Shown here piece by piece: positions 1 through 64,000 of a stretch of 64,000 nt of DNA. How positions within the stretch are numbered: the first letter of the stretch is position 1; each line of letters starts with the position of its first letter. The stretch comes from Liolophura sinensis. Lineage: Eukaryota; Mollusca; Polyplacophora; Chitonida; Chitonidae. The stretch is from contig NC_088304.1 of the NCBI RefSeq assembly GCF_032854445.1, positions 3,226,001 through 3,290,000 on the forward strand, in the 5' to 3' direction. The notes beneath the pieces were generated by a model. The model searched no databases. It was not told the origin of the DNA and was given only the letters and a program-made list of their open reading frames with translations. The translations under genes and the position numbers were made by a program.

Positions 1-213
1 AATTTTAGTTTTTATGGATTTTCACAAGTTACTGGAATGGGTTTATTGCTATTCTTTATGCTTTTTTATGGGATTTGATCTGTAAACCATTAGGAACTTC
101 AACTAAAAGGCCTTTCATGGAAGAAACCATTTAGTATGATTATAGTGGTGTAACAGAGAAAATTATAAAATGTCTCAAAATTTATTGACATCATTCTCTT
201 CCTTTGATTTCAG

Positions 214-322
214 GAAATGTGACAAAACCTGTGACTCATGGAGAGTTTGAGTTTTGTGATCTGGCAATAGATCTGCACGAGGAATTCAACAAATCTGCTT
301 CTTTATCAGAATTTTCTGCCAG
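214..322 (+). CDS. Penultimate exon of the unidentified gene
   Basis: The exon encodes 'NVTKPVTHGEFEFCDLAI' and continues to Ser-Ala-Arg. It has AG at 212-213 and a GT donor at 323. It enters with two bases of a codon and leaves with two. Confidence 0.55.
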
Positions 323-1344
323 GTATGCCCGTGTTGTAAATGCAATGTGGTGTCAATATAAAGCTGTATTGGTATCAGTACTAAGCTGTTTTGGTGTAAA
401 TACCAAGCTGTTTTGGTATAAAATAATGAGCTGTTTTGGTGTAAATACTAAGCTGTTTTGGTGTCAGTACTAAGCTGTTTTGGTGTAAATACCAAGCTGT
501 TTTGGTATAAAATAATAAGCTGTTTTGGTGTAAATACTAAGCTGTTTTGGTGTCAGTACGAAGCTGTTTTGGTGTGAATACTACTAACCTGTTTTGGTGT
601 GAATACTACTAACCTGTTTTGGTGTGAATACTACTAACCTGTTTTGGTGTCATTACTAAGCTGTTTTGGTGTAAATACTAAGCTGTTTTGGTATCAATAC
701 TAATTTGTCACAGAGCACCTGTTAAATTTTGATTGAGAAATTTAGGATATGCCACACAGTTATTAACAAGATGCTTGTTTTTGCCTCATCTGGACCCAAA
801 AGATGGTGGCTCGAGTTCTATCTTGGACGCTGAAATTTGTTAAAATTCTCGTCTTCGCCTGTGAGCATCGGTGACCTGGTGGTTAGGGCACCATCCATTC
901 TTTGCGACGTTTATAATACCTTGTCTTTATGGATTACAATACTCTTTGATTCTGCTCTTTATAGAATCCTTTATTTATGGTATCAAGTGGTTAATTAGTT
1001 TCTCAACAGCTCTTGATTTTTACATTTCTAGTCGTAAAGTAACTCAGTTTTTATGATATTTGTCTTTTATATGATACTATGTAATAACAGCTGAATATTA
1101 AAGTGGCATGGGTGCCAATGGGATTCTGTGAATCCTATTTTAACAAATATCTCTTTGCTCCTCCCACAGGACTCATCGAGCCAGTATTTACGCCCACCGG
1201 AGTGTCAATCACGAAGTCTACTTCCAGTCCACCAACAAGTTCCGTCAACCCGCCGGCCTCCCAAACCCGAAAGACGTGTTGTTTTCCCTCGATCAAGTGG
1301 CTCAGAAGAAATTGTACAGGAACCACAATATTACACTGGTCTAA
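214..1344 (+). CDS. C-terminal two exons of an unidentified protein-coding gene
   Basis: Two exons join in one frame. The first is 214-322, after 'gatttcag' and before 'gtatgc'; the second is 1170-1344, after 'ctcccacag', ending at TAA. The splice is phase 2 (AG|G, Arg). The joined 93 residues are hydrophilic with no visible membrane segment and end in 'YRNHNITLV'. A recognisable stretch is 'YFQSTNKFRQPAGLPNPKDV'. The composition (mixed charged residues, no low complexity) and the clean junction argue for a real gene that begins left of the window. I do not recognise the family and assign no function. The intron holds a 22-bp array beginning within about 30 bases of the donor. Confidence 0.6.
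335..705 (+). repeat. 22-bp tandem array in an intron
   Basis: Units resemble 'aagctgttttggtgtcagta' plus two bases, about 16 copies with variants (taaatac, gaatactact). The array starts roughly 15-30 bases after the donor of the exon ending at 322. I see no similarity to that exon. Confidence 0.85.
1170..1344 (+). CDS. Terminal coding exon of the unidentified gene
   Basis: The exon follows a pyrimidine-rich acceptor. It reads 57 residues to TAA at 1342-1344 in the frame dictated by the previous exon. The two other open frames here (1103-1507 and 1128-1418) do not continue that splice and are shadows. Confidence 0.55.
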
Positions 1345-2090
1345 CACAACCGAGGTGCTGTTTTTGTGTATATGTTATGTATCCCATAACCGATTTTCTA
1401 GGAAACATCACACTTTGAAAAAGTTTAAGGTATTTGAGGTCACAAATTATTTTTCTATCATAAGAGCTATTTTTATCTGCGCTGAGCGATTTTTAGCCAT
1501 ATTATAGTAAAATGAGATATCATATGGGCTGTTTTTATCTGCTGCGAGCTACTTTTAGCCGTATGAAAGTATTTTGGCTATGGTATACATGTAAGTGTCT
1601 GTGCGCTTGAGTGTCAGGTATTTTTATAGCCATGTGAAAGTATTTGGCTACAGTATATACACAAGTGAGTATGTGTGCCTGTTTTCTTATTAAACTTAAT
1701 GAGAAGATTTTTGCCCACATTTTCATACAGTGTATGAACACTAAGCATTTCCTGCCTTAGTGTTCATACACAACATTATATCACCAATATAGAATATCAA
1801 TCATTGACAAGACAGGAGATGTTTCGATCTCTAGGTGTCAAACGAGTTAACAAGCAAGCAAAGTATATAAAAGCTAAACTTGTGTTAAAACGAACAAGGA
1901 CTAATAAAAATTACAGGAGATGTACGCGACTGTTTTTTAATGCCACACATAAATTTTTCACTGAAGTATATAGAATAGCTGGCAATGACGAGAGGAGATG
2001 TGACTTCTTTCATTGAATTTTTTTAACGCAAAGTTTTTCCCTGAAATATTTACAGTAGCTGTCATTTTTGTGAGTGGAGGAAAGTTGTGT
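1345..2090. other. 3' flank of the first gene, no further gene seen
   Basis: Presumed 3' UTR and flank. It contains two loose copies of a motif with 'agccatatgaaagtattt' character near 1555 and 1630. I see no coding exon and cannot place a poly(A) site. Confidence 0.4.
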
Positions 2091-2094
2091 GCCC

Positions 2095-2535
2095 TGGGTA
2101 AACCACCAACCTTTGGCAAGTTACAAAATTTCCCATGTGTGACACATGCGACCTGCTTGCCATATCAGTGGAAGGCATGTGGCTTTCAATGGAGGTTAGA
2201 GTGTGGGCAAAGGGCCCAGTGAGTCTCACTAAGGCCGCTCAAACAATGAGAGCAGGCGATCTAGAAATCTTCCAACTCCACAGCAATTTAGTGGGATGAA
2301 GGTAACTAAACAACACTGATAACTGCCTGATACAGTGTGTTTGGGGAGCAAGTTCAAGTCCAGAAAATGCTCACTTCCTCTCCGGTCGCATATGGGAAGG
2401 GCAGCCAGTAATCTGCAGATGGTCATAGTTTTCTCAAGGGCTCTACTTGGGATCCTCTCGCCATAATGCTGGACACTGTCGTATAAGTGAAATATTCTTG
2501 AGTATGACCTAACACTCCAATCAAATCAGATAAAA
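2095..2535 (+). mobile_element. SINE fragments (tail type 1)
   Basis: 2095-2165 carries the 'ggtaaaccaccaacctttgg' body segment also found reversed near 7000 and forward near 49015. 2345-2535 carries 'gttcaagtcc' (B-box-like), a body, then 'gtataagtgaaatattcttg' and a caatcaaat tail. Two nested or adjacent insertions are likely. Confidence 0.7.
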
Positions 2536-4785
2536 CCTAATTATCTGATCATTTACATCTTTTTGTGCACCCTGCAGTAATATGTTATACGTACAATTAT
2601 ATTTGCATGAATGTTTTGTGGAAAGATCAGATTTAAAGAAAGAACATGCAAAAATTTGATATGGTGTTACACTTTTTTTTTGACTTGGTTAAATGGTAAA
2701 ATGTTTGGGTTATATGATGGCTGGACCATGTTGATAAGGTATGGTACTAAATTAATATAATATCTAAAATCTTAAAATAAAAATAAGTTTTTTAATGATT
2801 TTTCTACTTTATGATTACTTCATATTTATGATTTTTCCCTTTTAAATTTACATATTCACTGTATAAGGACTTTCAGTTCTTATTCCTATTCACAGGACAT
2901 TTGTCTTATGTTAAATGACATGGTTTTCATATTTGGTGTATTTGAAGGCATAATGTCTGAAGTGGATGTTTATTCTACAGATGACAAATAAGCACTACTG
3001 TATTTACTGTAATTTAGAAATGGCATACAAGGGAGTACCAAATAACATGCAGTTTTAGAGTTACTTTTTATTTTATAGTGATGACAAAATACATGTTTGT
3101 TACATTTAAGAAACTCACAGGATCATCTTTATAAAGAGGTGAAAACTATGGTGATGATGTGTGATAATTTAATAATTTTACTTGTGACCCAAGTCCATAT
3201 GAAGAAAATTTAATTTCGCTTGAAGCTCCAGCAAACATATATGCTGTTATTTGTGCATTTATTTATCTGATTATTAACAAAGTACCATTTTGGTACTGAA
3301 GAATGGGTGCAGGGAAGTGGATATCTGGACCACATTGATGTACAAACCCGGTTGTCCATTGAGCAAGGAGTTAACTAGGTTGAATCCTGAGCTATTGCTA
3401 GTTTGGTTGCATTTTTAAAGGCAAAGAAAACACAAAAAAAAACAACTATATGTCAAGCGAAAGACCACTTAAAACTGTCCAAGAAAATAGTTCGATTTAT
3501 TTTTTTAGAAGTAAAATGGTTTAAAAGGATGACATCTACAGTAGTCTGTAGTGAACCAGAGGGTACCAGTGATTTCACACCCATATTTTGCTTGGACGAA
3601 TGTATTCATAAATCTATATGTAAATGCAGTTTCAGTTTCAGAAGTCTGTGTGTTAAGTGGCAAAAAGCTGATGTGACGTCACTGGTTCCAGCATTGTCAG
3701 AAGTGCCACCTTAGAATCCAGACTTACAAATGCACTTAACTAGGCTGATAAATTTCCCGAAAAAATAACTGTTTTTATAGACTATGTTTACAATGGTTTT
3801 TCATCTGGCATATACTTCATGTTAGTGTTTTCTTTCGTTAAGTCATGAGGATTATCAGGTACTTGACAAAGGTCAGCAGTTTACTCAGCTACATGTAGAT
3901 TCATTTTCCCTCACATACATGTATGTTACTCCCACACATGCATGTATTTTACTCCCAAATATACCGGTATTTTACTCATGACTGTGAATTTACCATGGCT
4001 ACATGTATATGTCCCAAACCCAGACATATGTATTGTAATGGATTCAGTTTTTGAGCATTTTGATGAGAGAATCAGAGGTAGTGCTGTTCCATTTTGTGTT
4101 CAAGCCGGAAAAATCTCACTGAAGTCAACTGTGGGCGCCAGTTAATGAACTTGGTTGTTTAGTAGATAAGAGGTAACACATTTTCAAAACACAAATATGC
4201 GAAGTGAAAGTCAACTTTGCTTTCCAAAAGCAGGACGCAAGAATTTGAATGGACAAACAGCAGATGGATTAGAATTGTTGATTATTTTTATTGATTATTA
4301 TTATTTTTTTTACATCAGATCTAGTCTTAATGTGACAAGTGAAGGAAGTGTCAATGGAGCGATTGGGCGTACACGCTGGAAAACATTTTTCTGTGCAATT
4401 GAAAATTGTCTTCAGAATCTGTGAAGTGGAAAAGTTAAATTTTTACCCGTGGTGAATGTTGTTCTCTTCTATCCAGAAGGAGTTTAGTGTTCACGTTGTT
4501 CATCTGTCTCTTTAAATCTAATTCTACCAATAGGTGCTTACAGTATGATTGAATAGGTTAAATTCTTGCATGATTATTTCACAATTTTATTTCAAAATAA
4601 ATATTTTTCGTGTGACAGTTATGCCTCAGAGCAATAAAACTGTACAAAAAATGTGTTGAGCTTTGTGCTTTTAATATAGAATTTTGCTGCCGCAGAAATA
4701 AATCTGTGTTTGTTGACTGAGCTTTGGTGTCACTGGCATAATAAAAACATTCAAGACCTTACATCCTGTGTCATTACCGTTTTCT
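2536..4785. other. AT-rich intergenic stretch without recognisable genes
   Basis: About 2.2 kb with short random open frames only. I find no splice-supported exon, RNA gene or array. Confidence 0.4.
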
Positions 4786-4787
4786 TG

Positions 4788-5145
4788 TAATTGGCAGAGT
4801 AGTTAACATGCTGGCGCACCACATTGCTCAGGAACCTCTCGGCAATGTGGTTGTTGTAAGTTCAAGTCCTGCTTTAGCTGGCATCCTATCTGGTTGTACT
4901 TTAGACATGCTGGGTCATAACCGTTTTTCCTCTGAATGGCAGAGTGGTTAACGTGTCAGTGTATAACATTGCTCAGGAGCCTCTTGCTGTGAGTTCAATT
5001 CCAGCTTAAGTTGGCTTCCTCTCTGGTCGTATGTGGGAAGGTCTACATGTACTCACAACCTGTGGATGGTTGTGGGTTCCCACTGGGCTCTGTTCAGATT
5101 CATCCCACCATAATGCTTGTCACCGATGTGTAAGTGAAATATACT
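4788..5145 (+). mobile_element. Two adjacent tRNA-derived SINE copies
   Basis: 4788-4925 has only the tRNA-like head ('cagagtagttaacatg', then 'gttcaagtcctg') and lacks a tail. 4928-5145 repeats the head ('cagagtggttaacgtg') and continues through the 'ccataatgctt' and 'gtaagtgaaatat' tail motifs. The arrangement suggests partial tandem duplication or two insertions. Confidence 0.75.
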
Positions 5146-5364
5146 TAATCCATCTCTGGTGTTATAGGTCTGGGGCTGATTCCACGAAGCCATTTCTAAC
5201 TTAGGTCAAAATTTGAAATACAATCTGAAACCTTGTCTTGGGACTTTAGAAATTAAAATTTTGTCCCCCACATTATTGTTGTCTTAAGACATGTCCAAAT
5301 TTTAACTTCCAGTAACACAAATCATACAGAGTTTTTTAATTTTGACTTAAGTCAGGATTTTTTG

Positions 5365-5570
5365 CCCGTTTTCAGCTAGGTACCTCCCCGTTCTCAGCTA
5401 GGTACCTGCCCATTCTCAGCTAGGTACCAAATTGTTAAGGGAAGGCAATGTAGCTCATTCTCAGCTAGGTACCAAATTGTTAAGGGAAGGCAATGTAGCC
5501 CATTCTCAGCTACGTACCTCCCCGTTCTCACCTAGGTACCGAATTTTTAAGGGAAGGCAATGTAGCCCAT
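5365..5570 (+). repeat. Tandem repeat with 'ctcagctaggtacc' core
   Basis: The short 'ttctcagctaggtacc' core recurs about seven times. The longer unit (about 45 bp, including 'gttaagggaaggcaatgtag') recurs three times. Confidence 0.8.
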
Positions 5571-5809
5571 TTTCAGAGCCCAATCTTCTGCATTTTTTAA
5601 ACGCCACATTTTGATTAATTCTGATTGATTCATCCACTTTATGGGGATGTTTGATTAATTTCTTCTTAGAATAACTTAAGTAGATAGAAAAAAAATATAA
5701 TTTTCAGGCCTTTATGTGCTTCCTAAAAGGCAATTTTTCCATAAAAATACAGTATATTTGTAAATTTAAAATGCTAAATAAGGATAACATAAATCATATT
5801 TAAGTATGT

Positions 5810-6035
5810 CTACACTAACACACCTGCAACGTCCGCACTAACATACCTGCAACGTCCGCACTAACATACCTGCAACGTTCACACTAACATACCTGCAAAG
5901 TTCGCACTAACACACCTGCAACATCCACACAAACACACCTGCAACGTCCACACAAACACACCTGCAACGTCCACGCTAGCATACCTGCGATGTCCACACT
6001 AACACACCTGCAGCGGCCACACTAACATACATGCA
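5810..6035 (+). repeat. 23-bp tandem array
   Basis: About nine units like 'actaacatacctgcaacgtc' plus three bases. Confidence 0.85.
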
Positions 6036-6489
6036 TGTCACATTTCAATGTTTAACAATGACTTCCATTTATTTTCATAAGTGTGATGCTCTTGGAATAA
6101 ATGATCAATATACAAAGTACAAGACGATCGGGTCATACATGTGTATCTTAAAAAAAAAAAAAACAATAACAACAATTATCATCTATGGGTAACAAGCATA
6201 TATAGAGATAAAACTACATGTATATGTATGGATTTGATAAGTATTTCACTCTTTTAATGCTAGACAATTTCATTGATGTAAGAAACTGGAAAGCCTGAAC
6301 TGAACACATACCACTGACCTCTGTTATAAACTACCCGATGTTGACTCCAAGGCTTTACCCAATGAGCCACCTCAATACCATACTGGTGAAATGCAAGCTA
6401 TTGACAAAATTCATGCAAGACCACACAAACTGCTTCAAACATCTACAGTAGAGGCTGCATGAATCTTGAAAATTATCTGTCTAATGTAA

Positions 6490-6565
6490 CGGTAAGTGAG
6501 CAAGTGCTTGGGGTTTAACATCCTACTTAACAATTTCTCAGTCATATGATGATGTGCAACAGGGT
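6490..6565 (-). mobile_element. SINE tail fragment (tail type 2)
   Basis: 'gcttggggtttaacatcc' followed by 'cagtcatatgatga' matches the 3' end of the fuller element at 10738-11092, read on the minus strand. Confidence 0.6.
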
Positions 6566-6817
6566 GATATATAAACGCTATCTACCTCCAGGCTGGAGGA
6601 AATTTCCCTTTAGTGGTAGAAGAGTGCACTCAGAACCCAGAGTTTGCTAACTCAAATCCCTTGCTGGTAGGCCCGTCACACTAAGTTTGGAATTCAAACG
6701 ATATTCAAACAATGATTGAACTCCAGCACAATAGAGCTTCCCGCCTGAAGTAACTGGGCCGAAGTTGTGTTGTCCTGTCTTAGCGATGAAAATTTGTGAG
6801 CACACAGAAAATTATGA

Positions 6818-7062
6818 TTTGATTTATTTGATTGGTGTTTTACGCCAAAGAATATTTTATGGGGCCATAGTGAATATCAGCTGTCAATGACGCTGTTGAG
6901 GCAATTTGCATACTCTTCTTTGTTGAAGATCACTAATGTCTTCCATAAAATTAATAGGGTGTGCAATTCGTTAAGTCACACGTGGGAAGTTCATCTGTAA
7001 CTTGCTAAATGTAGGTGGTTTACCTTCAGCACTCTGGATTCCTCAACCCACAGAACTTATTG
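6818..7062 (-). mobile_element. SINE copy, reverse orientation (tail type 1)
   Basis: It begins with the reversed tail 'ttatttgattggtgtttta' and continues into a body with 'cacgtgggaag', 'aacttgctaaatg' and 'ggtggtttacc'. That body is shared with 2095-2165 and 49015-49060. Confidence 0.7.
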
Positions 7063-8105
7063 CTATCCTATAATCGAAAATTTGAGTATTTTTTACATTA
7101 CAAAAGAATGAGATGACTAAGTATATTAAACATGGTACCGGCAGGCAGAAATGTCTTATAACTGCCTCAAAAAACAGCCCACCTTACAGGTCGAGATACT
7201 AACCAACAGCACACATAAAATGGTTCATCATTCATATTAGGCTAAAAAAAAAATAAAAAACATATTTAATATATCATGTTATTGTTATAATAATTTAAAA
7301 CTTAAAAACTTGGAGAGACAAGGATAGATATGCCATGGAATACATACTTTTCTTGCAATGGCACAGCAGAATTGTGGATTCGCTCTGTTTCACCAGTGTC
7401 ATAAAATTTTATGCAGGTCAATTATACCATTTTTGAAATTTTTTTCTTCTTTGTCTAAATTTCCTGAAATAACCTAATAGAGCTATGAAATGATGTCACA
7501 GGACAAAGGAACATCTAACTGTTGTTTTGGTGAATGCTGCAGAACCTCAAAACCAAATGTCGACAGAAAGTATGTACCTTAAGTAACCTAAAAGTCTGAC
7601 CACAAAAGAGCATTTTTGGAGACAAATAAATGCATAAGGTATTACTTCTGATGATAAATTTACATTTTCCCAGTTGGATATCATCCTACCATCCAAACAT
7701 CTCACAAAGCATCTTTCTAAAATCAATAAAATTCCCAGAATCTGGAAAAATGAGCAACTTAGTCATGAACGAAACTATAGGTCATTTAGGATATAATATG
7801 ATTACAATAACTTATGGGGTTATTTAGTATCAACTGTGAGCAGTTTTGAGCCAGAACACATTCACATCTCTCTCAGCAAAGCAGCCTTTTGGAATGCAGA
7901 TATGGTTACCCGATACTGCTAGTAATGACTTCAATTTGATCATCAGAAACGGCTTTTTTGTTTCACAAGACAGAGTTACTACCCTTTGAAGGGGACTATG
8001 AGCTTTCTGGAAACTTAAAATATATTCATGGATATATATAGACTTGCATAGCTTACTCATCATGGACAAATTATTGAGTTAAAACTTCCTTTTGATAGTC
8101 TATCA
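7063..8105. other. 3' flank of TANGO2-A
   Basis: AT-rich region downstream (minus sense) of the TANGO2-A stop codon, presumably including its 3' UTR. Unlike copy B, no tandem array follows the stop. No further gene is seen. Confidence 0.4.
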
Positions 8106-8241
8106 TTATGAGTCCAGTTGCATCTTGAAGCTGTGCCGTGAAGTTATCCACTGGATAGATTCTGCTTCCACAGGCGTCTTTAGAGTTTTTTCGATGTATT
8201 CTGCATTTCCATCTGAATCTATCAGTATGACTGTCATCGTT
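8106..8241 (-). CDS. TANGO2: TANGO2-A exon 7 (terminal coding exon)
   Basis: It encodes 'TMTVILIDSDGNAEYIEKTL' and ends 'HSFKMQLDS' at TAA (8106-8108). It is nearly identical over its central part to exon 7 of copy B, unlike the other shared exons. Confidence 0.92.
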
Positions 8242-11200
8242 CTGTTCAAATAAGGCAAAAGACAAGAATTAACATAAAAAACAACAACTAACATCACAAA
8301 CAACAACTGTAAACAACTATCATCACTCTGAATCAGGAGAGTCACATCACTTTGTAATTAATTTTATATTGTGAAGAACTCGATACCATAGATGTATAAT
8401 GGCACTTTAGTGTCAAGAAATTGTGAACGGTATCTGTAGGCAGAGGGCCGGACACTGATGGTGGCCCCTGCTCTCTGAGACCTACCTGGTGCCATATCTG
8501 TTAGCAGGGGACCAGACATTAATGGCGGCCAGCTGTTGTCTGAGATCTTCAGGTAAATTTTTACCCTCATTGTCCAGCTGCTCATCTGGAAGGTGTCTGA
8601 CAAGTAAAGATAATTTTCTCTCATTGCCGTAAATTTCAGACTACAATGGTAACTATAAAACATTTATTCTTCATTACAACACACAATTCAAAACAGTCAC
8701 AAAATGAACTGTGGGAGATCCAATTGTGTCCACCCTACCACCGTATCCTTTCAACCTTTTTGCTTTTCTTCCCTGAAGATTTAGTGATTTATTTATTTAT
8801 ATCTGGTTGGCATTTTACTTATATATCACAGCTAGCATGGCGGTGGGAGGAAACTGGGCAGAGCCCAGGGGAAACCCACGGCTACTCACCTTAAATTTTG
8901 TTGAAAAGGGATAGGCTGGCCCAAAACTCCAACTTTATTGGTAACTTGTCATGGTGAAGCCTCATACCAAGTGTCAATTTAATATGAAAACTTTTTACGA
9001 ATCATATGGACATTTATCGACATACAAAACTGAAACAAGACATTACTATAATTTTGTCGAAAAATGATGAAACAACCCAAAATTTGATAATAAACATTAA
9101 CTCATCATGGTAGAACCATATTCCAAAGTTCAACTCAATATGATGCACCATTGCCAAAAAAAAAAAAATCCAGAAACCTGTTTACTGATGGACTGACAGA
9201 CAGACAAAATTTTGATTTTGGAAACAAAATTAAATTGGTTGGATTGGAAAATTTAGGGTTTCACACAAAGAATTTTATCATTCTACACCTAATAATGCCA
9301 TCCGAATATGCTTGCAAACAGGCTTGAAGAATTACTGTACTAACATATATTGCCCTTATAATGATAAGGCAAATAAAGTTGATAATGACACCACCACCCC
9401 AACCCCCCAACACCCCTTACCTAAAAAAACAGTGTACACGTACAAATAATATGAGAATGCTCCATATCTGGAAGAAAGCCAGAAAGAAAACATGATGTCT
9501 TACTTTGACTTGTCTGACAATAGCTGAAATAACTCCTCCAACAGCTTCTCCTTCTTGTCAGTTGTTCCATTTGCTTCCACTATTTTTTTGAAGGCAGCTT
9601 TTCCAACTTCCACTTTTTTCCACGCAGGCTTGTGTCTACAGTTTCCAAAACCGTGATAACCTTGAGGAATTGGGGGGAAAAAAAGACAACTGTTTGAATG
9701 TATTGGCAGATATATATGTATGGATGCTGCGTTCATTATGGCATTTAAAAAGTCACTCTAAAATGGTTAAACCTTCCCGTCAATCTGCCAGCAACTTGCA
9801 GATGGTTGTGGGTTTGCCCAGCATCGTACAAATATTCATTGGGAACCGTGTAAAGCAACCAGTCAAGTAAATAGTCATAAACATTCCAGCCTAAATACAC
9901 AATAATGCCTTCAGAATAAGCTTGAATACACACCTTGCAAACATGAAAAAAGGTTGAAGAATTACAGTAAGTAGGCGAATGATCACTGCTGTAGCGAATG
10001 ATCACTGCTGTAGCGAATGATCACTGCTGTAGCGAATGATCACTGCTGTAGCGAATGATCACTGCTGTAGCGAATGATCACTGCTGTAGCGAATGATCAC
10101 TGCTGTAGCGAATGATCACTGCTGTAGCGAATGATCACTGCTGTAGCGAATGATCATTTGCAATCAGAAGATATAGGTTCAATCCCATACTTGGATCTAG
10201 AATTTCTCTGCTTCCATTTTACTCCTTAGGCAGTTAGCCTTTCACCAATAAGACGCGCATGTATGACATCTACTTGTTCATGACATTGTAGAGTGCCTGT
10301 TGCTCACCTAAGGCCCATGGTGGGGACCAGACACGCCAGACTGCCTCCCATCATACAGCTGATCAACTTTTCAGTCAGTATAGCACTGAGTAAGAATCAA
10401 AGTCATTATTACAGGGATCTACTGCCAACGTTGAAACAATGTCCTGTTATTTCGGACACCATCTACCTAAAGCTGAGACTACCAGACGTAGTATCGAATG
10501 TTCAGTTTTATCCGAGGTTACCCTTCGACCACCAAATCACTCAAGTCGTTGTATTTATAAAGCCTGATTTTTTGAGCCTGTTACCTCCCATTGTTGTCTA
10601 GACGATGAGAAATGTTCAGCAAACTTGAAATGTCAAACATGGCACTGCGTAGTAATTATGCGATCCACAGAGTAACTGTTTTGCCGTACAGATTTTTGGG
10701 AATTACAAATATTTTATAAAATGTTATTGATAGAAAGGGTGAGTTAGTGCTCGGGGTTTAACATCGTGATTAACAATTTTCCAGTCATATGAGGACAAAG
10801 GAGTCCTTAGAGTGCATGTAATGACTGCCTCTGCAGGACAGATTTCCACTGTTCCTTTATCTAGTGCTGATCCACTGGAACGACTTACCGAAGGCAAGTA
10901 AGCCACCCCACCTAATCCATTATACTGATACAGGTCATCCAGTCCTGTATGCTATACCCTGGATGCTGAATGCCAAGCGGGGAAGTTACATCTATCTCTT
11001 TGAAAGTCTTAGGTGTGACCCCTCCCAGGATTGACCCTGGATCTACCTCTCCCGAAGTGGACACTCTACTAACTGAGCTATTGGGGTCAGTCGATGGAAT
11101 ATAAGATTGTATTTGGTTTACTAGACCTTCAATTCTATTTCAATCTCTAATATTGTTTACATGTGCGATCGATGAGCAAACATTGCATTGAGGGAATCTT

Positions 11201-14200
11201 TGCTCTGTTATCTCATTGGGCTGACAGTTTAGACCAGTGATGAACTTCCCCATGTCATTCTCTTGATATTTTTTTGGAAAATATAGGCCCAGGAGTTTTA
11301 GTTAGGACTCAGACGCAACTCATTTTCATATTTAGCAAAACCAACTCAAACATTCTGTATTTCTTACAGTGGTATATCCCTTTAAAACTGCCCAAGGACA
11401 ATGTATGTATTAGAAAGACTAGACAATCAATGGAAGAGAAACTGTTAGTGCAACAAACCTTGAGGTGTAATGTCCAACAGCTTGTCATAATACTGGGTCC
11501 AGCTGGACAGGAATGTCAAAGTGTACTTCCAACCAGCTCTGTAACAAGGTAAAGCAAAGGCTTTGTTTTAATGCCAGATTGCCACAATAAATGACTAGCT
11601 GATTTTGGTGATAGAACATTCACTGCGTTGACCAATGTCAGATATGTTTCCAGTTTTATCTCGGATTTCTGTACTCTATTACATGGCACAATTCAACTAT
11701 GTACTCTATTACATGGCCTTTATTCAACTGTGTGCTCTATTACAAGGCACAATTCAACTGTGTACTCTATTACGTGGCACAATTCAACTGTGTACTCTAT
11801 TACGTGGCACAATTCAACTATGAACATGACACCACCAATACAGGCAATGTGATGTCATTTCAAAGAGGCAATGTAATGTTACTAGGAAGACGCAATGTTA
11901 TGTTACTAGGAAGATGCAATGTTATGTTACTAGGAAGATGCAATGTTATGTTACTAGGAAGATGCAATGTTATGTTACTAGGAAGAGACAATGTGATGTT
12001 ACTAGGAAGAGGCAATGTGATGTCATTTCAAAGAGGCAATGTAATGTTACTAGGATGACGCAATGTTATGTTACTAGGAAGAGACAATGTGATGTTACTA
12101 GGAAGAGGCACTGTGATTTTACTGGGAAAGGGCAAAACAATGTTATGAAGAAGAGGCAATGTAACTTTATAGGATGGGGAAATGTCATGTCACTCGGAAG
12201 AGGCAATGTGACATTACTAGGACGAGGAAATGTCATGTCACTAGGAAGGGGCAATACGACAATGTGATGTTACTACAATGAAGCAATGTGATGTCACTTT
12301 GAAGAGGCAATCTGATGTTACTAAAGGAGGCAATGTGGTGTTTAAGAGAATGAAATGATGTGATGCAGCTGGAATGTGGCAATACAATGTCATGTCACAA
12401 GAATGAGGTGATGTGATGTCAACCGGTGAGGTGGTCTCAAGAAAATTTAAACACTTGAGTGGATTAAACAAAGCAGAACCCTAAATAAACCACTGCACGG
12501 CTCCAGGCACCCTGACAATCCTCCTGTTACAACGCTACATGTACGCCATTGGCAACTTATTGAAGGGACAGTGATCAAAACTCAAACTGTGATAAAGTCA
12601 CAAATTATAGAATTGCATAAATTTATATTTGAAAAGATTGAAGACTGACTCATTGATGTTTAGCACTGTACATACATGTACAGAAACCAGGTGGTTACAG
12701 ACTCACTGTGTATGTACAGAAACCAGGTGGTTACAAACAGACTCACTGTGTATGTACAGAAACCAGGTGGTTACAAACAGACTCACTGTGTATGTACAGA
12801 AACCAGGTGGTTACAAACAGACTCACTGTGTATGTATGGAAACCAGGTGGTTACAAAAAGGCTGACTGTGTATGTATCGAAACCAGGCAGTTACAAACAG
12901 ACTCACTGTGTATGTATAGAAACCAGGCAGTTACAAACAGACTCACTGTGTATGTATAGAAACCAGGTGGTTACAAACAGACTCACTGTGTATGTATAGA
13001 AACCAGGTGGTTACAAACAAACTCACTGTGTATGTACAGAAACCAGGTGGTTACAAACAGACTCACTGTGTATGTATAGAAACCAGGTGGTTACAAACAG
13101 ACTCACTGTGTATGTACAGAAACTAGGTGGTTACAAACAGACTCACTGTGTATGTATAGAAACCAGGTGGTTACAAAAAGACTGACTGTGTATGTATCGA
13201 AACCAGGCAGTTATAAAAAGACTGACTGTGTATGTATCGAAACCAGGCAGTTACAAACAGACTCACTGTGTATGTACAGAAACCAGGTGGTTACAAACAG
13301 ACTCACTGTGTATGTATAGAAACCAGGTGGTTACAAACAGACTCACTGTGTATGTATAGAAACCAGGTGGTTACAAACATACTCACTGTGTATGTATAGG
13401 AACCAGGTGGTTATAAACAGACTCACTGTACATGTACAAAAACCAGGTGGTTGCAAACAGACTGACCTCATGTGCAAAGTAACAGACTCACTTTTCACAT
13501 GTATACATAGTCAGCATGCAGCTGGTTCCAAGCATTTACGTAACAAACAAGCTCACCTTATGTGTAGAGTAACAGCACGCTTGCGAACACTTACCTTACA
13601 TGCAGAGTAACAAGGTGATTTTAGACAGACTCAACTCATATGTAAAGTAATCAATTAGTGCAAATACACTCATCATATATGTTGGGTTAAAGAAGTGGTT
13701 AACCACTTACCAAATGGTTAAAAACAGACCGACCTTATGTATACAGTAATCAGCTGGTTAAAAGCAGACTCACTTTATATGTAGCGTAATCAGGTGGGCA
13801 CAAAAAGACTCACCTTATGTTTAGAGTAACCAGGTATTTATAAACAGACTCACGTTTTGTATACAGTAATCAGCTGGTTAAAAGCAGACTCAGTTTATAT
13901 GACGAGTAGCCAGCTTGTTACAGACGCACTCACCTTATATGTACAATAACCCGATGGTTAAAGACAGACTCGCCTTATGTGTAGAGTAACTAGGTTAAAA
14001 CCATTATACTGGTCCACCTCTGAGAAAACAGACCTCAGGTATATTAACCCGATGGTTACAGACAGACTCACCTTATGTGTAAAGCAACCAAGTTAAAACC
14101 ATTATACTGGTCCGCCTCTGAGAAAACAGGCCTCAGGTATGTTAGCCCGATGGTTACAGACAGACTCACCTTATGTGTAAAGCAACCAGGTTAAAACCAT

Positions 14201-16477
14201 TATACTGGTCCGCCTCTGAGAAAACAGACCTCAGGTATATTAACCCGATGGTTACAGACAGACTCACCTTATGTGTAAAGCAACCAGGTTAAAACCATTA
14301 TACTGGTCCGCCTCTGAGAAAACAGGCCTCAGGTATGTTAGCCCGATGGTTACAGACAGACTCACCTTATGTGTAAAGCAACCAGGTTAAAACCATTATA
14401 CTGGTCCGCCTCTGAGAAAACAGACCTCAGGTATATTAACCCGATGGTTACAGACAGACTCACCTTATGTGTAAAGCAACCAGGTTAAAACCATTATACT
14501 GGTCCGCCTCTGAGAAAACAGACCTCAGGTATATTAACCCGATGGTTACAGACAGACTCACCTTATGTGTAAAGCAACCAGGTTAAAACCATTATACTGG
14601 TCCGCCTCTGAGAAAACAGACCTCAGGTATGACTGCTGGTCATTTGAGGATGTTAGGCAATTCGTGACTAGATGACCTGCAAATCAGACACCGTACAAGC
14701 ATTTGCTTACACACAAGACAAAGTTACATTTGATTGATGCGACAATTTTGAAACACACAAGAACACAGGAGAGCCTGGATCAAACTGGGTCGGGTCATAC
14801 GAAAGACTTTCAAAAATGGTACTTGTTGCTGCCTCGCTTGGCACTCAACACTGAAAGTTTAGAGTAAGGAAACAGGACTGGTTAGCAGTATAATGTGACT
14901 AGGTGGGGTGCCAGTATAATGTGACTGGACAAGGTGTCAGTATAATGTGACTGGGTGGGGTGTCATATATGGTGTCTTTGGCATGGTAATTCAGTGGCAG
15001 CAGCACTTTGGCTATGTGGTATGTACACACAACTAATGGCTCCTCGTCATTAAATGAAAAATTGTCAAGTATGACATTTAAATCCAAGCATAAGTATATT
15101 AATACAACTATACACGTATATTAGTATCTACTAACAACTATAACACTGAGAGGAAACTACCAGTCTTTATCCATAAGGCTTTTTCTCTAGTTTGTATGTA
15201 TATAGCTAATGTAACCAGAATTGTTATCACCTATCACACTGTCTGCCATCAACATACAAGACGCTCATCAGTGATTGATGCTTGTGGGCCAATTAGCCAT
15301 TATGCCAATAAAGACATATACCTTACCTCTACCCTTCTTGTTAGGGTCATTCTGACTTGAGAGAATATTCAACAGCGATGCAAAATGCCCCGTTTTTGAC
15401 AATCCTAGCCAGGTACCTCCTTCTTTGCCTGGTTCTTCATCCAGACCTAGAGACAGAGCAGGTACTTGACAAACCATATGTATAATGTAACATTGTGGCC
15501 AATCCAACAGGGCATGAAGTAAGCTAATCTTACAATAACCAACCTCAGTTTCCAATTTCATCTGAAATCTAGTTATCACTTGCTGCGTTATTCTATCCTT
15601 AAAGATGTGTCCCTTAAATATGATGATCACCTACATGCACAGATAATCACTCATCACTTATATGACAGTCACTTATATATGACAGTCACTTATCCATGAT
15701 AATCACTCATCACCTACATGACAGTCACTTATATATGATAATCACTCATCACTTATATGACAGTCACTTATATATGATAATCACTCATATCACTTATGAA
15801 CGACAGTCACTTATATATGACAGTCACTCATCCATGACAATCACTTATCACTTATATGACAATCACTTATCCATGATAATCACTCATCACTTATATGACA
15901 GTCACTTATATATGATAATCACTCATCTTACACTTATATGACAGTCACTTATATATGATAATCACTCACATCACGTATATATGACAGTCACTTATATATG
16001 AGTCACTCATCACTTATATCAGTCACTTATATATGATAATCACTCATCTGACGCTTATATGACAGTCACTTATCCATGATAATCACTCATCACCTACATG
16101 ACAGTCACTTATATATGATAATCACTCATCTGACGCTTATATGACAGTCACTTATATATGATAATTACTCATCACTTATATGACAGTCACAGGGACAAAC
16201 CATGGTCAATGAAATGATTATCATAAATTTACAAGTCACTCAACTCACTTTATGATGATCAATTATATGACGATTGCTCATCAAGTGCGACACAGGTATA
16301 AACTAGTCAGAACACTGACCCTTGAACCAACTCACCACTGATACAGTCTTGGTGGGAAGGCCAGAAGTCAGCCAGCTTAGTTGGCCTGTCCCACAGCTCA
16401 TCTCTGTTGTTAGCAATCACCACAGGGTATCTCCTGGGGGTGGGGTTCTCATCCAGGCTTAAGAACAACAGACACAT
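8106..16477 (-). CDS. TANGO2: TANGO2-like protein, complete gene, copy A (7 exons)
   Basis: Exons in coding order: 16477-16336, 15446-15327, 14676-14562, 11538-11459, 9660-9504, 8596-8486, 8241-8106. Lengths of 142+120+115+80+157+111+136 give 861 nt, which is 286 codons plus TAA, close to the roughly 276 residues of vertebrate TANGO2. The protein starts 'MCLLFLSLDENPTPRRY' with the family's Cys2. It then carries NNRDE (residues 23-27), 'LADFW', 'GKEGGTWLG' (54-62), 'YNGFNL' (115-120), 'GFGN', 'NRYGTR' and 'TMTVILIDSDG' near the end, all in TANGO2 (NRDE family) order. TANGO2 is linked to mitochondrial and ER/Golgi lipid and heme handling; its chemistry is unsettled. All splice sites are GT/AG and all phases agree. 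The introns are loaded with tandem arrays, one derived from exon 3. Confidence 0.92.
8486..8596 (-). CDS. TANGO2: TANGO2-A exon 6
   Basis: It encodes 'HLPDEQLDNEGKNLPEDLRQ' to 'NRYGTR'. The Tyr-Gly-Thr-Arg junction to the last exon is a family hallmark. Confidence 0.9.
8790..8890 (-). mobile_element. Truncated SINE in TANGO2-A intron
   Basis: The reversed tail 'tttatttatttatatctgg' is followed by the 'ggtgggaggaaactgggcag' body segment. There is no tRNA head. Confidence 0.65.
8905..9240. repeat. Probable dispersed repeat in TANGO2-A intron
   Basis: The region has the 'caacttgtcatggtgaagc' / 'actgatggactgacagac' character that recurs loosely at 32480-32600 in copy B. This suggests an old shared insertion or a dispersed element. 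Confidence 0.3.
9504..9660 (-). CDS. TANGO2: TANGO2-A exon 5
   Basis: It encodes 'GYHGFGNCRHKPAWKKVEVG', a Lys/Glu-rich helix and 'ELFQLLSDKSK'. It aligns with the 'YGLSNA..PW' segment of TANGO2. The donor is gtaaga. Confidence 0.9.
9772..9832 (+). mobile_element. SINE body fragment
   Basis: 'tctgccagcaacttgcagat' and 'gttgtgggttt' match the middle of the type 1 SINEs. Confidence 0.5.
9974..10155 (+). repeat. 19-bp tandem array
   Basis: About 9.5 almost perfect copies of 'gcgaatgatcactgctgta', in the intron between TANGO2-A exons 4 and 5. The low divergence suggests a young array. Confidence 0.95.
10738..11092 (-). mobile_element. Full-length tRNA-derived SINE (tail type 2)
   Basis: On the minus strand the element starts with a tRNA-like head: 'tagctcagttagtagagtg' as A box and 'gatccagggtcaatcct' at the B-box place. 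A 200-bp body follows, then the tail 'cctttgtcctcatatgactg' ending in a gttaaaccc-type motif. Relatives are at 26800 and 27310. Confidence 0.8.
11459..11538 (-). CDS. TANGO2: TANGO2-A exon 4
   Basis: It reads 'AGWKYTLTFLSSWTQYYDKL' then LDITPQ, with a gtttgt donor. Exon size and phases equal those of exon 4 of copy B. Confidence 0.88.
11665..11822 (+). repeat. 30-bp tandem array
   Basis: About five units like 'ctctattacgtggcacaatt' plus 'caactgtgta'. Located 130 bp upstream (minus sense) of TANGO2-A exon 4. Confidence 0.9.
11845..12440 (+). repeat. 24-bp tandem array
   Basis: About 25 units like 'ggcaatgtgatgttactagg' plus 'aaga', progressively diverged to the right. The unit length is divisible by three and leaves long stop-free frames on both strands, which are not genes. 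Confidence 0.9.
12665..13455 (-). repeat. 40-bp array derived from the TANGO2-A exon 3 / donor junction
   Basis: About 20 copies of a 40-bp unit. Read on the minus strand, the unit contains 'acctggtttctgtacataca' then 'cagtgagtctgtttgtaacc'. By hand alignment about 34 of 41 positions match the end of TANGO2-A exon 3 and its donor region ('acctggttgctttacacata' then 'aggtgagtctgtctgtaacc'). Each unit keeps GTGAGT. Confidence 0.85.
13456..13990 (-). repeat. Decayed exon-3-derived repeats
   Basis: Irregular copies of the 'agactcaccttatgtgta' and 'gtaaccaggt' motifs link the 40-bp array to the 98-bp array. Spacing and sequence are degraded. Confidence 0.7.
13972..14640 (-). repeat. 98-bp tandem array containing the 3' part of TANGO2-A exon 3 plus its donor
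   Basis: The core 'ccattatactggtcc' starts at 14001, 14099, 14197, 14295, 14393, 14491 and 14589, exactly 98 bp apart. The copy at 14589 lies inside the functional exon 3; the other six lie in intron 3. Each unit holds, in minus sense, 'ctgaggtctgttttctcag', the YNGFNL codons, a gtgagt donor and about 30 bases of intron. Confidence 0.95.
14562..14676 (-). CDS. TANGO2: TANGO2-A exon 3, source of the tandem array
   Basis: The acceptor is 'tgatttgcag' and the donor gtgagt. It encodes residues 88-126, including 'SYLRSVFSEADQYNGFNLVA'. Its last 60-70 bases, together with the donor, are the unit repeated in the following intron. Confidence 0.88.
14815..15085 (+). mobile_element. SINE-like element (tail type 2 relative)
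   Basis: It has 'ttgttgctgcctcgcttgg', a thrice-repeated 'cagtataatgtgactgg' segment, 'tggtgtctttggcatgg' and a 'gaaaaattgtcaagtatgac' tail. A close relative is at 21225-21505 and shorter ones are at 27330 and 44590. Confidence 0.7.
15327..15446 (-). CDS. TANGO2: TANGO2-A exon 2
   Basis: The acceptor is 'gtctctag' and the donor gtaagg. It encodes 'GLDEEPGKEGGTWLGLSKTG' and continues to Lys-Gly-Arg, ending phase 1 within Gly88. Confidence 0.92.
15630..16195 (+). repeat. Tandem array of 'gacagtcacttatatatga' type in TANGO2-A intron 1
   Basis: About 25 short units alternate 'gacagtcacttatatatg' and 'ataatcactcatcactta', forming higher-order units of about 36 bp. Confidence 0.9.
16336..16477 (-). 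CDS. TANGO2: TANGO2-A exon 1
   Basis: It runs from ATG (16477-16475) to a gtgagt donor, ending in phase 1 inside Gly48. It encodes the N-terminal Cys2 and the NNRDE and RPTKLADFW motifs. I chose this ATG because Cys directly after Met is characteristic of the family. Confidence 0.9.
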
Positions 16478-18680
16478 CTTACTTCTGGGGGTGAGGATTT
16501 AGACTGAAATAAGTTAAGTAGTGGCTGTGATATTACCTGTAAAAACACATAATTCTGTTTGAAATCCCTGCAGATCAAGTTTTGTATGTCAAGAAAAACA
16601 GAAAATGACAGATCAGCTTATAGTAGGGTTGATAAAATACATACATGAACATGTGCATGTAGCTATACGCATGTGTATACATATAACATACATGTATAAG
16701 CTGTCAGATGCCTCATTCTCCTAAATCTACACATCACATTGAATCTGCTGCCAGACTGTATGTCTGCCTGTATTTATACACAACTACATCATGTGGTGCT
16801 GCATAGATCCAAGCTGTAAGCAACTCTTTTTAACCTATAACAGCAACAACTCAGCAGGCCTTACTTGCATGTTTTGATCTGTACCATATTCTGCAGTAGG
16901 AATGTGAATGTGTCCAAGCAGCCTTTTTTCATGTTGTAAGGTCACTTTGTTTGAGCAGGGGGACTAGCTATCATTTTTTCCTACATGTACATGTATCTCT
17001 CCCATGGTAATAATGCCAAAAGCAAGGACTCCAAATTCAGCTTATTCTCTATTTCACCTGTCCACATGGACAAGCAAGCCAGTAGCTGTGTAAGTGAATT
17101 TTTGCAGAACAAACATAAAATTATTGTTTTCAGAATTAATTCTATTTATATTCAGAATCTGTATGCCATAGACGACATCATGGAAAAAGTTGGAGATGTT
17201 TAGATATGGAATAATGAAATATTCCAGGTGGAATCAGAAACAACACTCCTGGTGCCAACATGATATATAATTTGTCGACCAGCTTTATCTGTGTAAATTT
17301 ATTCCCTACATCCTTACCTTGCTCGACACCTAGTCTTTAGGCTGGCATATCATGCTAAGCAAAATATTGTGGTGTACCACTTACTAAAACCAGAATTAGC
17401 CGCCTATTAGCATACAAGTTAACGAAATGAAGCATGTAGCACTGGCTAAGTTGACATTAACGTAATGCAGAAGATTAGATACTCTGAAAAAAACCCTGAA
17501 AAGTTGCATATCTCACATTTCATAATTCAACAAAAATTTTATTTGTCATCTTCAGGATATGTAAAAATTTCACATAATTAGCTGATGTATACAACTCAGT
17601 TACACAAAGAAAGTGTATAAGACTGGTTACGCTGGTCAAACCTTCTAGTTGTAGGCCTACTGCTTGTTTGCGTTACTGAACTGTGTATATTTAGGGGCCT
17701 AGCAGCTATTTATGTGACTTTTTCATGTATCCTGATGATCAGAAATAAAAATTTGCTGAAATATAGGACCATTGTCCTATAGTTATTTTAACCTTTTGAA
17801 TTCGACAAAAATCAGCATTTAGCCCATTTAGCTCCATTCCATTTATCACCTCCTATTGGTCTTATCGACGAACCCAACGCTCAAAGCTAGGAATACTAAG
17901 TCTAATTCACTAAGCCACTTCGCAACTACCACTACATACGTCCAGGATATCGCCAAAACCACCAAAAATTTTGAACAAGGGTTAAGCTGAAAAGCTAAAA
18001 CATTAATCCCAGTCACTGACATCTCACGTCAGGCCAAAGCGACACATACTTTTTGAAGCCGATGTTTCGAACACACACTGACACACACAAATCTGCGACT
18101 TGTCAGTTTCATGCCTGGGACTTTTTTCTCCTCACACACATAAGAGTTACATTCGTATAAAGGTCACTGGGTGCATTTGATCCGGCACCTGTTTGGCGAT
18201 TTGAAATTAGTGTCCTTGTGTTTTATTCATAAAACCCTTTTTTCTCTGCTTTCTTTTTAACTTTCAGCTTTATAATATCCGTATGCGGGACCTTAGGAGG
18301 CAATGGAGAGGCGGGTAGCGCAGCTAGTATAGGGTAAGCCTTAACTGGAGGGTGAGGAGAGGGCTGAGGCTTGCTTTAGCCCATAAGCTAAGCTGGACAT
18401 TCCTACCGTTACGTACAACTCTGGTTATATAGACTTCCACGCGGATAATTTCACTAAAAAAAACCCGGCTCGAGCCTTACCTTATTTTTATTGTATTCGC
18501 TGATTTCCTAAAACACCCGAAATGTAGGCTAAAATGTGAAAGCCAGCATTGGTAAACCATCTTTCAACAGCAATCCAGCCGTTTAAATGTTCGAATCGGA
18601 CAACTCATATCAACGTTTGCCATGTTTGGAAATTTTTTCAACTTCGGGCAAGGTGATGGGTCGCAAAAATTTTATCCTAC
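16478..18680. other. Upstream flank of TANGO2-A, no gene seen
   Basis: It should contain the TANGO2-A promoter and 5' UTR. No TATA box, CpG-dense core or coding exon can be called with confidence. An alternating 'acatgtacatgtat' motif occurs near 16980. Confidence 0.35.
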
Positions 18681-18959
18681 CCGACATTCTTTTTAAGAAT
18701 GAATGAATGAATGATTATGGCTTAACGCCACATCGGCAATATTTCAGCCATATCGTGGCGAGAACAAGGTGAAAACGCGAGACGGTTAAGGTTTTCGATA
18801 TGATAATATGAACACCAAAAGTAAAACAAAAAGTACAGACATGTTTAAAATCGTATAAAAGAAAAATAAGATTTAAAACTCGAAAACCAGGGTTATAGTA
18901 CATGTATAAATATATATGTATATAACTGTTTATCTATAGATATTTATGACAATTAAAAT

Positions 18960-20201
18960 TTATATTTTATGATATAGGCCAATGGCCTTCAAATAATTTA
19001 TGACAACATCGCCAGCGATGCTGTCAAATAAATCATATACAGAGGTGACCGTGTAAAACCTTTGCCGAACATGAGCAAAGTCCACACAGTCAACCAAGAT
19101 ATGTTTGATGCCGTATTGAGCAGCACATCCAACACACTCGGGAGCACTGCTCCCATCTAAGATGAAATTGTGTGTCAGATGAGAATGCCCAATACTACAC
19201 CTCATTAAAACTACTTGGTCTCTGCGAGGCATTTGACAAGTATAGGCATTGTAGCCAAAGATAGGATGAATGGCATGCAGTTTATTATGGATCTGCAAGT
19301 CCCATTCACCCTGCCAAAGGCGACGAATATATTTAAGAATATTAGACTTCACGTCAGTATAAGGGATTTTAACCCGAGATACAGGTTTATATAGGGCAGC
19401 TTTTGCTTCCCTGTCCACAACTGTGTTTCCATGGATACCAGTGTGACTTGGTATCCAACAGAATATAATATCTTTACCTCTTTTAATTAGTTTTCGGTGT
19501 TTGGCTATTATCTCAGGTATCAATGGATTTTTAAATTTATTATTCTGAATCGCCAAAAGGCAAGACAGCGAGTCGCTGCATATCACTGCCCTCTGGACAT
19601 GCCCAAAGGAAACATATGATAAGGCCAGGAGTACAGCCCTGGCCTCTGCAGAAAAGATAGAAGATGAAGGTGGCAGACGAAGAGAAGTGACCCGCTGCTC
19701 TAAGACAGCCGCAGCCGCAACCCTGTCCCCATCCTTTGACCCGTCAGTATATATAAATTTATAATCCATATAATCAGCCTTGATTTCAGCAAAACCTTGC
19801 TGAATTATAAGAGGATTTGTATTGGATTTATTATATTTACGTAGATCAAATATTAGTTTAGTTTGTGGAAGAAGCCATGGAGGAGACCCCGGAAAAGACA
19901 CCGGAGCTATATCCTCCAGCTTGATGTTAGCACCCACAATATGGCCCCGCACGCGAAGACCGAACGAAGGGATCTTGTTAGGACATTTAATATATTTGTC
20001 TACATATAATGGATTGAAAACACAGTCGTGGGCAGGGTTTGTTGGATGAGCTTTAAGCTTACTAGCGTATTGAAGGCTAAGTTTTATACGTCGGTTGTAT
20101 AAAGAAGGCTCATTTGCCTCCACATATAAACTTTCTACTGGTGAGGTTCTAAAGGCACCAAGGCTGAGCCTCAAACCTTGGTGATGAACAGGATCCAACA
20201 T
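18960..20201 (-). pseudogene. RT C-terminus and RNase H frame of LINE family 1
   Basis: A long open frame of 413 codons holds the RNase H catalytic pattern: Asp in TDGSKDG, Glu in AEARAV, Asp in SDSLSC, and His/Asp in HTGIHGN...D. It is cut off from the upstream RT frame by one frameshift. The intact length suggests a fairly recent insertion. Confidence 0.8.
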
Positions 20202-20923
20202 TTTAATGTACGACTTCCTAGCGAACCGTAAATGATGGATCCATAGTCCAATTTAGACCTCACCAGAGAACGATAGAAATTAAGTAAAACTGATCGGTCA
20301 GCACCCCAATCGGTGCTAGACACGACCTTAATTATATCGAGAGCCTTTGTACATTTAGCCTTAAGCATTTTTATATGAGGTATAAAAGATAGCTTACTAT
20401 TAAATATTATACCTAAAAATTTAGTTTGTCCAACAATTTTAACCTGTTCACCACAAAAATTAAGCTCGGGATCAAGATGAAATTTCCGTTTGTTACAATG
20501 CATACCGACGGTTTTAGATGTTGAAAATCTAAAACCATTTTCAGTTGCCCATTTCTCGATTTTATTAAGACAAAGCTGCAACTGACGTTCGATATTATTC
20601 ACATTCTTAGCTCGGTAGCATATAAGGAAATCATCAACATATAAAGAACCCTCTGTGCCTGATGTTAATGTTTTGGCTAGGCTATTTATTTTTATGCTGA
20701 ACAAAGTTGATGATAGAATACTTTTAACTCTGGTAACACCTTGTGAATTTAGTTCTCTACAGATTTCTTCTTCCGATAAGTCTATTATATCCTGATCCCG
20801 GTCAAGTATTATTCCCTGACAGCTGTTCAGGGAATTGTGAGGGGACGTATATACAGGTATATCAGTAATTTTCTTCAGTGAAAGTAAATTTATCTTTTTA
20901 AGAACTGCATGCCCTGTAAACAG
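20171..20923 (-). pseudogene. Chimeric ORF1/RT frame of LINE family 1
   Basis: Open from about 20923 through YVDD (near 20640) to a stop at 20171. The N-terminal 70 residues look like ORF1 protein and the remainder like RT palm and thumb. The junction lies between 'SQGVTRVK' and 'SILSSTLF', where ORF1 and RT share similar sequence. Confidence 0.7.
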
Positions 20924-21224
20924 AATCTTGGGTGGTTAAAGTTTTAGCGGCTCTGCCATTTATCTCCTATATCCAAGACAATGTGTCAATGATTTGTGTT
21001 ATATAGGCCGATACACGTACATTCATCTTACAGCAATATTCAATGAAACAATGTCCAAGCGTTGGATTGCAGTACAGACCTACGCATACATGTATATATT
21101 ACATATATAGTCCGTTCCACAAAGCCATTAATTATGACTCCTTCGGTGGCCTAATATGGTTCGAAAACGGGAGATACGAGATGAAACCCGTATAAATTTA
21201 TACCAAAGACGTTAAAAAAAAAAT

Positions 21225-21505
21225 GGCACGGTACTTGTTGTTGCCCCAGCTAGGCGCTCAGCACTGAGAGTTAGAGCAAGGAAACAGGGCTGGTTGGCCC
21301 GGTGTCAGTGTGTAATGTGACCGGGTGGGGTGTCATGTCTGGTGTCTTCGGAATGATACTTCAGTGGCGGCAGCACTTTGGCGACATAGACTCGCCCTGC
21401 CAGAAAAAGACACCGTCTACGTACACACACCAAATGATTCTTCGTTGTCATGTGACTGAAAAATTTATCAGTGCGACGTAAAGCCCTCAATCATACAAGC
21501 ATACA
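21225..21505 (+). mobile_element. SINE-like element (tail type 2 relative)
   Basis: Parallel to 14815-15085: 'cttgttgttgccccagctag', 'tgtcttcggaatgatacttc', then 'gtcatgtgactgaaaaattt' and a 'gcgacgtaaagccctc' tail. Confidence 0.7.
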
Positions 21506-21979
21506 AAACCATATGGTATAAACTGGTTGTATTATCACTAAGCCACTATCCATAAATGGCTGTTTTGGGAAGCTAGCGGGGATCACAAATAAATCCAGAA
21601 GACAGTGTTGTAACCCAACAACAACCCTGTACAATTTATGAATGGTAGAAACATTCTAATACAACTGATTAAATAACATGAGATAGGCTCCTAATGCCAA
21701 CTAGAACATACTCTGGATTTGCAGTGTGGTGTACACAAACCTACTAATGTGGTAGTAAGTTCCTATCAACCTTACCAAGTTAAGATAAGACCTTTTGTAC
21801 TAAATCTAACGTCTAATTAAAACCTGTTCTCTTACTCACTTGACAAGTGCCCGACACGCTCTGACTTGCTAGCAGACAGGTGGAAGGAAGTTACGGGATT
21901 AGTAATCAAAATGTCTGCCGGCCCAAGCTGTGAGATTAATAAACAACAGGCATTTGTGACAGGCTCCTGAGTCAGTACG

Positions 21980-22020
21980 CAGCTCTAGCGTGCTAACCAA
22001 CTAAGCCAGGGAGGCCCCCG
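21980..22020 (-). mobile_element. SINE tRNA-head fragment
   Basis: 'agcgtgctaaccaactaagc' plus 'cagggaggccccc' matches the reversed head of the element at 49603-49858. Confidence 0.5.
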
Positions 22021-22214
22021 TCCTGCATGACTTCCAATGCCAATTAAGTGTGTGTATGATCTATGACACTCATAATTCATTTAATTCTGTTTAAAAAAAT
22101 GAGAAGCTATTTCATAAACAGTTCTGAACGACCTTGGCCTTAACAGTAAGAGCATTATTTAACACTAGCAGTAGGCAGAGATTTCTCCGAGGTTAGGTTT
22201 GGCTACACTAAAAA

Positions 22215-22452
22215 ATTACTCTGTTAATTTTAACCGAAACTCTGTTGTCTGAGTGACTAAACCTAAATGTATTGTGCTATTGCAACAGATTATGCTGTTA
22301 GATATAACACACATAGTTTATTAATTCCGCATCAATATTCTGTTAGACTAACAGGGTATTATGTTGAATTTGACACAGTATTATGTTATAACAACAGAAT
22401 ACATTATAGTATCACTTTGACAACAGGATTGCTGTTAAAATTAACAGATTAA
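22215..22452. mobile_element. Short inverted-repeat element (MITE-like)
   Basis: 'ctgttaattttaac' at 22221-22234 is matched by its exact reverse complement at 22434-22447. The looser inverted match extends to about 18 bases on each side. Inside, 'ctgtta'/'taacag' recurs many times. No coding capacity. Confidence 0.6.
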
Positions 22453-25400
22453 CTTAATGAGTGTAAAATTAGTTCAGGCATTGATCTATGTCCCAAAACA
22501 ATTGCTGTAGATGCATAGTTTGGGGACAACTTTGGCCGAACCAAAACTTTCCAAACCTCTCGCTTTAGAGCTATGTTGATCTAACGACAGGCAGCACCAG
22601 AAACTGCATGTAGAAAACAGCGTATGGAACGACTTGTGTATTTATGTATTTCATGGACTATTTGTGTCATGCAGAAGGATGATTCACTTACACGATGATC
22701 TTTGGCTCTCAGTCTGATGAATGAAGAAATCCAGTTACAAATCCAGGGAAATGGTGCCTACCCCGATGCTGAGTACACGACAACGCCTTCTGTACAACGG
22801 CGACAATACCTTGTGTATAAGGACGACAACACCTGTATAAGGACAACGAGTCTGAATAATGGAAACTGCAGCTGAGTACAGATGGACCGAGCCTACGGAA
22901 CGTGAGCCTGAGATCTTTAACAATGGAGGTCTGAAGACGTCGCTGTAGGCTATACGTCCACTCTTATACAAGTTAAAGCCCCAGTGAATTGTTTACAATG
23001 GTAGCCCTGATTCGAATTACATCCGTGAAATAATGCCCATAGGGCTTACTTATATATACCATAATTCTTCTAACTTTTGTGTCACCTGGTCAGCTCTTTT
23101 TAGACAATATATTGTATTTGTAGGAGGAATATTTAGTTTCTTTCTTTTTTTTTTTCACATGGTTAGTCCATCTGATGAACAACACATTCATATCTTTACT
23201 TTTCTGAGGAAGACATTCTCAAAGTATCTTTGATCATTTCTCCATGTGTTGTTTATCCGTCTTCCCAACTACCCGATTGTGACCTAGAAATACACATATA
23301 AATGTATGTCACACATACAAATCATTTTCAGCATCATTTTCGTAATAATTCTATGTATACATTTCTCTGAAAAAAAGTACTTAAGTAGTAGAAAAGGTTG
23401 AAGATTTTCAGTATACACGCCATTTCAGTTTTCAATTTTCATGTCTCACGGACTCCATATCGGACAAAGACTATGTCATGTATTTGAAATCCTGTTTTCT
23501 CTCACTATAATGATGGCCGCCGTCGTATAGGTGCGGTATTCTTGAATATGGCGTAAAACAGCAATCAAATAAATTTTACAAACTGTTTGCATGTTGTATA
23601 CTCGCCGTAGTTAACACTTATTTGCGATATATCATTTGTTTTTCTGTCTTGATTCGCGTTTGAAATAAACCCTAGTGTTCATAATTCTAAAAACCTTGCT
23701 GCAGGCGCCTGCATGTTCTTTGACTGATGTTTTGTTGTGCGGAAGAATATTTTACTTAAGACGCTTCTTTTTACAATTTTTGAACGTCAGAAGAAACGGC
23801 TCTGATCATAAAGAGAGAATACCAACAAAAAAGTCCTTGTCACTCAGAAAAGGTTCCTCATTCCGTTGATAAGTAAACCAGAGAATGGCTTCGACATTTC
23901 TTTTAATAAGAAACCACTCTATTGTATATCTGTTGAGCAATGATGACATATGACTTGAGTTTGACTTGGTCAGAGTACGAGTTGCCTGGTTGACGACGGC
24001 CAAGTGGTTTCTTGATTCCGGATTTTCGAGGCACAAGTAATCCACTCTACAAAAGAAAAAAAAAAGATGTTTTGTAAAGATACAGACGGCTAAAATGTTA
24101 AATCAGAACTTAAGCTCAGATCTATGAGGTGTACAAATTCTGCTTCACCACTCACCTGAAAATCAGCCCTATTTCAGTCGGACCTGAATGGCACATTTTC
24201 AGTGATCTTTTTCATTCTCTTCCCTTACATATATGCTTGAGTCGCCTGCCAAATCAACACGCTCTATCAACATCAAATGGAACCAACCTCCACCAGCCAT
24301 ACGCCTGCAGACAGTTAATTATCTTTTTTCTGGGCTATACACTCCATAATATTACTCAAACCTTACCGCTCGGTTTTCATTTTATATGCCATATTGTTTT
24401 AAATAAATGTCTTGTTACTTAAATAGATATCTAAAATTTAAATAGTTCAGCTAATGAACATCTGCCTGCGAAGGATTGCACTATGGAATAAGAAATTTCA
24501 ACATAACAGCCGACTTCTTACAGCTGTTCACATTTTAACAAAAAAAAATTATAACAAAGAAATTGTTCAAAAATATGTCCAAAAATGACTATTCAATGTA
24601 AATAAAACGTTCTTTTTTGTTGCGCCTTTTTAAAAAAGTTTTTTGATACCATTGAGGATAAAGAACATGACTCATCGACATAAAGTTAATTACAAGGTAA
24701 TTACAATCCGTAATCTACCAGATTTTAGTCAGTGGGCGTGGTGACTGAATTTTGGACGAGTCGTCTTGATCATTTGATTGGACGAACAGGCCCGACAGCA
24801 TTGCAATTTTTAAGTGTGATTTCCACAACGCTTTTTTTTTTCACTTGTGTCGAAGGCAGGCTTCCAAACTTTAATGGTACACACACAACATTGTAACGAA
24901 AGTGCTATAACAGTTCAATACATAAATAAAACAAAATCCGAGTCCTCTTTTAAACTTTAAAAGTCAAGCGTGAAAATTAAAAACAAGAAGGAAAACTTGA
25001 AAATTCTATTTTTAGACGTTTTCAACAACAGAAAAAAATGCAGCAAACAACGTAATACAAATATATGTTTACTACAGGTTCATTTTCCGAAATCTCGTAA
25101 GTTAAAAGTCAGCGTTGTTCACGCTTGGGTTGGACTGATGTTTCTTTGAATAAAGCTGAAAAATGACCCCTCGGACAGATCGAGCGGACATTCGAGAAGA
25201 CGCCATTTTGGATCATATACAGGTCAACTAACAAAAAAGACAACTGGCCGAATTGTTCAAGTCATCTGGTTTTACATCAAAAACACTTCTCTCAGAGTAA
25301 AATATCTTTACAGGATTACATACATCTGACGGATCGATAGGTCGAATGATTTTGTACGATTCATACAATTTTCTGTACTTTATATAGAGATATCTTCGTG

Positions 25401-26480
25401 CTGTGTTGCGATGGTTAAGTAACCGGGTGTCCAGCGAACATTACCGGCACATCGAAATGAAGTAAATGGAAGAATGAATAAAACTTTGATATATCCTGTG
25501 ATTTCACCCACAGACCAGTTTTAATTGTTCATGTCTGAACCATACTATCTTAAAATCTACTTGCGTTTGCCCAGAGAAATATATTTATCGCTCACGTTTT
25601 TGAACACGTTGAATTAATATCTAAGCAAACATACACTATGCAGACCTCAGTGACCTTTTCCGGAATCTGGTTGTTAACGCCAGGCTTGTTTTAACCGTTC
25701 TACGGCAAAGATTAAACGATGTCTTCTTTAAAGTTCTGTGGCTGGTCAGTTAATCTCGTGAAATCCCTGACTGCCGCGAAGCGAGGGCATAAGCCTGACT
25801 GAGCGAGAACAACAGCGCTTCATATCCCGCCGTCTATCTTAATCCCAGGTAACAGGTGTAGCCGATGAAATAGGCCAAGCTAAAATATTCCCTGCTATTT
25901 AATCACCAGCCTACTGTATGCCATTAAATGCATAGGATAATTTCCCCTTCCGTCTAATGTTGGTATTTGAAACAAGTTTGGACTTATTATACAAGTTTGG
26001 ACTTCTTATACCGTGAATACATGACTGAATATTTATTGCAAAGCTGAACTGATACAGTGCCCGCTTTCTCAGTGGAATTGTAGGCAATATGCTGTTAGCT
26101 GAGTAGAGTTGAGCGTTCATTGGAAGAATACTGTATACAATCTGTACAGATTTGCAATAACATATGTAAGCTTTTCTAACATTTAGCTTGACAATATATG
26201 AAGAAATATATAATTTTCTTCTTGTGTGATTCAAATACCCACCCTTTGTTATAATTTACTTTTCCTGACTAGACACCAAATGTCTGTATATCATTTTGAT
26301 TCACGTAATCATATTTTTATTATGAAGGGAATTCTCTCAGGAAAACGCCTTTAAATTGCAAAATCGGCTTATGACCCTATATTTAATACAACAAAAAATG
26401 TAAATCGCATCACTCCAATATTTTACACACATATTCTTCGATAATTGTACTTCATATCCTGGTAAGTTTTACTTGTTTTT
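22453..26480. other. Intergenic region without recognised genes
   Basis: About 4 kb of AT-rich sequence. A SINE tail lies at 23505-23575. The open frames (all under 110 codons) show no family resemblance and no splice support. Confidence 0.4.
23500..23578 (+). mobile_element. SINE tail (type 1)
   Basis: 'ataatgatggccgccgtcgt', 'gtattcttgaatatggcgta' and 'cagcaatcaaataaat'. Confidence 0.65.
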
Positions 26481-26634
26481 CTTCATGAAAAAAAATTACA
26501 CCTCGCTGCTGTACCGAAGGGGGACGATTTCCCATCTAGTTGCCATGGGCCCTTTGACGTGTGAGTATCTTGTGGTGGAAAAAAACAAAAAACAAAAAAA
26601 AGGAAAAAAAAACACAAATACTCTATGATGACGA

Positions 26635-27245
26635 CCTCTATGATGAGGTTGCCACGGCAGCCCCCCACCGGCCGAGGCTCATCACGGCAGCCTCCATGGG
26701 CTGAGGTTCGCCAGGGCGACCTCCACCGGCTGAGGTTCGCCACGGCGGCTTCTACTGGCTGAGATTCGCCAAGGCGGCCTCTTCAGGCCGTGGTTAGCGG
26801 CCCGGCTAGCAGAGTTGGTAGAGTGTCCGCTTCGGGAGCGATAGATCCAGGGTAAATCCTGGATCGAGTGACGATTAAGACTTTAAAAAAGAGGAAGTTG
26901 CCTCTTCCTTACTATACGTTCAGCATGAGGGGCGGATTACTTGCCTTCGGTAAGGCGTTTCAGTGAAGCAGCACTAGATAAAGGAGCGGCGGAACTCCGT
27001 CTTGCCACAAGCGGGCACATTACGTGCATTCTAAGGATTCCTTCGTCGTCATATGACTGAAAAATTGTTAAGTACGACGCTTCGACTCACTCAGACTGGA
27101 GTTCGCCACGGCGGCCACCATAGGCTGAGGTATGCCACGGTAGCCTTTAATGCCTGGGGCTCGCCACGGCGACCTACACCGGCTGAGGTTCGCCACGGCG
27201 GTTTTCATCGGTTGAGGTTCGAATACGGTAGATATGGGATTCAAT
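26635..27245 (+). repeat. GC-rich ~30-bp array interrupted by a SINE
   Basis: Units like 'ggctgaggttcgccacggc' plus 'ggcctccacc' occur at 26640-26795 and again at 27090-27235, on either side of the SINE at 26797-27087. GC content is much higher than in the surroundings. Confidence 0.8.
26797..27087 (+). mobile_element. tRNA-derived SINE (tail type 2)
   Basis: The head is 'agcagagttggtagagtgtc' with 'gatccagggtaaatcct'. The body includes 'cttgccttcggtaaggcg' and the tail 'ccttcgtcgtcatatgactg', 'gttaagtacgacg'. It is the forward counterpart of 10738-11092. Confidence 0.8.
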
Positions 27246-27309
27246 CCCGAATCAAGTCATACGGCTTTAACAACAGTAATCTTGGCATTATCACAACATC
27301 AGAGGAATA

Positions 27310-27475
27310 GGTCAAGTACTGGACGCCCCGGTGTCCTTACAAAGTGGCTCGATGGACGTTGTGTATGGTGTCTTTGGCATGGCATTCCATTGAAGCAGCA
27401 CTAGGTGCGACCTACTGCAAGGAGAACCATATGACCGAAATAATGTTGAAAGTGACGTTAAACCCCATCAAAGAG
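27310..27475 (+). mobile_element. SINE-like fragment (tail type 2)
   Basis: 'gtatggtgtctttggcatgg', 'agcagcactaggtgcgac' and a tail ending 'aaagtgacgttaaacccc'. Confidence 0.6.
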
Positions 27476-28139
27476 AATAAGCAATCAACACGGTGTGATA
27501 GGCACTTCGTTGAAGACCATTTTTCTCACCAATAATATGGGTGCAAGCCTGCGTGTTCATCAGTATCGTGGCAACGGTCGACAGTTTACCTCGGGGTAGT
27601 CCGATTTCCTGATCCCATAAATATTATCGCAATCATGTAAGTGAAAAAATCTCCAGAGAAAAACTAGCGTTAAACAACTATCGAATAAACACATAAAGTG
27701 CCAAAAGATGTTCCTGTCAATCAGACAGAGACAACATTTTTTTTCACCAATCAAAAGCCTTTTGTCACCAGAGAGAAATACAGTTATTATCGTATAATCC
27801 AGAGTGTTTCAATAGAGGTTTTCGAAATATTTACGAAACATAGCCCACTTCTGGTTAAATTGGAATTCTCGTCCCCAAGTTATGGAAATATACTGCATTA
27901 TACATTCGGATATATTTTTATGAAGTGCACAAAACGCATGTTTTCGTTTATTGTTCTCTTATTCATAAAATAGTTTTTGCCAATATTGTTAAACAGTATA
28001 AGACAGAGACAAGAAGGGATGAAGGGCAAGGGGAAATTTATATCTTCTGCTTAAATGTTAGCTGATTAGAAAGATATATAGTCAGAATTTATCTCGTACC
28101 CCGACCAAAATATCTCGCGGTTCCACATGCTGGTCAAAC

Positions 28140-28860
28140 GGGCCAAAAACTTGTACCCCAGACTTCAAACAGTATATCTACAAGTCAGGCTACATCTCGA
28201 AGCTGTGTCGTGACCCTCGGACAGTCCATACGCTCGTAAATATGAGGACGGCTGAATTGTGAAGCGGAGTCGTGAAGGTATTATGACCAGCTATATATTG
28301 ATCATCCTAATAATTCATGTACACTACCTAGTAAACGAGTTAGAGACAAGCTGTGTACACACATGCAGTGGTTAAGTGTAATGTACATGTAAAATACTTA
28401 TAATAGACACGTGACATACGAATAGTTAAATCAAGCTATAGACTGGGCAGTCAACTGTGTCCAGCTTGTTAACATAGTTAAGTAGATTAAGTGTGGGGAT
28501 TAACTTTCCATATGTGCATTTGACTAATCAGTCGGTGTTTGTAATTAAAGAACAAGTTTATACTTGAAACCTGCAACTGTCACTAATAGCTAAGTAAACA
28601 AACAATTGTAAGTATAAATATGGTTGTTTCTCAAGTAGAGAGGGGAAGGAAAAAGGGTTTAGGGTTGACCTGTAAGGGCCTCAGAGTTGGTCACTCCGAT
28701 GTTGTTATGTATAATACATGCCTGTTGTCACTAAGAACGCCTTGGGGAGTTTTCCTATCGACGTTAAACATGCAGTGAAGATAAATAATGGTGACCATCC
28801 CGGTCGCAATTTTATTTAAGACCCTAACCCGGTCTTACTATCCACAGAATGTAACCAGAC
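28140..28860 (-). repeat. Outlying decayed copies of the 68-bp repeat, and flank
   Basis: Isolated 'gaagctgtgtcgtga' and 'ggctgaattgtgaagc' pieces at 28190-28280 resemble the units of the array that begins near 28860. The rest is unremarkable. Confidence 0.5.
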
Positions 28861-30660
28861 TCCCGACAGTCCATAACTATGAGTCCGGCTGAATTGTGAA
28901 GCTGTGTTGTGAAGCTATCCGCTCAATATAACCAACTTCCCAATAGTCTCTCTACTGGTCAAGCGGCTTTTAGAAGCTGTGCCGTGAAGCTATCCACTCA
29001 GTATAAGCAAACTGTCTACCTACGAGTCAAGCTGCATCTTGAAGCTATGCCGTGAAGTTATCCACTCAATATAAGCAAAAGGTCTACCTACGAGTCAAGC
29101 TGCATCTTGAAGCTATGCCGTGAAGTTATCCACTCAATATAAGCAAAAGGTCTACCTACGAGTCAAGCTGCATCTTGAAGCTATGCCATGAAGTTATCCA
29201 CTCAATATAAGCAAACGGTCTACCTACGAGTCAAGCTGCATCTTGAAGCTGTGCGGTGAAGTCATCCACTCAATATAAGCAAACGGTCTACCTACGAGTC
29301 AAGCTGTATCTTGAAGCTGTGCCGTGAAGTTATCCACTGAATATAAACAAACTGTCTACCTACGAGTCAAGCTGCATCTTGAAGCTGTGCCGTGAAGCTA
29401 TCCACTCAATATAAGCAAACTGTCTACCTACGAGTCAAGCTGCATCTTGAAGCTGTGCGGTGAAGCTATCCACTCAATATAAACAAACTGTTTACCTACG
29501 AGTCAAGCTGCATCTTGAAGCTGTGCCGTGAAGTTATCCACTCTATATAAGCAAACTGTCTACCTACGAATCAAGCTGCATCTTGAAGCTGTGCCGTGAA
29601 GCTATCCACTCAATATAAGCAAAGTGTCTACCTACGAGTCAAGCTGCATCTTGAAGCTGTGCCGTGAAGTTATCCACTCAATATAAACAACTTCCCAATA
29701 GTCTCTCTACTGGTCAAGCGGCTTTTAGAAGCTGTGCCGTGAAGTTATCCACTCAGTATAAGCAAACTGTCTACCTACGAGTCAAGCTGCATCTTGAAGC
29801 TATGCCGTGAAGTTATCCACTCAATATAAGCAAACGGTCTACCTACGAGTCAAGCTGCATCTTGAAGCTGTGCCGTGAAGTTATCCACTCAATATAAGCA
29901 AACTGTCTACCTACGAGTCAAGCTGCATCTTGAAGCTGTGCCGTGAAGTTATCCACTCAATATAAGCAAACTGTCTACCTACGAGTCAAGCTGCATCTTG
30001 AAGCTGTGCCGTGAAGTTATCCACTCAATATAAGCAAACTGTCTACCTACGAGTCAAGCTGTATCTTGAAGCTGTGCCGTGAAGTTATCCACTGAATATA
30101 AGCAAACTGTCTACCTACGAGTCAAGCTGCATCTTGAAGCTGTGCGGTGAAGTTATCCACTCAATATAAGCAAACTGTCTACCTACGAGTCAAGCTGCAT
30201 CTTGAAGCTGTGCCGTGAAGTTATCCACTCAATATAAGCAAACGGTCTACCTACGAGTCAAGCTGCATCTTGAAGCTGTGCCGTGAAGTTATCCACTGAA
30301 TATAAGCAAACTGTCTACCTACGAGTCAAGCTGCATCTTGAAGCTGTGCCGTGAAGTTATCCACTCAATATAAGCAAACTGTCTACCTACGAGTCAAGCT
30401 GCATCTTGAAGCTGTGCCGTGAAGTTATCCACTCAATATAAACAAACTGTCTACCTACGAGTCAAGCTGCATCTTGAAGCTGTGCCGTGAAGTTATCCAC
30501 TCAATATAAGCAAAGTGTTTACCTACGAATCAAGCTGCATCTTGAAGCTGTGCCGTGAAGTTATCCACTGAATATAAGCAAACTGTCTACCTACGAGTCA
30601 AGCTGCATCTTGGAGCTGTGCCGTGAAGTTATCCACTCAATATAAGCAAACTGTCTACCT
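28860..30660 (-). repeat. 68-bp array derived from the last exon of TANGO2-B
   Basis: About 25 copies of a 68-bp unit. On the minus strand each reads 'tggataacttcacggcacag', 'cttcaagatgcagcttgact', then cgtag and a gtagac spacer. The first two parts are the final 40 or so coding bases of TANGO2-B exon 7 plus the stop codon. Most units differ by one or two bases; the left edge (28860-29000) is more decayed and includes a variant unit repeated at 29690. Confidence 0.95.
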
Positions 30661-30794
30661 ATGAGTCAAGCTGCATCTTGAAGCTGTGCCGTGAAGTTAT
30701 CCACTGGATAGATTCTGCTTCCACAGGCGTCTTCAGAGTTTTTTCGATGTATTCTGCATTTCCCTCTGAATCTATCAATATTAACGTCATTGTC
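30659..30794 (-). CDS. TANGO2-B exon 7 (terminal coding exon)
   Basis: 'RTMTLILIDSEGNAEYIEKT' to 'MQLDS' and TAG. About 95 consecutive bases differ from copy A at only one or two positions. Immediately downstream begins the array built from its own end. Confidence 0.88.
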
Positions 30795-33039
30795 CTGTTA
30801 AGAAGAAGAAGAATAAAAAAAAAACATAGGACATCAACTGAACCTAAAACAATATAAAATCGAAAACGATATGCCAGATTTTTCTTGGCCAAAAAAACGA
30901 TATTCGATAATTAAATCAAATTTTCCTTATTTACCAAGAATTATAAAAAGACTCGTACCTGCGCTATTTATAGTGTTAAAATTATTCTGAAGTTTGAAAA
31001 AGATAAATGCCTGGTTTGGTGCAAACGGTTCTTCCAAACTCCTCTTCACCTACAAACGTGGTATCATACCAGTATATCATAAAACACCAATCAAATAAAC
31101 GTAGAAAATACAAATATCGAATTTGTGAGGTGTATTTTGAGCTTGTCTCCAGATTGGGGAGACAGCATTTACACAGGTTTGGGGAGACAGCCCACGGGAT
31201 CGCCTGTTCCCCACCCCAGAACTCCATACAACGTACATACCATACACATCACGTACCTAGTACCGCATCTGTATTTGGGAGACCAGTCATTGATGGCTGA
31301 CCGCTGTAGTCGGAGATATGTAGGCAGATATTTACCTTCGCTCTCTAGCAACTCATCTGGGAGGTGTCTGGCAAGTAAATGGAATTTATTTATTAACGGA
31401 ATGGCTATAAAATAAGACACCGACAGGCCATTTAATATGAATTATGATAATATTTATGAATACATTAAAAATATAAATATGATCAAAATCCAGGTTTAAC
31501 ACATTTTTTAAGCTGAAAAAGACGAAATTCTAATGCAAACATATATATTAAACACGTGTTGCATCCTCACTTATAACATTATTACACAAAGATATATGTA
31601 TATACCAAAAGATGCTCCCAATTACCCACCATACAAAAATTATTTTCAAGTGTATTTTTCTCTTTAAAGGAAAATGGGAGAAAATATATCACACTCACGA
31701 CTCTTCGGACTCTTTCATCTGAACTATTTTTTATTTTTTTCTCCATCTTTAAGACTAACTTTACAAAATAATGCTTTTATAATTAAACTACAATTTCCCA
31801 CATGAGGCAACAAACATACAATAGAAACAATTTACACAGACATTACATATGATTAGTTGATGCTGTTGATGTGCTATGAGAAAGAAAGCTGTAAAACTAA
31901 AATGCCTTACTTTGTCTTGTCAGACAATAACTGAAATAACTCCTCCAAAAGCCTCTCCTCTTGGTTCACCGACCCATACGTTTCGACCACTCTTTTAAAG
32001 GCATCTTTCCCAACTTCCACTTTTTTCCATGCTGGTTTATATCTACAGTTTCCAAACCCGTGACAACCTTCATAAAAATTTGAACAGGAAATGCTTGGGT
32101 TGGGAGTTGCGTTCAATTGGTTTTTTGTTGTTGTAAAAACCCATTGTCCACATTGTCGGTGGCTATTTGCTTTCTAGGTTTGTCTTTTTAATACATTGTT
32201 GTTAGCTCTGTTACAGCACGGAAGCCCAATAGTGCCGCGGTGAAAAAAAAATTCGACCTTTTTTCTCGAATCGGTTTACGTTGATGACTGACAAATCGTG
32301 TGGAACTGTGTACGTTCTGTTTTTATCTCGGGTTGTGCTATCCCAATATTCTGCTCTTTTAGCCATGAACATTAAGTGCAACGTGACTGGGTTAAGTTGA
32401 AATTTCAATTCAGACAAAAAGTCTGGGAAAATGCCAAAGAAGATTACAAAAAGGACCAAAATGGACGAACGGCCCCAACCTGAAACTTAATCTGTCACTT
32501 GTGAAGCCCTGCATATACCAGATTTCAGTTCAGTACGATTAACTATTTTGAAATAAAGTCCGAACAATCAATTCTCCACGGACTGACGAACTGACAGAGG
32601 ATTTTAATCTATATGTCCTGAGGTAACCTGCAGGGTAATAGAAAACAAAACAAAAACGAACACAGCTTCAGACAGGAAACGGTCGACATTGCTTTGCCTC
32701 CACCGTTTTTAATGTCATGGTGGCAAAATAAGCGGCTATCAGCTCGTACCATATCTGGTCTTACATGAAGATGAGATATGAAAACCTTAATTTGCGTCAC
32801 ATGCATGCGTGAGAAAGCCCCTTAGTTGTTTGCCAAAGGCCGATTGTTTATTATTCGATCGGTAACTTTACTTAATTCCGAATCAAAGAAGATGCTGTTG
32901 GGGAAGGTCATTCAAACAGATTGGAAGGCAATGGAATCAAAACCGAAAGATGTACAAACCTTGCGGTGGAATGTCCAAAAGTTGGTCGTAGTACTGTGTC
33001 CAGTTGGATGTAAACGTCAAGGTGTATTTCCAGCGAGCT
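30659..33039 (-). CDS. TANGO2-like copy B, last four exons
   Basis: Exons in coding order: 33039-32960 (80 nt), 32067-31911 (157), 31367-31257 (111), 30794-30659 (136). Sizes and phases are identical to exons 4-7 of copy A, with GT/AG sites throughout and no stop or frameshift in 160 codons before TAG. The protein starts 'RWKYTLTFTSNWTQYYDQLL' and ends 'HSFKMQLDS'. No counterpart of exons 1-3 (Cys2, NRDE, GGTWLG, YNGFN) is visible between 33040 and the gap at 41054. The copy is therefore either 5'-truncated (likely non-functional as a TANGO2 enzyme-fold protein) or its first exons are missing from the assembly. Confidence 0.85.
31040..31110 (+). mobile_element. SINE tail fragment
   Basis: 'cctacaaacgtggtatcata' leads into 'aaaacaccaatcaaataaac', in the intron between TANGO2-B exons 6 and 7. 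Confidence 0.5.
31257..31367 (-). CDS. TANGO2-B exon 6
   Basis: 'HLPDELLESEGKYLPTYLRL' to 'YRCGTR'. It is clearly diverged from copy A at both DNA and protein level. The donor is gtacgt. Confidence 0.82.
31911..32067 (-). CDS. TANGO2-B exon 5
   Basis: 'GCHGFGNCRYKPAWKKVEVG', then 'DAFKRVVETYGS' and 'LLEELFQLLSDKTK'. The donor is gtaagg. Confidence 0.85.
32960..33039 (-). CDS. TANGO2-B exon 4
   Basis: 'RWKYTLTFTSNWTQYYDQLL' then DIPPQ. The acceptor is 'tgtcttcacag' and the donor gtttgt, as in copy A. Confidence 0.8.
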
Positions 33040-33104
33040 CTGTGAAGACAAGTAATACCAAGTAATCATTTTAATCTCAAATTACACTCAAAATTAATTT
33101 GTTA

Positions 33105-33320
33105 ATCTGGCATATTTCCCAATTCTGTTATATGCCGCCATCTGGCATATTTCCGTATCTTGTTATATCCCACCATCTGACATATTTCCATATCTTGTTA
33201 TATCCCGCCATCTGACATATTTCCGTATCTTGTTATATCCCGCCATCTGGCATATTTCCGTATCTTGTTATATCCCGCCATCTTACACATTTCCATATCT
33301 TGTATATATGTTGTTATATG
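33105..33320 (+). repeat. 35-bp tandem array
   Basis: Five to six units like 'catctggcatatttccgtat' plus 'cttgttatatcccgc'. It lies just upstream (minus sense) of TANGO2-B exon 4 with no resemblance to it. Confidence 0.9.
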
Positions 33321-34589
33321 CCTCTAAACAAGTGTGAGACAGAATGAAGGCTTGACACAACCTGTCACGGCAAATTATTATTACTACACAAATTTCAACC
33401 TGTCGAAATCACGAATGTAATTCTTTATGGCCTCGGTATACGATGCATATAGAAACGACAGTGAACTTACGCTAAACTTTGATGAGACCCCACTTGGTTA
33501 TTTGATTGGAGTTTTACACTTGAATTCAATTTTAATTTAATGCTTTATTCATTTATGGAGGATTGCCAACGGTCATTGACGACTATGGGTTCTCCTCAAC
33601 AAACAGATTACAAATATAAGTATTTACAGACAGAGTTTACATATTACATGGGACTATGGGTCATATAAGGGTATCATGTCTCACACATATATAATCCTTT
33701 ACAGGGCATCTTAACAGGTGTATTCCCATGAACTTACTGGCTAAATCTGTGTGTGTCCAGGGTGTAGTTATGAGAAAATTTAAACTAAAGCCGATTTTCA
33801 GCGATTTCCAGGTCGTTGGACCCAAGAAGAAGAATTTTCCACAAGTGTTGCACGCTAGCTTTATCAGCTGTTAGAAAAGCATAATGTACACCTGGACACC
33901 ATAGTTTTGCGATACTCAAGGGCATGCGCCTTCCTGGAGCGGCGAAAGTCAGAAAGATAGTGTACACTATTTTCATTACGGTAATGACAATACTCACAAG
34001 GTTGATCTGCAATAATATTATATATTTGAAAAAAATCACAATGAAGAGCGCTCAGCCCCAATCGCATCCGGCAATGCAATATAGACTCAAAATTATCAAA
34101 GGAAGGATACTATGAATGAATACATTTGTCTGTTGGCCAAAACTGTTTTAATACAAATAAACTTGAATTTCTAATATCAACTGTTAAATTATTTCAACGC
34201 TTCGTAGTTCTAGGACAGAAGGAGGCTACAAATAAATTCAGACTAGTTTTGAAGAGATGCGATGGTTTCTACGACGCACATACAGGTAATCCCAGTTAAG
34301 TTTTTCAAATAGCGAAGAGCACCAGCACAAATTGTAGCTGCTCTACATTGTACTTTTTCTAATCTTTGCCTAAGCCTAGCACTGCAATTATCAAATATTA
34401 CATCTGCATATTCTAGAAAATTTTCTTCTCAGTCCGCTTTACTCTAGCCTTGATGCACAATTGTTTGTTGCTTCTGCAAATAACGTCTTTAATATGTTGG
34501 CCCCATTTGCCATTTTCCTGCAGTGTAATGCCAAGATGTTTATGGGATCGAACGCTCACCATCTCACTCTCACCCAGATACAGTTTGGG

Positions 34590-34795
34590 ATGGGAACAGT
34601 TTCTCTTCAGAAAGATCAACAAGCACACGGTTTTTTTGTGTGCATTAAAGGTTACCAACCATTGACTTGCCCACGAAGTTAGGTGTTGGAGGATAGGAAG
34701 GGTTTCTCTTCAGAGAGATCAACATCGTTTTTGTGCATTGAAGGTAACCAACCATTGACTTGCTCACGAAGTTAGGCGCTGGAGGTGCCTATTGA
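34590..34795 (-). repeat. ~100-bp local duplication inside LINE family 2
   Basis: 34600-34690 and 34700-34790 both read 'tttctcttcaga' ... 'gatcaaca' ... 'ccaaccattgacttg' ... 'cacgaagttagg'. This is a direct duplication of RT-coding sequence. Confidence 0.7.
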
Positions 34796-35635
34796 TTTTT
34801 TCTTCTCATAAAGTCACATCTTTAATAGGTTCATACAGTGAGATGTCATCTGCAAAAATGTTTATCATACATTCTACATTATTACTTATGTCATTTAGAA
34901 ATATTAGGGAGAGTAAGGGTCCCAAAACAGATCCTTCTGGAGCTTCAGAGCTAATTGGTTGTTCCTCAAAACCTATTCCATTTAAGCATACTTGAACAGA
35001 TCTATTAGAGATATAACTCTGAATCGATTTCAACAGAGACCCATCAACTTCTGGCTAAGTTTAAATAAAAGCCTTTCGTTCCACGCTTTGTCAAAGGTCT
35101 TACTAACATCTAGAAAGACCAAGCATACATCATTGCCTTTGTGTTGATTCATACAAATGTTATGAACCATTTCGTGACACTGTTGAGTCACTTTCTTTAA
35201 ACCAAGAATTTTTAGGAATAAACAAGTTTTTCAATGTACAAACGTTTGTATACGACTTTTTCAAGACCGCAGATAGACAGGAGAGTAGGGAAATTGGTCT
35301 GCTGTTGGAAACAACATTTCGCTGCCCTTTTTTAAAAACAGGACTTGGATGAGATAACTTCCACGCAGGAAGAAGGGAACAGGTAGACAACGAATAGTTG
35401 AACAACGTGCATAGGATGGTGCAATACATTCGACAGCATTTTTAACATGAAGTTAGAAATATGGTCGATACCAGTGGCTTTTTTTTAACTTTTAAGCACT
35501 TTAGAAGGGAAACAATTTCTGTTTTAATGGTTTGGCTAGGACAAATTCTTGACAGCGTACGATAAAACAGTGGTACGAACATCAGGGAACATTGTGGCTT
35601 TGCCAAGTAAGATGCAAACAGTTTACAAAACGTAT

Positions 35636-35842
35636 ATAACCCTGGTTTTCGAGTTTTAACTCTTATTTTTCTTTTATACGATTTTAAACATGTCTGTACT
35701 TTTTGTTTTTACTTTTGGTGTTCATATTATCATATCGAAAACCTTAACCGTCTCGCGTTTTCACCTTGTTCTCGCCACGATATGGCTGAAATATTGCCGA
35801 TGTGGCGTTAAGCCATAATCATTTATTCATTCATTCGTTCGA
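35636..35842 (+). mobile_element. 5'-truncated LINE family 1 copy (3' end only)
   Basis: About 200 bases, 'ataaccctggttttcgagtt' to 'gttaagccataatcatttat', match the reverse complement of 18700-18905 almost base for base and end in a TTCA-like tail. It is a typical short target-primed insertion, here within LINE family 2. Confidence 0.85.
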
Positions 35843-36480
35843 CGGCATGTCTTTTTGCTATAGTAGCTTCACGTCTTGCCATATATTAGTGCCATGGTCA
35901 ACATCAGAATGTGTTCTTTTAAGTTTTTGAAACATCTGTTTCTAATTCGGAATTTACGAGGGAAATCATTGGTCATCCTGGGTTTATCTCTAGGCTGTAT
36001 CGTAACTACCTTTTTGGGTACGACTTCGACACAACACGATAGAAATAAATTACTCCATGCATAGGCTTTTATCTTTTATATTGTAAAAAAAAAATACCTG
36101 TCACTATATGCCAAGGGGTGTATTGCAAAAGGCACTATAGCTGCACACGGTTTGATGCCTTACAGTCAATTATTTGCCGTTTGTAAGACTTAGGTCTACC
36201 TGATCTAATAATATTAAGGTGACAGTATACTGTGCAATGGTCTAGATTAGCCAAGGGGCAAGTAACACCAGATTTCGTAATATAACCTGGACTATCGGTA
36301 ATATTTAAATCTAATAACATAGCGCTTATTGGATTATCGGGTTGGTTCATTAATAAGTTGAAAACAGTTCTTTCCTTTGATTATATAGTATAAATCCATT
36401 TTCGATGCACTATTGTGGTGAAGTAGCATTTATCATTGCAATCCCCCATGATTAAAATACAAGCAGGGTTCTCATTCCAG

Positions 36481-39400
36481 AGGTACGTCATGTAATGAGC
36501 ACGTTCCATAGGGTAGGTCATGTAATGAGCACATTCCACAGGGTAGGTCATGTAATGAGCACATTCCACAGGGTAGGTCATGTAATGAGCACATTCCACA
36601 CGGTAAGTCATGTAATGAGCACATTCCACAGGGTAAGTCATGTAATGAGGACATTCCACAGGGTAGGTCATGTAATGAGCACATTCCACACGGTAAGTCA
36701 TGTAATGAGGACATTCCACAGGGTAAGTCATGTAATGAGGACATTCCACAGGGTAAGTCATGTAATGAGCACATTCCACATGGTAAGTCATGTAATGAGC
36801 ACATTCCACACGGTAAGTCATGTAATGAGCACATTCCACACGGTAAGTCATGTAATGAGCACATTCCACAGGGTAAGTCATGTAATGAGCACATTCCACA
36901 GGGTAGGTCATGTAATGAGCACATTCCACACGGTAAGTCATGTAATGAGCACCTTCCAAAGGGTAGGTCAGGCAATGAGCACATTCCACACGGTAAGTCA
37001 TGTAATGAGGACATTCCACAGGGTAAGTCATGTAATGAGCACATTCCACAGGGTAGGTCATGTAATGAGCACATTCCACAGGGTAGGTCATGCAATGAGC
37101 ACATTCCACAGGGTAGGTCATGTAATGAGCACATTCCACAGGGTAAGTCATGTAATGAGGACATTCCACAGGGTAGGTCATGCAATGAGCACATTCCACA
37201 CGGTAAGTCATGTAATGAGGACATTCCACAGGGTAAGTCATGCAATGAGCACATTCCACACGGTAAGTAATGTAATGAGGACATTCCACAGGGTAAGTCA
37301 TGTAATGAGCACATTCCACAGGGTAGGTCATGTAATAAGCACATTCCACAGGGTAGGTCATGTAATGAGGACATTCCGTAGGATAAGTCATGCAATGAGG
37401 ACATTCCACACGGTAGGTCATGCAATGAGCACATTCCACAGGGTAAGTCATGTAATGAGGACATTCCACAGGGTAGGTCATGTAATGAGGACATTCCACA
37501 GGGTAAGTCATGCAATGAGCACATTCCACAGGGTACGTCATGCAATGAGCACATTCAACACGGTAAGTCATGTAATGAGCACATTCCACAGGGTAGGTCA
37601 TGTAATGAGGACATTGCACAGGGTAGGTCATGCAATGAGGACATTCCACAGGGTAGGTCATGTAATGAGCACATTCCCCAGGGTAAGTCATGTAATGAGC
37701 ACATTACACAGGGTAAGTCATGCAATGAGCACATTCCACAGGGGTAAGTCATGTAATGAGCACATTCCACAGGGTAAGTCATGCAATGAGCACATTCCAC
37801 AGGGTAGGTCATGTAATGAGGACATTCCACATGTAAGTCATGTAATGAGCACATTCCACAGGGTAAGTCATGAAATGAGCACATTCCACACGGTAAGTCA
37901 TGTAATGAGCACATTACACAGGGTAAGTCATGCAATGAGCACATTCCACAGGGTAATGTCATGCAATGAGCACATTCCACAGGGTAAGTAGTCATGTAAT
38001 GAGGTACATTCCACAGGGTAGGTCATGCAATGAGCACATTCCACAGGGTAGGTCATGTAATGAGCACATTCCACACGGTAAGTCATGTGACATTCCACAG
38101 GGTAGGTCATGCAATGAGCACATTCCACAGGGTAAGTCATGTAATGAGCACATTCCACAGGGTAGGTCATGCAATGAGCACATTCCACAGGGTAGGTCAT
38201 GTAATGAGCACATTCCACAGGGTAAGTCATGTAATGAGCACATTACACAGGGTAAGTCATGCAATGAGCACATTCCACAGGGTACGTCATGCAATGAGCA
38301 CATTCCACAGGGTAAGTCATGCAATGAGCACATTCCACAGGGTAGGTCATGTAATGAGCACATTCCACAGGGTAGGTCATGCAATGAGCACATTCCACAG
38401 GGTAGGTCATGCAATGAGCACATTCCACAGGGTAGGTCATGCAATGAGCACATTCCACACTGTAAGTCATGTAATGAGGACATTCCACAGGGTAGGTCAT
38501 GCAATGAGCACATTCCACAGGGTAGGTCATGCAATGAGCACATTCCACAGGGTAGGTCATGTAATGAGCACATTCCACAGGGTAAGTCATGTAATGAGGA
38601 CATTCCACAGGGTAAGTCATGCAATGAGGACATTCCACACGGTAAGTCATGCAATGAGCACATTCCACAGGGGTAAGTCTTGTAATGAGGACATTCCACA
38701 GGGTAGGTCATGTAATGAGCACATTCCACAGGGTAGGTCATGCAATGAGCACATTCCACAGGGTAGGTCATGTAATGAGCACATTCCACAGGGTAGGTCA
38801 TGTAATGAGCACATTCCACACGGTAAGTCATGTAATGAGCACATTCCACAGGGTAAGTCATGCAATGAGCACATTCCACAGGGTAGGTCATGCAATGAGC
38901 ACATTCCACAGGGTAGGTCATGTAATGAGCACATTCCACACGGTAAGTCATGTAATGAGGACATTCCACAGGGTAAGTCATGTAATAAGGACATTCCACA
39001 GGGTAGGTCATGTAATGAGGACATTCCACAGGGTAGGTCATGCAATGAGCACATTCCACACGGTAAGTCATGTAATGAGGACATTCCACACGGTAAGTCA
39101 TGTAATGAGCACATTCCACAGGGTAAGTCATGTAATGAGCACATTACACAGGGTAAGTCATGCAATGAGCACATTTCACAGGGTAAGTCATGCAATGAGC
39201 ACATTCCACAGGGTAAGTCATGCAATGAGCACATTCCACAGGGTAGGTCATGTAATGAGCACATTCCACAGGGTAGGTCATGCAATGAGCACATTCCACA
39301 GGGTAAGTCATGTAATGAGGACATTCCATAGGGTAGGTCATGCAATGAGGGACATTCCACAGGGTAGGTCATGTAATGAAAACATTCCACAGGGTAGGTC

Positions 39401-41053
39401 ATGTAATGAGCACATTCCACAGGGTAAGTCATGCAATGAGCACATTACACAGGGTAGGTCATGCAATGAGCACATTCCACACGGTAAGTCATGTAATGAG
39501 GACATTCCATAGGGTAGGTCATGCAATGAGCACATTCCACAGGGTAGGTCATGCAATGAGCACATTCCACAGGGTAGGTCATGTAATGAGCACATTCCAC
39601 AGGGGTAAGTCATGTAATGAGCACATTACACAGGGTAAGTCATGCAATGAGCACATTTCACAGGGTACGTCATGCAATGAGCACATTCCACAGGGTAAGT
39701 CATGCAATGAGCACATTCCACAGGGTAAGTCATGTAATGAGCACATTCCACAGGGTAGGTCATGCAATGAGCACATTCCACAGGGTAAGTCATGTAATGA
39801 GCACATTCCACAGGGTAGGTCATGTAATGAGCACATTCCACAGGGTAAGTCATGTAATGAGCACATTCCACAGGGTAGGTAATGTAATGAGGACATTCCA
39901 CAGGGTAAGTCATGTAATGAGGACATTCCACAGGGTAGGTCATGTAATGACCACATTACACAGGGTAGGTCATGTAATGAGCACATTCCACAGGGTAAGT
40001 CATGTAATGAGCACATTCCACAGGGTAGGTCATGTAATGAGGACATTCCACAGGGTAGGTCATGTAATGAGCACATTCGATAGGGTAGGTCATGTAATGA
40101 GCACATTCCACAGGGTAGGTCATGTAATGAGCACATTCCACAGGGTAGGTCATGTAATGAGCACATTCCACAGGGTAGGTCATGTAATGAGCACATTCAA
40201 CACGGTAAGTCATGTAATGAGCACATTCAACACGGTAAGTCCATGTAATGAGCACATTCACAGGGTAGATCATGTAATGAGCACATTCCACACGGTAAGT
40301 CATGTAATGAGCACATCCACACGGTAAGTCATGTAATGAGCACATTCCACAGGGTAGGTCATGTAATGAGCACATTCCACAGGGTAGGTCATGTAATGAG
40401 CACATTCCACACGGTAAGTAATGTAATGAGCACATTACACAGGTAAGTCATGCAATGAGCACATTTCACAGGGTAAGTCATGCAATGAGCACATTCCACA
40501 GGGTAAGTCATGCAATGAGCACATTCCACAGGGTAGGCCATGTAATGAGCACATTCCACAGGGTAGGTCATGCAATGAGCACATTCCACAGGGTAAGTCA
40601 TGTAATGAGGACATTCCATAGGGTAGGTCATGCAATGAGCACATTCCACAGGGTAGGTCATGTAATGAAAACATTCCACAGGGTAGGTCATGTAATGAGC
40701 ACATTCCACAGGGTAAGTCATGCAATGAGCACATTACACAGGGTAGGTCATGCAATGAGCACATTCCACACGGTAAGTCATGTAATGAGGACATTCCATA
40801 GGGTAGGTCATGCAATGAGCACATTCCACAGGTAGGTCATGCAATGAGCACATTCCACAGGGTAGGTCATGTAATGAGCACATTCCACAGGGTAAGTCAT
40901 GTAATGAGCACATTACACAGGGTAAGTCATGCAATGAGCACATTTCACAGGGTACGTCATGCAATGAGCACATTCCACAGGGTAAGTCATGCAATGAGCA
41001 CATTAGCACATTCCACAGGGTAAGTCATGTAATGAGCACATTCCACAGGGTAG
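36481..41053 (+). repeat. 4.6-kb array of 30-bp units running into an assembly gap
   Basis: About 150 units of the form 'gtcatgtaatgagcacattc' plus 'cacagggtag' (or gtaa). Variants are at unit positions including gag(c/g)aca, t(g/a)(t/c)aatg and (g/c)ggta(a/g). Since 30 is divisible by three and most units have no stop, long frames are open on both strands (up to 498 codons). These are artefacts. The left edge adjoins LINE family 2 endonuclease sequence and the right edge is the N run. Confidence 0.97.
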
Positions 41054-41253
41054 NNNNNNNNNNNNNNNNNNNNNNNNNNNNNNNNNNNNNNNNNNNNNNN
41101 NNNNNNNNNNNNNNNNNNNNNNNNNNNNNNNNNNNNNNNNNNNNNNNNNNNNNNNNNNNNNNNNNNNNNNNNNNNNNNNNNNNNNNNNNNNNNNNNNNNN
41201 NNNNNNNNNNNNNNNNNNNNNNNNNNNNNNNNNNNNNNNNNNNNNNNNNNNNN
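41054..41253. other. Assembly gap of 200 N
   Basis: A round-number run of N directly abuts the 30-bp array, so the true array length and the order of the two flanks are not established. Confidence 0.99.
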
Positions 41254-41257
41254 TTTT

Positions 41258-41345
41258 CTTTGTACCATAATGCTGGCCGCCATTGTAGAACTGAAATATT
41301 CTTGGGTGTGGCGTAAAACTCCAATTCAGTAAATAAATAGATAAT
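41258..41345 (+). mobile_element. SINE tail (type 1)
   Basis: 'ccataatgctggccgccatt', 'gaaatattcttgggtgtggc' and 'caattcagtaaataaatag'. The 5' part is lost in the gap. Confidence 0.7.
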
Positions 41346-41493
41346 TTTTTTTTATATATATATATTTGTGTTGTATGTATTTTTGATACCATTCCAGGGG
41401 TATTTTGCCGTTTGATATATCAAATGTGCAACAAACCCTACCATTGGATGAAGGTGTGAATCCACAAATGTGCATGTTTGTTTCTGTTTTCAG

Positions 41494-53496
<12,003 letters not shown>

Positions 53497-54110
53497 CCCC
53501 CCTTCTATACCTGTTTCAGCTGTCCAGTGGTCTTACCTCGACATTGACTCTCCCCCTCTCTGCCAAGGCATACTAAGCCAAAAAACAAACACCAGAACGA
53601 CTTTGTTCCTTGTTCCGTTTACTCCGATGTCTGAATGATCTCATTTCCTTCAGAGCCGGAAACTTAATAACCATGTGCACAGTCCCTTACATTGTGATTG
53701 GCTGGGTAGTTTTTTTTCAATGTTCTCTTTTGTTTTTTTTTGTCTAGTTCACATTTATTTACACCCAAGCTAGTTTTTGGTTTGTTTAAAAATCAAGTTC
53801 TGTGATGATTAAGGAGTTATATTTCCATGGGTTGCATTTTTTAACTTATTTCCATTTTTTCTCTGGTTTTAAATACCTCTTGTACATGTAAATAAGACAT
53901 TTTAAATGACTATTAAACATCCGACATATTATTGATATTATTATAATCTTATATCGTTACTGTTATAAATGAGCATTTTAAACTTTCTGTAGCATTGTAG
54001 TGAGAGATTCTCAAGTTTATCTGTTTATGACTGGATATGATTGGCCCATCCAGCTGATGGTACGCTGTCAGTTTTACTAGATACAATAAACTTCAGTTTC
54101 AAACTATCCC
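53497..54110 (+). other. BCAS3: BCAS3 3' untranslated region
   Basis: AT- and T-rich sequence between the TGA and the poly(A) signal. No further exon is seen. Confidence 0.65.
54085..54090 (+). promoter_or_regulatory. Canonical poly(A) signal AATAAA
   Basis: AATAAA about 590 bases after the BCAS3 stop codon, followed within 30 bases by T- and GT-rich sequence ('gtgttgtgagtgtt'). Confidence 0.65.
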
Positions 54111-55790
54111 TGTGTTGTGAGTGTTATGTACGATGCTTACATTTCCTGGAAGAAGCTTAGAACCATGGAAAAACTTACTTGTACTCTTACTTCAGAGTAA
54201 GATAAAGATCGTTCTTGTGTGGAGGAAAAGGATCCTAGAAAACCTGTAAGAACCATGAAAGATTTCCATACTTGTATGAAGCGGGAAAATCCCAGTAATC
54301 TTGGAAGAGCCTGGGAAAAAAATTCATGAAAACCTGAGAAACACAAATCTTTATTAATGAAGATGACAGGAATTGTCCAGGGAAATTATGTGAAACATAT
54401 CTTGCCCCTGCGAGTGCATGTCTTCTAGATTTCTCATAGTTAAAATGTTACTATCAATTCTGATGTAAAATTTGTGGTCAAGAATTCATTGGCAGCTGCA
54501 GTGTCTGTTAGTTTAAAGGGAGTTAATGTTGTTGTATAAGTAGCCATTATGTGATCTTCTGCAAACATGTCTTTCAATTCGGTATTGATTGGACTCGCTC
54601 CATAGAAACATGAAAAACTACGTTTTTGAAGTGTATTCATCGAGGATGTTACGTTTTCGGTAGAAAAATGGCACTATGTTATGGTTTGAACTTAGCTTTT
54701 AGTTGATGTCAAGGACTGTAGTGCCCTAGTTGTCTTAATCTGAAAGGCGTTGTTTAATACCTGGAATTCAAGGACGATACCGAACAAAGAAAGTTGTTTG
54801 AATGGGGGCGACTGTTTGTGAAAAGAGAAGGTTATGGGTACTGTTTAAGAAGTTTTAACATCTTGTGCTAAAGCTATGACTTAGCAACTTAGCGAACTTT
54901 ATAGCTGGAATTGCGTCTTATTGTGGAAAGCTGGGTCGCCATCATAGTTACAGGCTTTACTAGAGTTTTTATCAAATATGGTATGGTGCACCATTAGAAA
55001 CTTTCCAGGAGCATAAAGGTGCAGATAAAATAAAACAAATAATAAAGTTTTTGAAGTAAATTTAGTCACTGTTAACTGTGTGGGTTTTTGGCAAAGCAAG
55101 ATTCCTCCATCCACTGAAGAGCTTTTAAAGAGAAAGAAACTGTACACATGAAGTAAGCATGAATCGAAAACTATATGTGAAAATACCCTTTAATACTTAT
55201 TACTGGTATACTCATTACTATTTCTCGTAAAATGTGCCAGGAAAAGCAAATCTGACATTAAATACCTGTTTTAGAAAAAAGGCGCTGTGACATCACTGAT
55301 GACATATATTACCACATGGTCGGTAAAGCGCAACTTACAGTTCAAACATTTGACTGAGCCTAGTGAAAAAATATAAAGAAGTATGTGCAGATATTTTCAG
55401 ACAGTTTATAGTCGTCTTTCTACAGATGCTTAATTCTTTTTGATTTTGACAGGTTCTTTGTCTTAAGTGCATGAAAAAAATCTCTTTTTGTGCTGACTGA
55501 AGCTTGTTCTACGCCCTATTTTCACCATTTTTTGTTTCAAGATGGTGACGACGATGTATGGTAGGATTCTGAGCCAAAGTTACGTTTGTTCTTTTAGAGA
55601 TGCATGCTCAGCTCGAAGAACAGCAGGCTTTCTCCACAATGTAGTTCTCAGTGTAGAGAAAAGAATGCCTAGAAGCCCATGTATAGTTGGCAAACAAAAA
55701 CCGTGTATCGCTAAATGACGCATCGCTTATGCCATTCCCAAACTTTCTGCGGAAGCTTGGCGTCTATTATATGGCCGCTAACATCAGTGC
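54111..55790. other. Intergenic stretch 3' of BCAS3
   Basis: Contains short 'ctggaaaa' and 'cctgagaa' runs of minisatellite character at 54140-54340. No gene is seen. Confidence 0.4.
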
Positions 55791-55794
55791 AATT

Positions 55795-55910
55795 TTTTTT
55801 TTACCTAATTCTGCTTGGACCATAGTGCTAGGGGCGACTGTTACTGTTACTATTTCAGCATTTAAATGAACAGTTAAAATAAAACCCTAACATAAGTAAA
55901 TTATCAAGTG
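55795..55910 (+). repeat. Unexpanded flank shared with 59045-59160
   Basis: 'tttacctaattctgcttgg', 'gtgctaggggcgactgtt' and 'ctaacataagtaaa' parallel 'tttacctaattttgcttaac', 'gtcctagggagcg' and 'cctaagtaaactga' at 59055-59155. Confidence 0.6.
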
Positions 55911-55911
55911 A

Positions 55912-56735
55912 CCGTATTTCAGCGGTTGCGTGTGACCGTTTGCTAACTATCACACTGTCGTCGCTTCTCTGGGGTTTGCTCTCTTTGCTGTAACCGTATT
56001 TCAGCGGTTGCGTGTGACCGTCTGCTAACTATCACGCTGTCGTCGCTTCTCTGGGTTTGCTCTCTTTGCTGTAGCCGTATTTCAGCGGTTGCGTGTGACC
56101 GTTTGCTAACTATCACGCTGTCGTCGCTTCTCTGGGTTTGCTCTCTTTGCTGTAACCGTATTTCAGCGGTTGCGTGTGACCGTTTGCTAACTATCACGCT
56201 GTCGTCGCTTCTCTGGGTTTGCTCTCTTTGCTGTAACCGTATTTCAGCGGTTGCGTGTGACCGTCTGCTAACTATCACGCTGTCGTCGCTTCTCTGGGTT
56301 TGCTCTCTTTGCTGTAGCCGTATTTCAGCGATTGCGTGTGACCGTTTGCTAAATATCACACTATCGTCGCCTCTCTGTGTTTCCTCTCTTTGCTGTAGCC
56401 GTATTTCAGCGGTTGTGTGAGACCGTTTGCTAAATATCACACTGTCGTCGCTTCTCTGGGTTCGCTTTCTTTGGTGTAGCCGTATTTCACCGGTTGGATG
56501 TGACCGTTTGTCAACTATCACACTATCGTCGCTTCTCTGGGTTTGCTGTCTATGCTGTAACCGTATTTCAGCGGTTGTGTGTGACCATTTGCTAACTATC
56601 ACACTATCGTCGCTTCTCTGGGTTTTGCTCTCTTTGCTGTATCCGTACTCCAGCGGTTGGATATGACCGTTTGCTAACTATGACACTGTCGTCGATGCTC
56701 TGGGTTCGCTCTTTGTGCTGTAGTCTTCTATATTT
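55912..56735 (+). repeat. 81-bp tandem array
   Basis: About ten units like 'ccgtatttcagcggttgcgt', 'gtgaccgtttgctaactatc', 'acgctgtcgtcgcttctctg' plus 21 bases. Because 81 is divisible by three, a 219-codon frame is open on the minus strand (27-residue repeat with 'QQREQTQRSDDSVIV'). I regard it as non-coding. Confidence 0.93.
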
Positions 56736-57309
56736 ACAAACACAATAATACACAGAATGAAGTCTTGAGGTTTAACAAGATTTGAGGTTGTAAACGTGAG
56801 GATTTTGTACGTTGAACGTTGTTTTGGAAATTAATCTTTCTAGTATTGATCCGGAACGATAGTTAGTACGTACTTACTCCCATTAGGGTTACCCTTGAGT
56901 GAAATACATTATGGGCATTTCTAATGTGGTACTTTTGGGAAAACCGCAATATTTAAATGGTGAATGCTACCATAAACATATACTCCCGTTTCTACATATA
57001 TATCACTGTGTCTGTGGACTGTGCACATGGTATACGGTCATGGGTCATTCAGAGCTTAGTTGGTTTATGTTTGTTATGATATAGGATAATTCACACGCAA
57101 ATCGCCCTGCACAGAAATACATATGGTTTGTTTTTTGGCCTATGACAGCTTGGACGATTGTAAGATTTAACCATTATTTTTGGAGATAACTTTTTTCCAG
57201 TTTAGTGCAAAAATAGAAAAAAGGGAACTCGATGGATGCCCCGAAATTTATTCGGTGCCAGTAGACTTAAGACTACTTGATTGGCACGTTAGGATTTGGC
57301 CTTGTGTTG

Positions 57310-57612
57310 CAGTGAGGCAGCACTATATCCATGTATATATGAGTAATAGTGAGGCAGCACTTTGTCCATGTATATATGAGTTGTAGTGAGGCAGCACTTT
57401 GTCCATGTGTATATGAGTTATAGTGAGGCAACACTATATCTATGTATATATGAGTTGTGAGGTAGCACTTTATCCATGTATATATGAGTTATAGTGAGGC
57501 AGCACTATATCCATGTATATATGAGTTGTAGTGAGGTAGCACTATATCCATGTATATATGAGTTATAGTGAGGCAGCACTATATTCATGTATATATGAGT
57601 TATAATGAATTA
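57310..57612 (+). repeat. 37-bp tandem array
   Basis: Eight units like 'atagtgaggcagcactatat' plus 'ccatgtatatatgagtt'. Confidence 0.92.
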
Positions 57613-57869
57613 TAATTAAAGTGACAATCAATTATCTGAAGGCACTCAAACAGATCGGTCTAAAAGTTCCCCGCAACAGATCCATTCAGTGTTGACAGAT
57701 AAGGTGGCATATTTAAATTCACTTCGGGGCATATTCCGGGTGAATGTGAACATGCCATCTAGATATATGTAGTAGAAAATGTGTGAGGTATGTAACCAGG
57801 AGCTGCGATTGGAGCCTGTTTTACTTGCCTCTGTACCAGGATCTATTTCTTGCACCCCACGTCCACTTT

Positions 57870-58050
57870 TCTCCAAGTTTTGGCCTGTTTCTTCAACCCT
57901 ATTGCCAGGTTTCTTCCACCCATGTCCGCTTTCCACCAAGCCTTGGCCAGTGTCTTCCAACACATTAGCGGTTTCCTTCAACCCATGGTCCAGTTTCCAC
58001 CAGTTAAGCCTTGGTCTGTTTCTAACACGCCATTGTCGATTTCCTCCAAA
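57870..58050 (+). repeat. Degenerate ~30-bp repeats
   Basis: Loose repeats of 'ggtttcttccacccatg' and 'ctttccaccaagccttgg'. The open frames over them are by-products. Confidence 0.5.
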
Positions 58051-58067
58051 CCATAGACACAATTGGC

Positions 58068-58092
58068 CATATATATATATATATATATATGT
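58068..58092. repeat. (TA)n microsatellite
   Basis: About 12 alternating TA pairs. Confidence 0.9.
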
Positions 58093-58389
58093 ATATGTTC
58101 TTGGCTCCTGTCATGAATATGATCTTTCCATGTCACAATCTTGTCGTACATGCACGCACATACTACCGTATATTCTGTAAATAACTAGATAGCGATGCTC
58201 TACCCTATTGTTGATATGTCCTGAGAAGTTGGACCGGACAGAAGTCTCAGATTAACTATACCATTTATTTGTTTGAACCATGTTGAACGAATGGCTCCAT
58301 ACCATTCTGAGTAAAGATGGCTACTGTGTCCTACGCGGACCTGTTCTATCGCGGTTCATCAGGTGTGGTATGATATACTATGTGGCTCT

Positions 58390-58700
58390 GCGTGAGGCCT
58401 ATTACCACGTGGTTCTCCGCTTACCTGTATTAACAGGTGGTACTCCGCGAACAAATATTACCACGTGGTTCTCAGAGAATCTTTATTACCCCCACGTGGT
58501 TCTCTGACGACCTATATTACCACCTTGTTCTGTGCCAACCTATATTACCACGTAGTTCTCTTTCGACCTATATTACCACGTGGTTCCCTGCCTACCTATA
58601 TTACCACGAGGTTCTCTTCCGACCTATATTACCACGTGGTTCTCTTCCGACCTATCTTAAAACGCGCTTCCCTGTTGACCTATCTTACCACGTAGTTGTA
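58390..58700 (+). repeat. 28-bp tandem array
   Basis: About ten units like 'gacctatattaccacgtggt' plus 'tctcttcc', with internal variation. Confidence 0.9.
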
Positions 58701-59044
58701 TGGTGACCTTCTGTACCTGGTGGTTCTCTACGCTGACCTTTTACCAGGTGTTTATATTCCCAGATCTCCACCTTGTGGTTCTGACCAATGCTTTTATGAT
58801 GTTTCATCCCCACTTTGTCCGAATGTCAACAACCATAAGTCGGTGAACTGTGACAGTGGTGTGCAATGTAGATGACTTTGTTGGAATGTATCTTCTGTGT
58901 GTCTTATCCCAGGTTTCTGCTGGTGAACTAAGCATCCCTGAGGTCTGGTGCTTTTGCTTTGTTTTAATGTTTCTGTATCTTAAATGTGATGACAACACAA
59001 AATTTGAGGTAATTCTAGAACAATGACATGTAATAAATGATCGT

Positions 59045-59235
59045 CATCGCATTTTTTTTTACCTAATTTTGCTTAACCAGTGTCCTAGGGAGCGTGCGTG
59101 TTGCTAAGTTTTAAGCATATACGTGATAGTTAAACCCCTGGCCTAAGTAAACTGAGAAGAGGCCGGGTTTCAGTGGTAGGCCGTGTGACCATTTTCCAGC
59201 TATCACACTCTTGTTACTGGTCTGATTTTATTCTC
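59045..59235 (+). repeat. Single-copy relative of the 81-bp array and its flank
   Basis: 'ggtttcagtggtaggccgtg', 'tgaccattttccagctatca', 'cactcttgttactgg' match one 81-bp unit at 55912 with gaps. The flank to its left also matches. Confidence 0.65.
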
Positions 59236-59297
59236 TTACTTTCCATATCATACAAGAATTTTCTATCAGTGATTATACTATAGTCAGTTTTTTTTTC

Positions 59298-59999
59298 AGA
59301 GTCGCCTATATTCAGCTGTCTCTAAAATCAGTTACACTCGCTACCAAATATATTCCATATACTCTGTTTCGACGACAAGAACCAATTGCCTCGGATGACG
59401 TCATAATTGTTCAAAAACCAGTGGAAATGCTGGACATTGGGCGTGGGGAGTAATGTGTTTTACAATGGCTGCACCAACAAGCGGTTAAGACAAGCTCCTT
59501 GCAATAACAAAGCCTACACTATTGTCTGCGAATAACGAGTTTTAATTTCCTAATATCCATCTCTAAACCATATTGCGGGGAGATAATAAACTACAAGAGA
59601 TAAACTAAAATTCACTTATTAAGGTTATATTACGCTAAAACATGAAAAGTTTCAAATATGGCAGTGTCAGAAACCGGGTTTACAGTGAAGTCAACATGAG
59701 TTCAGGTAACTGGTGCTACCCTCCTTCAAAGCATGTTGAACTCCGTCCAATATCCAGCATTCTACTGGTTTTTGAATAATTGTGACGTCATCCGAGGCAA
59801 TTGGTTCTTGCAGTCGAAACAGAGCATATGAACTTTAACATTATGAATTAAAAAAGGTGTTCCAGTTGCAATTTCTTTATTATATATGGACGTCCAACGT
59901 ATCAATGTGTAGAGCTTGGGTTGTTACGTGACACTGACTAAAGGCAATTTTGGTAGCGAGTGTGACTGATTTTAGAGACAGCTGAATATAGGCGACTCT
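59298..59999. mobile_element. 702-bp element with long terminal inverted repeats
   Basis: 'agagtcgcctatattcagct' at 59298 and onward is reverse-complemented at 59999 and leftward. The inverted match continues in blocks ('cagttacactcgctacca', 'gaaccaattgcctcggatga', 'cgtcataattgttcaaaaac') over about 150 bases per arm. The central part has no coding frame. It looks like a non-autonomous DNA transposon or a foldback element. Confidence 0.8.
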
Positions 60000-60464
60000 C
60001 TAAAAGAAATAGGCTATAATTTGATTAAGTTACGATCGTGTCAGCGTACAGCAAGCAATACTCTCAAGTTGTAGGCTGAACTATCTTCGGGGAATTATTC
60101 GATCGGAAATGCGTTGTTGGTGAACGCATGTTCTTCATTCGTGTTCCGTATAGTTTGGCAAAAAGTGCTACCTAGATGTAGTATGAGTGCATATAACCAT
60201 AGGAAAATCAGACAGGCTGAAGCCCCTGGTCAATCCCGTGTTTGCTGGAAATATTTCATGTCAAAGCAATTCCTGGTTAAGCCACAATTCAACTAAATAA
60301 TTAGTTATAAAAATAATACAAAACCGAGGAGAACTGATCTGCTTCGACCATGAGGTAAAAATGCAAGACGCGCATTGAACTTCAAAGACATTTATCGAAG
60401 GGAATGCCGATATCGAAAATATTTTCATGTTGATTGTCACGATCTTAGAGGAGCATTTTATACG

Positions 60465-60560
60465 TTTTGGGTGAGCGCGCCATTGCGGAGTAGTTAATGT
60501 GCTTGTCTTTCAGTCTTTATAGGACACTCGAGTGGGGGTTCAAACCCAGCCATGGACAGG
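60465..60560 (+). mobile_element. tRNA-like sequence (SINE head or tRNA pseudogene)
   Basis: 'agtagttaatgtgcttgtc' resembles an A box and 'gggggttcaaacccagcc' an excellent B box 55 bases later, as in a long-variable-arm tRNA. No proper acceptor stem pairing could be confirmed by eye. Confidence 0.4.
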
Positions 60561-62400
60561 GTAATTATAGATCTACGTCACTCGTTTATATGTTTATAAT
60601 GAAACATTTCTATCGTTTGTCATAAATTTAGTTGGTGATAGCTTGTCTCCCAGCAATATTATATGCACATTGAACTGTGGCTCACTCCGTGAGGAAATAT
60701 CCGTACATCTCATGTGTGAACTATCGTTAGTACTTTCACAAATCAGTGGTTTCGTAAATTAAGGTAGGTGGTTTTATTCAAGCACGCCTGTTTCCTCTAA
60801 CAATAAAACCGTCGTATAGTTGTTAATTATTCTTTAGAAATTAGCGTTAAATCCAAATCAAGCGAGTATAATTAAAATGAATTGTTTCATTAAGGTATAT
60901 ACTTGTTGTTGAATGCAAATCGACACGGTTATTTTTGACGCGTTTTTACTTCAAGTGGTTAAGGTAAATTCAGGATGTCTTCATAACACGAATATGTTCG
61001 TTGAGCAAACTATAGAACGAAAAAGCCATAAAAGTGATGTGTTCGATTTAAATCGAAATAATCGTCTCATTAATCATATTTTAATTTTTTTCCCAAACTG
61101 TTTCAATTTCTGTTCGAGACGAACACTGAACAAAAATATGTATAAATGGTGTATGTGAGGGTTTGAGTTTAAACACACACACATGTATATGCGCGTAATA
61201 TCTAATCTTACTTTTACAATTGGGAAAATTCATAATTCATATAATGTGCATGATGTTTGGTTTGTAAAAAAAATCTTGAAATCCGCTAAATATTGATTGA
61301 TTTTCTCTCTTCTTAATACGTTTTAGTAGGGTTAACACATAAATTTATAAACAAATCAAAAAATGTGTATGTATTCTAGACTTCACTTTAATGCATATAC
61401 AGTATGTCAAATTTTTTTATGGTGATTCTGAAAAACACAGTTATAACAAGTAAATACGCGGGAACGTATTTGGCTAGTATTTAAGTTACTTTTTGACGTT
61501 CGAATTCCTTTGGAAAATCCAGCGTCGTTTGAATTCATGTTTAAATATATATGAGCCTTGTGTTTTTCTGTGTTTTAATATAATATTGCTGCAAAAATAT
61601 TGATTTATAATGACGAATATCACGAGCTGACATGATTAAACAGTCAGGCTGCATGTTTTGCATTTCTGTGCACTAGTTCAGGGGGGTAAACAACTCTGAA
61701 ATACATACCTACGATCTAAACATATATACGTGATTAATTCTTACTTTTGGTTGCAACGATAATGATCAGTATAGCGTGAAGGCATGCATGATTTAAATAC
61801 TTTAAATCAAACAGTGTTTCACTATACTGTGTATCACTGAAGTACTAAGGTGTAATAAATATGACATAAGTAAGTACGATATTAACTTTTAAAACTTAAC
61901 AATTATTTTTGTTGCAGTTGCATGGATCTGTAATATAGATTACCATGGGTTGACATGATTAAAGCAGTTTGGGTCAAATTTCGTACAAAGTACAAAAGTG
62001 TAACAAATATGGTATACATATTCGATTTCAACATGCAAGATTAATAATTATTTTGTGGTTACAATCATATTAATCTATAATGCAGATTATCATGGTTTGG
62101 CAAGATTGAAGCAGTTAGGTCAAACTGGTAAAACTGTATATCCAGGAATAAAGGAGATTAGGTATCGCATATGTATGGGCATATGATGATAACATGGGAA
62201 GACTCATATAGGGATACAACACTATACCATGCGTAAGCATGGACCTATGCTCTCCTGACAGGCACGTTAGTACGGCTTGGTAGCAGCCCACATACATACT
62301 ATATGTGGTTAATCTGATCGTCGTTGCCCAAGGGATCGAAATCTACGATTAATCACATGGTCATATGAGTTAAGTCAACGGACAAATCAGCCACGACTTG
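60561..62400. other. AT-rich intergenic region
   Basis: No gene or array recognised. Several loose repeats of 'gattatcatggtttg', 'acatgattaaa' and 'taacaaatat' type at 61600-62110 suggest an old degenerate duplication. Confidence 0.35.
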
Positions 62401-62411
62401 TTAATTGCTGC

Positions 62412-62943
62412 ATGATTGATGATACGTCTGTCCCGGCTCGACGTAAATACGCTAGCCACCCGATGAATACCTACGATATTCTAGGTGCCAATGCGTTGTT
62501 TGCCGTCTGGAGACCAAGCCACGGCCTTTGGCGAGCCGCCAGCCGCCCAGCTGCCTGGTGCCAAGGCGGCCGTATCGCTGACCAAAGCAGTCGGACTGTC
62601 GCGGCTCTATCACCGTGCAAGGTCAATCGCTGACGAATGGCCGGGGGGCCTTTTGTCCCTTTTCCCGGCGACCAGTACCTCCCCGCATGGTTTTTCTGAC
62701 AAGCTAAGCTACTTAACTGTAGGACTTGTTGCTATAATCTTCAGCCAGGAGTTTAGGAAATTTGCGGTTTACATGTTCGCCCCGGAGGCTACAGCTGTAC
62801 AGATAGCCCTAATGATGCAGTACATTGACTGGCGTAATTGTCTGATACATTTTAGCGTTGTCGCCAGCCGACAATATGCTGTTATAAACAATGATGCAGC
62901 AAAGTTCTCCGGTCCTAACATTCATCTTTTATCAAAAATCTAA
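62412..62943 (+). other. GC-rich open region, coding status unknown
   Basis: 62470-62700 is clearly GC-richer than its surroundings and carries two overlapping open frames (62412-62633 and 62485-62943, 152 codons). Neither gives a convincing family match. It could be a decayed exon or retrocopy, or chance. Confidence 0.25.
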
Positions 62944-63044
62944 AGATTTGTGTACGGAATAATGTATTTTAAATGTATATCTGTACTAAATTTGGGTAAA
63001 TTAATCAGGAAGATGATTTCTCCGGGCTAGGCTTCGTTTCCATC

Positions 63045-63128
63045 ACCCATGAACTGAATCGCTCTCGTGTACAGGGCTGAAGTATTCTTGAATAAAACGT
63101 TAAGCTGCAGTGAGTTAGACAAATAAAC
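63045..63128 (+). mobile_element. SINE tail remnant
   Basis: 'gggctgaagtattcttgaat', 'aaaacgttaagctgcag' and 'gacaaataaac'. Confidence 0.45.
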
Positions 63129-63246
63129 TTAGTAAAAAGTTCCCACCCACCTCGTGGTCCGCATCATATTGCGATTCGATTGAGAGCTCATGACGAGGTA
63201 CAGAACACAATTGTTACATATATGCTCTTCCTTCAGATGGAGGTGC

Positions 63247-63370
<124 letters not shown>

Positions 63371-63622
63371 CGTTGAAATAATCCAGGAAGTTAAGCCAGG
63401 TCAATCAGCAGGAAAATGTATTGGTAAGTTGTCCGATGCAGTTTGCTTTATCTTGCTCTTATTGAGAGTTATATGTATGTAGTACTGAAAAGAGAAACTA
63501 AAGAAAATGAGCAAAATTTGCACAGACCTGATCTCCTTCTACGTGATCAACAACTTCAAACGATGTTATTTTCAACTTTGTTTCAAAGAAATAGTGCATA
63601 ATAGCCGAAAATTGCCTTCATA

Positions 63623-63644
63623 ATAATAATAATAATAATAATGT
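63623..63644. repeat. (AAT)n microsatellite
   Basis: Seven ATA/AAT triplets. Confidence 0.85.
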
Positions 63645-63689
63645 GAGTCGGAACACATCCAGTTAAGACTTACACATTACATATTTTGC

Positions 63690-64000
63690 TTAGTAAAATG
63701 TAAAAGATAACCACACATTATTTTGCCTAGCAAAATGTGAAACATAACACAAATATTATTTTGCCTAGCAAAATGTGAAACATAACACAAATATTATTTT
63801 GCCTAGCAAAATGTGAAACATAACCACACATTATTTTGCCTAGCAAAATGTGAAACATAACCACAAATATTATTTTGCCTAGCAAAATGTGAAAAATAAC
63901 CACACATATTATTTTGCGTAGCAAATTTGAAACATAACCACACACATTATTTTTCTTGGCAGAATGTGAAATGTAACCCCACATATTATTTTTCTTGGCA
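63690..64000 (+). repeat. ~38-bp tandem array running off the window
   Basis: About eight units like 'attattttgcctagcaaaat' plus 'gtgaaacataaccacac'. Each carries the small inverted repeat TTTTGC-cta-GCAAAA. It continues past the right edge. Confidence 0.9.

Follow-up and report, generated by a model that had tools for sequence, protein, structure and literature searches.

The window, that is the whole stretch of 64,000 nucleotides that was analysed (C10:3226001-3290000 in a genome of 609,464,459 bases and 632 contigs), comes from a chiton, a mollusc. The assembly was published as Liolophura japonica and a correction identifies the species as L. sinensis (PMC12441733; PMC11068029). It is described as comprising 632 scaffolds with an N50 of 37,343,639, obtained from PacBio HiFi reads (mean 8,347 bp, 14X; PMC11068029). 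The minus strand carries a gene whose exons 1-3, once joined, match the PF05742 TANGO2 profile unbroken over profile positions 1-126 (E=1.4e-38), as the name TANGO2 chosen in an earlier note on this DNA implied. Two later exons, joined (9660-9504 and 8596-8486), match profile positions 149-235 (Table 1). Between 14560 and 9700, a search for a missing exon of some 22 codons was unsuccessful, and the last exon was not found either, so that the gene model is incomplete. Because the short exon is not located, the exon at 9504..9660 may end either intron 3 or a following intron.

The label TANGO2-A, also from the earlier note, is apt, since a partial second copy (TANGO2-B) lies at 32068-31256. Genome searches returned no match for a counterpart of exons 1-3 of this copy. 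As TANGO2-B stops short of exon 3, it cannot date the repeats found there, and dating by this paralogue was ruled out. Other repeats accompany the two copies. Beside TANGO2-B, a 68-bp unit is present about 26 times at 28958-30705; beside TANGO2-A, 8107-8246 holds about two 68-bp units (140 bp) with 93% identity to the TANGO2-B-side repeat, a value higher than the exon identity of the TANGO2 copies (74-82%). Matches to zf-UBP_var in 26500-36400 were set aside as putative chance matches to the 68-bp repeat. A perfect 19-bp array (9975-10156, 9.6 copies, 100% identity) lies in an intron of TANGO2, some 300 bp ahead of the 9660-9504 exon. Finally, a non-LTR retrotransposon has left remains at 18960-20704, where the matches to reverse transcriptase and to RNase H do not share a frame.

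Table 1. Positions in the window of the TANGO2 and BCAS3 features and of the associated arrays.
Feature	Position	Strand	Basis or remark
TANGO2-A exon 1, coding part, ATG at 16477	16336..16477	-	Open frame, CAGTG/GTGAGT donor, PF05742 match
TANGO2-A exon 2	15327..15446	-	CTAG/GT acceptor, GAG/GTAAGG donor, frame continuous with exon 1
TANGO2-A exon 3, 115 nt	14562..14676	-	TTTGCAG/GTCATC acceptor, AAG/GTGAGT donor; profile positions to 126
98-bp array of seven units, each with 68 nt of the exon 3 end and 30 nt of the intron 3 start	13944..14629	-	TRF, unit alignment
98-bp units 1-7	14629-14532, 14531-14434, 14433-14336, 14335-14238, 14237-14140, 14139-14042, 14041-13944	-	Aligned in register
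Unit 2, 98/98 nt same as unit 1	14434..14531	-	Unit alignment
Unit 7, terminal, most diverged, donor GCGAGT	13944..14041	-	Unit alignment
Older 40-bp units, in register with unit 7 donor (exon-side 18 + intron-side 22)	13715..13973	-	TRF, boundary alignment
Stretch with 40-bp register lost	about 13464..13714	-	Sequence alignment
Second 40-bp array, 19.8 copies by TRF	12676..13463	-	TRF, boundary alignment
TANGO2-A later exon	9504..9660	-	Profile about 149-200
TANGO2-A later exon, end ...NRYGTR	8486..8596	-	31 nt of tail recur once, intronic, 8461-8431
Partial second TANGO2 copy (B), two later exons 32068-31910 and 31366-31256	31256..32068	-	Genome searches
BCAS3 exon, tail and donor tandemly repeated	41788..41952	+	PF21034 E=1.3e-34, joined with next exon
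69-bp array from BCAS3 exon tail and donor	41946..42090	+	TRF; alignment score 33 vs shuffle maximum 26 (n=200)
Donor-like arrays in or beside TANGO2 or BCAS3	5499-5540, 5808-6035, 13718-13989, 13947-14630, 36473-41052, 41946-42090, 49197-49500, 50276-50969	gene sense	

At the end of exon 3, a stretch spanning the splice donor is repeated in tandem. TRF calls an array at 13947-14630 (period 98, 7.0 copies, 96% matches) and alignment in register bears out the seven units and the exact 98-bp spacing previously noticed. The final 68 nt of exon 3 are the exon part of unit 1, and units 2-7 lie downstream, so the statement that only the first unit belongs to the complete exon holds. Exon 3 had been described as reiterated; what is repeated is its last 68 nt out of 115, not the whole exon. 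Similarly, an array does occupy the span first proposed (13972..14676), but 13972 falls inside unit 7 and 14630-14676 is unrepeated exon, the true limits being 14629-13944. The donor GTGAGT is kept in units 1-6 and not, as had been thought, in all seven, unit 7 having GCGAGT. With 68 exon nucleotides and the donor repeated in register, the unit of a minisatellite has indeed been made from an exon end; outside 14562-14676, the repeats match exon 3 as well. A search of phage records with the array gave no match, as expected.

The units differ little from one another. Identity among units 1-6 is 96-100%, and between unit 7 and the rest it falls to 89.9-91.9% (values in which one constant separator character per row is counted). 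Units 3 and 5 are identical, while units 4 and 6 have a common C at position 10 and one differing site between them. Judged from these variants, the array looks like a minisatellite that underwent a recent two-unit duplication and whose end unit would lie outside homogenisation. The near-identity of units 1-6 next to a diverged terminal unit fits a recent expansion together with homogenisation, both of which were suggested before. Moreover, the real exon belongs to the homogeneous set; therefore, either coding and intronic copies exchange sequence or the copies are very young.

A near-identical repeat might also have been falsely expanded during assembly, and the identity of units 1 and 2, as well as a 200-N gap (41054-41253) that adjoins another array of the window, would be compatible with such an artefact. 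However, the variants are ordered among the units and the end unit is diverged, the HiFi reads (mean 8,347 bp, 14X; PMC11068029) are longer than the whole 1.9-kb repeat region, and boundary arrays are also found elsewhere in the genome. We regard an artefact as extremely unlikely.

The array does not stop at 13972, where the earlier note placed its limit: 40-bp units carrying the same exon/donor edge run on to 12676. This nested, older 40-bp array on the donor edge of exon 3 had been overlooked. After unit 7, a donor recurs every 40 bp, and six 40-mers are in register (donor positions 13934-13734). Compared with the exon 3 boundary, each of the six has 27-31 matching positions out of 40, and their consensus has 33. 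For the second 40-bp array, the consensus of 18 40-mers taken from 12676-13463 reaches 31/40 in its best rotation. The maxima over 5000 shuffles each were 25 and 24 for the two consensuses (p<=2e-4). On the sense strand of 12676-14562, GTGAGT occurs 27 times, real donor included, against 13 occurrences on the remainder of that strand and 15 on the opposite strand. Since the 98-bp unit contains one whole 40-mer plus the first 8 nt of the next, and is thus nested inside the 40-bp layer, and since its copies are nearly undiverged, the 98-bp duplication would be the younger of the two.

Each unit retains coding information. The peptide Y-N-G-F-N is encoded in 7/7 units, in agreement with the Y-N-G-F-N-L reported earlier, across three reading frames because 98 is not divisible by 3. 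Retention of Y-N-G-F-N-L by each unit could recall a tandem exon duplication kept for protein diversity, the copies serving as alternative exons. In mutually exclusive exon duplication, the whole exon is copied with its own acceptor and donor and the frame is kept; here the unit of 98 nt holds the last 68/115 nt of the exon only, without the exon's own acceptor, the copies fall in three frames, and their inclusion leads to stops in the tested cases. We give this explanation next to no credence.

The consequences of splicing were followed on predicted products. Use of each of eight later donors gives a TGA at codon 127, 4 nt beyond the true exon end, because AAG/GTGAGT in the phase of exon 3 reads AGG TGA. 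Exon 3 also contains TTTTCTCAG/AGG, an acceptor-like site that is repeated in all seven 98-bp units. As a result, the units delimit six intron-like spacers of 52 nt, each having GTGAGT, CTAAC or TTAAT, and TTTTCTCAG; CTAAC is present in 2/6 of them, with its second A 24 nt from the spacer end (counted by eye). When 46-nt mini-exons are included, a TAA is predicted at codon 131 in all six combinations tested. Thus, donor 1 is the only one of the tested choices predicted to yield a normal protein.

These signals may be read in two other ways. First, the extra donors could be used, the array acting as a poison element in which alternative or regulated splicing tunes TANGO2 output through stop-containing, decay-prone RNAs. 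The donors of units 2-6 are the same as the real one and score 12.4 bits each with a hand-entered weight matrix, a donor, CTAAC or TTAAT and TTTTCTCAG are found within 52 nt in 6/6 spacers, and in human IFI6 two repeat units further downstream reportedly serve as donors (PMC4526556). On the other hand, the later choices tested are predicted to cut the protein off at codon 127 or 131, and amphioxus mirages, discussed below, are reported to leave regular splicing undisturbed (PMC3087553, PMC3902484). Such a regulatory role appears rather unlikely. Second, intron gain could be under way, in-unit acceptor and donor becoming fixed so that spacers turn into introns and 46-nt pieces into exons. A similar model has been drawn for amphioxus globins (PMC3087553), and the acceptor-like TTTTCTCAG in 7/7 units, together with CTAAC in 2/6 spacers, would suit it; the stop met in 6/6 tested mini-exon combinations makes it highly unlikely.

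We consider it probable that the exon 3 array is a splice-donor-spanning minisatellite, or "mirage", that arose by tandem duplication, later expanded and was homogenised, and whose copies are carried as intron. Because the exons are open and match PF05742, the coding exon is a likelier source than the array. In a first step, a short duplication would have put the last 18 bases of the exon and the donor into intron 3. A possible seed is TAACC...GGTT, present in exon 3 and about 40 bp further on in intron 3. This homology was noticed by eye, and comparison of the first 30 intron bases with exon 3 is not significant (p=0.29). The intron after unit 7 does resemble exon 3 (p=0.0075), in a test that is not independent because this stretch already has a 40-bp copy of the exon end. 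The product of the first step would then have grown into the 40-bp array. In a second, later step, a stretch of 98 bp, reaching from a point deeper in the exon to the eighth nucleotide of the second 40-bp unit, may have been duplicated and amplified to seven copies. Units 1-6, real exon included, would be kept near-identical by unequal exchange or conversion, with the end unit lagging behind. In the transcript, the spliceosome would take the donor attached to exon 3, which comes first, and remove the other copies as intron; splicing from a later donor, or to an in-unit acceptor-like site, would bring an early stop.

Structures of this kind have been described in amphioxus, where mirages are reported in Adh3, the globins BflGb6 and BflGb9, PGBD5 and troponin C (PMC3087553, PMC3902484), and where boundary minisatellites are presented as a possibly general phenomenon in cephalochordates (PMC3087553). 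As in a mirage, the TANGO2 repeats run head-to-tail and join exon and adjoining intron of one boundary. The authentic boundary, with a coding exon end that matches PF05742, stands at the array edge and the copies are intronic; splice signals are found in many copies. The amphioxus reports indicate the same traits there, with AG/GT signals in many units, authentic exons at array edges, less homogenised units at cluster edges and a similar unit size (10-160 bp). The chiton case differs by its phylum, by having units of 98 and of 40 bp nested at a single donor and by the acceptor-like site inside each 98-bp unit. Splicing of the amphioxus mirages was tested by RT-PCR. Human IFI6 (6-16) also carries a minisatellite with multiple splice donor sites (Turri et al. 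1995, cited in PMC2915984 and PMC4526556), whose units likewise offer donors at one exon end. However, two of its downstream units are reportedly used, giving three mRNAs, whereas each downstream donor tested in TANGO2 leads to a predicted early stop. In potato RdRp (PMC4974935; review PMC3443670), coding sequence with splice signals is reported to be tandemly duplicated too; in contrast, the chiton duplication takes an existing exon end and its donor, and the tested mini-exon products carry stops. The accessible portions of PMC2206037, PMC4039745, PMC12783039 and PMC12005716 contain nothing on boundary arrays. We found no earlier molluscan or chiton boundary array in the open-licence literature searched, which is weak evidence of absence. 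As far as the searches show, the TANGO2 array is therefore a known structure, of the mirage kind, in a new phylum.

Other exon boundaries are concerned as well. In BCAS3, on the plus strand of the window, an exon tail and its donor are repeated in a 69-bp array (Table 1). At the TANGO2 exon ending at 8486, the single intronic copy of the tail has an alignment score of 27 against a shuffle maximum of 20 (n=200). With the hand-entered weight matrix, a donor-like unit of at least 8.5 bits was found in nine arrays, eight of which are in or beside TANGO2 or BCAS3, all on the gene sense strand. Among these, 5499-5540 and 5808-6035 are situated past the TANGO2 exon located furthest downstream, and the pair in intron 3 is not independent; the ninth array, at 26644-26781, coincides with no known gene. 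On the BCAS3 sense strand, a 30-bp array of about 152 copies (36473-41052) has AGGGTAAGT in its unit and ends at the 200-N gap (41054-41253). Donor-like units (CTGGTAAGA, AAGGTAAGA) also make up the arrays at 49197-49500 and 50276-50969, the second of which lies some 165 bp downstream of position 50110, where a BCAS3 exon probably ends. By eye, no neighbouring BCAS3 exon tail was recognised as the source of these three arrays.

Elsewhere in the genome, repeats were scanned at 60 loci, the best 30 of 138 kinase matches and the best 30 of 50 chaperonin matches, from families picked for their conservation and not at random. Direct repeats of the coding match were found in 4/60 loci, all chaperonin (4/30, in 2 of 11 gene clusters), and in 0/30 of the best kinase loci, many of which have long open frames. 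In one CCT-like exon (L043, 1471-2022, gene sense), the tail LVPGGGATEMALAQ and the donor are repeated in 66-bp units and then at 88-bp spacing (by eye). Unlike in TANGO2, the units are in frame and open throughout, and read-through would repeat LVPGGGATEMALAQ-type peptides. An exon tail with GTGAGT recurs in 109-bp units in L054, and degenerate units carry the donor edge in L051 (both by eye). A second CCT-like exon (L052, 1400-2034, gene sense) has a 41-bp array with CTAAC and TACAG on its acceptor side and a 27-bp array beyond its donor (by eye); it is the weakest of the four cases, because the Pfam match extends into the array.

Do such arrays favour exon boundaries? For this question, 26 junctions (15 donors, 11 acceptors) were hand-picked from readable exons, some of those of BCAS3 by eye, guided by the protein. 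Although TRF arrays take up 24% of the two gene spans, only two of the junctions fall within them (2/15 donors, 0/11 acceptors; P=0.033 for a count this low). A nearby direct repeat scoring at least 30 was found at 21% of 989 random positions, compared with 2/15 donors and 0/11 acceptors. Taken one by one (200 shuffles, uncorrected), p<=0.05 was obtained for 5/15 donors, namely those of TANGO2 exons 1, 3 and the one ending at 8486 and of BCAS3 at 41577 and 41952, and for one acceptor out of 11 (BCAS3, 45170). Of 39 merged arrays, the three whose units are shorter than 12 nt were left out and the other 36 were assessed for donor enrichment; with the hand-entered weight matrix, 5/36 gave p<0.05 and the pooled p of 0.041 is marginal. 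Hence, a preference of minisatellites for boundaries in the window is unsupported. On the simplest view, minisatellites originate at many sites of the chiton genome, and arrays that take in a donor persist because the first position is still held by the original donor and the copies end up as intron.

What this means beyond one gene can be stated tentatively. The cases found in TANGO2, BCAS3 and CCT genes of a single mollusc genome suggest that boundary arrays may originate wherever minisatellites are abundant, and they represent a practical hazard to gene prediction. It is conceivable, though we hold it to be doubtful, that exon-boundary minisatellites are a genome-wide recurring class in this chiton, mostly on the donor side, and that they constitute standing raw material for new introns and for the rewriting of exon ends by exchange with intronic copies. 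They could supply new introns in that the TANGO2 spacers, 52 nt long, already resemble introns, each with a donor, CTAAC or TTAAT, a pyrimidine run and AG. Boundary arrays offer natural tests of how the spliceosome chooses among many identical donors, of intron gain through tandem duplication, and of whether coding sequence gets overwritten by intronic copies.
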